Positions 1 to 64,000 of a DNA stretch of 64,000 nt are shown here, piece by piece; position 1 is the first letter of the stretch; every line of letters begins with the position of its first letter. Origin of the DNA: Buxus sempervirens (lineage: Eukaryota > Streptophyta > Magnoliopsida > Buxales > Buxaceae); NCBI GenBank assembly GCA_947561395.2, contig OX387194.1, positions 10,216,048 to 10,280,047 of the forward strand. Reading direction: 5' to 3'. Below the pieces are notes generated by a model. The model searched no databases and was not told where the DNA came from. It was given only the letters and a program-made list of their open reading frames with translations. The translations under genes and the position numbers were made by a program.

Positions 1-2470
1 ACCGTGGAGAAAATACGGGCACTTGTAAAATAATGTAAAATTTGTATTTTCTTGGTTCGGTTGGACCTGATCCGGTCTAAGCCGGCTTGAACCATCCCCT
101 TAATAATTTTTGGGCTTTCTTAAGCCCATTTTTGGACTTTGGGCCTAGACAGGCCCATCAAGACCCCCTTGGCCCACTTGTGGGGCCCATCTCAGACTGG
201 CCCAAACCCGGCCCGTTTTCAATAAAATGGGCCCGGGCCACTAGACTTTGGCTAATGGGCCCATTCCAAGCCCACTAAGCCCAAACTAAAATTGTAAATA
301 TATAAAACTTAATAAAATAACCAAATGGGTTACCCAATAACCCAACTGGGCCCAAGGCCCAACCATGGCAATCCACGGGTCTTCCAACGGGACCCGGGTC
401 CGACCCACTTCACTTAAATAAAAAGATAAAATCAAATAAAAGGGACCACACCTTCAGAGGGCCCCGTCAGACTTAACAAGATAGCATGCTGGTCTAGGAA
501 GGGTGAAGTTGACTCAGAAACCAGGGAGACCCGAGGGACCCGTCAAAACCGACGGGGCGGACCGGGGTGTCTTTAGGACTTCCCCGGATCGTAACTGAGG
601 ACTTAGCTAGATCTCTAAAAAGCCGCAGACCAGACTTAGACCCGATTAGGGCAAAACCGTGTCTGCCTGCACTCTCAGGCAGTGGCGACTCTGAAAATCC
701 CGAGGCACGCACCGAAGGTGCGCCCGGTGTGCGATCTAGTATCCGGTTTTAGGTGCGCACAGTTTGGTTTCTGTTTCAAGCTTCTCTTTCAAGGAGCATG
801 TTCCTTGGCCCCCCATCCAATGTACCCCGTGATAAATCCCCCAGATTCCCTTCTCGATTACTTTACTTGTTAAGTTATGTTTTGTTATTGCTAGCTGCAG
901 ACTTTACTTGTGTGTTGGTTGAGGTCATAGCATGCTCCATGACCCCCTTTTTCCTCCAAAATTGCTGTTTTCCTTTCCATATCATGATAAGCATGTGCTG
1001 AGTGCGTATGGAGTTCATGTCCCAGTTGTTATATTTTGTGTTATGGGCATAAGCATGATCCCCTTCCCCACTGTCATGCCTTTCCCCCATCTTGCCTTGC
1101 TAGATAAACCCAGAAAAGTGAAGCCTAGGGAGGTTTCCCTCCAACCTGAACCCCTGTGGACCCATCCAAGGACCCATACAGCCCACAGCAGCCTCCTGGG
1201 AACCTCCAGAAACCATCCCGAATGGCAGAATCACCAAAAAGGGCCATTTCAGGGTGATCCGGCAACTCAGGCCGGATCACTTGAAGCCCTAGTATATCCG
1301 GTCACCAAGGCCGGATAACCCACAGGCCTAGTGTATCCGGCTACTCTGGCCGGATCACCTGAAGACCCTGTGTATCCGGCCTGAGTTGCCGGATACACAC
1401 AGAAGCATGTTTTTTGTATATTATTGATCCTTTGCCGAATTTTGAATGATTTGGAGCTAAACCAACTGAACCAACAGGGTTTCCGGACCACCCGGAAACC
1501 CAATAAGGGACTTGGACCAACCGGTCCAACCAGGCACACTCGTGGGCCTTCCAACAGGGCCCACCAAGCCCAATGAACCAAATGCATGTTAATTAAGCAA
1601 CCTAAGTGAAATGAACCGATTGAACCGGGCGGGCCAAGCCCAATGCGGCCCACCCATACCTTGATGTGAATGTATGGAATGCATAAAATGCCTGGTTTGG
1701 CCGAGACCATGGGCCAGGGCCTGTCGGGCCCGATAAAGCCCACTAAGTGAACCAAGTTAGGGTGCAAGCCCTAATTTCCAAGGAACCGGGCTTTCAAAGC
1801 CCAAAGCCGGGATCATGGGCCCCAAGCTCAATGACCAGTCCACTTTGGCTCAAATGTAAACAAGATAAGTCTAAAACACCCTTGGCCACCATGTGGGCCC
1901 ACCTAAGGGGCCCACAGACCCATCCGACCCACTTTTGCATGAAAACAACTTAATAATCCGAATCTAAACCTAAAGCAAAATCAATTCACTAACCAAAGCC
2001 CACAGGGCCTCTCAGGGTTAGGCTGAGGCCCACCAAGGGTACATGGGCCTACCTAGGCCCGACAAAGACACCGTGGGCCTTCCAACGGGGCCCACCCAAT
2101 CAGACCCATATCACTTAAGTAAGAAGAGATAAAATCAACTAAAGGGACCCACACCATTCAGGTGGTCCCACCAAGACTTAACCAAATTGCATGCGGGATT
2201 AGGAATCGGGTGAGAACCAAAATAGATAAAGCTGACTCAAAACAGGGAATCCACGGGACCCGTCATCCGACGGGGTGGATTGGGGTGTCTACGGACTTCC
2301 CCAGCCCACAACCGAGAACCAAGACTTAGAATCTCAAGCCGCAGACCAAAGAGCCCTAAATAGACAAGATTATGCACCTAGGTGTCCGCCTGCACCCCAT
2401 CAGGCGGTGGCGACTCCGAATTACCCCGTGCCGCGTTTCCCACGCGCGCACATTATCAAGTACACTTAAT
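1..2470. repeat. GC-rich decayed retroelement DNA with two diverged direct copies
   Basis: No credible gene is present. Blocks at about 380-760 and 2075-2470 are diverged direct repeats, offset by about 1.7 kb. They share GGGACCCGTC, a GGGGTGTCT module, AGCCGCAGACC and a TGCCTGCAC..GGCAGTGGCGACTC module. GGCGACTC also occurs in the LTR ends and primer-binding site of the retroelements elsewhere in the window, which suggests Tat/Ogre-like retroelement remnants. The stretches 120-380 and 1490-2130 are extremely rich in GGGCC/GGCCC. A palindrome array lies at 1255-1396. LTR boundaries could not be fixed. Confidence 0.5.
1255..1396. repeat. Array of four CCGG palindromes, exact 39-bp period
   Basis: Four 25-bp units begin at 1255, 1294, 1333 and 1372. 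Each has an 8-bp arm, a 9-nt loop and an 8-bp arm. The arms are TGATCCGG/CCGGATCA, ATATCCGG/CCGGATAA, GTATCCGG/CCGGATCA and GTATCCGG/CCGGATAC. The loop of unit 4 (CCTGAGTTG) is the reverse complement of the loop of unit 1. The flank (AAAGGGCCATTTC on the left) matches, in reverse complement, the flank of the leader array at 59983-60124, so this is the same module in the opposite orientation. Confidence 0.85.
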
Positions 2471-2828
2471 TGATTAAGCATGTTAATTTAATATAATGAG
2501 ACTTTAATCATTAAATTATATTTTATGGATAATGTTATTTTATTAATTTTGAGAATTAATAATATTGCTATATATATACAAGTTGTTTATTTATTATACA
2601 ATATATGGGTAATATGATTATATAGTTGTATTCCATAAACTTTAAAGTTATATTTTTAATAAAATGCATGTGAGACTAACTATTATAATTTTATTTAAGT
2701 TCATTTAATTGCTTTTAGGTATTTATAATCTTCTTCTCAAGTAAATTTCGCTTATTTTTTAAATTTTTTTGAAAAGAAATCATGTTTATTAAGTGTTTCT
2801 ATGTTATTTATTAAGGTTTTATTATATT
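2471..2828. other. AT-rich spacer, nothing recognised
   Basis: Very AT-rich sequence between the GC-rich repeat and the solo LTR, with no coding or RNA feature seen. Its last five bases (ATATT) form the target-site duplication of the LTR. Confidence 0.6.
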
Positions 2829-3276
2829 TGTAAACACCCTAAAATTGCACGATTTTTGATAAATCTTGAAGGAGAGATTTTATTGGAATTTTCAATTCTT
2901 AGCATTGGGTTTGAGATCCTTAATCCATTTGAATCCAAAACCACAAAGGAAAAGGCCCAAATTCAATCTTTTGTGCAAAGTCAAACTTTTTCCGGTTGAA
3001 TTTTGTTGACTTTTGACCCCAGAAAATGAAATATTTTTTAAAGCAAGATTTCAAGATAATTTTTCCCGGTAATCAGGTTTTTAGCAATGTTATTGCATAA
3101 ATGAATTTTTTGAGATTTTAAATCTTGACGAATACCTTGGTATTAACATGTTGAATCTTTTTACCGGACTTGAAAAATCGAAATTTAGCCTTGAACTGGA
3201 AAGTTGACTTTTTATTTACTTGGAATTTGGGTCTGGAACTATTTTTAATGGATTCAAATGGAGGAGGGGGTGTTTG

Positions 3277-3358
3277 CTTATTTACATGTAATATCTTAAG
3301 TAAATGGAGATTAAAAAATATGAGGACATTTAATTAAATGATATTACATGTAAATAAG
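3277..3358. repeat. Conserved U3 hairpin with ~30-bp arms
   Basis: The left arm starts CTTATTTACATGTAATATC and the right arm ends GATATTACATGTAAATAAG, with a loop of about 20 nt. Nearly identical copies lie at 43079-43160, 46982-47063 and 63868-63949 in other LTRs, with one difference seen in the loop. The shorter LTRs at 23433 and 43217 lack it. Confidence 0.85.
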
Positions 3359-3425
3359 TATTGCCTGTGCAGAAACAGGTCAAAACTGTTAAAAATTGGT
3401 AAAACCTGTCATGCCCACATTTTTA

Positions 3426-3517
3426 ATGCAAACTAGTGGTGAACGCATTTAATATGCGGTCATGCCTTGACCGCATTTTAAATACGGTCAAGGCACGACC
3501 GCATTTTAAATGCGGTC
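3426..3517. repeat. Palindrome array, 28-bp period (ATGCGGTC arms)
   Basis: Units start at 3426, 3454, 3482 and 3510, exactly 28 bp apart. Clear units are 3454-3476 (ATGCGGTC, 7-nt loop, GACCGCAT) and 3482-3504 (ATACGGTC, 7-nt loop, GACCGCAT). The first unit keeps a good right arm (GAACGCAT) and a decayed left arm, and the last keeps only its left arm. The array ends about 200 bp upstream of the TATA-like box. Confidence 0.8.
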
Positions 3518-3718
3518 GCGGGATTTTTTGTAAGAATTCGTTATTTTTCGATTTCTGAGCCTTATCTACACTCAAATCTCTTTCTGGGAGATTTGAATCC
3601 TCTTGTTTATCCTCTGTGGTTTAATGGATTTACATTAACTCTTTTTTGAAACTCAATTGGAGCATTCTAGAACCCTATTTTGGCATACCCGTGAACCAAC
3701 CATGCCCTTGGGTTTGCC

Positions 3719-3726
3719 TATAGATA
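3719..3726 (+). promoter_or_regulatory. TATA-like box of the solo LTR
   Basis: TATAGATA sits in a block (CCATGCCCTTGGGTTTGCC just upstream) shared with the clean TATAAATA boxes at 23841 and 43596. The one-base change may weaken it. Confidence 0.6.
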
Positions 3727-3820
3727 AAGGGCCTCTCCTCAAGCAAATGGCCAAGAATCTGAAGCTTGAATAGCTCTAAGCAAAGAAGGGAACCCCTGCT
3801 TCTCTGCTTTCTCAATCCAG

Positions 3821-3890
3821 GTAAGTCCCTTCTCTCTTTTATTTTCTGTTTTTAATTCTAGAAATAACCTAATCTTCTTCATTTCTGTAG
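3821..3890 (+). other. Predicted leader intron inside the LTR (70 nt)
   Basis: The donor is ATCCAG|GTAAGT, about 100 nt after the TATA-like box. The acceptor is ATTTCTGTAG|AATAAGGCC after a pyrimidine-rich stretch. Introns of the same size and position are predicted in the LTRs at 23946, 42415, 46441 and 63326. Confidence 0.6.
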
Positions 3891-4340
3891 AATAAGGCCT
3901 AGTTTATATTTTTATCCCCAAACCTGTCTCCAAGTACCTCAAGATTCCTCTCTAGCCGTAAAACGTGAAGAGAGAGCTAAGGGAAAGGGGAATAGGTGGA
4001 TCCTTAGAATAGAACCCTATAATCTGTTCTTTTCTCTTTTTTGTAGAATAAGGCCTACTTCTTGTTTGTATTCCCAAACCTATCTCCAAGTACCTCAAGA
4101 CTCCTCTCTAGCCGTAAAACGTGAAGAGAGAGCTAGGGGAAAGGGGAACAGGTGGATCCTTAGAATAGAACCCTATAATCTGTTCTTTTCTCTTTTTTGT
4201 AGAATGAGGCCATTTGATTGTGTTTGTATCCTCAAACCTATCTCCAAATACCTCAAGACTCCTCTCTAGCCGTAAAACGTGAAGAGAGAGCTAGAGGAAA
4301 AGAGAACAGGTGGATCCGTAAGATAGGCCCCTATGTGCTG
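3891..4340 (+). repeat. Three tandem copies of a 156-bp splice-acceptor module
   Basis: Copies begin at 3891, 4047 and 4203, each right after a pyrimidine tract ending in GTAG and each opening AATAAGGCC or AATGAGGCC. Every copy contains the inverted repeat TCTCTAGCCGTAAAACGTG followed by AAGAGAGAGCTAG. The solo LTR at 23433 has two copies and the other LTRs one. Confidence 0.8.
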
Positions 4341-5519
4341 TAATCTATAATATGTGGTTGCTTTTACTATTCTGTTAATGTTTTAATGGCTTTATTCTAA
4401 ATCTGGAGGAATCCTATGGATCCATGTTGTTTATAGCATGAGATCCTCTTTTCCTCCTACAGTTGGGATTTTTCACACCATTGCACTTACATCACTGTTT
4501 TCTTGTTTTTGGTGATATTAGGCTAAGATTCTGGATCTATCATGATCTATATGGTAGATTTGAGATTAGAAGCCTTAAAGTAGCCTCTAGGGTTTCATGA
4601 GATGATTTTGTAGTTGTTTTAGTCTTTGAGAGAGGATCCTATGGTCCAAACATTTCACTTTTGATGTTTTTCATCAATATGGGTGAATCTGTCTCAGATT
4701 TTCTTAATTAATGAAAAACGTAGACCAGATCTGTACCCTAGATGGTTTTGATTTATTCTTTTACTTCCCAAAGTGATTTTTGGTTTATTTTCAATTTTGA
4801 GAGAAGATCCTATGGTCTAAACTCTCCATTTTGACATTTTTTCATCAACATGAGTTGATTGGAGTTCTATCTCTCAACTAATGAGAGATCTGGATCAGAT
4901 CTGTACCCTAAAGAACTTTACTCTTCAATGTTTTCATCAAGAGATTTCAATCTAATTTTTCAACCTTTTAACGGTTTAGCCTAAAGTTAGTTTTTCAGGT
5001 TATACTTTAGATGGGTTTTCTTTGTTTTTATCTCAATTTTATTTCAATTATGAAACCCTAGGAATGGCATGATCATATTGAAAGTTCTGAATTAATCAGG
5101 ATACTCATATGAAAAACTATACACTTCTGTTACTTTTATGATTTTTTTTTTATTAAGCAAGCCTTCTTTATTTTTAACATGAACAATACCTGGCAACCAC
5201 CTTGTGTGGATGAATAGGGGTACCTAACACCTTCCCCTATTCATAACCTAATCCCCTTACCCATCTTTGATTGTTTTTGTTTTGTATTTTAAACTAGAGT
5301 TATTTTTACTCTAATTTCTGTCTTTTTTATTTGATTTGATATTTTCGGTGTCCATTCACATCTAAACAGAATGGTAGCGACTCCTTGTTTTAATGAATCC
5401 TGTGTGATGATTAAGAAATCATTAAATTTATTTTCCATGTCTCACAATATTAAATAGAGTTTTTACATAAGCATAATTGGAATTAAAATAGAAATAAAAA
5501 TTAATTAAAAATAAACAGG

Positions 5520-5675
5520 CTGGGTTGGATTCAACTCATTTATTGTCGGGTTGGGTTTGAATTTGTGATTTCTCAACCCATTAGTAAACGAGTTGACCCC
5601 GACCCAAACCATTTAGCTATCAACCCATTTACAACCCGCCCAAACCCAACCCAACGCGACCCATTGCCACCTCTA
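5520..5675. mobile_element. hAT-like MITE remnant
   Basis: The sequence is rich in GGGTTGGG/CCCAACCC and ends at an AGAGGTGGCAATGGG-type terminus (read on the minus strand). It is similar in style to the element at 7613-8125. The left terminus is not resolved. Confidence 0.45.
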
Positions 5676-6341
5676 TTGGAATATAGCACAAAATAAGTGT
5701 TGCCGAACATATAAGGTAGCCGAATATAGCACAAAATGGGTATAGTGATTTCCAAAAATTTTTAAAAAGGAATAGACTGCCTATGTTCTCCGTAAAACCC
5801 TAAATTTTCAACAAATAAATAAAGCGAATTAAATATGCATGAATATTTGGAATATTAATGAATTTGTCAAAATAAATTGGAGATTAAATATATAGCATAT
5901 GATTTGGGGTGCTTTTCATCCACCCGGATGTATAATTGATTAAGAATAATAAGGAGAAGAAATTTGGAAATTTTAGAAAAATCTAATCGGTAGATATGAG
6001 ATTATCAAGAGAAGGGTATTTTGGTCAATTCCAACTAATTATTGGTAAATAATTAAATAGATTAATTAAATTATTATTAGACTTGAGAAATTATGTTTGA
6101 CCTAAGTTGGGTTTAAATTGATTATTAATAATGATATTTATAGCTTAATAAGTGGGAAAATGGCATATTAGTAATTATAGTTGATTAGAAGCCTTAAGTT
6201 GAGGAAAAGATGAGCTTTGGGAAGTTTTTGAAATATTTAAAAATACGGGAAATAATTAGCACGAAAATTAGGAAAAATAGAAGTTTTTCTGTGAATCACA
6301 GAGAGCAGAAAATTCGGAATAATGCACTAAAGATGTACGAT
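5676..6341. other. AT-rich intergenic DNA
   Basis: No gene recognised. Its right end is the 3' flank of the first defensin-like copy. Confidence 0.5.
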
Positions 6342-6571
6342 TCAATTTTTCCTACACCAGCATTGATTACCATGGTGGCACTTTCCCTTGCGTTCATAAT
6401 TATGCTGAATACAAGCTCCCATCGTAGCATTTATCTGTGAAGCCCCCAATACGTTCCCAATCATATGGAAATTTAACATCCACAACCTTTGGCCCCATAT
6501 CTTTTACTATACAAAAGATAAAAACCAAAATTTTTTTTTCTTGGATGAGTTGGGTATGTGAAAGAGAAAAT

Positions 6572-6612
<41 letters not shown>

Positions 6613-6869
6613 ACATATATGAGAATGATATATATGCACACACACATAAATATTCATAAATTTCAAACACTTGTCTTAGAAAGTAAAAGAAGCTGGTTTT
6701 TAAGCACCACAATTAAGATTTTTTTTTTTTTTGGTAAATCATTCTTCATAGGAATCACTAAAGTTTTGTATTAAACATGGCGAACAGAAAGAGAAACGAA
6801 ATGACCTGTAGCCAGATGAAGTAACATGAGGATGAAAATAGCTGAAAATTGATGTTTCCTGTACTCCAT
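6342..6869 (-). pseudogene. Defensin-like peptide gene, copy 1, frameshifted
   Basis: Exon 1 (6806-6869) encodes a basic, then hydrophobic signal-peptide start (MEYRKHQFSAIF..) and ends at donor ACAG|GTCATT in phase 1. Exon 2 (6342-6506) follows acceptor TATAG and encodes a mature region ending in a C-x-C tail (QCWCRKN). The exons total 229 nt, one base out of frame. The break lies shortly before the cysteine preceding the IQHNY stretch, and reading the exon 2 opening frame straight on gives a premature stop. The first of the six cysteines present in copy 2 is also missing. The family is the secreted cysteine-stabilised alpha-beta peptides of plants. The copy is probably non-functional. Confidence 0.7.
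6574..6610. repeat. (AT)n microsatellite
   Basis: An uninterrupted TA dinucleotide tract inside the intron of defensin-like copy 1. It is absent from the intron of copy 2. Confidence 0.95.
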
Positions 6870-7612
6870 TGATAAAGAGATAGAGATGGGTGGGCTTGCA
6901 CGTCCCTAGCGCATGTTAGTGGGTACTACCTTCTGTCCTTTCGTAATAGGTAAGGTAGTAGGAGATGTAAGGATTTATACTACCAGAGAAACTAACGACA
7001 AGATCATTATTAAGAAATTCATCTATTTATCTACTATTTTTTTATATTTTCTTACCTGACGAAGGAAAAAAGAGCTAGCTGTACAATATAGATAATAAAA
7101 TATGCCAAATGAGTTGGACAAATTAATCAAAATGTCTCCTACAAAATATGCCAAAAAGATTATCTTGAAAGTATGCCCAAATGGATGATTACAAAGAAAT
7201 CCAGAGGAATGGTCCTTTCAAAAAGAGGTTATTTTTAGAATTATTTGAATTTGATATTATGTATCTTGGCTCCTTCGGTGCTTTCCGGAAATACAAGACA
7301 GAATGACGCTCACTGATGTTTGTATGCATGTCTCAAGCAAAATATGCCAATAAACTCTTTCCAATAGACAAAATAAGATACGCCAAAGTAGGTTCTCTCC
7401 AAAGTACAGATGGATGGATGATTGCAAGGCTACATAGAGCAACGCTCTTTTATACAATTATTTATTTTTAGAATTATTCGAAACTTTCGGATGAAGTGTC
7501 TTGGGTTCTCACGCTGCTTTCTAGAAATCAAAGACACAAGGACATGCATTGTCGTTCAATGCATGATTAAGATTGATGATCATTTTCAGGAACATAGTCT
7601 ACTACGTTTGGG
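6870..7612. repeat. 5' flank of defensin-like copy 1, duplicated elsewhere
   Basis: This upstream flank is recognisably repeated at 9650-10270, 11460-12200 and 12480-12960. Shared strings include ATATGCC runs, TTGAGCAAAATATGCC and GTGCTTTCT. The duplication therefore copied gene and flank together. No other gene was found. Confidence 0.7.
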
Positions 7613-8125
7613 TAGAGCTGTAAATCTAACCCGGACCACCCAAAGCCCACCCAACCCAATCCGAATAAAAGCCCGAAGTGAGCATTGAATTTGGTTTTGG
7701 GTTTGGGTTTGGGTTGGTTTTTTATTTCTAGCCCGAATATAGTGAACTAGTATTATATTTTAAAATTTTTATATAAATAAATTAGTTAAGTGTTTTTTTC
7801 CCACATTCAAAGGACAAATCAAAAGGAATTTGTAATATTTGCATTTATAATAAACAAACATAAAAGCATGTTGATAGACGATTTAATGAATGATATTCCA
7901 AAATTTTGTAATTATAACAAAAATTATAAAAAAATTTCAAAATCTTACATTTTGTTTGGGCCAACCTAAACTCAGCCCGAACTTAAACAATAATGTTTGG
8001 GTTGGGTTTGGGTTTTGTGAGTTTGGGTTAGGGCAGGTCAACGACGAGTTTGGGCTAGTAAATCCTAGATTGGGTGAAGTCCGAACTCTTATAACCCGAC
8101 CCAACCCGCCCTACTTACACCTCTA
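7613..8125. mobile_element. hAT-like MITE (513 bp) with 8-bp imperfect TSD
   Basis: The ends are TAGAGCTGTAAAT on the left and TAGAGGTGTAAGT (reverse complement) on the right. The flanks are CGTTTGGG (7605-7612) and CATCTGGG (8126-8133), six of eight identical. The interior is rich in GGGTTTGGGTTGGG and its complement. The duplicated flank near 12200 has the uninterrupted sequence (AATGTTTGGGGCTCC), an empty site that confirms the insertion. Confidence 0.8.
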
Positions 8126-9102
8126 CATCTGGGGCTCCACAAACCCCGATTATGGTTTAAGTTTATTGATTGCGCTATAATTTAGGTAGTGGACAATCTA
8201 GTTAATAAAAAGTGTTTTGCGTAATGAAGCAATTGCACTTAGGATAGTACATACGTACGTACGTACATATGTACATATATGGTATAATTCTTATTATGGA
8301 TATTTTTATGTACCTTGGGAACAATCCCACGTTGGAAAGAGATAAAACTCCTCCTCTCTTTATTAGTACTTACCTTTTTTTTATAGTAATGAGCATGCAT
8401 GTGAGAGTATATAAGGAAGCCCTTATATCTTAATGGCCCAATGGGGGCCTAATGCCATTTCAATGGGATTTCCGGCTGGTTAATACAAACACGTGTGGCT
8501 TGAGTTTGTTTTGGTTCACATGCGTGTGAAATATAACTTTTTGTTTTGGCCAAAATCCAAAATTTATTTTCATTATTTTGAATTGTTTTTGACCTTGATT
8601 AAGCATCATATCCATGTACATCAAGCCCACCGTTCATATAATTCACGGGTTTATTATCTCAGTTTATAAGACATTTTACTATTTTGGGTCTATTTGATGA
8701 CTTTTTTATTCAATTTTTTAGAACAAACCAACATCCAGGTTTTTTTCTCTTCTATGGAAAAACAACTTTTTAATCTATAGATATATCATCTTTTTTTCTT
8801 CCTGCTTGCTCTTCCATACTTCGTCTACTATATTATTTTGATTTGGTCAAATATAGTCTATGGGATGTTATATCCATGGGGTAACATGCTGGTATTTTTT
8901 TTAATTTAACATCATACAAGGTTGATGTATCTTTAATTTATTCTTAGGATACTTGATCTAAACCATTAAAGAAGTACAACTCATTAACTATCAGACACAA
9001 ATTCAGCCATGACTATTTCACTCTACATTTTTAACTTAATACAAGATTGATGCAGCTTTATTTTATGAGATAACATTGCACTCAAGATGCACGTACGACT
9101 CA
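8126..9102. other. Intergenic DNA between defensin-like copies
   Basis: No gene seen. A short (GTAC)n tract lies near 8251-8280. The motif TCCCACGTTGGAAAG at about 8327, followed by a TATATAAGG stretch near 8410, could be repeat-derived or a weak promoter. Confidence 0.4.
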
Positions 9103-9591
9103 TTAATTTTTCCTACACCAGCATTGACCATTATGGCACTTTCCACCATCTTCATAACTATGCTCAAGACAAGCTTTATGACAACTCGTGCTCCACCTAG
9201 GGCATGGAGCTTCAAAGGTGTCAAGAAATACCCAATCGTCTGGAAATCTGGCCTCCACAACCTTTAGCCCAATGTCTTTTACTGTACAAAAAATAATAAC
9301 CACAAAATTATTTTTATTTTCTTGGATAAGCTGGGTACGTGAAAGAGAAAATGACAAATATATCTACATCAAGATATTATGTGAAAGATATACATGCGCA
9401 CGCGCACACACACATAAATATTCCTAAATTTCAAACACTTCCCTTAGAAAGTAAAAGAAGCTGGTTTTTAAGTACCATGATTAACATTTATTTTGTAAAT
9501 CATTCTTCAAAGGATCGCTACAACTTTGTATTAATTAAACATGGCTAATTGAAAGATAAGCGAAATGACCTGTAGCTAGAAGAAGCAACAT
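9103..9591 (-). CDS. Defensin-like secreted cysteine-rich peptide, copy 2 (signal peptide shortened)
   Basis: Two exons: 9570-9591 and 9103-9281 (donor ACAG|GTCATT, acceptor GTACAG|TAAAAG), giving 66 residues. The mature part carries six cysteines as C-x6-C-x3-C-x10-C-x4-C-x-C. Cx3C paired with CxC is the hallmark of the cysteine-stabilised alpha-beta fold of plant defensin-like proteins, which act outside the cell in defence or as pollen and pistil signals; which applies here cannot be told. The position matching the start codon of copies 1 and 3 reads ACC here, and a stop lies a few codons upstream. The first usable ATG (9589-9591) leaves only MLLLLAT as a hydrophobic leader, so export may fail. 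An unspliced reading frame through the intron exists but lacks family support. Confidence 0.55.
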
Positions 9592-10499
9592 GATGATGAA
9601 AACCGCTGAAAATTGACGCTTCCCGTGCTTGGTTGATGGGCTTGCACTTCAATAGTTTACTGCCTTCTATCCTTCTATAATAGGTAAGGTTTTATGAAAT
9701 GTAAGGATTTATAGATCTAGAGACGTTAAGGACAAGATCACTATTTAGAAATAGTTTATTTATCTCCTATTTTTTATATTTTCTTGTGTGCAAAAGGAAA
9801 CAAAGAGCTGTATAATACGGACAATACAAATATGCCTCATTAAAGATATGACAAATTAGTTGGACAATCGAAATATGCCTCATCGAAAATATTCCAAAAC
9901 GGTTCTCTCGAAAGCTCGTATAGATAGATGATTGCAAAGCAATTTGGAGCAATGATCCTTTCCAAGAGAGTTCATATTTAGAATTATTTAAATTTTGATG
10001 TTATATATCTAGGGTCCTTAAAGTGCTTTCTAGATATATAAGTCACAAGGAGATCCACAGCTAGCTGTTCATGTGTCTTGAGCAAAATATGCCAATGAAG
10101 TCTCTCCAATGCACAATGCAAAAAGGCTGTTCTCACCAAAGCATAGATGGATAATTTTAAGGCTAGCAATGCTCTTATCTGAATAGTTTGTTTTTTAGAA
10201 TTTTTCCATTGTTTCCTATTGAAAGCCTTAGGTCCTTACAGTGCTTTATAGGAATCTAAGTCACAAGTGAAAATTTGAATAACATGGTGTTGGTTCAACT
10301 TACCAATACCAATGAGTTTCTATTCATTATATACTCTGTTCTAGATTAGATACAGTTACAGATCTGTGTTACTGATTTGATACAGTTAGAGATAAGATCA
10401 CATGAGTTTGTTTTGAATTTGAAAGAAAGAAAAAATCATAACTAAACAGAGCAACCATCACCGATCTATGCAACTAGTTCTCTTTTATCTATGAAAGTG
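9592..10499. repeat. Duplicated flank of copy 2 (about 95% like 12482-12945)
   Basis: Roughly 9820-10270 matches 12482-12945 almost base for base by eye, including ATTAAAGATATGACAAATTAG and the run around GGAGATCCACAGCT. This is the most recent duplication in the cluster. No gene found. Confidence 0.75.
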
Positions 10500-11060
10500 A
10501 TCATCTTTAGAGAGAGGAATGATTTAAAGATAAAACATGGTAAGAATGTTCTAGAGAGAAAATTCTAGAAAGAGAAGGGAAATCCTCTAGAAAGGATTGT
10601 AGAGAAAGCGATAGAAAGAGGGATGATTTATAGAAAGAAAATCTAGAGAAAATTCTAGAGTGAAAGTTCTCTAAAGAGAGAATATTAGAGAGAGACAACA
10701 CTCTAGAAAATGAAACATAAAGAGACAAAATCTCTATAGAGAGAATCATAGAGAGAAAACCTATATAGAGAAAATCCTTTCTAGAGTGAAAAGAGAAAAA
10801 ATACTCTAGAAAGATAATCCTAGAGAGATAACTATAGATAGTGAAAACCTAACAGAGAAGATACTTTCTAGAGTGAAAAATCTCTAAAAAGATAACTTTA
10901 GAGAGAGAATTATAGCCAGAGAAAACCTATATAGAGATCAAAAATACTTTCTAATGTGAATTCTAGAGAGAGAAAACATTCTAGAAAGAGAATCCTAGAA
11001 ACAAAATCTTTTTAGAAAGAGAATAAAAGAGAAAATCGTAGCGATAGAAAATCAACTTGA
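10500..11060. repeat. Degenerate CTAGAGAGAGAA low-complexity array
   Basis: About 560 bp of irregular copies of a purine-rich motif (TCTAGAGAGAGAAAA and variants) with many CTAGAG sites. An open frame on the minus strand (10507-10749) is a by-product of the repeat. The array occupies the place where exon 2 of defensin-like copy 3 would be expected. Confidence 0.8.
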
Positions 11061-11364
11061 ATGAAAATCTAAAGATAAGAAATAAATAAAACCAACACAA
11101 AGTTAGGTCTAATTATATGTTTTGGTATATGTGAGCATTATGTAAAACATAAAGAAAAAATTTTGAATTCCATAATGCCAACCAAACAATAGAATTGCAA
11201 TATATAGGAATGAAAAATCATAAGATTTATAATTCATATATATTTCAGTTCACATGTATATTTGAATTTTTGTCATCCAAATATACACTTTGTTTATAAA
11301 TCATTCTTCAAAGGGACTACTAAGCATTGTTAAACATGACAAATAGAAAGAGAAGCGAAATGAC

Positions 11365-11428
11365 CTGCAGCTAGAAGAAGCAACTTGATGATGAAAACAA
11401 CTGAAAATTGCCGCTTCCTACGCTCCAT
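11365..11428 (-). pseudogene. Defensin-like copy 3, exon 1 only
   Basis: A 64-nt exon with an intact ATG encodes MERRKRQFSVVF and a hydrophobic stretch, ending at donor GCAG|GTCATT as in copies 1 and 2. About 80 bp of the intron is recognisable (11280-11364). Beyond it the sequence turns into the low-complexity array and no cysteine exon is found, so the copy is truncated. Confidence 0.65.
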
Positions 11429-13050
11429 TGATAAAGAGACAGAGATGGGTGGGCTTGCACGTTACAATGCACTTCAATGGCGTATTACCTTCTATCCTTT
11501 TACAATAGCCAAGATGTTAGGAAATGTAAGGATTTATAGTTTTAGAGAAAGTAAGGACAAGATCATTATTTAGAAATAATCTATCCATCTCCGAAAGATA
11601 TGACAATACAAGAGTTGTATAATACGGACATTAAAAGTAAGGATTTATATTTTCGTGCTTGATGAAGGAATAAATGAGTTGTATAATATGGACAACATAA
11701 ATATGTCCGCTAAAGATATGACAAATTAGTTTGGAAAATCTAAATATGCCTCATCCAAATTATGCCGAAAAGGTTCTTGACAATATAGATGGATGATTTC
11801 AAAGAAATTTGGACCAATGATCCTTACTAAAAGAGTTTATATTTAGAATTATCTTAAGTTTTGATGTTATATATCTTGGATCCTTATTGTTCTTTCTAGA
11901 AATATAAGCTACAACGAGATCTATATATAGCCATTCATATGTCTTGAGCAAAATATGCCGAAGTCTGTCCATTGCACAAAACAAAAAGACTAAGGGTGTT
12001 CTTTCCAAAGCGCAGATGGATAATTTCAAGGCTACCTAAAGCAATGCTCTTACCTGAATAGTTTATTTTTATAATTTTTCTAATACTAAAACTTAGGTCC
12101 TTGCATTGCTTTCTAGGAATCGAAGTTACAAGGACATGTACTGTTATTTAGCACATCACTAAGATTGACTATTAATTTCAGTAACATGTTCTCCAATGTT
12201 TGGGGCTCCAAATTCAACCCCCATTGTGGTCTAAGCAAATTGATCGATTATTGCACAATTTAGGTAATGGACAATGTGATTAATAGACAATGCTAGGCCT
12301 AATGAATCAATAACACTTAGGATAGAATATAATGTTGGATCCTTCTCCTTCTGAACTTGACACATGGCAGGTGTGATATAATACTATGTGACCCAGGTTT
12401 CAGTACACTAATTGGTACATTGAGTTGGACAAGGTTTCGACCCATGCAGGCGCCTGTTTCGATCCAAGCTGTAGTCAAAATAGGACAATAAAAATATGTC
12501 TCATTAAAGATATGACAAATTAGTTGGACAGTCGAAATATGCCTCATCGAAATATTCCAAAAAGGTTCTCTCGAAAGCTCATACAGATAGATGATTGCAA
12601 AGCAATTTGGAGCAATGACCCTTTCTAAAAGAGTTCATATTTAGAATTATTTAAATTTTGATGTTATATATCTAGGGTCCTTATAGTGTTTTCTAGAAAT
12701 ATAAATCACAAGGAGATCCACAGCTGTTCATGTGTCTTGAGCAAAATATGCCAATGAAGTCTCTCCATTGCACAAATCAAAATAGGCCGAGGGTGTTCTC
12801 ACCAAAGCATAGATGGATAATTTTGAGTCTACCTAGAGCAATGCTCTTATCTGAATAGTTTGTTTTTGGAATTTTTCTATTGTTTCCTATTGAAAGCCTT
12901 AGATCCTTACAATGCTTTATAGGAATTGAAGTCACAAGGACATTTACTATTGTTGGTGAGTGGTGGCGAGCCGTGGTGGGCAGTAATGGGTGGTGGTGGT
13001 CGTGGGGTGGGTGGGTGGTGTAAGTAGTAATAAGTAATGGTGAACTTTCT
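11429..13050. repeat. Two duplicated flanks without coding exons
   Basis: 11460-12200 and 12480-12960 are further copies of the defensin-like upstream flank. 12150-12300 preserves the empty site of the MITE at 7613. A GT-rich stretch lies at about 12950-13020. No gene found. Confidence 0.6.
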
Positions 13051-13499
13051 TTCTTTTTCAAAATCTCTACCTGTTTGAAGAGAAAATTATATACATTAAA
13101 GAGAAAATCTATTTTCTTTTCATTCAAACCAACCGGGAAAACAAAAATTAGCATTTTCTTTTCTTTTCTCCCCAAATCCAGGTTCCAAACACAGCCTTTT
13201 TTCCATTTCTCTTTGTAAAGGAAATTTCGTGACTCCATAATGCAAAGCTTAACCTAATAAAGACCATAACTGGTACTGGATTGACATATTGAGGGCAATT
13301 ATTGGTATGAATTTTTTAAGATGGGCTAAGCCGAAGTGACACAATGTGTTTGAGTTTGGACCAGGCCAGGGCCTTCCGTAGCCTCCAAAAAGATGTACAT
13401 GTGTTGCACGTTTATTAAGTGAATTGTGGTAAAAAAAACTTACGTAAGTCATTATATTAGCATTTAATTCCCATTAACAAATTCCCGTTAATGGGAATT
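13051..13499. other. Intergenic, no gene recognised
   Basis: The open frames here are A/T-rich or low-complexity and match no family I recognise. Confidence 0.4.
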
Positions 13500-13745
13500 T
13501 CAATCTGTGTTTCGACGGACCCTCCATCCGACCTTACCCCGGTTCTTCAGGTAGTTTCATGCTGCTTCGGCGTAGGGTCAGACACTTTCACTTAGAACTG
13601 CACCCAGACTATTGGGGTTGATGTCTCTTGTATCCTGGCCTCTTTTGCTCCTTCGCTTATTTGTGTTTATTATCGCTGTATTCTGGCTTGGAGCAGTAGC
13701 TATATATTGTAACATTGATTTCATCTAATGAAGATAGAGCCTAGC
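13500..13745 (+). mobile_element. Possible 3' tail of a truncated LINE
   Basis: A non-coding segment rich in CTTTTGCTCCTTCG-like pyrimidines, ending TTTCCATAAAAAAAA. This resembles the 3' end and oligo-A tail of plant L1-type elements. No reverse transcriptase part is attached and no target duplication was confirmed. Confidence 0.3.
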
Positions 13746-14055
13746 TCTGCTTTCCATAAAAAAAATGATATAAAGCAAAATTCTATGTGATAATTATAAT
13801 TAATAGTGTTTGGTAGTACCAAGCTTGGTTCACTTATATTCTAATAGGATCAGGATAACACGCGACATGGTGAGGGAAGTAAAAAGTGATACACCACCTC
13901 TATTTCCTTATTTTTTCCTATTCTAAACCCAACATCATATCAACTGACCAAAATCCATTTGCAGTTAATGAGTTACATATTTGATTATGAGGAGAGAAAA
14001 AAAAGATAGAGACTTTTATAGGGAAGAAATTTATAGTCCTAATTGACTAACCAAA

Positions 14056-14870
14056 TGTTACATGCTTAACTGTTGCTCCAAAAGCCATAAGACTGGTAGA
14101 GCCTTGGTTGGTTAAGTACTTAAACATTTAGTATCGTAACATTTCACCATGCTTCCGTAGCCGATGTCCACAATGGCCTACTCTATCAACACAGACTCCA
14201 TGGTAGTCCTTTCTCTTTTTGACGGCTCCACTCACCTATCAGTATTTAATGACCTAGCATTATGCCCATACATAATACTAAGGCATTCTAATCCAACCTA
14301 TAGGTCATCCCCACTGTGACGCTAACTTGGGATGCTGTGCCTGATCTGATACCATTTGTTACGTGCCTAACCATTGTTCCAAAAACCCAAGGACTTATGG
14401 AGATTGGTTAAGCATTTAACTTTTTTTTTGTAACGGTTAAGCATTTAACCTTGAGGATCATAACATTACATTTGTTATGTGCCTCCCATTGCTCTAAAAT
14501 CCCAATGACTTATGGAGGCCGGATTGCTTATATATATGTTAAGCATTTAACTTTTAGGATCATAACATTCCACTAAGTTTCCCTAGCCGACATCCACAAT
14601 GGACTACTCTATAAACACTGACCCGTGGTAGTCATTTTCCTCTTGGAAACTTCAGTCATCTATCAATATTCAATGACTGAGCACCATGCCCATACATAAT
14701 GCCAAGTCATGTTAATCTAGCCTATAGGTTGCCCTCTCCGTGACTCAAAATCAGGACGCGGTGCCTGCTTTAATACCATTTGTTACATGCCTAACCATTG
14801 CTCCCAAAGTCACAAAGACTTGGTTGGTTAAGTAGTTTAACATTTGCAGTCAAGATGTTGTTTATCGCTT
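14056..14870. repeat. Diverged direct repeats of about 305 bp plus a 115-bp partial copy
   Basis: The marker TGTTAC(A/G)TGCCTAACC with variants recurs at 14056, 14358, 14473 and 14781, giving intervals of 302, 115 and 308 bp. The units share CCATAAGACT-like, GTAGCCGA-like and CCCATACATAAT blocks. The origin is unknown. No coding potential. Confidence 0.65.
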
Positions 14871-15149
14871 CTCCATAGCAAAAGAGAATGACAAACTCCA
14901 AGAGAATCTGTATAAAATATACAGTCATAGGTCTTAAAAAACGGATATCATTATTAATTATGAATCATTAAAAGCAATAATGAAATAAGGGATCCTTTTA
15001 CAATCATTCTAGCTCACATGGTTCACTCATATGCATCAAAATTTAAAATATTTCTCCTCGTGTAATGCAAGGCATTTTTTTGACCTGATTATCACTCAGA
15101 TCAGATAGTTGCGCCAGTCCCAAAACTCATAACAAACCCTTTAGATTAA

Positions 15150-16320
15150 GGTGGAGTTTGGGATAGCTTGTGCTTATGGATAAACACTTAACAGATAAGT
15201 AACTTATTCAAATACTCTTCCATAAGTGCAAAAGAGTGCTTATTTTTAAATTTTTTTTTTTTTAGTAAGCTGCTTATTTTTAAATTTTGGTGTTTGGTAA
15301 ACACCACTTTTTCAATATATCCGCAAGATAGCATATCGCATCCTCTTCTTTTGCCATTCGTCTCTATCTTATCTCTCTTCTTATTATCATGTTATTTCCA
15401 GGCAACAGCGATGTTTGTGGACTGATCTCACTCTATCCGTGGAGGGGGTAGAGACCGCCAGGCACCACCTGACTGAATCCAGCTCTCTCCTTCTTCCTTC
15501 ACGTAACGTCATCGTTCAAACACCCAAAAAATCCCCTGTTCATTCCTCAATTTTACATAATCTCTACAAACACCATTTCATCCTTTTACTCCTCTCCTTG
15601 TTTTCCCACACATAAATGATACTTCACGGTAAATCAGTGGTGCCTTGTTGGACTTATTCATGCAATTTTCACCCTTTGCAGCTCTGTAAGCATCTGGAGG
15701 CATAATCCCAAATACAACAGACAAATTCACGCCAGCTTTCTCCACACTCCCACTGTCTCTCTCTCTGCTTTATAGAACTTCTTCACCGTCACCTGCTCTC
15801 GCCGGAATCAATATTCTGTTTACCGTCGTTGGCAGATCACTTGTGAGATTTTGAAATGGAGGCTTCTCACTTATCTGTGAAGATAATAGGGCCGCTGGAG
15901 TTTTGAATAGGTTCGCCAGTAACGAGTTCACTGGAGGTTAGAGACCGCCGGAAGGTGCGCCAGGGTGATCGGATTAGTTGGAGTCACCAATCAGTAGCAG
16001 GAATATACTCGACGCATGATGACGAACTCCATTCGCCGTAGGTTAGGGACAGGTCGGAGAGCTTGCCAGTGACAGGAGACGGGAAGAAGAGAATGATAGA
16101 AAACAGAAAAAGATATGGAAACGCGATAAGCAGCGGCTCCTTGCATAAGCAGAAGGAGAAGCAGCTATCAACAGCTTCTCCTTGTGGATAGCCTACCTCT
16201 ACTCCTTTTGGATAAGCACCTACCCATTTCACATTACCAAACGAGATTACAACTTAAATAAGTGTTTTATTAAGCTAAAAGCTAAACTAAGCACTTAATT
16301 AAGCAATCCCAAACACAGCC
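15150..16320. mobile_element. Tourist/PIF-Harbinger-like non-autonomous element (1171 bp)
   Basis: The terminal inverted repeats are GGTGGAGTTTGGGATAGCTT on the left and GGCTGTGTTTGGGATTGCTT (reverse complement) on the right. The 3-bp TAA duplication is at 15147-15149 and 16321-16323. GG..TGTTTGG ends with a TWA target are the signature of plant PIF/Harbinger and Tourist elements. The interior has no transposase. It holds non-repetitive DNA with short open frames (15415-15615 +, 15984-16232 -) that may be captured host sequence. Confidence 0.75.
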
Positions 16321-16323
16321 TAA

Positions 16324-16758
16324 ACATGGTATTTGATGTCACCAAGGTTAAGCAAAGACCTGTTCATGGGTTACGCCAAATTATCACAATCTAATGATAA
16401 CAAATGCTGTCTTTAGAAAAGCAATAGAATTCAATTATGCATCAACAAAGTTTAAAACTTAAAACTAACGTTAAATGGACAAGCCAATTGATAACTTAAT
16501 TGCAAAATGCAACAATTTTGGAATGACTAATTGAACTTAAATATAAAGTAGGTTATTATCTGAAATGCAACTTCAAATGATTGCATTCACAACTGCTCGT
16601 GGCTAAAGGCCAAGAAAAATTAAAATAAAGAAACATGCATAATGCACAGGACCTTTACTATCTATAACTGCACATAAACAAGGTGTTCCTAAAACTAAAC
16701 TACATGAAAGTAAAATTCAATCTGACGACCCACCAAGAGATGAACCAACCTGGGAGAT
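16324..16758. other. 3' flank of the membrane-protein gene
   Basis: AT-rich. It probably contains the 3' UTR of the minus-strand gene. No separate feature seen. Confidence 0.4.
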
Positions 16759-19700
16759 TCACCGTGAGCCCTTATCTTCATCAAAATGACCTTGATCAGA
16801 TGTTCCAACATGCTGTTTAGTATATACACGGTGCCGTCGTTCTCTCGCATACAATACCCAGAAGATCAAAGAGAGCATCACTTCAACTGCGACCATCACC
16901 AATCCAGTGTATATCCATTCACTGTGTCGCCTAAGACCAGGACAATGATCCCTATGGATGTCGCTGAAAGTTTTACGTGCAAAAGTACAATCTTCTAGAC
17001 TAACCAGGAATGGACCGTAGCGATACAAACCATAGCTGACGTTTACACCAGCACTCATTTGGTTGTAGAAATCAGGAATCAGACGGCCTACTGTGGTACA
17101 TATCCCAGCTGATGAAACCTGACAGACATATTTCCTCCACACCTGCAAGAACACATCAGAAATACTTCAGTTATGGTCATTTCAATTGTTAATGTGATCT
17201 GGGTTTTCTTTTTCTTTTTCTCAACTTTCTATCTACCTTTGTTGCATTGGCTAATTCCACCTCACCAGTGGCACATGTCCGATCAGTTAGGTCAGAATTG
17301 AACGGGTTGCACAGAAGGGGTAACAATGGACCAGACTGATTGAAGTACAAGGGCATGGGTGTTCTGGGTGGGAAATTTTTGTTAAAGATGTTGCTCACAA
17401 CCTGGTTAACAAGGTTGACAATTTGGAAGCTGACATCCTTGCTTTGCAACAAGGTTTCCTGGGCTGTTGCATTGTCCATACAGGGGAGTATCTTGTCTAA
17501 AGCTGTATGAGCAGTGGGATGTTGGACCCACTGATCCATTGCAACACAAGTATCAGCAACCACACTAGCACATGAATAAAAATGGTTAGTATTCAGTTGT
17601 CTGCATGATTTTGACCACAGTAATATCAAGTTAAATCCTTATATAATGAATTCACTGTTAGACTTGAGATCAGGACAACAGATGAACAAAACTAATAAAA
17701 TTTTTCCACCAAATGAAGTACTTAGAATCATGAAAATTTCCAGATTTAGTACCACAATGACATAGTTGTCATTATCAGATTTGCATAATATCTGGCGTAT
17801 TTATGCCCCAGGGAAATGGCATTTCAGCCAAAATCCGAGGGTTAATGATTCTTCTGGCAGAGCCATCAACTGATGAATTTTAGCCATGCCTCTTTCTGAT
17901 GTGTGGCAGCAGAAGCAACCGCTGAAAAATCCATGTAGTTGCTACCTCAACCTCTTTTCATGGGATATTTTTAAGATCAATAAACCCCAATCCTTAGCAA
18001 AAATTTCTAAGGCTAGGTCTGTCGCTAGTCCACCCCTTCCAGGACTCTGTTTTAACCATAACTAAGCTACAGGGTTACAGTCCTTTACAAGTTGTTAGGA
18101 AAAAATGTCTGATACATTTTGGATAAAGTTTGCAAATACAAAGGGACTGTGAAATGACTCATAAACATGGCTGCAAATCAGTTTCACATTACCTGGAAAA
18201 GACTGTAACCCTGGAAAAGAAAGAAGACTTCAGAAAAAAATAACGGATCTGTTTGCAGGAAACCGATGCACACAAATGGGAACAGGCCACTGCACAATCA
18301 TTATGCATAAAGAAACCAGAGACAGGATGAACAAATGATAATTAGGTGAAAATCAGGTTTACAATAAGACTGGCAAATTTTGAAGAAAGAGTGTTTTTCC
18401 TAGTTCTTGGGTGTTAAATTTTGGATGGGACCTAAATGCATGAATTATAAATATATATTCCAGACAACTTTCCAGAGAAATATACGAGTTCAGTATCATA
18501 TACATGACTGCTGAGTTGGTGTTAACAATGTTCCATTTGTTTCACCTCATTACACTCTTCTTGCAAAATTTTTGGGCTAAAAGGCTGCCCGTCAAGGCCA
18601 AAAAGGAAAATACTATACCGTTGCTACCTAATAGTTTGAGAATTACTTTATCCAGATAAAAGGTGAACCAGACTTCAATGTGGAGGCTTCATTATTCCCT
18701 CAGAAAAAATGGGGGAAATCACTCAATTATAACTCGAAGAAGGCGTTGAAGGAACCAAAAATGGGACAAACACTAATGTGGAGGAAATTTTATAAGGGTA
18801 CTAGAGTACATAATCTCAGAAACTACAGAAGTAACAAGGAGTTCAGTGATTTAAACCTCAAAAACCAACTCGACAAATGATTAACATCTCAACATCATGT
18901 TCATTGGTACAAAAACTATGAACCTTGCCTTTGTAAATTTCAGATTATAAATGGGAAAATGTGAAAATTATAATTTTATGGAAACCCCAAAACTAAAGAA
19001 ACAAACTTCAATAACACTTTAAAGTTTAAACTGGAGGCTTCATGATTTTTTCAGAGAAGGGGGAAAATTACTCTGTTATAGTTTGGAAAAGGGATAGAAG
19101 GAAATAAAATGGAAAGAACAATAGTGCGGACAAAATTTTATCCGGGCACTAAGGTACAGTACGTGCAGAAAAGGGATCAGTAGGGTATGGAGATCAATGA
19201 CTTAAATCTCAAACACGCATTTAGCAAATGGATAACATCTTGAGATCATGGTCATTGGGGCAATACCCTCTCCAGCTTTTGATTTGGCCACACCCACATG
19301 TGGGAAGTGGGAATTGGGGGGTTCGGGGGGCAATGGGATATTTTGTTGTGTTCACACCACTGCTTCATAAGAGGAAAATATTGAAAAATGACTAATATAC
19401 ATTTCATCTGAAGATTATTGTGAAGATATATCAACTACTGAATTTCCAACTGTTCTGGATCATAGAAAAGCATACAAGTTCAGGTTCATGTCATGAATAT
19501 CAGATATAAGTTGAAAGTCAATCATCAGCAGCATTTTACATTCCCAGAAATGTAGAAAAATTTCCCACTCTTAAGAACACTGATTTTTTTGTTACATCAC
19601 TATTTCCCACCGCTAGCCATGACCATCAGTTTTCCCCAGAAATCAAGGCCATCCCACTTTTGTGAAAATAAAGAAGATAAAACAGGGTCATATACCTACC

Positions 19701-21681
19701 AACCACGGCCTTTTACAGGTAGAGGCTGCAAGTTTTATTTTATTAGCCAAATAAAAATTGATTTTTTCCTGATATAGCACTGCAAATATTGTTGCTACTT
19801 ATGACCATGAGAAAAGAACAAAACAAATATATGGAGGTTACTCTAAAATGCAAATATCTGAAAGAACTTACTTATGGAGAAGAAGAAATATGCCACACAA
19901 GACAAATGTGCCCGCAACAAGAATCCAACCGATAAAAACCAAGCTGCCGCCATTTAATATAAGGTTTTATTGAGAAAGGACCACAAGGGAAAACGAAAAA
20001 AACTACATATAACTGTAAGAACCAAATCCTAAAGGGAGATACAAAAAGAAAATAGGATCAAGATTGTCCTGCTTACATGTAGACAAGAAACCCCATGCCA
20101 AGGATAGAAAAAACTGCAGCCAATACAATAACAACAATATCATCAAATTGAGGTCAAATGGACAAGATGAAGTGACATTTGCAGCATGTAATCAAAAGAT
20201 TCTATGGACTTACAGAATCCAAGAAAGGTTAAGAGGAGCATTACAGCAGCAACTATGATCAGTGTCAGTCTCCTGCAGTACAAAGATGGCCAATCATGAT
20301 GAACAGATAAATCCCAGCGACATCAATGGAAATTGAATAGAAAAAAAAAATGGCCAGAATTCACATCTATCCGTCCTTTCCCACACACCCACAAGTGAAA
20401 GGGTCCAGTGTTTACACAGAATCCAAGACAGCTTGTATATCATTTGAATTCTTCTTTGTTTCACTGGCTAGAATGCTGGCAGAAGAATTGATCTTTCTTT
20501 CAATCTGGTCAATTCTGGTCAGTGCATTAGAAGGTAGAAAGGCCCGATCCACTTTAATCTGCTTAGCTGCTGCTAGGTAATCGGATACATTCCTAAGGTT
20601 ATCACCAGTGATATTGGCTTGCCTCACGACGTATTCTAATGTATCCATTGTACTTGTGTGAAACTTCTGCTGTCCGGTATAAAGAACAACGCAACCAATG
20701 CTGAAAATAAAGAGCAAATCATTGATTGAGTAAAACAAGCTCAATCAAAACAGCAAGAAAGAATCAACATGAAAAAAATAACAAAAGCATAAAATTGGAA
20801 CTTACATTGCATCAATAGTAAACAGTATGAGAAAAATAAGAGAAAGAGCATAAGCTATGCGAGAATAGCCATAATGTGGTTGGCGGCAACAGCAGTAATA
20901 CAAGCCAATGCCCAACAAGCACAGCCCAAAGCCGAGCAACCAGATTGCACCAATTATAAATAGTGGAGCAGCAGTAAAACCCACAGACTGCACATCAACC
21001 CACAAAAAAGAAAAAAACACAAAACAAAATTTTAAAGGCTAATTTGATCAAAACTCACTATTAACAGAAACAATTGAAGATGAAACTACATCTAAAAACA
21101 AGCAAATTCCATTTCAGAGAATTGGCTTTTATAAGCTCTCAGCCATCCAAAAGAAACAAATCCTAGGTGAGATAATCGATTCTGTATTCCAGATATTCAA
21201 AAACCAGCAAAACCCAAATGAAATAATTGATCAATGATGAGAGGAACTCACAGCCCAGTAATGCTTATTGCTGATATTCCATCCACCTGAATAACGATTG
21301 AGCCTGCTAAGGGGGTCTTTCCTGTGTGTCCTCTTTGCAGCTAGTATAAGAGATGAATTGATTGCAGGTTCAGCACTAGAGTCCTCGACAACAGACCTCC
21401 TCGTCCCCCATGAAACTACCCCATTACATTCTTTTTCACCAATGAGCCCTGTAACACCGAAAAAAAATTTAAAGACACAAAAAAATGGCAAAAATCATGC
21501 TAAAAACAAGATCCATTTCGCAGAAGTGTCGGTCGAATGGGATCACAAGCAAAATACCTGATATGGGTATGGTTTGAAGATGGCGCAGATGAGAATCTCC
21601 ATGACAGAAAGAGAAGAAGGTAGAAGAAAATAGGAGAAAGGTGGGTAGCAAGAGAAATGCCTGGGACTTGAAACATAACAT
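16759..21681 (-). CDS. Plant polytopic membrane protein (similar to Arabidopsis At2g25270/At2g12400 group)
   Basis: Nine exons: 21681-21558, 21448-21252, 20987-20806, 20700-20416, 20272-20214, 20113-20077, 19943-19872, 17564-17237, 17142-16759. All junctions are GT-AG and phases agree, giving 555 residues. Residues 1-28 look like a signal peptide. Membrane segments lie near 115-140, 150-175, 263-295, 298-316 and 500-525. Two extracellular-type loops with N-glycosylation sites lie between them, and the second is cysteine-rich (VVADTCVAMDQWV, CNPFNSD, RTCATG). Length and layout fit an uncharacterised plant family distantly reminiscent of prominin/tweety proteins; the family assignment is from memory and no biochemical role can be stated. 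Intron 7 is about 2.3 kb. A TATATAA stretch at about 21793 lies 110 bp upstream of the start. Confidence 0.85.
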
Positions 21682-23432
21682 CTCTCCAGAGAGAGTTTCA
21701 CTCTCTTCTCCCTATGTGGCTCTATTCAGCTCTCCGAAACAATAAGATCCCTGGTTCGGGCAAACCTGGATAGTGAAAGAGACGACCACTGTTATATAAA
21801 CATTTCGAAAGCAGGACTCGGATCACCCTTTCAATTCGATTCTAATTTACGGATCAAGAAAGGGAAATATGGTTGTCATTGGAGAAACTTTTTGCTAAAG
21901 TAGCTTCCATTCAACTTCAAACGACAGGAGACGTTTACGTGACGAAATTAGCCTTGTGCAAAAAACCAGTAATGGCATCCTTTGTCCTGTATTTGTCCGG
22001 CAGCTGCCATTTAAGTGCAAATTTGTCCCAAACTCTCGCTTGTTTTGAAGCAAATGCAATGAAATTGCCCCCGTTTGTTTCGTGAAAGAAATTTCTTGTC
22101 TTTCTGACAATGCTGTTTCATTTCCTTATGAAAATAGGTTTAAATTATCCTCTCAAGTTATTATCTAATTATTTAAAATCAATGAAAACTAGTGGGTGTA
22201 CATGTTATGAATAATTATTTAAGAGATATAAGAGTCTTACTAAATTTTTTAAGGCATTCTAAAGAAATAAGCATATAGGATAATTTAGGGGATTCTGAAG
22301 TTTTTTAAACTTTTGAAGCACAAGAAGAAACCATAGGCCAAAATCTCTTCTCTTCCCTTTATAACAATTAGCCAGGTGCACGTGTAGTATTGCACGTAAG
22401 AAGAAAGAGGCAGACGGAGAGAGGAAACGGTTTGGCAACTGATAATTAAGTTTCTTAAAACTTGAGACAATTTTGACCATTGTACCTTTCTATTAATTAA
22501 TCTTCTCAATGGTGTGTAAGGACTGTTTTGGAAAGTTTAACATTTTGTTGGTGCGATTCCCAAGAAGGCACCTTGCTCTATATGTAGTATAGATAATAGA
22601 TTATAGATGTGACCATATAAAAAAAAGTCAGCTTAATGTAATACTAAATTAATATCCATATATAAAGGTATTGAGTTAAATTGAACTCACCTTAAAATCA
22701 TATACCTTTAAGAGATGGATGCGTTTTCAAGCTCATTAATTTGAAGGCTTTATGTCTCTTGTTGATTTGGGCCTCATAAAAAAAAAAATTTTTTTGGGCC
22801 TCATAAAGATGGCGAGCTGTGTGAGGACAATCTTGTGTCTATCTTCTTCTTAAAGTAATGCATTCCATTCCCTACTTTAAATAGTATAGGATTCCAAAAT
22901 TTGTTTTGCTTGAGGAATTACATAGGAATCCACTTATTAAAGTTGATTAGATGTTAAAATTGCTTTTAAGAAAAGGGAAAGGGAGAAAGATTCTTATTTT
23001 TCTTTATTTTACGTAATAAATACAAAAAGTCCTTATACATATATATATATAAAAGAAAAATGCTTTAAATTTGTGTAGTTTTTGGCTTGGATTCTAAAGC
23101 AAGGTTTTGAATATTTAAAACAGGGTTTTGGCCTAAAAAGGGATTTGAATATTTTCACTATAGATGTTAGTTTTAAGATAGCATTTGGTTTTGAGTCTTA
23201 GATCCAATTCTTAGATTATTTTATGTTTTTAAAAAGTGATATAGATTAAAATACAGTAATGTGTTGACTATTTCTGTAAATGACTTTAAGAAAAAGGAAA
23301 ATTAGTCAAGACCCCATTTATGACTTTGATCAAATAAGTACTCAATTTGTAGCAAATTTAGAAATACCATCAATAAAACAATAGATAAAAAAGGTTTTGA
23401 GATTATCTAAACAAAATTGTAGATGGGTTATC
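21682..23432. other. Promoter and intergenic DNA
   Basis: The first 120 bp hold the probable 5' UTR (CT/GA-rich) and a TATA-like element of the membrane-protein gene. The rest is AT-rich with no gene recognised. Short frames at 21873-22085 and 22259-22509 have no family resemblance. Confidence 0.45.
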
Positions 23433-23520
23433 TGTAGACACCCCAAATTGCACTACAAAATGAGAAAGTAATAAAAACATGTAATTAGAACTTAAAACAG
23501 GTCAAAAAAGCATAAAAATT

Positions 23521-23639
23521 GAATAAACAGGCTTTGCCCGTATTTCCTTCACGGGCCCATCGCGCCCGAAAATTATATACGGTCAGGCGCGCCCGTAGTA
23601 ACAATACGGTTTCCGTTGGACCGTAAATCATTTACGGTC
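23521..23639. repeat. Palindrome array, 28/27/28-bp period (GCCCG / ACGGT arms)
   Basis: Units start at 23549, 23577, 23604 and 23632, with an extra right arm (GCCCGTAT) at 23536 that fits a decayed unit starting 23521. Example: TCACGGGC, 7-nt loop, GCCCGAAA. One unit has a 6-nt loop, which explains the single 27-bp step. Palindromes overlap, e.g. GACCGTAAA-TCA-TTTACGGTC at 23619-23639. Confidence 0.7.
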
Positions 23640-23840
23640 ACTAAAGACACGTGGGAGTTTTGTCCTTTTCTCGATTTCCGAGCTTTATTTGAAGTCTAAT
23701 ATATCTTTAAATGAGCGAATTAAGTATTTTATTCGCTGAAGCCACCTTGGTTGGCTATGGATGAGCATTATCTCTGTATTTCACTCTATCTTAAAGACCA
23801 GGCTATATCCTTCTGGACCAACCATGCCCCTGGGTGTGTC

Positions 23841-23848
23841 TATAAATA
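23841..23848 (+). promoter_or_regulatory. TATA box of solo LTR
   Basis: TATAAATA in the conserved context CCATGCCCCTGGGTGTGTC, 202 bp downstream of the palindrome array. Confidence 0.8.
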
Positions 23849-23945
23849 GAAGCTCTCTCCTCTAGCTAAGGGCCACGAAATTTTGAAGAATCAAAAGCTC
23901 CAAGAGAAGGAAAGGAATCCCTGCTGCTCTGCCTGCTCAATCCAG

Positions 23946-24016
23946 GTAAGTTCCCTATCCCTTTTTATTTTCTGTCTTCAATTCTAGATGTAATAGGATC
24001 ATCTCTATTGTTGTAG
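23946..24016 (+). other. Predicted LTR leader intron (71 nt)
   Basis: Donor ATCCAG|GTAAGTT and acceptor TTGTTGTAG|AATAAGGCC, in the same position as in the other LTRs. Confidence 0.6.
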
Positions 24017-24320
24017 AATAAGGCCATATCTGTTTTTGTCTTCCCAAACTTGTCTCTAAGTACCTCAAGAGTCTCTCTAGCCGTAAAACGTGAAGAGAGA
24101 ACTAGGGGAAAGGGGAACAGGTGAATCCCTAGAATAGAACCCCATATCTGTTTTTTTCTTTTTTCATAGAATAAGGCCTGTGATTGTGTTTGTGTAACCA
24201 AACCTATCTCTAAGTACCTCAAGAGTCTCTCTAGCCGTAAAACGTGAAGAGAGAACTAGGGGAAAGGGGAACAGGTGGATCCGTAGGGTAGACCCCCATG
24301 TGCTCTAATTTGTGAGATGT
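24017..24320 (+). repeat. Two tandem acceptor modules (153 bp)
   Basis: Copies start at 24017 and 24170, each after a pyrimidine tract and a TAG acceptor, and each contains CTCTCTAGCCGTAAAACG. Confidence 0.8.
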
Positions 24321-25242
24321 GGCTATTTTGAATATCCTGATCATGTTTTAATGCTTTTTATGATATATCTGAATGAATCACATGAATCTATGAGGTTTAT
24401 AGCATGAGATCCCCACTTTTTGATAAAATTTGGATTTTTGCCACTTTTGCACCTACAGCACTGTTTTCGTGATTTTTGTGATTTTAGGCTATGATCTTGG
24501 ATTTATCATGATCAATATGGTAGATCTAAATCCAGAAGCCTAAAAATAAATTCTAGGGTTTCATGATATGGTTTTTAAATCGTTTCTCCTTTTTGAGAGA
24601 AGACCCTACGGTCTAAATTCTCCCTTTTTTATATTTTTCATAAACGTGGGTATTTTTGGTTTTGATTTTCAGATTTAATGTGAAATTTGGGCTTTACCTA
24701 TGACCTGAACTATTCAAGTTCAATTTTGAAATATTTTATAAAAATCATATTTTTCCAGATTTCTAGAATTTTGATTTGAAACCAGATTTTTGGATTTTTC
24801 ACTTTAAATTGATTTTATTGGATTTTATCTCAATTGTATTTTGATCATGAAACCCTAGGAATGGTATGATCATATTTGAAAGTTCTGGATCAATCAGAAT
24901 ATTCATATGAAAAAACCATATACTTTTTGTCTTTTTTGTGATTTTTCCTGATTTTTATAGCAAGCTTTTTCCTTTATTTTAACATGAACAATACCTGGCA
25001 ACCACCTTGTGTGGATGAATAGGGGTGCCTAACACCTTCCCCTGTTCATAACTTAATCCCCTTACCCATCTCTGGTTGTTTTTTATTAGGAGGGATATTT
25101 TGCCCTAAAATTTGCCTTTTGTGCTTATTTAATATTTTGGTGTCCATTCACACCTAAATTGAATGGTGGCGACTCTTTGTTTTATTTAATCCCGTGTAAT
25201 GATTGAGGAAATCATTAAATTGATTTTTTCCCATGTCTCACA

Positions 25243-26890
25243 TTATCTAGACTTTCTATATGCCAACATATAAAAAGAAGAATTATATCTTTTCTTTGTT
25301 CAAAAGTAAATACTAGCTGTTAATGTCAGCCAATTTAATAAGATATTAACTTTATGAGAATATATTTCCATGCTGATTTATAGGAGATGGGTCATGGGTT
25401 TGTCTAATCATACTTTGGAAATGTGGCAGAAAGAAAATAGCAAACCCATAGCTGTAGCTCATCCATGTATTTATTTTAAGGAGCAGCAGCCAGCACACTA
25501 TCTCATGATTTCAAACCCTTTATACTTTTGTGATTTGGTGAAGGTTTGTGTCTCTCTCTTTCTATGCCCTTAGGACACGTTTAGATCATAAGAAATTAAT
25601 AAAGTTTCTGTCAGATTATGAGGTCATGTGTTGATTCCAAAGGCAAGTGTCTGGTTTTAATGGGAAGTCTTGTTAAGTATTATAAAGGTGCAGTGTACCA
25701 TCTTCTCTTTAGGTCACAAGACATCTGTTTGACTAGACATCACCATGTATGTCATATCTAATTTACTAGATGAAGTGGCAATTTATAGATTGGATTATTG
25801 ATTGATGCAATTGTCAAAGCAAAAAATGGTTCTAGCAGAGGATAGGTTCTGCTTGGCTTAGTTTGCACTTTGGAACCAGGTTTGACCTATATATATTTGG
25901 GATGCAATTCATTACAAGCAATTGAGTCTGGAAAGCCTGGTCTATGGGCAGCCTGCACCAACCTGAACATTCTGCTTACCTTCTTGTCATGTTATATGGC
26001 AATATTTTTCTCTCTTGAAACAGATGAGCAGTATTTAAGAACTCAGCTTGAGGAGTTGACTAGAACCAGTCAGCTTCTAATAGGCTGATTTTTTGTCATT
26101 ACTTCAAGTTGAAATAAAACAATCCTGGATTAAGCTCAGTTTCTGGGGTCTGACAACTTTTGATCATGATGATTTTGGTCCAGATTAAGAGCAAGCCATC
26201 TGGCTAAACATAGAGCTAGCATATTGTAAGCAGACCAACCAACAACACAAATCCACCATAATTTTGATGGGTTAGGTTGAGGTTTTAGAAACAGGTTGGT
26301 GATTGGCACATCATGTAAAACCTGTTAACAAAGGTTGGGCATTTTGACTCATTCTATTTGAGTCCTCATTCATCATGTATTTTGCAGGCAAAAGTATTCA
26401 TATCTGAGCTGTTGTCACATGAGCATGTTTGTCACAAAGGAGAATGAATTGGCTAATATTTGAGACCACCATCCATATCATAGAAGAGCTTTTAGATTAG
26501 CCATATAGACAGTATCTTAACCTATATATCTTATACTTTTGCCATTTGGGCATAAGTATTCTTATTTGGTTTTAGAACCTAGCATCTGACTTAGAATTGC
26601 TATAGAGAATCCAAATACATATTCAAGTTGAGTATAAAACTATTGATATCCCATTCTAACCGCCATTGCCAGCTATAACTGTGTATATTATTTAAACTTC
26701 AAAGACCTGTGACACAAAATATACTTTGCAAAAAAAACATTAACAATCAAATAACCTCAATTCTAGCCACTTTTTGGGCAATTCACCATTAAAATAGGAA
26801 AATTTGAAGGGCTAGCTCCATTATGCCTTCTCCAAGAAGCAGAGAGAGAGATAGAAGGTTCATTACACTAGATTCAGACACCAAACAATA
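25243..26890. other. Intergenic DNA with possible gene debris
   Basis: Two plus-strand frames (25370-25573 and 25870-26088) have fairly protein-like composition and could be exon remnants. They match no family I recognise and have no consistent splice sites linking them. Confidence 0.35.
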
Positions 26891-28528
26891 TCAGTGAGAA
26901 TTGTTGACAAGTACAACTCGACCACAGCCATGAACAGAACAAAACAATTGAAGAGTCATCAACAAGAAGAACATAATAGCTGCTAGAAATGTAAGGAGCT
27001 GCCATGAACCAAACACATAAACATTCATGAGCTTTCCAACTCTAACCTTCCATCTGCCATGATAGTATTGGTTGACATCCTCAATCACCTTATCTAAAAA
27101 TGGTACCCTTGTCAATCTAACTGACTTGCTCATCCCATTCCACAGATCTGCCACCTCCCCATCACTCTTCAACCGGTTCAACACAACCCCTCTTTCTCTA
27201 AGCAGCTTTGCATCCTCTTCACTGTCTATAATCCCATTCATTAATTCGGTATATCGCGCTAAAACCAGCAGCCCTGATGCACTGGATGCTTCATATGCTA
27301 CCAAATTTCTTAAGAAAACCTCTGTGTTAACATCCAAACTGATGGTGGGAAGGTAAAAGGTAATCGTTTTCACATCGAACTTAATGCTAGCGATTCCCCC
27401 ATTTGTGGGTAAGAATCGAACACCAGACTTGTAGAGTTCGATCACAGAAGGGATCATGATCTCCTCCACCAATGGAGGTTTGTTCATGTTAGTTGAGCTT
27501 GACTCCAGGATTTCAGGTTTATTATCTTCTGTATTTTGAGAGAAGAAAAGATGGTCACTTGCTTGTTTTAATATTAAATAAGCTGGAAGTTGAGTGATTA
27601 TTGTCCATGGCAGTTTCAGCAATAGTCTAACAGGTCTTGATACTAGCACTCCCTTCAATTTGGATACAAACTTACAGATCTCATTGAACAGCTTCTTTCC
27701 ATGGCTTGAACTGATGGCTTCATTTCCATCATCAACTTCATTTGTTTCTGATAACTCTTCAGCTTTCGGCACTATCATGTGATACATGAAATCCAGCAAG
27801 TGTGCACTCTCTGTGACTTGAATTTCAGAGAACCCCTCCATCATCTTAAATGGTGAGAGATCTTTAAATAAACCCATCAACATAGACTGTAACACATCTT
27901 TTGCTAATTCTGAAGATGGGTATTGAAGTTCTAAGATCATCCTCAATAGAAATAATGGAATTTGGTTCTCAAGCATTACTATGTCTCTGAGAATCACATT
28001 ATGAGCCGATTTTCTTCCTAAGTAGTCAATCAAGTGTGAAATCTTCGACAAAATACGCGTTAGTACCTTACCTTCTTTAGTGGCATAGATTTGAAGGAAT
28101 TCAAGCAAGAAGGAAGCGTCAATGGCCATCATCCATACAAGTGTTTCGCTATTAAAATCAAGGTATTTGTGGTAGTATGCGCGGATTCTTGGCTCAAGCT
28201 TCATCAAATGATCAACGAGGTCATGGAATTTGTGGTTTTGAAGTTGTTTTTGAATTCTTTTGGCTGCATCAAGCTTGTACCTCTCCATTTCATGGAGCTC
28301 CGGCCGCCTGTAATGGTACGGGCCTAGCGCAACTTGTTGCGGTATGTATGAATCTGGATTGCTACACATGAGACTTTTCGGAACACTGAAAATGCAGACT
28401 GGTACTCCATTATCATCTTCAAGCTCTTCCTCGAGCATTTGACGGACATGAATTACCCAACGATGCTCATCAAACTTCGAATTCGAGTTCATGGTCATGG
28501 TGTGTGATGACATGCTAGCGTGTTCCAA
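26891..28528 (-). CDS. DUF247 (UPF0481) family protein, 545 aa
   Basis: A single uninterrupted frame, as is usual for this plant family. The N-terminus leads into the typical VCIFSVPKSL and PDSYIPQQVALGPYH motifs (about residues 43-74), followed by ERYKLDAAKR and the diagnostic ENQIPLFLL (about 190-198). A C-terminal hydrophobic segment (about 506-530) predicts a membrane anchor with a short tail. The length is normal. Function is unknown for most members; in grasses linked DUF247 genes act in self-incompatibility, which does not transfer automatically to this copy. The first ATG was chosen. ATGs at residues 6 and 11 are alternatives. Confidence 0.95.
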   Translation of the reverse strand: MEHASMSSHTMTMNSNSKFDEHRWVIHVRQMLEEELEDDNGVPVCIFSVPKSLMCSNPDSYIPQQVALGPYHYRRPELHEMERYKLDAAKRIQKQLQNHKFHDLVDHLMKLEPRIRAYYHKYLDFNSETLVWMMAIDASFLLEFLQIYATKEGKVLTRILSKISHLIDYLGRKSAHNVILRDIVMLENQIPLFLLRMILELQYPSSELAKDVLQSMLMGLFKDLSPFKMMEGFSEIQVTESAHLLDFMYHMIVPKAEELSETNEVDDGNEAISSSHGKKLFNEICKFVSKLKGVLVSRPVRLLLKLPWTIITQLPAYLILKQASDHLFFSQNTEDNKPEILESSSTNMNKPPLVEEIMIPSVIELYKSGVRFLPTNGGIASIKFDVKTITFYLPTISLDVNTEVFLRNLVAYEASSASGLLVLARYTELMNGIIDSEEDAKLLRERGVVLNRLKSDGEVADLWNGMSKSVRLTRVPFLDKVIEDVNQYYHGRWKVRVGKLMNVYVFGSWQLLTFLAAIMFFLLMTLQLFCSVHGCGRVVLVNNSH

Positions 28529-28876
28529 GACTGTCTTGGAGGGGTGATGGTTCCCTGTGCTGAACAGTTTTTAAGACAAAATAAATGAACTTTCTAACCG
28601 AATACTGCTATGTTCTTTTGCATTCATTGTGTTAATGGCCACCTCCCCTGAAAGAATAACCGTTATCTTTGTCTTTCTCCATTGGAGAGTTTCATGGAAG
28701 TATATTGGGCCTGGACCTGGATTGGACTTTAGAAGGCCTAAGTCCCATCCAAAACCCTGAATAGACTTAAAATGAGCATGGACCCAAGTTCTGGGCCAGG
28801 AGACGGGCCAGAAATATTAGAAAGGCCGATTGGCCCATGGGCTAGCCCCAATGTACATTTGAGGTCATGATTTTTA
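28529..28876. other. Upstream region of the DUF247 gene
   Basis: No other feature seen. It is rich in GGCC-containing words around 28710-28850. Confidence 0.4.
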
Positions 28877-29367
28877 GGGTTTTTTGCATCCATGTCCTTA
28901 CGATTTGCATCTATATCCTCTTGTTTTTTATATTTATATTTATACCCTTTGGTTTTTAATTATTGCAATCATACCTGTAACGTCAAATTTTGTAATTTAT
29001 TTTTGTTAAATGACTAAAATAACCTTCTATAAAATAAAACTATCTTGCATTCATCCTCCAATATTTTCATATAAACTCATTTACGTCTCTATATTATTAT
29101 ATTTATTTCATATATACTTTGTCATTGTCATTAATTTGCTCAATTAATAATTTTTCTTTGGAATTCCACCTAGACCCATACTCATTTGGTTGTTTACTAT
29201 TTTTTTTATCTTATAGAAGGTTAATTTAGTCATTTAATAAAAATAAATAGCAAAAAAGTTAGGGGTACAACTGTAACAGTTATGCTAAATTGGAGGATAT
29301 AAATACAAATATTAAAAACAAAAAGATATATATGCAAATATATCATAATGTAGGGGTATCAATGCAA
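28877..29367. mobile_element. Fold-back / MITE-like element (about 491 bp)
   Basis: Long imperfect inverted arms of about 160 bp. The left reads TTGCATCCATGTCC and GTTAAATGACTAAAATAACC, mirrored on the right by GGTTAATTTAGTCATTTAAT and GGGGTATCAATGCAA. GATTTTTA occurs on both sides (28869-28876 and 29368-29375) and may be an 8-bp target duplication. No coding capacity. Confidence 0.65.
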
Positions 29368-29375
29368 GATTTTTA

Positions 29376-29810
29376 AATAAGATAATCACTTTCGAATATT
29401 AAGAGCCAAAAGTATACGACAAACATTATTTTAGACGATAGCTGTCCTTTCTGTTTTTTGTTTATTGATGCTTCTATTATCAATAATGGCAAGCGTGACA
29501 GTGGTTTGACCGGTCAAAATTAGGTCTCTACCAGTGAAAAAAAAGTTGTCGGTTATGATCAAAGTCAGAGGAAGCCCCTTTTAATTAATCAAATTACATT
29601 TTAAATCTCCATCACGAGTAGGGTTACAAAGATTTCACGCTTCCATAACAAGTAACGTGCAAGGTCTAACTTCAAAGCTTGATTTCTATTGTAAAACAAG
29701 GAGTATATACAAGGGTACTACCCTCAATTACCTATTCTCTGAAAAACTCATTTTGCTCCCGCTTTCAAAACGTGAATTTATACTTTCGTTCAAAATTAAC
29801 GGATTACAAA
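29376..29810. other. Intergenic, nothing recognised
   Basis: AT-rich sequence without gene-like features. Its last five bases (ACAAA) are the TRIM target duplication. Confidence 0.45.
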
Positions 29811-30098
29811 TGTTAAGAAATATATTAAATATATAAAGTTCACTCCTACTATTAACTTGAGCTTTTAGTAGGAATGATATTCTATATGGTATCAGAGCCT
29901 TAGACAAACAAACCTCCACTCCCCCAGTTAAAAAGAAAAAAAAAATATTCCACTTGTATGGCCTTCCTAAAAATGGATCCCTTAAAAATAGGTTTTAGTT
30001 TGGACCACAAGTGAGGGGGAGTGTTAAAAAATATATTAAATATATAAATTTCACTCCTAACTATAAGCTTGATCTTTTAGTTGGAACAATGTTCTACA
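29811..30098 (+). mobile_element. TRIM (miniature LTR retrotransposon), complete, 288 bp
   Basis: 5' LTR 29811-29886 and 3' LTR 30022-30098 both start TGTTAA(G/A)AAATATATTAA. The primer-binding site TGGTATCAGAGC (29887-29898) matches the 3' end of initiator methionine tRNA. The polypurine tract GTGAGGGGGAG abuts the 3' LTR. A perfect ACAAA duplication lies on both sides (29806-29810, 30099-30103). The interior of about 135 bp has no coding capacity, so movement depends on another element's enzymes. Confidence 0.93.
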
Positions 30099-30103
30099 AC
30101 AAA

Positions 30104-30450
30104 CTATAAGAATGATAAATAAATAAAAAAGAAACAAGGATTTGCGCTCTTAAATCATAACACTTCATACCATTAATATTTATAACACAATTTTAAAACT
30201 GATAACTTATTAACCTTTTAGAATTAAAATCATTAATTAGTTGAATTTAATCACGATTTGACTTGTCTAGATCGTGATTTGACGTCATTATCCATATTTT
30301 AATTTCTAAAATAAGGGAGATTATAGGTTTGATAATTTAATATCAATTATTTATATATTAAAATTTAACTAAAATGAAATTATAGGATAATCTATGGAAG
30401 AGTTTTTAGTTTAATGTATATATTATAATTATATGTGTGTGTGTGTGTGT
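30104..30450. other. Intergenic AT-rich DNA ending in (GT)n
   Basis: Nothing recognised apart from a short GT repeat at about 30434-30450. Confidence 0.45.
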
Positions 30451-30874
30451 TGTTAGAAATCGAACAGCAATAAAAATGAAACAGAAAACAGAGTAAACAA
30501 GAGACACGATTTACGTGGTTCAGCAAGAATGCTTACGTCTACGAATGATGGAGTTCCTTTCCTTGATCTGTAAAAAATAGGATTACAAAACACACAACCT
30601 TATCCTGGTCGAAAACAATACAGTTTCTCAACATGACGACCAAAAACCAACCAGCGAGCTCACCGCAAAGCTCGACCCGCAAAAGCTAGGGCTGAGTGTA
30701 CAGTATGGCTCATATCTAAACATTGACTTAATTCAAATCACATACACAATAAATATATCTATGTATGTATATATGTGTATGTCCGTGCATGAGTAAGTTT
30801 ATTCAAAATTGGCACTCTCGCTCAAGCTTTCACTCTGTGCTCTGATAACTAAGATGCCAACTCAGCTTCCAACA
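30451..30874 (+). mobile_element. Possible small solo LTR (424 bp)
   Basis: It begins TGTTAGAAATCG and ends CTTCCAACA, i.e. TG..CA, and contains ATTTACGTGGTTCAGC, a motif I associate with dispersed plant repeats. No matching target duplication was found; the left side abuts a GT microsatellite. Confidence 0.35.
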
Positions 30875-31571
30875 ATTCTCTTATGTTTAGTTTAGGAGGC
30901 ATTTTAGTGTGTTTGATTGATACAAAGCTAAAAGAAGTGCTATACCAAAAGACCAAAATGCAAGGGATTGAAATAAAATTTAATGCACTTACATGGCTGT
31001 CAATATAAGAACAAGATTCATGAAATCACAAGTTTAATATCTCAAAAAAATAAAAGATATATAGCCTTATATATGAGTTTAACACCACAAAAAATCAAAA
31101 CTCTTGCTTAAACTCAAAAATAATTTTTTCTTTTTTTGTTTTCGTGGAAAGCATAAACTTGATGAATCAACAAACAGAGTTATACAAAACGAAAATGCGT
31201 TCTACTTAGAATATCCTCCTGAATTTAAAAAAAAAAAATTGGGCTGAAAATTAAAAAAAAAAACAAGATAGAGAGGGTGATTCCATAAAAATGGGTTCTC
31301 TCTCATGATTCTCATTTGGGAAAACTCATTTTCCCGAATTAAACCAAATACCCATCTATCAACCAAAACTCATTCTAAGCCATGGGATCAGTTTCTACAA
31401 GGAGTTTTATGTATTAAAGTTTTAACAATTTTCATTAAATAGAACTTAAAATAATTAAAAATTACTTTCAGAAATCAATGAGAAAAAGGTAATAAAGAGA
31501 AGTACTTTCGGTAGTCGGTCCAACGAGACGATCCTTCAATTTAATTCAATTAATTCGGTTCATAGATTGAA
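30875..31571. other. Intergenic DNA
   Basis: A-rich; nothing recognised. Confidence 0.4.
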
Positions 31572-31793
31572 TTGGGGAAACGTAAACAACGAGTGACAGC
31601 GCCTTCCAAAGTTGTACAAAATATTAACTTCGGAATTGAGAATCACGTGATGCCATTGAAACAAAACTCCCCGACCAACTCAGTAATTAAATTCAAAACC
31701 CACAGACCTGCCATTGCTAACACTAAAGAGCTTGATGAGGAATTTTCTTCTGCTTTGGCTTCCCTTCGGGTAGAAAAAACAAAAAAGGTTTAA
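31572..31793 (+). CDS. Unassigned short open frame, 73 aa
   Basis: Encodes a basic peptide ending in ELDEEFSSALASLRVEKTKKV. No family recognised. It lies tail-to-tail with the PLATZ gene. It may be chance or an exon remnant. Confidence 0.15.
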   Translation: MGKRKQRVTAPSKVVQNINFGIENHVMPLKQNSPTNSVIKFKTHRPAIANTKELDEEFSSALASLRVEKTKKV

Positions 31794-31878
31794 ACTTTGA
31801 AATCATCATCAGTTCATATTTCATAACAAGCTCAAAGATTCTAGCTAGTAGTATAGTACTGATATATTCTTTAATTTG

Positions 31879-32949
31879 TTAACACATAGGAGATCTATGT
31901 GGGATGCCTTTCCTTCTACTCATGCTTGCAGCCATGTCCTCATCTGGAACCCTACTAGCTAACCTTGCACACACATACAATCCATTACTCCTCTTCTTTC
32001 GGACGAACTCGGTGCACGGCATGCTCATGTTCTCGGATCCAGACGATCCCGACGAACTCATAGGCTCGTCGCAGTCCACAATTGTCGAATGGGGTGTCTC
32101 GTACGTCATCTCGTCGTCGCCTGCGTCTTGAGGCACTAGAAAGTCTGAGCCAAGTGTTAAGGAATTACATCTCCTTAAGTATGGAGACAAGTCCTTGTTA
32201 TGCTTCAGTATGAAGTCCACCTGATATGTAATATATAGCAGAATTGCACCAACCAGATGCATTGAAATTAGAATTTTGTGTAGTTATAGCCATTTATCAA
32301 CAACTTCTTATATATTCACATAATTGAGTACAAAATTTTAAAGAATAGTAATGGAGGTTAATTACCTTGCAGCCAAGAGAGCAATGAATATAGGGCTCTT
32401 GCAAGCTTCTGTCACAAGAAGTGCAGAAGTTACCAGAGCCTTTGAACTGCCTATTTTGGGGTCTCTTCTTTATGAACACCACTTTAGCACTATTAATGGT
32501 GTAAGCCTACATGAACAATTTCAGCTAAATCAGCAAAACATGACAGAAGGAAGAGCTGGAAGAAAAAGGGAGAGGAGAATTGATGACCTTTCTTACATTT
32601 ACCTGAACATTAGAACAGTCTATAAGTTTCTCAAGGTCTTCAAGCCGAACGACGTCGTGGTAAACATAACGGCGAATCTGAACAAGTCTATGGACGCGGT
32701 GCGACGGCAAGCAATGGGGGCAAATGCTGGTGCAACAATCCAAACAGAAAATATTTTTCTCATTCTTCTTGTAAGTTTCATGATATGAACACCCCACAAA
32801 GAACTTCTGTGTGTAGAGAGCTTCCAACCATGCTGGCTTTTGAATTCCCTGAATACCATGAAAGCCGAAAACCAATTATACTGATGCAGCAAAAGGAAAT
32901 CCCACAACATAAGGATTATGCTAAAACAGCATAAGAAAATACTCACCAT
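31879..32949 (-). CDS. PLATZ-family zinc-binding transcription factor, 243 aa
   Basis: Four exons: 32949-32947 (the start codon only), 32848-32603, 32506-32366, 32220-31879. All introns are GT-AG and all junctions phase 0. The protein begins MGIQKPAWLEALYTQKFFVG and shows the PLATZ pattern: FCLDCCTSICPHC, the conserved RRYVYHDVVRLEDLEKLI block, then a second cysteine cluster (FCTSCDRSL, HCSLGCK, about residues 104-129). The tail is serine-rich and acidic, then basic. PLATZ proteins are plant-specific nuclear factors that bind A/T-rich DNA, mostly as repressors, and affect growth, seed and dehydration traits. Length is normal. A TATA-like AAATATATA lies about 185 bp upstream, followed by a CT-rich 5' UTR. 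Confidence 0.92.
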
Positions 32950-35900
32950 GATCACATCAACAAAAAGAAAAGACGGCGAAGATGACGATGGCAATGGAGA
33001 AGAGAATAAGAGCTTCCCTGAGTTGTTCAATGAGAACAGTACTTAAAAGAGTTACAGAAGATAGAGAGAGAGAGAGATTAGGGTATGGAGATAAGAGACT
33101 ATTTATGGAGTCACAAGAGAAGAAAGGGTATATATTTATTCCTTGGTTGGATACACAACATTTTGTCAAGAAGGGCTTGTTGTAAGGAAAGAGCATTAAA
33201 GAAAAGGAGTCGGATATGAAGAGAACGTGGGGACACTGTTTCCATGTCTCCCATTCTCTAGCCCCTTTAAAGTATTCCGCTCATCTCCTTGGCTCAAGAG
33301 CTCTAACCCTAAATTAATCCCTACTTGCAGGAGCCTCCCGAGAAAAACTTGTTGCTTCTCCTCTCTTACTACTCACTTGGGGTGATAATGTATTGGAACC
33401 AATTAACCTTCTTTGATTGGACTAACACATTATAAACACACATAAAGGCAATCGCTTCTCATACAAACAAAAGTCTTGTATAAGCTTAATCATGCTAAGA
33501 GCCTAAGAGGATGCTGATCACAACCATAAAAGAGGCTATTAAGGACCCCATTATAATCTACGAAGTTTTGAATCTTGTGTCTGACTAAGTAACTTGAGCA
33601 TCATGGGGCAGATAACATCATCAGATTGCATCTATGTAGCTTCTATGCAAGCCATTCGATGGATGACACTTGTCCTATTAATGGCTTGTAGGCATATTTA
33701 GTTTGATCTTTATCATTGATAATGATTAATGGCTGATCTGATGATAAAAGCAGACCAAAACAATAACCCGGTTTTGGGGCATGAACCATAGGTTTTTATT
33801 TTTTTTATATTTTTGGTAGAAGGCATGAACCATAGGTGACAGCATTCAACCACTCCACTATGAATAAATGTGTTCAATTAAGAGCAGTGCAGCTGGCTCA
33901 CATTTTAACCGGCTTAATATTAAGTAACCGGTACATATGTGGGGTCCGCTACCAATTTATAGAAATGGGATTCGGATTGGCGACCTACAATTATCGGTCA
34001 CTGGCTGAATCTACGTGGCATTTAATGTGAGAAGACAAACACTAGCTACCACTAATTGAGTACTTAATTACAAACAAGTCCCTTTGTTAATTAAGCTCGT
34101 AATGCAATGTTTTGTGGAGAATGGAGAGCTTAAGGGGTCTCTCTCTCCTCGTACTGTGAACTATGATTAAAGATTGTTGACATATCTACTGTAGCCCTTT
34201 AGTCCCCCAATAGAAAATTGGGGCAAAATCTTGGGTTTGGGGCTTAATAAACTCCCTTCAAATTTAGATTAAAAAAAAAAAAGAATTTTCAAATGGAAAG
34301 TGAAGCAGGTAACAAGGCCACTTGCCTGTTAAGCCTAGAAATGATTTGCACCCAAAATGCTATACCACCGTTCATGCACCTACCATTGTGATTGGCCATT
34401 TAATTTATATGGAAAATCAATTTCTTCTCTTTTGAAATGATTTTTTGAATTGAATGCACCAATCATAACAGTGGTACATTTATTTATTTATTTTTATTTT
34501 TATTTTTATTATTTTGCAAAGATATGCGCTTGCCTATAAAATTATAGAAAGAAAATTCCTAAAAATTTTACTTAAAAATTGTCAATCCCAAAGATGTAAA
34601 CATTAAATTAAAAAGGTTTTTCAACTCTAATTAAATTTTTTTTAGGATATATATCCCCATGTTGCATGGTCTAATTTGACTTGATGGCCGTGGATACATA
34701 TTTTGATCCGTAGGGTTTTTAAGGAAACAAGTGCAATAGATGAGCAGATAATAGTTGTAGGGAAAGAAGAAGTTGAATTTTCTTGCTCCAAATTTTCTTT
34801 TGTTTTTAACACATTGTAGCTCTAAGAGCATGCATTTCAAAGTTCATAAATTATTTAGAGGCTATAAAATTTACTCACTTGTTCCATATGATCTTACTTC
34901 AAATGAAATTAGAAGATTTAAAACTTCTATACAGTTTCCATGCAATTATCTTACCTACTTTGAACAACACTATTTAGTAAATGCTTAACTGTCTATACTA
35001 TTATATAATGCCAACCCTATGTTTTTTGCTTGACATTTTATCCCCAAAATGCCCTCCAGTTTTTCTCAATTTACTCCTATACGAAGGTATGTTCTTACCT
35101 CGTCTATGGGTATCATAACCAATTTCTTTTTTTTCAAATTTTTTTGCAACATGCATAGCACGTGCATTCCCCTAATTACTATTAAAATAGAAGCCAAAAG
35201 ATTTTGGCTTGATATTTGGTACTATATAAAAAAGATTTAAAAGACTATTATATCTCCTAACTAATTACTAACAACTAATTAATCAAGCTAATAAGTAGTG
35301 TAACAACATAAGAACTCCAATCCCCCATGAAACCTCCCATAATCCAATGGTGAAGGGCCGAATCATTATAGTGTAGTAGGTATGTGATGATAACCCGAAT
35401 TTAACATCAGCCGACCCGTTTAGTGCACATGTGTAGGTATTAATAAAATCATATTAGTGGAAAGCATGACTATATCCACGTGACATTTGTTTCCTAAGGA
35501 GAGGGATTTGTACTAGTTTAAGATAAGACTCACGTGCAGAGGATCAGAGAAGGTTTCCACTGGCTCTTGGACTAATCAAATATTCCCTCCACAGCTTTCC
35601 TCATACCATTTTGTTTCATTTTACGGTCAAAGGTCAAACCTCCAGCATCACTTAAACTACTGTTACCTGCACGAGGGGGTGGTGGAGAGCAAACTCGAAG
35701 GATCAGCGTGCGGGACGCACGAATGAACGAACCCATCTCTCTCTCTCTCTTCTCTCTCTCCCCGGGGGCTAGTCTGAACCTGAAAGCATAGAACCACTTT
35801 CTTTGTCAAAAGTTTTGGCTGAAGAGCTTTCTCCACTCCATGTGATTGATACTTTCTGGGCCTCTTCTTAATCTCTTTCCTTTTTTTTTTGGTAATGCTC

Positions 35901-36692
35901 TTCTTATCTTTCAAGTTTCAAGCCATAGACTGTCCACGTGACTCTTGGTAATATTTACTGCCTTTGTTTTTCGCATTTTGTACCTATGAAACACTAGAGT
36001 GGGTCAAGGGACTCTTCTCGAAGTTCAGGTGGGGCCAATATATTGAACACATGCTTGTGGGTCCTATCATTGATACTATATGGAAAGACAATATGCCCCT
36101 TGGAAAGCATACCAACAATTATACACGACTTCCCTAAAAAGCTATTATCGTTATTAAGGCATGATTAATATAGGATTAAAATAATACTTTAAAATCTAGA
36201 AAGTTACAAAACTGTTTCCTCCTCTACATGCAATACTACACGTGCAAAAACATTTCCTCTAGAGCCAAAATCCAGTGGTTGGCTGGAATGGAGTTTGGAT
36301 ATGTGGGGCCCCTTCTGACATGGGCATCTATCCGTGCATTTCACGTTGGCACCATTGAGTGGCACAACTGAAACACTCTTTACACGTGAACCCTGCTTGT
36401 GTATATTAAATTTATATGGGTTATAATCCTTGTCGGGTCCAAGTACCAAAGCTTGTTGTGTTGCTCATTACAGAGTGATCTGAGTGATCCAATAAGGCCG
36501 TTGGGTCGGTTGAGCTTAGACCAGGCCTCCAATACAATTAAGCTTGGTCTGGCATCCAGGACCAAGTGTGATCTGAGTAGTTGAACAGAAAAGCTATGGC
36601 CTAGGCTTGAACATATAGTTTATGTGATAGTACATAAACTTTATTTTGGCCTAGAAGGGAAGTACCTCAATGCTATTAAAAAACTATGTTGA
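32950..36692. other. Long intergenic interval
   Basis: The first 250 bp are the PLATZ promoter and 5' UTR. A (CT)n tract lies near 35738-35760. No gene recognised; the open frames are short and lack family features. Confidence 0.45.
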
Positions 36693-36768
36693 TCATGTAT
36701 ATTAGGATATCTTAAGCAAGTACATACTTTCATGTATATTGGGATATCTTAAGCAGATACATACTTTT
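36693..36768. repeat. Two tandem copies of a ~38-bp sequence
   Basis: TCATGTATATT(A/G)GGATATC followed by TTAAGCA(A/G) and TACATACTTT occurs twice head to tail. Confidence 0.7.
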
Positions 36769-36859
36769 TATTGATATTAATATTTATGTAACATGGTAAA
36801 AACAAATATGCTGCAATCCCATTAAAATCCAACTTGATGATGTTAGGAGATCATCCAAG

Positions 36860-37329
36860 AGCCAATCAATGGTAGACATAAACCACATAATTGCGTAGTT
36901 CTAATTATGAAGCAGAGGATGTAGCTTGTTGATCACCGCATGTGTCACTACTATGTCTTATTCTATTCTAATCAATGGCACCCCAATAGAAAGTTTCAAA
37001 TCCAACTGAGGAATAAGACAAGGGGACCCTCCGTCCCCTTACTTATCCATCATAACCCAGTAGGTCCTGTCTCATCCCCTCACAAAGCTTAAACAAACAA
37101 TCTTCTAAAGGGAATAAAAATCAGTAGGAGAAACCCAACTTTAAACCACCTGCTTTTCGCGGATGACCTCTTGCTGTTTGGAAAGGCCACAACGCAAGAA
37201 GGTAAAAAACTCCTCTCCATTGTTCATAATTTTTGCAAAATAGCTGGTCATGAAATGAATCCTTCAAATTTTGAATTAATCATTAGTCCTCGCATTAAAG
37301 GAAAGGGAAGGGGATTATTGGGTAAAATT
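36860..37329 (+). pseudogene. L1-type LINE reverse transcriptase remnant
   Basis: Conceptual translation gives degraded L1-clade RT motifs: YSILINGTP, then GIRQGDPPSPYL (the RQGDPLSP motif), then a FADDLLLFG-like catalytic segment at about 37155-37185 and IAGHEMNPSNFE. Several stops and at least one frameshift interrupt it. It is cut at 37330 by the left end of the minus-strand LTR. Confidence 0.75.
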
Positions 37330-37568
37330 TTTGAGACATGGAAAATCACCTACGTGATCTCATGATCATCACACGAGATCCACAAAATTATGGAATCGCC
37401 ACCATTCAAGTTAAGGTGTGAATGAACACCAAAGTGAGCATAAAAAAATAAAATAAAGCTTAATTAGCTCTAATTCATGGTTTAGTCCAGATATTGGGTA
37501 AGGGGGTTAGGTTATGAGTAAGAGCAGGTGTTAGGTACCCCCTATTCATCCACACAAGATAGTTGCCA

Positions 37569-40500
37569 TGTAAACCCTGGAATTTTGAGAAATTTTTAAT
37601 TAAGATTAAATATATTAAGTAAGAACAAATAGAAGATTAAAATTCAGTTAAGTTAATCAGTTTGAGTGGGTTGGTTAGATTAGTGGGTTAATGGGGTTTG
37701 GTTAATTTATTGAACCGGTTCATTATTTAATGAAAAAATAAATAAATAAATAAAAGTAAATGAGGGTTATTCATTGAGGGTTAGAAGAAAAGAGGAAAAT
37801 GGGGTTTTAGTGTTAGGTCATTTTCGTGAGGGTTAGAAGAAAAAAAAACGCAGAGAAAGGGGAAATCGTAAAGAAGGGGGACGGAGGTGAAGGAGAAGAG
37901 GAAAGGAGAAGAAAGAAGAAGAAGAAAAGAGAAGAAGAAGGAAGAGAGGGCTGGTCGTTCGTGTGAGGGTCAGATGCAAAGGAGAAAAAGGGGAAAAGAA
38001 GAGGAGAAGAGTGGGCGCGGTTCTATTTGGGCGTGGATTTTTCGAATCTGGTAAGTAGCATATTTTCTCCTTTGTTTGACCGATTGTTGTTGTTTTCGAT
38101 TGATTACTGTTGATTCCTCTTACTATCTCGTTTATATACTTTTGAGATTTTGTTTGTTGTTGTAATAAAATGCCCAAAACAGAGCAGTTGTGCGACTGTC
38201 TGCGTGGGTTCTTGTGTTTTCACCAGAATACAACAAAACCCATCGAATTCGTTTATTTTTATTGGGTGTTTTGGATCAACTGAACCGTAGTAATGTCTAT
38301 TACTGTTCGGTTTCTCATAACCTTGTCTGAACGTGAATGAGAGGAGGTGATATTTCTTTGTCTTGTTGGATTGGGGCTAAACACAACTCTAAAAATTTGA
38401 TTTCCTTTCATGAGTTTTGGAATTGAGTTCATATTAGGTTTTGTTTAAATTTATTTGTTTGGCTGTTCAATTACCTTTCCCCAATCAGATTTTCTTAGTT
38501 CCTAATTGAGACATCAGGTCTTCTTTTGTATGTCCTTTGATCTTTTCACTTTTGGAGATCCTTAGTAGTTCTGTTACATGTATAAATATCACTAAAAGGT
38601 TAAAGTTTCCTTTTGGATTTCTAATATCTTATTTTCTTACCTATTGGTTATTGGTTCCATGTCCCACGATATGTTGTGGTTATGGAATTGTAAATAGTTT
38701 AATCAAATGATGTTTGTATTTTGTATTGTAATGGCTAGAAGTATGGTTAATACAAATTGTTCGGGGAGGCTTTGAAATTGCCATTTGCACAACCTATTGG
38801 ATTTTTGTTGATTTTGTTGAGGAATTGATCTTAACTGAAAGGCCATATTTTTAGATTTTGCGGTTAGTTGATTCCATCACCTTATATTTTTATTTTAGCT
38901 CATAGAAAGGCCACATCAATGGCAGGTTGTGCTAAAGAAAATTTAATCCATGTTACTGTTGGTGGAAAGGGAAGGGAGGAATGTTTTGGTTTTTAGATAA
39001 CAGTCGCCTTATTTAGTTTCCCTATGAGACAAGTTCTTTAGAAGAAAATTTTGTATATAGTCATGGGACTTATGAAGTCTCTATTTATGGGGTTTGCCTC
39101 TCTTGATGTGGAAGGGGATTCTTACGCTGCTATTCTAGGACGGGTTTGTAAATCTAGACAGTTATTTGAAATTCAGATCCTTGTATTGGAAGTTGAAACA
39201 TAGAAGCTCCTCTGTTAGGCTGTCTTAAAATTTTGAAGATTTTGGTGACTTGCGAGGGCTTGGAATCCTTGCGTAATAATTTAAATTATTAGTCTAAAAT
39301 TTATTATAGGGTGTTTGTAGTTGAATGGAAATGGTTTAGAACCGATTGAAACTAAGGGTAATGTAAGAAAAGTTGATGGTTTCCGTCCAGTGGGTTTCAC
39401 AGCAGATTGTGACCACCTGTAGTAAAACAGCTATAACTTTCTGTAAGAAACTTCAAATTACAAACCGTTTGTTGCATTAGAAACTAAACTCATAGATATT
39501 TCCGGTGATATATAGCATAAATATCAATTAGTTATAGATTAGATCAAGTTTAGCATTTAATTAACAAGTTAAAACCAGATCTGTAGAGTAAACAGTAACT
39601 GCAAACTAATTTTGGTTTTAATGGTAAAGCTTTTGTGTAGAAATTTATGCAAGCCTTTTTGATCTCAAATGCTTTCTAATATTTCATATTTGAACTCTTA
39701 GAAATGATGGATTTATTTGGTTTGGTTTAGTGTGGAAATTTAATTATTAATTTATTATGCTTGGAAGCATTGGAAGGATTTCATGTTTTGGACTTGTTTA
39801 ATAAAGGAAAAAGTATTTAGCCAAGGTGGCTTTGGTAATGAATGTTATGGCAGATGGTTTCTTATGGGTTTTGGTTAATAAAGGATTTTAATAATTATTT
39901 AAAAATTTATACGAGTCTAGGCAGCATAGAGGGTTGTGGATCCACAATCAATCTAGATAGTGTATTAGTGTTGGCTTGTCGAGTTAATACCCCGGGCCAA
40001 TTGCGTACCACCGCATGGAATCGGTGAGGCCTTTGTGTGGAATCGATGAACTGCAGTGTGCCAGCCCATGCGTGGGTGCTCCACTCATGCGTTGACCGTG
40101 CGCAGCTTCAACGACAAATAGTGAGGTGGCAAACTGGCTAAGGGTGGTTAACCAGATTTACAGACACGCTAATCCCCGAGTCCTGCATAGACACTTTATT
40201 TCTGAAACTATATTGTTATACGTGAACTGTTCTTTGCACGATTTGATAGAATTTGATCATATGATATGTAGCATGTTACTTTTTTATCTAAAATTGCATA
40301 AACTGTTTATATCATGCATCGTGCTACTTACTAGGACATTAGTCTCATGTGAGTTTTGTTTTTATCGGTTTTGTTTTCAAATCCGATTGGTGAGCCACGT
40401 AGAGGGCAGAATTTGAGGGTGAACCAGAGTATAGGCCGGAGGATTATTACAATCCCGGCTAGAGCTAGAGAAGGAAATTTTTTATAGTTGTATATTTCAT

Positions 40501-40819
40501 TTTTGGAACTGTACATATTGTATATATAGAGAGAGGGAAAGTTGAGAGATAGATTAACCCTTGATCATGTTTTCTTGTGGATAAGTTAGTGTTTAGTTAT
40601 ATATGATGTTAATATATAAACTATGTTTATCAGGTACCAGAATCGTCACACAACTTTGTAATTACAGACGTTATATAACAGTTTTTTTTTTAAATTGAGA
40701 GTATATTATAATTGTCTTGTTTAGTTTCTTAAGGTATTTCATCACACTTTGGGCCCTAAAATAGCACTCGGGAGTCAATATGAATCCTATCCGGGTGAAC
40801 CTGGTTTCGGGGTGCTTCA
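37569..40819 (+). mobile_element. Solo LTR (3251 bp), chromovirus (Tekay/Del-like) style
   Basis: It starts TGTAAACCCTGG and ends GGGGTGCTTCA, with perfect TSD TGCCA (37564-37568, 40820-40824), inserted in the minus-strand LTR. Very long LTRs with this kind of start and a GGTTTCGGGG end are typical of Tekay/Del chromoviruses; that lineage call is inference. A GAAGAA-rich leader and possible splice donor (CTG|GTAAGTAGC) lie near 37830-38050. Confidence 0.82.
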
Positions 40820-42414
40820 TGCCATATGTTGTTCATGCTTAATAATTGCTTGCATACAAAAATCCTTTAAAAGTATGTAAAAAGAGAGAAATATATGTGT
40901 GATTCTCCCATATGACTAGTCCAATAGAGTCTAGACTCTCTCTATGGACATATCACCTCTAGGACTTCATGATCAAGTAAAAAATCAAAATAAAACTTGA
41001 AGAAAAAATAACTAAAACAAATCTAGAAAAATCAACTCAAGATTAAGCCATTTAAACTTGGAAAACTCAATCAATTATAAGTCATTCAATTCAAACTCAA
41101 ATTGAGTGCAACCAAAGCCATTTGAAAGCTTATATGAAGTAGAAGATTCATTGAAAATTTCAACTAAATCTGATTGAAATCAAAGAAAATACACTTGTTC
41201 AAAATTACTATTGTAAAACAGTAAAGGCGGTGAGTAGCCAACTTTGAAAGCCTATTCGTGGAGATTGGCTCCATATAAATCCTTGAAATTGGTGTGAATG
41301 AAATATGAGGTGCCATCTTTCAAATGAAATAGGCCTCACTCAAAACTTCATCCATTTGTGGCTTGTGTACTCTCTCAAACATACTTAGAGGATCATAGAT
41401 TGACTCTGTAATCTGCTATTAAGCAGTACAGGGTCAATCAAGCACACAGAACTCAAATCAAAGCGAAAACTCATAAAACCACTTGGATTTGAAATTAGAC
41501 TTATAAATAAAGACTCAGGAATTAGAATTACTCAAATCGGAGTTAAAATGAGCCTTTGGTGCTCAATCGAAGTGACAAGTTCAGCAATTTAATCTAATCT
41601 GACTTATCAACTTTAATCGAATGGTTTGAAACATTGGCCCATATAAATTGCTAAAATTTTATAGGAATAAACTAGACTTCTTCACCTTTCACATGCCTCT
41701 GAAATCATTCAAAAATTCATCCATATGATGAAATTATGAATGATCCAAGACAAGGTACAAGTTCTGTCCGGATCTATAAAATTTAAGTAAAATCAAGACA
41801 AGACCAAGTGTGTGAGTGCTTGATCAATTAGATCTGAATTGAAATCACTTGAAATAAATTGAAAATCATCCAGAAACATTTAGGGCATGGATTTGGCTCA
41901 GATCTCTCATTATTCAGAGAGGAAGAGCCAAATCTACCCAAATTTCAATAGATTTGCTCAAATAAAAGAGATTAGACCATGAGGTATTCTCTAAAGGATT
42001 AAAAACAATTAAATTCAACTCAAAAAGTCCTAAGATATTGCTCTAAGGCCTCTGATCTCATATCTACTACATTGAGCATAGTAAATCTAAGATCTATGCT
42101 TATTTTGACAAAAATCAAGTGATGTGTGCATGGAATTGTGTAGAAAATCAGATCTTAAGGAGAGAATTGAGATCTAATGCTATAGAGAGCATAAATCTAT
42201 GTAATTCTTCCAGATTTGACATAAAATCACACATAAATAGCAAGCACACTTGAATTTACATAAATCATGCAATTATCCACAAATGGTTCTAAATCTAAAG
42301 GATTCATTCCAACACTTGTTTCCCCTAGCTCTCTTTTCACGTTTTACGGCTAGAGAAAGTGCTTAAGGTACTTTAAGTATGGTTTGGGGTTTCAAACACA
42401 ACCATTGGCCTTAT

Positions 42415-42485
42415 CTACAGAAAGATAGAAGATGATAGTAAACTTGAATTGAAATAAAAGAGGAGAGAAGAGTATAGGAGCTCAC
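42415..42485 (-). other. Predicted leader intron of the minus-strand LTR (71 nt)
   Basis: Donor ACCGAG|GTGAGC and acceptor CTTTCTGTAG|ATAAGGCC on the minus strand, at the position shared by the related LTRs. Confidence 0.55.
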
Positions 42486-42591
42486 CTCGGTTGCTTGGGA
42501 GACTTGAGTGAAGAATTGGGAAGAGGTTCTCTTCTTCTTTAAGAGCTCTCAATCTTCAAAATTCCAGCCCTTTGCTAGAGGAGAGGCCATC

Positions 42592-42599
42592 TATTTATA
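42592..42599 (-). promoter_or_regulatory. TATA box of the minus-strand LTR
   Basis: TATAAATA on the minus strand in context GCC-TATAAATA-G, 215 bp from the palindrome array. Confidence 0.75.
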
Positions 42600-42813
42600 G
42601 GCAAGGCCAAGGGCAATAAAGTCCCAAGGGTAGACACAAAAGTGTGTCTAAATCCTTCCAACTCAAGTCTAAGGCATGAATTGGAGGAATTTGATAAATT
42701 TCGGAGGCCAATTTGGGGAATTCAGATTTCCCAAAGAGAGGTATAGATGTAAATAAGTGAAAGCTCACAGAGTTTTTCAATTTGAAGCTTTTTCTTCATG
42801 ACCAAAAACACAG

Positions 42814-43000
42814 TTCGGTTATACATAAAATATGTATAACCGAAACATTATTTCGGTCATTAATAAGTTATGCATAACCGAAATTAAATTTTGGTTATAA
42901 ATAAAAAAATCTATGACCGAAATTAAATTTCGGTTATAATAAAAAATCCATGACCGAAATTTCGGTTATAATAAAACACATGAAATTGAGTTTGACCGAA
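42814..43000. repeat. Palindrome array, 38-39-bp period (TTCGGTTAT / ATAACCGAA arms)
   Basis: Units start at 42814, 42852, 42890, 42929 and 42961. The first has perfect 14-bp arms (TTCGGTTATACATA) around a 3-nt loop. The others keep at least 8-9 bp arms, e.g. TTCGGTCAT..ATAACCGAA and TTCGGTTAT..ATGACCGAA. The first three steps are 38, 38 and 39 bp; the last is 32. Confidence 0.8.
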
Positions 43001-43078
43001 ATAAGTTTTCGATTCAGGGCAAAAATGACTGTTAGCACAGCTTTTGCATAGCCCTGACCCTTACCTGCACAGGCAATA

Positions 43079-43160
43079 CTTATTTACATGTAATATCATT
43101 TAAGTAAATGTCCTCGTATTTTTTAATCTCCATTTACTTAAGATATTACATGTAAATAAG
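43079..43160. repeat. Conserved U3 hairpin, second copy
   Basis: Arms CTTATTTACATGTAATATC and its mirror, near-identical to 3277-3358. Confidence 0.85.
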
Positions 43161-43274
43161 CAAACACCCCCTCCCCCCAATTTGAATCCATTAAAAATAG
43201 TTCCAAACCCAAATTCTGTAAACACCCCAAATTGCATTACAAAATGAGAAAATAATTGAAAACATGTAAAATTT

Positions 43275-43381
43275 CATCATTTAAGTAGTGTCCGTATTGT
43301 ATCTGCGGGCTGGTCACGCCCGAAATTAGTATATGGGCATGCAGCGCCCGTATTAAGAATGCAGGCACCACTTGCCCGCAA
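43275..43381. repeat. Palindrome array, exact 28-bp period (GGGC / GCCCG arms)
   Basis: Units at 43303-43325, 43331-43353 and 43359-43381 (CTGCGGGC/GCCCGAAA, ATATGGGC/GCCCGTAT, ATGCAGGC/GCCCGCAA), each with a 7-nt loop. A lone right arm GTCCGTAT at 43290 fits a decayed unit starting 43275. Confidence 0.8.
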
Positions 43382-43595
43382 GGTATATACGAGCGCGGGG
43401 TTTTTGTGTGAATTTTATCTTTGCTCGATTTCTGAGCCTTATCTACATCCAAATATGTCTCTGGGATATGCGAATAATCTCTTTTATCCGTCTGAATTAT
43501 CCTTGTTGGACATGGATTGGCATTATCCTTGTTTTCAATCCAATCTGGGGGATCATTGTATATCCTTCTGGACTAGCCATACCCCTGGGTTTACC

Positions 43596-43603
43596 TATAA
43601 ATA
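43596..43603 (+). promoter_or_regulatory. TATA box of the truncated LTR
   Basis: TATAAATA following CATACCCCTGGGTTTACC, 215 bp past the palindrome array. Confidence 0.75.
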
Positions 43604-43804
43604 GAGGACCTCTCCTCAAGCAAAGGACCATTAATTTGAAGTCTGAAGAGCTCCAAGTGAAGAGAGGAATCCCTGCTACTCTGCTTGCTCAAGAATCCTC
43701 TCTAGCCGTAAAACGTGAAGAGAGAGCTAGGGGAAAGGGGAACATGTGGATCCCTAGAATAGAACCCCATAATCTGTTCTTTTCTTTTTTTTATATAGAA
43801 TAAG

Positions 43805-44743
43805 TGTAACGCCCCGAACCCGGGTCAGTGCAAACCGGCACCCGACCCGAACCCGATTCGCTACTGTAACAACCCAAATTTAGTTCAACAACCAAATCCG
43901 AGGTGTTACTGGCCCATATCAATTACAACATCAATAACATACCAGACCAAAGAAAGCAAATCCAATCCATATTTTAAACTATCAGAGTTGCGGAAACAAG
44001 TATGTGCGGAAGTGTAGATCAAAATCCTCAACTAAGCATAAAGCTTGACCATCAGTCAGTAATATCAAAGTCTGGTTACTATCTCTCTCTCTTATCTCTC
44101 TCATACATCAATCCGTATAAATGATAATAAACCAATCAAAAATGCTAAATCTATAACATCAATCCACCTCAGATGAGATCTGGATAATAATAATCCTCCA
44201 GCGAATACTCGGCTATCTCTCCCTGGAAGTCTAAGAGATCCCCCTCTCGCGTATCAGCTGAAAAAAATGGAATATAAGTAGGGTGAGATACGAATATCTC
44301 AGTAGGTAACACATGCATGATTAAACAGTTAATATAAGCAAAGTAACATTTCATGCACGATTAAGCAACATCGATAAATCAGGCTCGCATAATCATTTAT
44401 ACCAATCATGAACACAAAACAGTTTGATAAACAGTTCTAGAAATGATTTTCAGCAAGTTTTAATATAAGAATTCAATAGCCAAATCAGTAGCATAATCCA
44501 CGCATTGCCAGGATGTACTAAGCAGTCACATCCAACCAATATCCCAATCACATGCATCCCGCACGTGCACAATAATAATAATCATATCAAGTGTTGTGTT
44601 TTCAGTGTCATTGTAGGACTCACAAAGTTAGATAAACCTTTTGAGATGATTCTCAACCAATTGCTATACCACCGTGCGACTTAGGAGCGATGCTACTAAT
44701 GATACTCAAGCCCCATGCAGCGCAGCTTAGACAAGAGCCGTAG
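43805..44743. mobile_element. Partial LTR element beginning TGTAACGCCCCG
   Basis: The sharp junction and the terminus TGTAACGCCCCGAACCCGGG are typical of plant gypsy LTR ends. The element is itself interrupted at 44744 by the full-length retrotransposon, so the remainder should lie beyond the right edge of the window. No coding sequence is visible. Confidence 0.6.
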
Positions 44744-46440
44744 TGTGAGACATGGGAAAAAATCACCGGAGTGATCATCCCTCCGTCAACACACGGGCTC
44801 AACGCAAAAATTGGGAGAGTCGCCACCATTCATGATTTTGGGGTGAGAATGGACACCAAAGATACAAAAGTAGGCAAAAATAGCCAAAAGACAAATTCTA
44901 AGATAAAAATAACCCTACTTGAAAATCAAATCCAGAGATGGGTAAGGGGATTAGATTATGAACAGGGGAAGGTGTTAGGCACCCCCATTCATCCACACGA
45001 AGTGGTTGCCAAGTGTATGCTCATGCTAAAAAGAAAATAAGAAGCTTGCTAAAAATCATGAAAAAGCCTTGAAAAAGGAACAATGTATGATATTTTCACA
45101 TGAAGATCTAAATGGATTTTAGATCCTCGCTTATGTCAATATCACTTCTAGAGTATTTCAAAAGATGGAAATCAAAGTAAAAGTGGCCAAAACCAAGTTG
45201 AGGCAAATCCGGGAATTTTGGTAAAAAGTAAGGTCCTTTGTCTTGAAATCATTCAAATCCAATTTCAAATTGATTCAAACCAACTCTATTTGAAATATTA
45301 TGATAAATAAGGAACTCATGCAAAATCTCAAGTTAATCCGATAAAAATCCTAGGAGTTATGCTCCTTTGAAGTTGCTGCTGGGGATTTTTAAAAGTGGTA
45401 AGTGGGCAACTTTGGAAAATTGTCTAGAAAAATCCACTACACAAAAGTCCACGAAATTTGGTGTGATTGAAGTTTGTATGACCATCTTTCCATAGAAACT
45501 AGCCTCATACAAAAACCCCTTCGGATGTGCCTTGGGTGGTCTCCCGAACAAGCCCCGAAGATCACAGATTTACCCAGAAAAGTGCAAATGAGCAGTTCTG
45601 AGTAAATCGGCTACCAATAATTCAAATGGGATCCAAAAATTATGAAACCAACTGGATTTGAAAATAGACTCAAAAAGGAGTACTCAGAAATAAAAATCAC
45701 TCGAATCGGACTTAAAACGAACACATGGCGGTCCGTCGAAGTGACAAGTTCTGTACTTGAACCTGAACTGTCCACTCAACTTCGACAGAGAGGTGTCAAA
45801 ATCCGCTAGATGAAAATTCATGAAATTTGGTGGACATAAACTAGACAGCCTCACCTTTCCCATGGTTCTAGAATCACCCCAAAATTCATCCGGATGATGA
45901 AGTTACGGGCGTCCGAAGTAAAGGTACAGGTGCTGTCAAGCTAAGCCACTTTTGAAGAAATCCAAGTCCGAAAATTGATAAAAAATGAAATTCGTGCAAG
46001 ATGAACACAAATACTTTAAAATCATCCGAAAGGCATTTCAGAATTGATTGAGGCCGTTTATTTGAGATTTATCACAATAAATGCAATAAACCCCAAATAT
46101 GAGCCTATCCCGCCAAAATAGTGATATGTATGTGCAAGGGTGAAAAACCAAGCAAGATCAATACAACATGCATATAGATTCAACAAAATAGGTTCTAGCA
46201 TAGCCTAGGGTTCCGTTCCATTATCGTTTCCCTCTGTTCTCTTTAAGATAATCAAGGGTACTTTGAATATGGAACGGTTTACAATCAATCAAAAAGGCCT
46301 TATGCTACATAGGTTCTAGCACTAGGGTCAATCCCCAGTCTCGTTTCTCCTAGATCCGCCTTCACGTTTTACGGCTAGGGGAGTCTTGAGATACTTTGAG
46401 CCGGGGGAAGGATTTCCACACATACAAACAAGGCTTTACA

Positions 46441-46515
46441 CTACAGAAAGGTAGAAGAAGAGATCTAGATCTGGTAATGTAAAGACAGAAAATAAAAAGA
46501 AAAGTTGAGGCTTAC
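46441..46515 (-). other. Predicted leader intron in the 3' LTR (75 nt)
   Basis: Donor ACTCAG|GTAAGCC, 109 nt after the TATA box, and acceptor CTTTCTGTAG|TGTAAAGCC. The identical copy at 63326-63400 in the 5' LTR would be the one transcribed in the leader. Confidence 0.6.
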
Positions 46516-46623
46516 CTGAGTTCGGGAGGCGATTCCACAGCGGTTTTCTTCTTCTCTTGGAGTTCTTCTTTGCGAGAATTCAAAACAAGAGTTGTGTGTC
46601 TTTTTGCTCAAGGAGGAGGCTCC

Positions 46624-46631
46624 TATTTATA
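46624..46631 (-). promoter_or_regulatory. TATA box of the 3' LTR
   Basis: TATAAATA on the minus strand, 168 bp downstream (in LTR sense) of the palindrome array. Confidence 0.8.
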
Positions 46632-46798
46632 GGCTAAGGCTAGGGTTAGGGTTGGTGAGAATGGTAGACACAACATAATGTCTATAGCCCACCAACCTTA
46701 ACCCTAAGGCTATTTCCGAGATTTCCCCTCATTTAATGAGGGATATGATGGTAAAAGTGAAAAGCTCTCGGAAAACCCTAATTTTGAGCAAAACTAGC

Positions 46799-46940
46799 GT
46801 ATCCGGCATGTCAGGCCGGATACACAAGTACCTTAATGTATCCGGTCTATGATGCCGGATACACTGAGGTCTACTTGTATCCGGCATTGTCCACCGGATA
46901 CAGAGAAAGACACTTGTATCCGGCCTGAGTTGCCGGATAC
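46799..46940. repeat. Array of four GTATCCGG/CCGGATAC palindromes, exact 39-bp period
   Basis: Units 46799-46823, 46838-46862, 46877-46901 and 46916-46940. All have perfect 8-bp arms and a 9-nt loop. Loops are CATGTCAGG, TCTATGATG, CATTGTCCA and CCTGAGTTG. The three 14-bp spacers are all different in sequence. Confidence 0.95.
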
Positions 46941-46981
46941 AAGGAAAAAAGCCTTTTTTTCGAATTTTAACACAGGCAATA

Positions 46982-47063
46982 CTTATTTACATGTAATATC
47001 ATTTAAGTAAATGTCCTCGTATTTTTTAATCTCCATTTACTTAAGATATTACATGTAAATAAG
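46982..47063. repeat. Conserved U3 hairpin in the 3' LTR
   Basis: Same arms and loop as at 3277-3358 and 43079-43160. Confidence 0.9.
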
Positions 47064-47513
47064 CAAACACCCCCCCCATTTGAATCCATTAAAAATAGTT
47101 CCAGACCCAAATTCCAAGTGAATAAAAAGTTAACTTTCCAGTTCTAGGCAAAATTCCGATTTTTCAGGTCTGGAAAAAAGGTTCAATATGTTAAAACCAA
47201 GGTATTCGCCAAGATTTAAAATCTCAAAAAATTCTTTTATGCAATAACATGGCTAAAAACCTGATTACCGAGAAAAATTATCTTGAAATCTGGCTTTAAA
47301 AAATATTTCATTTTCTGGGGTCAAAAGTCAACAAAATTCAACCGGAAAAAGCTTGACTTTGCACAAAAGATTGAATTCGGGCATTTTCCTTTTCCATTTT
47401 GGATTCAAATGGGTTAAGTATCTCAAACCCAATGCAAAGAATTGGAAATTCCAATAAAATATTTCTCTCCTTCAAGATTTATCAAAAATCGTGCAATTTT
47501 GGGGTGTCTACAA

Positions 47514-47525
47514 CTGCCCCTCTTT
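47514..47525 (-). other. Polypurine tract
   Basis: AAAGAGGGGCAG on the minus strand immediately upstream of the 3' LTR, the standard plus-strand priming site. Confidence 0.85.
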
Positions 47526-48317
47526 GCTGGAGTTGTAGCACAATGAACAGTAAAGAATAGACACAACTCAAAATTGAACGGTTGAAAAACAACTCATTAA
47601 TTGAACTTGCTTTGGTCAAACAAATGAGTGATAAAAACATGGATTTGAAGATAGCCAATGAAACCCCTGCTGTGTATAGTCTGACGGGGTGGCGTCTCTT
47701 CCTTATCTCAGATTTCTTTGAGCTCTCGTGGCTATGAAAAGAAATCTGAGACAAGCAAATTTTGAAAAGAATGTGGATTTAAAATTGACCTCTGCAAACT
47801 CAATTGCTTTTGATGTTTTTCAACAATAAGGAAGGAAATATTTTATTGAATTTTCCTGATTGATTTTCTTAGTTGATTTACCTGGGTGCCATTTGATGCC
47901 CAAACCTGTGCTTGAATATTCTGCAACTTGCTTTTGCTTTTTCATCTTCTTGCTCTCTCAATAAGGATGTATGTGCCATTGCTGCCCATAACCTGCCTTC
48001 ATTCTTTTCAACTGCCCAAGTGAATGGCTCTTCTTGACTGATGGATTTGAAAATCCTGATCTGTTGATCTAACCTCATGCCCATGATCTCTCATTCATGC
48101 CTTCTTACTGCTCCAGTAAAATCCTTCTTCAGAATTTGAAACCTTTGTTTAAAGGAGAAAACATGCAACTGCTTCAAAGCTTCTTCTTTTTTTTCTTTCA
48201 AATCCGAAGACTAAGGCCTGACTGCTTCTTCCAGATGCTGTAATTTATTTCAATGAAAACCCAGAGGGAAAGGCACTGAGCATGCCTCGGTTTTGATTGC
48301 TTGAAGTAGTATTTTCC
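47526..48317. other. 3' untranslated region of the retrotransposon
   Basis: Between PPT and the pyrimidine tract. Two minus-strand open frames (47482-47754, 47878-48084) lack family features. Confidence 0.5.
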
Positions 48318-48495
48318 CCTCAGCAAAGATGATCCTCTTTCTTCTTTTTTTCTTTTCCTTTTTCTTCTTTTTTTTTTCTTTTCTTTTCTCTTTTTTTTTT
48401 CTCTCTTTTTTTTTCCTTTTTTTCTTTTTTTCTTTTTCCTTTTTTTTTTTTTGCTTTTTTTTTTTTTTACAATATACTGAAATATCCCTTCTCCT
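48318..48495 (+). promoter_or_regulatory. Long pyrimidine tract ending in a 3' splice-site-like CAG
   Basis: About 150 bp almost wholly T/C, then TTCTCCTTTGCAG directly before the antisense ORF. It looks like a polypyrimidine tract and acceptor for an antisense transcript. Confidence 0.5.
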
Positions 48496-49386
48496 TTGCA
48501 GCTTTGGTTACTTGATCATCTAAGTCAGATTGAAGAAATCAATCGACACTTCTTCCCAAGTTTGAAGGTCCCCATCTTGATGAGCAACCGGGGGTGCCCC
48601 GATATTCCAGGGGGCAAACAGGGCTGGTTTACTTTCTTGGGCTCACTTCAGGAGGACCAGGTGAGATGGCCTGGTACTTATCAGCCCAATGCAGCGACAG
48701 TGATTAGCTTCCGTGACCGCAAATTTTTGATTCTGGCTAGCCTGAGGCATGCAGTGCTTTATCTTCCTCTGCGGGTCCTTCGTCAGTTCCGTGCAACCCA
48801 GGGGATTATCATCCCATGTGGATATGAGGATCGTCTTGGGCCCCTTTCGATGAAGCTGAATGCCTGGTTGATGAAGGAGTGGTCCTATGTCCGCTTTATG
48901 CATAGTCCAGTCTTCTCAGAAGCCCATGTGAAGGATTATCTCTTCTGGATCAAGGAACAGATACAGACCCAGGCCCCGGTACCCGAAGATCCTCCTGTAG
49001 TCTTGGCTCCCACCTATGAGGACATTCTAGAGTCTGAGCGGGCTTCTCATAAGCGGCTTCAGCAGATATGGGTACGGGAGGCCCAGGAGCTCAGGATACA
49101 GGGCGCTTATCTAGAGAGGCAGCTTGAGGAGCAGATCTCACGCCGTATTGCCGTGGAAGAGAAGCTGGAGGAGCAGAGGCAGGCCCGTTGCTTCGAGGTC
49201 CATATGATCCGGCAGAAGTACCAGGCTACTTTGGCCAGCCTCAGGAGTATGAGGATCAAGCAGGCCCTTTCAGATGAGGTCATTTCCTTCCTGAGTGATC
49301 CCGCTGCAGAGGGGGCTTCAGGAGTTATTGCAGCTCAGGCAGCTCGGATTCGGGAGCTTGAGGAGCGGCTAGGAGACAGAGACTAG
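48496..49386 (+). CDS. Antisense extra ORF in the retrotransposon 3' region (296 codons)
   Basis: It runs opposite to gag-pol between integrase and the 3' LTR, the place where Tat-lineage elements carry an additional antisense ORF. The N-terminal half (LWLLDHLSQIEEI, RDRKFLILASLRHAVLYLP, CGYEDRLGPLSMKLNAW) resembles the plant mobile domain type proteins encoded there, by recollection. The C-terminal half from about residue 175 is a charged coiled coil rich in E, R and Q. There is no good ATG at the start: the frame opens right after a TTTGCAG acceptor, so an upstream exon or an internal ATG (e.g. before SNRGCPDIPG) may be used. It is free of stops for 296 codons, so decay is not evident. Role unknown. 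Confidence 0.65.
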   Translation: MQLWLLDHLSQIEEINRHFFPSLKVPILMSNRGCPDIPGGKQGWFTFLGSLQEDQVRWPGTYQPNAATVISFRDRKFLILASLRHAVLYLPLRVLRQFRATQGIIIPCGYEDRLGPLSMKLNAWLMKEWSYVRFMHSPVFSEAHVKDYLFWIKEQIQTQAPVPEDPPVVLAPTYEDILESERASHKRLQQIWVREAQELRIQGAYLERQLEEQISRRIAVEEKLEEQRQARCFEVHMIRQKYQATLASLRSMRIKQALSDEVISFLSDPAAEGASGVIAAQAARIRELEERLGDRD

Positions 49387-50364
49387 CTTTATTTCCTGCA
49401 TATTTTTCATACCTTTGTACAAAATTGAACTCCAATAGTGGAAATACAAAGGATTTAATTCAAAATAAAGTTTTTATATTATTGGCCTCAGAATGCTCAG
49501 ATGCTTGTAAAAACAAAGGTTTTATGAAAAGTATTTGATTTATCATCACTGGCCAAAGTATAATTTTTCCTTCTTATATTTTTTTTGTGTTTTTGAAATT
49601 TGGTCCATGCACTTAATCACCTATAATTAAAGGAATTAGAACCAGGTTAAATAATGAAAAGGGTAGTCCAGAAAATACTGAGGGATCAGAACCGTCCATC
49701 TTAGGACCTTTAGAGTCATCCCCAACTGCCAAAACTGCCCCATTCTGCTCATGCCAACTTTGCTTCAAGCTCATATCTCCATGATCAACTCAACCTCTGA
49801 TTTTCTTTCATTTTTCTTATTTTTTTCTTTTTGCCTTTTTGCCAATATTGCCCCTAGCGCCAGTTACGGTTTTCACTAGGGCCGGCTTCTGAATTCCGTC
49901 ACCACCCATCTTACTCTGATATTTGAATGAACAAGCTAAGATCACCGAGGGCTTAAAAATAGGACGAAATAAAGGCTAGGCTCAGTTTATGAAAGAAAGG
50001 GTATTAAAGGCCCAAAAATTTTCAAGTGTGGAAATAGGTCAACCGGACTTACAGTCATGATGAATTTAACCCTTTTCCCCCAAATTGCATTTTTTGCATT
50101 TTTTTTTTCACACTTGGCTTTCATTTGCCATTTCCATTGCTTTTCCTCTCTTCTTCTTTTTCTTTCCTTACTTTGCCCCAATTTGTTTTGCCCCAATTTA
50201 AGACTGTAAATCCGGTTTGGGTTTATCAAAGAAACGAACCGGCTCAACTTGGCTAGACTAGGGAAAATTTTTTTTGAAGGAAATAAAGAAAAATGGCCTC
50301 GGATCATTTCCTGGCAATATTCACTCAAGGAATATACCTTTTTACCGCATCAGAGTTAATGGGC
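49387..50364. other. Non-coding spacer between antisense ORF and integrase
   Basis: A minus-strand frame (49987-50328) is composition-driven. Nothing else recognised. Confidence 0.5.
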
Positions 50365-51200
50365 TCAGGAAAATCTGACCCATCCATTTCTGCTAAGATG
50401 AGTGCACCCCCCTGACAGGACTTTCTTGACGACATATGGGCCTTCCCAATTGGGCTTGAACTTACCACGAGGATCTTCCAAAAATGGTAAGATTTTCTTT
50501 AGCACTAAGTTTCCTTCTTGGAAAGTTCTGGGCCTCACTTTCTTATTGTAAGCCCGGGCCATTCTCTTCTGGTACAACTGTCCATGGCAAAGTGCTTTCA
50601 ACCGCTTTTCTTCTATCAGGTTAAGTTGATCATGTCTTGACTGTATCCATTCAGCTTCTTCTAGTTCTGCTTCCATGAGCACTCGGAGTGAGGGGATCTC
50701 TACTTCTACGGGCAAGACTGCTTCCATCCCATAGACTAGGGAGTACGGGGTTGCCCCAGTTGAAGTCCGGATCGAGGTTCTGTAGGCATGTAGAGCAAGT
50801 GGTAGCATTTCATGCCAATCTTTGTAACTTACTACCATCTTCTGAATGATTTTCTTTATGTTCTTGTTTGCTGCTTCCACTGCCCCATTCATCTTTGGCC
50901 TGTATGGAGCTGACTTATGGTGGGTGATCTGAAACTGCTCACACATTTTCTTCATGTCCTTGTTCTTAATATTTGAAGCATTGTCTGATACTATGGCACT
51001 TGGCAGTCCATAGCGACAAATGATATTGTGCTTCAAAAATTTAATGACATGGTTGCTTGTGATGTTCGCATATGAAGCTGCTTCTACCCACTTAGTGAAA
51101 TAGTCAATCGCCACCAGGATGAATCTATGTCCGTTCGATGCCTTAGGTGAAATCATGCCAATAACATCTATGCCCCACATAGAGAAGGGCCATGGGGATG
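50365..51200 (-). pseudogene. Integrase catalytic core and C-terminal domain (frame-shifted from pol)
   Basis: Starts within the conserved PWPFSMWGIDVIG segment. It shows the DDE triad: D in WGIDVIG, D in VSDNASN, E in NGAVEAANK, followed by ALHAYRTS, ATPYSLVYG and a GPY-type module (NWEGPYVVKKV). The usual G of the TDNG motif is A here. It is one base out of frame with the RT frame; the shift lies near 51200-51212. A second slip in a run of six C (50407-50412) ends the frame early, and the following bases in another frame look like the normal integrase tail. Confidence 0.88.
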
Positions 51201-53912
51201 TCAGTTGTGTAACTCACCCGGGGGTGCATGCTTGTTATCTGCATATATCTGACATTGGTGGCACCTCCTGACATGTACACAGCAATCATGCTCCATGGTC
51301 GTCCAGTAGTATCCCAGCCTCAGGATCTTCTTAGCCAGCATGTGTCCACTCATATGGGGCCCAAAGACTCCTCCATGTACAGTCTCGATCAGCCTTTCTG
51401 ATTCAGCCTTGGCAACACATCTTAGCAGAATATCGTTATGCGACCTCTTGTACACATGTCCACCACTTAGTAGAAATTGACCAGCCAATCTCTGTATTGT
51501 CCTCTTCTCAGTAGCAGTGGCATTTTCTGGCAGACTCCGATTGTTCAAGAAATTCTTGATATCTTGAAACCATGGTGCTTCTTCTTCTGGTGCTCCCTCT
51601 AGAACGAGACAGTAAGCCGGTTCATCTCGGACCTCAATTTCCAGTGGTCTGATGTCTACTCCTTCTGGTATGCTGACCATTGAAGCTAATGTTGCTAGAG
51701 CATCCGCAAACTGATTTTTGGCCCTTGGCATATAGTTGAAGGAAATTCGAGTGAAATTTGTGCTTATTTCTTCCAAATACTGGTGATAGGGGATCAATTT
51801 GTGATCCTTGGTTTTCCATTCACCAGTTGTTTGAAAGATGATAAGACTCGAATCCCCGTATACGTCAAGTTCCTCTACTCCATGATCCATGGCTGCTTGC
51901 AATCCAATTATGCATGCCTCATATTCTGCTATGTTATTGGTGCACTGGAATCTCAGCTTTACTGCAATTGGGATGTGTGAACCATCTGGTTTAACCAAGA
52001 CTGCCCCTATTCCGTTCCCATTCATATTGGCGGCCCCATCAAAGAACATCTGCCAAGAACCCTCACTGTCCTCCTCTTCAGTGTACAGAATTGCCTCATC
52101 TGGGAAGTTGGTCTTCAAGGGTTGATATTCTGGCAGAGGATGTGCAGCCAGGTGATCAGCTATGGCTTGACCCTTGATCGCCTTCTGGGTGATGTATGTG
52201 AGGTCAAACTCGGACAATAGTAGTTGCCACTTTGCCGTCCTGCCAGTTAGCGCCGGCTTCTCAAATAAATACTTCAGCGGGTCCATCCGGGATATCAATA
52301 GTGTGGAGTGACTAAGGAAATAATGCCTTAGCCTCTGAGTGGCCCACACTAGAGCACAGCAAGTCTTTTCCAATGGTGTGTATTTGGCTTCATATTCCGT
52401 GAATTTTATACTCAGATAGTAAATGGCCCTTTCCTTTCTACCAGTCTCATCATGTTGCCCTAAGACACATCCCTTCGACGTTTCCAACACTGACAAGTAC
52501 AGGATTAGTGGTCTTCCTGGAGTTGGTGGCACTAGCACCGGCGGGTTCAATAAATACCTCTTTATTGTATCAAATGCCTGCTGGCAGTCCTCATTCCAGA
52601 CCGTAGGGTTATCTTTCCTCAAAAGTTTGAAAATTGGTTCACAGATAGCAGTGAGCTGTGCTATGAACCGGCTTATGTATTGGATTCTTCCAAGAAAACC
52701 CCTGACCTCCTTCTCGGTTCTGGGTGCTGGCATTTCAATTATGGCCTTGGCTTTTGCCGGGTCAATTTCAATTCCTCTTCGGCTCACTATAAACCCCAGT
52801 AACTTCCCTGATGTAGCCCCAAAGACACATTTAGCCGGGTTAAGCCGTAGACTGTACTTCCTGAGCCGATCAAACACTTTCTTCAGATTGATCAAGTGGT
52901 CCTCCTCTTTGCATGATTTGGCAATCATATCGTCCACGTAGACCTCCATCTCCTTATGGATCATGTCATGAAATAGTGCAGTCATGGCCCGCTGGTATGT
53001 TGCCCCAGCGTTTTTAAGCCCAAACGGCATGACCGTGTAGTGGAATGTGCCCCAAGGTGTAATAAATGCCGTTTTCTCTTGATCTTCCTTAGCCATCTTA
53101 ATCTGATTATATCCTGAGAAACCATCCATGAAGGAAAACAGACTATGTACCGCAGTATTATCGACCAGAATGTCGATGTGTGAAAGCGGAAAATCGTCCT
53201 TTGGGCTTGCCTTGTTCAAGTCTCTATAGTCCACGCACATTCGGACCTTCCCGTCCTTCTTTGGTACCGGCACTATGTTTGCGAGCCACTCCGGGTACGT
53301 AGAGACTGCCAAAAATCCAGCTTGGAACTGTTTGACCACTTCATCCTTGACCTTCAGAGTCCACTCAGGTTTCAATCTTCTCAGCTTCTGCTTAATCGGC
53401 TTAACCCCTGGTAAAATTGGCAACTTATGCACCACCATGTCCGTGTCCAACCCCGGCATGTCCCGATACGACCAAGCAAACACATCCTTGTAATCTGCCA
53501 AGAATTGTGACATTTCATTTTTCTGCACATCAGACAAGCATGACCCAATTTTTACAATTTTTGGGTCATCTTTGGTCCCAAGATTTATGGATATGGTCTC
53601 CTTGATATTAGGTTGGACCCCCTTTTCATGACGTTCCAATTGGTATTCAATTTCTTTTGGAACGTCTTCTTCTTCGACCTCGGTCTCTTCTTCGACCCCC
53701 ATGAGATCAAAGTCGAGCTCAAGATCGAAGTCATATTCAACCTGGTCCAATTCGGTCTGATTATATGATTCATAAGTGGTGTGGACCTTTTTGAAAAAAT
53801 TAAATTTTCTAGAAAAAATAGAAAAATCTTTTTGGGTTTTTTGTGGGCCTTCTAAACATAATTCCCCTGAAGACGAAGGCCCATTAGAACCTTCAGGGAA
53901 ATGGCATTCCAC
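51201..53912 (-). CDS. pol: reverse transcriptase, two RNase H domains, integrase zinc finger (903 codons)
   Basis: The long frame opens just after a stop at about 53938. Residues 1-110 are a variable linker. RT spans about 140-400, with catalytic D263 (FMDG) and YVDD at 325-328. The first, gypsy-type RNase H (about 465-590) lacks the usual TDAS aspartate (YLSVLETS instead) and is probably inactive. A second, archaeal-like RNase H (about 618-745) keeps D625, E663, D687 and D737; a degenerate first and intact second domain is the known Tat arrangement. The HHCC finger of integrase follows (VHGG, GPHMSGH, RRCHQC, about 845-890). It then stops by frameshift at 51201. RT-RNaseH has no internal stop. 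Confidence 0.93.
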   Translation of the reverse strand: MECHFPEGSNGPSSSGELCLEGPQKTQKDFSIFSRKFNFFKKVHTTYESYNQTELDQVEYDFDLELDFDLMGVEEETEVEEEDVPKEIEYQLERHEKGVQPNIKETISINLGTKDDPKIVKIGSCLSDVQKNEMSQFLADYKDVFAWSYRDMPGLDTDMVVHKLPILPGVKPIKQKLRRLKPEWTLKVKDEVVKQFQAGFLAVSTYPEWLANIVPVPKKDGKVRMCVDYRDLNKASPKDDFPLSHIDILVDNTAVHSLFSFMDGFSGYNQIKMAKEDQEKTAFITPWGTFHYTVMPFGLKNAGATYQRAMTALFHDMIHKEMEVYVDDMIAKSCKEEDHLINLKKVFDRLRKYSLRLNPAKCVFGATSGKLLGFIVSRRGIEIDPAKAKAIIEMPAPRTEKEVRGFLGRIQYISRFIAQLTAICEPIFKLLRKDNPTVWNEDCQQAFDTIKRYLLNPPVLVPPTPGRPLILYLSVLETSKGCVLGQHDETGRKERAIYYLSIKFTEYEAKYTPLEKTCCALVWATQRLRHYFLSHSTLLISRMDPLKYLFEKPALTGRTAKWQLLLSEFDLTYITQKAIKGQAIADHLAAHPLPEYQPLKTNFPDEAILYTEEEDSEGSWQMFFDGAANMNGNGIGAVLVKPDGSHIPIAVKLRFQCTNNIAEYEACIIGLQAAMDHGVEELDVYGDSSLIIFQTTGEWKTKDHKLIPYHQYLEEISTNFTRISFNYMPRAKNQFADALATLASMVSIPEGVDIRPLEIEVRDEPAYCLVLEGAPEEEAPWFQDIKNFLNNRSLPENATATEKRTIQRLAGQFLLSGGHVYKRSHNDILLRCVAKAESERLIETVHGGVFGPHMSGHMLAKKILRLGYYWTTMEHDCCVHVRRCHQCQIYADNKHAPPGELHN

Positions 53913-54034
53913 TATTGGAGTTTGTTTTTGGAAGCCGTGTCAGTTTGCCACACAGACGCAGCTTCAAAGGTAAGGGGAGTTTCCTCCCAATTGTTCAGTA
54001 CAAAATTTTGGGGAGCAGGGGAAATAGGGAAAGC

Positions 54035-54244
54035 CTACTCTTCAAACCCAGCATCCGATGCCATCATCACCGGGTGGGTACTGCCCTTTTCTGCTACGGG
54101 GCCCAGTTCAGACATGACCTTGTCTGAAACCTTTACTGCGGCCCAGTCAATGAATGGTAGTTCCATGTCTACCCCTGTCTTTTTGCCCTCAGTCATGGCG
54201 AAGAATGCACCAACATCTTCAGAAAAGTCCACCTGCTGCTTGGG
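54035..54244 (-). pseudogene. gag-pro frame, last segment (after fourth TAG)
   Basis: In the same frame as the protease segment, separated by TAG at 54245-54247 and ending at a fifth TAG at 54035-54037. 69 codons without known domain. Beyond it the reading frame of pol is shifted. Confidence 0.6.
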
Positions 54245-55417
54245 CTATGGTCCAGGCCCATCTGCTGGTCCCAGTATTGGAGATGGGTTGTATGGTTGCA
54301 AGGCCGAAACAACGGGCTTTTGAAATGGGTTGACATTGTAGTAGAGAGGTTTTGATTGGTCCATAGGAGGAGAAATTTGGATTATATAGGAGGGTTTTGG
54401 GAAGTTCACCCTCAAATGGGGGAGTTTTCCTCTGCTTCTGCTCTCTCCTTCTTCGTGCTTCATTCTCCTCCAACCTCTGGGCTTGAAGCCCAACCCTACC
54501 CTTGGGACTAGTTTCTTAGCCGTGATTGGCTCCACCATACCCTGCAGATTGATCCCCAAGCCTTTCCCTGGGTGAAAGTGGTATTTCTCTATCACTTTCT
54601 TGACCATCTTTTCTGCAGTGGTCCCCTTTTCCTTCTTTTTATCACACCCCCCAGGTATGTAATTTACCGCCTCAAATTGAAATGATTGGAATGCAATCTT
54701 GTCGACAGTTAGGTCCACATTGATCAAGGGTACATCAGGTGACACGATGGGCGGCACCAAGTTTTCGGCTAGGACTGTTATCACCCTTTGCCCTCTTATA
54801 TATTTCACCCTCTGGTGGAGCGTGGATGGTATTGCCCTAGCCGAATGTATCCACGGCCTTCCTAGGAGCAGATTGAATGCTGCGGGTATATCCATCACTT
54901 CAAATGTGATGTTAAAGATATTCGGCCCAATTGTGACCGGCAGTTCAATCTCTCCTAGGGAGTGGGTCTTGGAGCTATCAAAAGCCCTTACTATCCGCCC
55001 ATTTTGTTTGATCCTTGACTGGTCCAGACCCAGCTTGGTAAAAGTGATTAACGGGCAAACGTTTAATGCCGACCCGTTGTCAATTAAAACCCGTGCAACC
55101 ATGCAGCCCTTACAAAGCACAGTGATGTGCAAAGGGTCCACATGATAACACCCACCTGGGCTGATCTCACCCTCTGAGAAACTTATCACATTATGTGACA
55201 AGATTTGACCAACCATTTTACCAAGCTGGTCTGAATCGATGGTCTGGGATACGTGTGCACTCTGTAGCACCCTTAACAATGCATCCCTATGCTTTTCGGA
55301 ATTCAGCAAAAGACCCAGTATTGAAATCTGGGCCGGGACCTTGTTTAGCTGATCCACAAGATTGAATTCACTCTTTTTTATTATTTTTATGAGGTCAGCT
55401 GCCTCATTTTCTGCACC
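54245..55417 (-). pseudogene. Protease domain and G-patch-like region
   Basis: Aspartic protease with the Tat-style active site LIDNGSALNV and the downstream FNLLLGRPWIH motif. A glycine-rich segment (FHPGKGLGINLQG) resembling a G-patch follows, then a proline-rich tail. It is open for 390 codons and bounded by TAG at both ends (55418-55420 and 54245-54247), in frame with gag. The protease would mature the polyprotein. Confidence 0.85.
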
Positions 55418-56185
55418 CTAGAGGGTGTCTTCTCCCACTTTATTTTTTCCTTTTTGTTTTCTTTTTTCATTTTCTTTTTCTATTTTTTCTTTTTCTGCTT
55501 CTGTCTCCTTTTCTTTCTCTTCACCCCCTGCACATCTCCCCGACCTCGTCATGAGGTTCACCTCCTCCTGGTTCGGGTTTCTAACCGCTGGAACCGTAGC
55601 CGTGATTCCCTCGCTGTAATTCCATGATACAGCGGCCTCTGAATAGGCTAATTTAGGGATGTTAACCACTAGTGGCTGGAGTTTGGACCGGGATGTATGG
55701 GCCGGTTTAGGGATAGTATGGGCTGGCTGCACATTTACAACCAAGGGTTGAAGTTTGGATTTGGTGGGGACAGAAGAAGTGATGGAAGCAGTGGTAGGGT
55801 CAAGATTGATGACCAGTGGAGCCTTAGACGGCTTGGATGGGGAATAAGTGGGTGGATTGCAATTGAAGACCAATGCAGGCCTTGCAATATTCATCTGGGC
55901 CATGAGTGAAGAGACCCGGTTTAGAGAGGAACTTATGTCCTCAGCAGCAAGATTGTTTTTTTGGGAGACCATGTTGATCTCTTCTTCTTCCTCTTCTAGG
56001 AAAAATCGGACCTGGACTGTAGTCCCCACAGGTGCTATGAGCTGTGATGGGTCAAAGGCCCTTCTGGTGGTGGATATGGCTGTGATGGAGTTGGATGGGC
56101 CTGCCTCATTGTGGTACGGCAGAGGGTTCTGCCCAATATCATTTCCCGACGGGGCGGGTGCAGCAGTGTTAAAGACCAAGGCCTT
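55418..56185 (-). pseudogene. gag-protease linker segment
   Basis: 255 codons in the gag frame after the second TAG. Low-complexity proline/serine/lysine-rich sequence with three similar repeats (PLVVNxxPxHT type) and a charged C-terminus (KEKETEAEKEKIEKENEKR). No enzyme domain. It is expected to be part of the gag-pro polyprotein. Confidence 0.7.
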
Positions 56186-57277
56186 CTAGTCCAACAGGTC
56201 CTGGACCGCATGCTTCAATACCCAGCAGTTATCAGTAGAATGCCCCGGTGCACCCATGTGGAAATCACAGCTGACCGATGTGTCAAAATTTCTCCCCTTT
56301 GGGGCATTTGGGTTAGGCTCCTTCAGAGTCAAGTATTCCCCTTTTAGCAGGGTTGGCAGTAGTTGGGACAGCGATATTGGGAGAGGAGTAAAGACTCGGT
56401 TCTTTCTTGCTGCGAACCAGGCATCCCGCTCCTCCTTAGAAAAAGTCCTCCTTGTGTTAGCTGGCACAGAGGGAGGGAAGTTGACATTCAGCGGGGGCTG
56501 GTACGACTGCTGGGCCTGCTGGGCCTGTTGGGGTGCCGAGATGTTGACGTGCAGTGGCTTCTTGGCTGGAGGAGCCTGGACCAGGTTCACCTCTCCTTCT
56601 TTTCGGGCCCCTGTCTTCTTGAACCCAGTTCCCTTCTTTTGGGCCATGGAGGCCGAGGGATCAGACTGCCCAGTCAAAGTAGAGTAGTCCATCAACCGTC
56701 CTGACCTGACCCCTTCTTCAATCCGGTCCGCCACCTGTACCAGGGCAGCAAAATTGGTGGTGATCTGAGCCACCAGATGGTTGTAAAAGGGCTGCCCCAG
56801 TGTGCCCATAAATGTGGAGATCATCTCCGGCTCTTGCATAGGTGGCCTGACCTGGGAGGCGGCCTCTCTCCATCTCTTGGCGTACTGCCGTACCGGTTCA
56901 TCTTTCCCCCTGGTCATCCTCATCATGTCGTACCGATCTGGCACAATCTCCGAGTTGAACTTGTACTGGTCCAAGAAGGCGTCGGCTAGGTCCTTCCACC
57001 TCCTGATCCTTCCATGGTCCATTGTAGCGAACCACCGAAGGGCTGACCCGGTCAGACTCCTCTGGAAGAGCTGGATCAGTATGCCATCATCCCGGCCAAA
57101 CTGGCACAGGGCCCCGCAGTATAATTTGAGATGGCTCAATGGGCAGCCCGTGCCATCAAATTTATCGAAGTCTGGGCACCTGAACTTAGCCGGTAGACAG
57201 ACGTCCGGGTACATGCACAGGTCCTCGAAGGTGGTGCCTGCATGGCTGCCTCCCCCCTTCACTTCCTTCAACTCTGC
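56186..57277 (-). pseudogene. gag core (capsid and zinc-knuckle-like motif)
   Basis: A Retrotrans_gag-type capsid with FRCPDFDKFDG, ALRWFATMD, WKDLADAFLDQYKF and MRMTRGKDEPVRQYAKRW. A Q/P-rich region follows, then a C-terminal CDFHMGAPGHSTDNCW, a Tat-type single zinc knuckle variant. It is preceded and followed by in-frame TAG codons (57278-57280 and 56186-56188). Role: particle assembly and RNA packaging. Confidence 0.88.
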
Positions 57278-57619
57278 CTAGATCCTCTCTATCCTGAGCA
57301 GCATTTTCTTTTCCATCTCATCCCTAGCCTTTTCTTTTTCCAGCTCTTTCTCAGACTCTACTGTATTTTCCCTGATCAGAATGGGCTCAGGGACTGGTTC
57401 AGAAATGGGCTCAGGCATGGGCTGAGCCGAAGGCGGTATGTAGGCCTGAGGTGGTGGTGCCTGATGGGAGGTAGAGGCCTGGTTTTGGGCTTGGGCCTGT
57501 TGGGCCTGCGCCGCCAGTAAGTCCCCCAGCATTTTGGCCAGACCGGCCACTTGCTCCTGCAATTGAGTAAAGTCCTGAGCAGGGACAGTAGCTTGGGCTT
57601 GGTTTTCTTCAGTATTCAT
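57278..57619 (-). pseudogene. gag N-terminal segment
   Basis: From ATG at 57617-57619 (MNTEENQAQA) to the first TAG. Q/A/P-rich, then a charged helix (ESEKELEKEKARDEMEKK). The frame is open upstream of that ATG to a TAG at about 57673 and includes VTRSKARAM, a common gag start style, so a non-ATG start is possible. Confidence 0.7.
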
Positions 57620-57892
57620 GGCTCTTGCTTTGGATCTGGTCACGGGAGCAATGACTGCAAATAAGTACACCTAGGTCGTAAGTAAATGTACCTGATGAAA
57701 AATGAATAGAACATGTTAGCTTCAATTTAACTTGAAACACACCCCTATAAATGTATACAAATAGGTCAGGGGAACACCAATCCAGATTTTTCTATTTTTT
57801 TTTATATTTTTTTTTATATTTTTTTTTATTTTATTTTTTTTTTGTTTTTGTTTTTTTTGTTTTTTTTTTTTTTTGTTGTTTTGATTTTGTGC

Positions 57893-59665
57893 TGGAATAT
57901 TCTAGGGCTTCCAAGGGTCCCAAATTTTTTGATTTGATTGATAAAAATAACCAACCAAGGTTTTCATGGAATATTCTAGGGCTTCCAAAGGTCCCAATTT
58001 TTTTTGATTTGATTGATAAAAATAACCAACCAAGGTTTTCATGGAATATTCTAGGGCTTCCAAAGGTCCCAATTTTTTTTGATTTGATTGATAAAAATAA
58101 CCAACCAAGGTTTTCATGGAATATTCTAGGGCTTCCAAGGGTCCCAAATTTTAATTTTTTTTTGATTTGATTGATAAAAATAACCAACCAAGGTTTTCAT
58201 GGAATATTCTAGGGCTTCCAAGGGTCCCAATTTTTTTTTTATTTTGATTGATAAAAATAACCAACCAAGGTTTTCATGGAATATTCTAGGGCTTCCAAAG
58301 GTCCCAATTTTTTTTTGATTTGATTGATAAAAATAACCAACCAAAGTTTTCATGGAATATTCTAGGGCTTCCAAGGGTCCCAATTTTTTTTTGATTTGAT
58401 TGATAAGAATAACCAACCAAGGTTTTCATGGAATATTCTAGGGCTTCCAAGGGTCCCAATTTTTTTTTTTTTTTGATTTGATTGATAAAAATAACCAACC
58501 AAGGTTTTCATGGAATATTCTAGGGCTTCCAAGGGTCCCAATTTTTTTTTTTTTTGATTTGATTGATAAAAATAACCAACCAAGGTTTTCATGGAATATT
58601 CTAGGGCTTCCAAGGGTCCCAATTTTTTTTTTTTTTTGATTTGATTGATAAAAATAACCAACCAAGGTTTTCATGGAATATTCTAGGGCTTCCAAGGGTC
58701 CCACAAATGTTTTGATTTGATTGATAAAAATAACCAACCAAAGGTGTCTTGGAATATTCTAGGGCTTCCAAGTATCCCACAAATGTTTTGATTTGATTGA
58801 TAAAAATAACCAACCAAAGGTGTCTTGGAATATTCTAGGGCTTCCAAGTATCCCACAAATGTTTTGATTTGATTGATAAAAATAACCAACCAAAGGTTTC
58901 TTTTTTTTTTATTCTTTTTTTTTTATTTTTGCTGAATTTTCTCAGTTTTCAAGTTCAAAAGTTTGACTAACACATGTTTGAGTTGAGTTGGTGTCAAAAA
59001 AATATGACACCTTGGTTTCCTCTTTGATTTGATTGATAAAAATAACCAACCAAGGTTTTCATGGAATATTCTAGGGCTTCCAAGGGTCCCAATTTTTTTT
59101 GATTTGATTGATAAAAATAACCAACCAAGGGTGTCTTGGAATATTCTAGGGCTTCCAAGTATCCCACAAATGTTTTGATTTGATTGATAAAAATAACCAA
59201 CCAAAAGCGTCTTGGAATATTCTAGGGCTTCCAAGTATCCCACAAATGTTTTGATTCGATTGATAAAAATAACCAACCAAAGGTGTCTTGGAATATTCTA
59301 GGGCTTCCAGGTATCCCACAAATGTTTTGATTTGATTGATAAAAATAACCAACCAAAGGTGTCTTGGAATATTCTAGGGCTTCCAAGTATCCCACAAATG
59401 TTTTGATTTGATTGATAAAAATAACCAACCAAAGGTGTCTTGGAATATTCTAGGGCTTCCAAGTATCCCACAAATGTTTTGATTCGATTGATAAAAATAA
59501 CCAACCAAAGGTGTCTTGGAATATTCTAGGGCTTCCAAGTATCCCACAAATGTTTTGATTTGATTGATAAAAATAACCAACCAAAGGTGTCTTGGAATAT
59601 TCTAGGGCTTCCACGTATCCCACAAATGTTTTGATTTGATTGATAAAAATAACCAACCAAAGGTT
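57893..59665. repeat. 76-bp tandem repeat array with higher-order duplication, in the retrotransposon leader
   Basis: About 22 units of GGAATATTCTAGGGCTTCCA...GATTTGATTGATAAAAATAACC. Two variants form blocks: one with GGTCCCAA plus a T-run of 8-17, one with TATCCCACAAATG. Two blocks (57893-58905 and 59026-59665) are each followed by the same ~125-bp spacer containing TGCTGAATTTTCTCAGTTTTC, so array plus spacer was duplicated (about 765 bp, ten units). Open frames inside are artefacts. Confidence 0.93.
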
Positions 59666-59982
59666 TTTTTTTTTTTCATTTTTTTTTTCAAATTTGCTGA
59701 ATTTTCTCAGTTTTCAAGTTCAAAAGTTTGACTAACACATGTTTGAGTTGAGTTGGTGTCAAAAAATATGACACCTTGGTTTCCTCTTTGATTTTCAAAC
59801 TTAGGTTAAATCCTGAAAGAATATTTTATTTTATTCTTTTTTTTTTGTTTTTTTTTCTTTGATTTTGTATTTTTGGGAACATTTCTTATGTCCTTTTCGG
59901 AGTGCCTAAGGATTATCCACAGTGTTTTAGGCATTTTATTCTGAAAATTTGGGCTGAAAAGCCAAATTGTGCATTTTTGAAC

Positions 59983-60124
59983 GTATCCGGTATAATATTC
60001 CGGATAAGAATATGCCTTATTGTATCCGGTCACCATAACCGGATATACGCATATGCCTTTGTATCCGGAAATATATACCGGATATGAACAGAGTTGTTAT
60101 TAACCGGCCTGAGTTACCGGTTAT
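59983..60124. repeat. Leader copy of the four-palindrome array, exact 39-bp period
   Basis: Units 59983-60007, 60022-60046, 60061-60085 and 60100-60124. All have 9-nt loops. Arms GTATCCGG/CCGGATAA, GTATCCGG/CCGGATAT (twice), and in unit 4 TTAACCGG/CCGGTTAT, a compensatory pair change. The unit 4 loop CCTGAGTTA matches that of the LTR array. Confidence 0.92.
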
Positions 60125-60916
60125 TGCCGAAATGGCCCTTTTTGACTCATTTTTTCACCCGATTAGTTTTTTTTTCATTCCCAATTGATGTTCACCTTAA
60201 TTTGACCTTCAAAACTTGCCCCAAATTGGGCTTGGACATCATACTTGCAAAATTCCCTAAATTTAGGAAAAAAACATGGCTTTACCTTGCCACCTTGTAT
60301 TACCTTCATTCAATATGGTATTCACATTATACCTTGGCCTGTAAAACATGCAAACGGCCTTCCCACATTTACACCCAATTCCCCCAAACGCAATTGTGTG
60401 CTTTTAGCCGAAAACGTGTTTCTCCACCTTCAAGCGTATGGTTTTTGGGTTTTGGCTTAATTGGCAACTTAGAACTCAAGTCTAGTGATGCCCGGAATCG
60501 AATCACAGATCCCATTGTCATCACATCATTGACCCAAATTCTAAGGTAAATGTTTTCACTTTCGCTTTCCGAAGTCACGACCTCGGTGCGCCAAGCTACA
60601 CACATTCATGGTTCAACTTCCTAATAGGTAAAAGGGTAGGCTGTGCAAATTGTTTCAAGTGCTCAAGTGCAATTTTAAATTGTGGTAACATTCACAACGT
60701 CCCAGCCCCTTGCCACTCTTTTTCGTAGCCATGCATTCAATTTCAAGCCAAGGTACATATGACAAAAATAATGAAGCTAAATACAAGCAAGCAAGCACCA
60801 AAGCAATTAAATATGTACAAAAAATATTACATGCCCAAAAAGTGGTATACAAAACATGTTATTTGCACAAACAACAATTAAATCATGTAAACATGCTTGA
60901 AACCCAAAAGCATTCC
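60125..60916. other. Retrotransposon leader, no ORF1 seen
   Basis: No convincing minus-strand ORF upstream of gag. The plus-strand 60094-60549 frame has no family features. Confidence 0.45.
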
Positions 60917-61370
60917 TAAAATTCCAGATTTTCATGCTCAAGGTGTACCATTTACCCCAAATTGAAGCCTAAAATTTTAGCACTTACTTGGCATGGTTCA
61001 AAAGTGTTTCAATGAGGTAAAATATGCTTTAAAATCTCCAGAAATATGCACTAAAATTTTCAGATTTCTCATGCTCAAAAGTGCTTCCCTTATAGCCCAA
61101 ATTAATGCCTAAAAATTTAGCAACTACTTGACATGATACAAAAGTGTTTTGATGGTAAAAGCATGCTTTAAAACTCCCAAAATATGCACTAAATTTCCAG
61201 ATTTTTTTTTCTTTACTTTCATGCTCAAATCAAGTCCTCCTATACCCCTAAATCAAAGGCATGGCATCATACAAACATTAAACACAAAAAAACTTTATTC
61301 ATGGCAGAACATGCTTGAATACCCAAAATACACATAAAATTTCCAGATTTCAGATATTGTATTTTTTTTA
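60917..61370. repeat. ~138-bp tandem repeat in the leader (about three copies)
   Basis: The marker CCAGATTT..CATGCTCAA recurs near 60922, 61059 and 61197, with AAATATGCACTAAA and AAAAGTGTTT between. A partial fourth copy is near 61345. Confidence 0.7.
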
Positions 61371-61605
61371 GCTCATGGCCTTCAAACCCCAAAATAACAC
61401 ATGCTATCACATAATATAGCCAAGTCATATCACAATATGGGTTTTCTTTTCAACAAAAATCAAGCAACGTGCTTATGCCTTTATCCCAAAGCATACCAAT
61501 CTGATTTGAAATGTAACAATATGCCCAAATAAAGTAATCAAAATAGAAAGCATCCAAAAGTATAGAAAAGCATGAACAAATACAAAAAATGGCTTAAATC
61601 CACAA

Positions 61606-61624
61606 GTCCCCAGCAGAGTCGCCA
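61606..61624 (-). other. Primer-binding site
   Basis: TGGCGACTCTGCTGGGGAC on the minus strand, two bases downstream of the 5' LTR. Starting TGG, it pairs with a tRNA CCA end. I recall an arginine tRNA primer for Ogre/Tat elements but could not verify it here. Confidence 0.85.
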
Positions 61625-63508
61625 GTTGTGAGACATGGGAAAAAATCACCGGAGTGATCATCCCTCCGTCAACACACGGGCTCAACGCAAAAATTGGGAG
61701 AGTCGCCACCATTCATGATTTTGGGGTGAGAATGGACACCAAAGATACAAAAGTAGGCAAAAAATAGCCAAAAGACAAATTCTAAGATAAAAATAACCCT
61801 ACTTGAAAATCAAATCCAGAGATGGGTAAGGGGATTAGATTATGAACAGGGGAAGGTGTTAGGCACCCCCATTCATCCACACGAAGTGGTTTCCAAGTGT
61901 ATGCTCATGCTAAAAAGAAAATAAGAAGCTTGCTAAAAATCATGAAAAAGCCTTGAAAAAGGAACAATGTATAATATTTACACATGAAGATCTAAATGGA
62001 TTTTAGATCCTCGCTTATGTCAATATCACTTCTAGAGTATTTCAAAAGATGGAAATCAAAGTAAAAGTGGCCAAAACCAAGTTGAGGCAAATCCGGGAAT
62101 TTTGGTAAAAAGTAAGGTCCTTTGTCTTGAAATCATTCAAATCCAATTTCAAATTGATTCAAACCAACTCTATTTGAAATATTATGATAAATAAGGAACT
62201 CATGCAAAATCTCAAGTTAATCCGATAAAAATCCTAGGAGTTATGCTCCTTTGAAGTTGCTGCTGGGGATTTTAAAAAGTGGTAAGTGGGCAACTTTGGA
62301 AAATTGTCTAGAAAAATCCACTACACAAAAGTCCACGAAATTTGGTGTGATTGAAGTTTGTATGGCCATCTTTCCATAGAAACTAGCCTCATACAAAAAC
62401 CCCTTCGGATGTGCCTTGGGTGGTCTCCCGAACAAGCCCCGAAGATCACAGATTTACCCAGAAAAGTGCAAATGAGCAGTTCTGAGTAAATCGGCTACCA
62501 ATAATTCAAATGGGATCCAAAAATTATGAAACCAACTGGATTTGAAAATAGACTCAAAAAGGAGTACTCAGAAATAAAAATCACTCGAATCGGACTTAAA
62601 ACGAACACATGGCGGTCCGTCGAAGTGACAAGTTCTGTACTTGAACCTGAACTGTCCACTCAACTTCGACAGAGAGGTGTCAAAAATCCGCTAGATGAAA
62701 ATTCATGAAATTTGGTGGACATAAACTAGACAGCCTCACCTTTCCCATGGTTCTAGAATCACCTCAAAATTCATCCGGATGATGAAGTTACGGGTGTCCG
62801 AAGTAAGGGTACAGGTGCTGTCAAGCTAAGCCACTTTTGAAGAAATCCAAGTCCGAAAATTGATAAAAAATGAAATTCGTGCAAGATGAACACAAATACT
62901 TTAAAATCATCCGAAAGGCATTTCAGAATTGATTGAGGCCGTTTATTTGAGATTTATCACAATAAATGCAATAAACCCCAAATATGAGTCTATCCCGCCA
63001 AAATAGTGATATGTATGTGCAAGGGTGAAAAACCAAGCAAGATCAATACAACATGCATATAGATTCAACAAAATAGGTTCTAGCATAGCCTAGGGTTCCG
63101 TTCCATTATCGTTTCCCTCTGTTCTCTTTAAGATAATCAAGGGTACTTTGAATATGGAACGGTTTACAATCAATCAAAAAGGCCTTATGCTACATAGGTT
63201 CTAGCACTAGGGTCAATCCCCAGTCTCGTTTCTCCTAGATCCGCCTTCACGTTTTACGGCTAGGGGAGTCTTGAGATACTTTGAGCCGGGGGAAGGATTT
63301 CCACACATACAAACAAGGCTTTACACTACAGAAAGGTAGAAGAAGAGATCTAGATCTAGGAATGTAAAGACAGAAAATAAAAAGAAAAGTTGAGGCTTAC
63401 CTGAGTTCGGGAGGCGATTCCACAGCGGTTTTCTTCTTCTCTTGGAGTTCTTCTTTCCGAGAATTCAAAACAAGAGTTGTGTGTCTTTTTGCTCAAGGAG
63501 GAGGCTCC

Positions 63509-63516
63509 TATTTATA
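63509..63516 (-). promoter_or_regulatory. TATA box of the 5' LTR
   Basis: TATAAATA on the minus strand; the probable promoter of the element. Confidence 0.8.
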
Positions 63517-63683
63517 GGCTAAGGCTAGGGTTAGGGTTGGTGAGAATGGTAGACACAACATAATGTCTATAGCCCACCAACCTTAACCCTAAGGCTATTT
63601 CCGAGATTTCCCCTCATTTAATGAGGGATATGATGGTAAAAGTGAAAAGCTCTCGGAAAACCCTAATTTTGAGCAAAACTAGC

Positions 63684-63825
63684 GTATCCGGCATGTCAAG
63701 CCGGATACACAAGTACCTTAATGTATCCGGTCTATGATGCCGGATACACTGAGGTCTACTTGTATCCGGCATTGTCCACCGGATACAAAGAAAGACACTT
63801 GTATCCGGCCTGAGTTGCCGGATAC
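63684..63825. repeat. 39-bp-period palindrome array in the 5' LTR
   Basis: Units at 63684, 63723, 63762 and 63801 (25 bp each). It differs from the 3' LTR copy by one loop base in unit 1 (CATGTCAAG) and a spacer base. Confidence 0.95.
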
Positions 63826-63867
63826 AAGGAAAAAAGCTTTTTTTTTTGAATTTTAACACAGGCAATA

Positions 63868-63949
63868 CTTATTTACATGTAATATCATTTAAGTAAATGT
63901 CCTCGTATTTTTTAATCTCCATTTACTTAAGATATTACATGTAAATAAG
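63868..63949. repeat. Conserved U3 hairpin in the 5' LTR
   Basis: Arms CTTATTTACATGTAATATC and its mirror; same as at 46982-47063. Confidence 0.9.
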
Positions 63950-64000
63950 CAAACACCCCCCCCCCCCCATTTGAATCCATTAAAAATAGTTCCAGACCCA

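Follow-up and report, generated by a model that had tools for sequence, protein, structure and literature searches.

Eight arrays of short dyads in a 64-kb window, the term used here for the whole 64,000-nucleotide stretch that was analysed, follow a single rule, CCG-N11-CGG, and two of them belong to the two LTRs of one element. Judging from the sequence, it is probable (about 0.65) that such an array is a cis-regulatory row in an LTR promoter, composed of sites for a dimeric DNA-binding protein and acting as DNA. A row of sites for a dimeric protein was among three readings offered in a preliminary description of one of these arrays and is the best of the three; nothing seen here would favor the other two, RNA stem-loops and a methylation-sensitive switch, over protein binding.

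The array described first, array A, occupies 46799..46940 (minus strand) in the 3′ LTR of the focal element (44744..47512, minus strand; 2769 bp, TGTAGACACC...CTCACA in sense) and consists of four TATCCG-N11-CGGATA dyads at steps of 39, 39, and 39 bp. Four 25-bp palindromes, 39 bp apart and with perfect arms but differing loops and spacers, had been reported there, and this is borne out to the base: the units start at 46799, 46838, 46877, and 46916, and all of them read GTATCCGG, a 9-nt loop, and CCGGATAC. Over all unit pairs, 96/96 arm positions are identical, compared with 19/54 in loops and 16/42 in spacers. The pattern TATCCGG-N4-14-CCGGATA is matched at 13 places in the window but nowhere in 100 shuffles, which, together with a fold z of -12.6 for the array strand, excludes chance for the focal palindromes. 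Plain recent tandem duplication had been judged an insufficient explanation, and that judgment stands, as the pairing and the spacing persist through drift in loops and spacers. A search with a TATA pattern located the TATA box, CTATAAATAG, at 46623..46632 (minus strand), downstream of the array in sense at a measured distance of 167-168 bp, in agreement with the 168 bp given earlier; a telomere-like TAGGGTTAGGGTT lies near this TATA box at 46640-46660. Pattern search and N11 scan found array A again in the other LTR of the element (5′ in sense; 61627..64000, minus strand, cut by the window end) at 63684..63825 (minus strand). The two LTRs share 98.99% identity across 2374 aligned columns, and the differences inside the array, at 46814 (loop) and 46903 (spacer) with none in 64 arm bases, are too few to prove constraint. 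The placement of array A in the U3 of a young retrotransposon likewise holds, the element being a Ty3/gypsy member of the Tat clade on the minus strand.

Reading frames with Pfam matches to gag, G-patch, RT, RNaseH, a second RNaseH, and integrase lie at 50365..57670 (minus strand), with RVT_1 at positions 225-385, RT_RNaseH at 474-578, RVT_3 at 633-751, Integrase_H2C2 at 844-899, and rve in the next ORF. No protease family was matched in these frames; the G-patch match (PF01585, 1e-05), in an ORF between gag and RT at 54248-55417 (minus strand), sits where the protease was expected. From its position, RVT_3 appears to be the extra RNaseH of Tat type. An extra RNaseH between RH and INT is given for Ogre and Retand in the part of PMC6317226 that was available, and the order RT, RNaseH, second RNaseH, integrase thus places the focal element in the Tat clade, in its Ogre/Retand branch. 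Retand elements, according to the sections of PMC11963269 covered, carry an antisense TRP28 (PF04195) ORF between pol and the 3′ LTR in 97% of clusters and have LTRs of 315-1,194 bp. In the focal element an antisense ORF is present at that place but matches no Pfam family at E values up to 10, and the LTR measures 2769 bp. Ogre elements have an extra ORF upstream of gag and a tRNA-Arg primer site. Between the 5′ LTR and gag of the focal element, sense ORFs of at least 120 codons lie only in or across a 76-bp repeat, and a tRNA scan gave nothing useful; a search of viral contigs gave 0 matches. The 76-bp repeat, present in about 23 tandem copies at 57893-59667 between array B and gag, is a possible satellite seed.

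Beyond the array described first and its copy at 63684, further arrays begin at 59983, 1255, 3415, 42802, 43292, and 23538. Array B (59983..60124, minus strand; four dyads, steps of 39 bp) lies inside the focal element between the 5′ LTR and gag, and its fourth unit has swapped base pairs (TAACCGG/CCGGTTA). Array C (1255..1396, minus strand; four dyads, steps of 39 bp) belongs to another LTR, starting near 2290, and its first unit is TGATCCGG/CCGGATCA. These two were found with the focal palindrome pattern, and arrays D and E by a tandem-repeat scan, a dyad scan, and reading. Array D (3415..3515, plus strand), in an LTR starting at 2829, has four dyads of the TGACCG-N11-CGGTCA type at steps of 28 bp, with a decayed first unit (3415) exposed by the N11 scan. 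Array E (42802..43012, minus strand), in a truncated LTR, is of the form TAACCG/TGACCG-N11-CGGTTA/CGGTCA, with steps of 38, 38, and 39 bp over its first four units and a decayed end unit at 42802 in the four-unit scan; past these come a unit at 42954, shortened to N5, and another at 42996. Array F (43292..43392, plus strand), in an LTR starting at 43217, has four dyads at steps of 28 bp with three right-hand triplets altered, and keeps its steps and most triplets with no strong dyad left in the dyad scan (0 against a shuffle mean of 0.33). Array G (23538..23637, plus strand), in an LTR starting at 23433, has four exact CCG-N11-CGG units at steps of 28, 27, and 28 bp; it was not shown by the earlier scans, was first seen in the N11 count, and was then placed in an LTR with a TATA box 203 bp downstream. 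The 25-bp palindrome was rejected as the recurring unit, CCG-N11-CGG being the unit common to the arrays, and "exactly four units" was rejected as universal, since array E has at least five plus the shortened one.

Two further features of these LTRs were observed. The sequence of the LTR holding array E ends where that holding array F begins, at 43216/43217 and in opposite orientation, as in nested or rearranged LTRs. Many further GGGCC/GGCCC dyads, two of them of the form GTGGGCC-N9-GGCCCAC, lie beside array C at 1489-2084; counting the array, its LTR has 14 dyads over 1341 bp, compared with an average of 0.9 in shuffles.

The gap of 11 stands out in the counts. When CCG-Nk-CGG was counted over the window for k = 0 to 40, N11 gave 29 matches, of which 22 have two or all three of the outer pairs, followed by N37 (28) and N24 (16), with 0-8 at the remaining gaps; CGG-Nk-CCG peaked at N35 (25), N9 (18), and N22 (13). 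The N37 and N24 peaks, like those at N35, N9, and N22, are forced by CCGG repeated at a 39-bp step. The CCGG core of arrays A, B, and C fits CGG-N9-CCG equally well; N11 alone covers all eight arrays. A four-unit scan (steps up to 60, gaps N4-N20, listing threshold 19, maximum 24) gave eight loci that score highest at N11, with steps of 28 or 38-39 bp, namely A (in each LTR of the focal element), B, C, and G at 24, E at 22, F at 21, and D at 20; at threshold 19 it also returned these loci in shifted register with other gaps, along with an extra match at 15786 (score 19, N14, step 53). The number of 80-bp bins with a four-unit array of at least 21/24 is 8 at N11 and 0 at each other gap from N4 to N20. 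None of 200 block-wise dinucleotide shuffles reached 20/24, the highest being 19, and N10 shadows of the 39-bp arrays score 20/24, the same as array D. In a survey of the 32 triplets that contain at least two G/C, the best 15 combinations listed include (TGG,14) with 11 arrays scoring 20/24 or more, (CCA,8) with 9, and (CCA,9) with 8, against 8 for (CCG,11); of the 28 places of the first three, 24 belong to the 76-bp repeat at 57893-59667. The eight arrays all lie within a single 64-kb window of one genome, and most of them are probably kin by descent.

The preliminary description had proposed setting arms against loops and checking the 39-bp period among copies of the family. Among the copies in the window, conservation is higher in arms than in loops and spacers, and three diverged arrays hold a step of precisely 39 bp; as a general property the period fails, with related LTRs using 28 or 38-39 bp. 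The diverged arrays A, B, and C are 47-58% identical in loops, 29-45% in spacers, and 66-78% in outer arm bases. Their CCGG core is identical at 32/32 positions in each of A-B, A-C, and B-C, against 17-21/36 in loops and 12-19/42 in spacers (Fisher, core versus loops and spacers, 8e-9, 3e-9, and 5e-11), a comparison biased by the fact that the three were first seen via a shared ATCCGG core; units B4, C1, and C3 keep the core though they lie outside the original search pattern. At least one change on both sides is seen in three of the eight arm pairs of A, B, and C, which was reached in 7/500 shuffles, and in the same set the observed pairing was reached in 10/500, the pair types in 29/500, and the two-sided cells in 52/500.

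The same coupling extends to 29 units from seven arrays, counted without the 5′-LTR copy of array A (a duplicate) and the E unit at 42954 (CCG-N5-CGG). Offsets 5 and 9 from the dyad center are complementary in 23/29 and 25/29 units (P about 2e-8 and 3e-8 against column make-up), with letters that differ between families, and offsets 4 and 10 pair in 22/29 and 24/29 (P 5e-4 and 2e-4), values that overstate the evidence because the units are related rather than independent. Offsets 12, 13, and 15 pair weakly, and pairing at offsets 1-3, 11, 14, and 16 is not above expectation in the 29 units. Offsets 6-8 are the triplets themselves, with too little variation for a pairing test; these are exact in 49/58 cases. 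The length N11 is constant though its content varies, self-complementarity being extensive in D and lower in A. What stays constant is therefore a CGG half-site at a fixed distance from its mirror image, next to bases that differ from family to family and mostly change in the two halves at once. Origin of the arrays as unrelated inventions was rejected, and D, F, and G look like diverged relatives because their N11 stretches (45-61% identical) and flanks (45-53%) are alike in register. That the arrays of D, F, and G diverged faster than their promoters was not supported by the identity comparison.

A rival account takes the arrays to act as RNA, in which the palindromes could form stem-loops or one long hairpin serving packaging, RNA dimerization, or small-RNA production. 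The genomic RNA contains U3 at its 3′ end and array B nearer its 5′ end, the array strand has a folding energy of -88.3 kcal/mol (z -12.6) with a single nested hairpin that pairs units 1-4 and 2-3, and non-arm complementarity across the whole array is 20/39 in A (P 4e-4) and 18/39 in C (P 3e-3), although array B shows little of it (14/39, P 0.09). In maize, Sirevirus palindromes are hot spots of small RNAs according to the part of PMC10760457 consulted, which cites Bousios 2016. This account is nevertheless unlikely: the CCG-CGG distance is fixed where the loop length of a hairpin may vary, array F keeps its triplets without strong dyads, and no Rfam family reached the gathering score in 44700-64000. 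Moreover, five of the eight arm pairs never change in A, B, and C, so that sequence is kept and not pairing alone. G-U pairs were considered as an RNA signal, with too few changes to tell. A fixed CCG-CGG distance enclosing variable N11 content fits half-site geometry on DNA better than hairpin loops.

The spacing of the dyads falls into two classes, with steps of 39 bp in the focal LTRs, B, and C and 38-39 bp in E, and of 28 bp in D, F, and G (one step of 27 in G). Half-sites in the 28-bp class alternate about every 14 bp, with N11 within dyads and N11, or once N10, between them; in the 39-bp class the inner gap is N11 and the outer gap N22 (N21-22 in E). The classes differ by 10-11 bp, about one helical turn, and neighboring sites may be held at a fixed angular relation. 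The steps themselves are not whole turns (28/10.5 = 2.67, 39/10.5 = 3.71), which counts against the dimer-site reading. The distance from the array end to the C of CTATA is 203 bp in D, F, and G, 202 bp in E, and 167 bp in A, and the stretch between array and TATA in D, E, F, and G is 44-67% identical with 2-22 gap columns. The TATA pattern was drawn up so as to take in CTATAGAT after array D had been read, and CTATAGAT aligned with the other TATA boxes. No TATA-like match to the pattern used was found within 450 bp of arrays B and C, and a role of array B as a second promoter was rejected on that ground.

Another explanation is that the arrays are a functionless side effect, a hairpin-prone palindromic repeat maintained by slippage, gene conversion, and template switching. 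Recombination does take place near the arrays, as A, D, and E keep 93-99% identity up to points 30, 45, and 55 bp short of their arrays, where the likeness breaks off abruptly. In C, the loop of unit 1 is precisely the reverse complement of that of unit 4, suggesting inversion of a unit, and the focal element has its 76-bp repeat array in the 5′ non-coding stretch. Conversion confined to arms across diverged families leaves the fixed N11 and the exact 39-bp steps of A, B, and C unexplained, and the near-constant TATA distance in D, E, F, and G is equally unaccounted for, which makes a mere side effect improbable. The block that ends so abruptly comprises the first approximately 543 bp of the LTR shared by A and D, with A and E matching in its last part; in the focal LTR it spans 46971..47512 (minus strand), is shared with D (507/539) and partly with E (140/142), and ends 30 bp before array A. 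Weak similarity between A and E returns around TATA (68.5% over 108). Because the likeness of A, D, and E stops just before the arrays and that of A and E returns near TATA, the array moves together with the promoter side, and the upstream block was apparently exchanged between families. Near its array-side end, just ahead of the arrays, the block shared by the LTRs of A, D, and E contains an inverted repeat (46982-47063, also at about 43076-43157 and 3278-3359); the copy at 46982-47063 has 19-bp perfect arms extended by the fold, with the look of a foldback or a small-RNA hairpin.

The arrangement is best accommodated by a promoter row of dimer sites. With four units in seven of the eight arrays and more in E, each site would be a CCG-N11-CGG dyad whose two CGG half-sites contact the protein; the bases beside CGG would set a family-specific affinity and change in both halves together, and the 28- or 38/39-bp step would place neighboring dimers for cooperation. 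Lying before TATA, the row is most simply given a transcriptional role, and at about 170-200 bp upstream its most likely task would be the recruitment of an activator, or of an anti-silencing protein, to the retrotransposon promoter. Protein binding, dimerization, cooperation, and activation are what we infer from this layout.

A methylation-sensitive switch, in which methylation of the CG and CHG sites carried by CCG and CGG would control binding at half-sites, is very unlikely as an explanation of its own, and it may instead form a layer of the binding model rather than an exclusive rival. Each intact half-site holds a CG, and of the nine departures from the triplets, six include CG to TG/CA, as expected if copies were methylated; such CpG decay would show only that the copies were methylated at some time.

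A host factor is a more likely binder than an element protein. LOB-domain proteins, which have a preference for CGG, were set aside as candidates, a literature search on them having settled nothing. The product of the antisense ORF between integrase and the 3′ LTR (48481..49386, plus strand; 301 codons stop to stop) is a possible binder, because related Retand ORFs are predicted to bind DNA. The focal element resembles Retand in its Tat clade and in the antisense ORF between pol and 3′ LTR, and the Retand TRP28 ORF has been proposed to bind DNA and regulate (Vicient 2025, PMC11963269, in part); "palindrom" occurs in that paper, as far as covered, only within one reference. The antisense ORF has no homolog in the protein collection searched (0 of 2267 candidates at E 0.001), and its model has a mean pLDDT of 53 and is confident only over about residues 161-240, one long helix, predicted here to be a coiled coil.

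A bolder form of the protein model takes VANDAL elements as its guide. In the sections of PMC5735166 and PMC10398659 consulted, VANC is an element-encoded protein that binds motif arrays and removes silencing, and its targets are arrays of short motifs in noncoding parts, differing between related families. The arrays share with VANC targets their short motifs in noncoding element parts, their family specificity, and their joint evolution, whereas VANDALs are DNA transposons and their motif, YAGTATTAY, stands in one orientation and does not form dyads. By this analogy the arrays could be docking rows for an element-made protein, the antisense ORF product or the like, as a retrotransposon counterpart of VANC, with protein and CCG-N11-CGG flanks co-evolving by family; we regard this as doubtful. 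If true, each family would activate or un-silence only its own copies, and the same half-sites in Sireviruses would point to a regulatory solution shared by Ty1/copia and Ty3/gypsy.

The preliminary description knew of no element with this layout, which no longer holds: the LTRs of Sireviruses (Ty1/copia) carry arrays of palindromic repeated motifs (RM) with a CGG-CCG core upstream of TATA, and env-bearing Sireviruses have a second RM cluster inside the element (Bousios et al. 2010, PMC2829016, in the sections covered). There the RMs are called Sirevirus-specific against the classic Ty1/copia elements compared, and a common binder is not named. The likeness extends to palindromic boxes in the upper LTR before TATA, family-specific flanks, and an internal cluster, with array F fitting by its triplets only. 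The Citrus RM, AATCCGG..CCGGATT, shares arms with array A, and the Osr10/Osr8 RM, CGGTC..GACCG, shares a half-site with arrays D, E, and G. Sirevirus elements have 8-32 RM copies, and the focal element has a comparable number, four in the 3′ LTR plus four internal, equal to the minimum of eight per element given for RMs; the other LTRs belong to elements incomplete in the window. Differences are that Sirevirus RMs are compact, with 4-6 bases between CGG and CCG by our own reading of Table 3, whereas CCG-N11-CGG applies here; that the Tnd-1 RM lacks the CGG-CCG core; that internal copies precede env in Sireviruses but lie upstream of gag here; and that the fixed steps of 28 or 38-39 bp are not described for Sirevirus RMs in the sections of PMC2829016 covered. 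With its Ty3/gypsy rather than Ty1/copia domain order, the focal element would have an array that works like an RM array but falls outside that set.

In the Ty1/copia elements Tnt1 and Retrolyc1, the U3 regulatory regions differ between subfamilies while other parts are alike; we know of no CCG-N11-CGG rule in either. In maize, structured LTR peaks are found in Copia and no obvious peak in Ty3 elements (PMC10760457, in the part consulted). No report of such arrays in Ty3/gypsy elements, or of the N11 rule, was found in the largely open-access literature covered. What began as one odd array thus yields a rule (CCG-N11-CGG, steps of 28 or 38-39 bp, some 170-200 bp ahead of TATA) by which any plant genome can be searched. 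If general, it would mean that CGG dyads serve retrotransposons of two distant superfamilies at the same place in the promoter, would point to a dimeric DNA-binding protein of the plant or the element, and would offer a direct test of how retrotransposon promoters change specificity and escape silencing.

Elsewhere in the window, a long open DUF247 gene (Pfam PF03140, 6.7e-106) lies at 26891-28570 on the minus strand; together with the Tat element it marks the host as a plant. The DUF247 family is linked to self-incompatibility in some plants.
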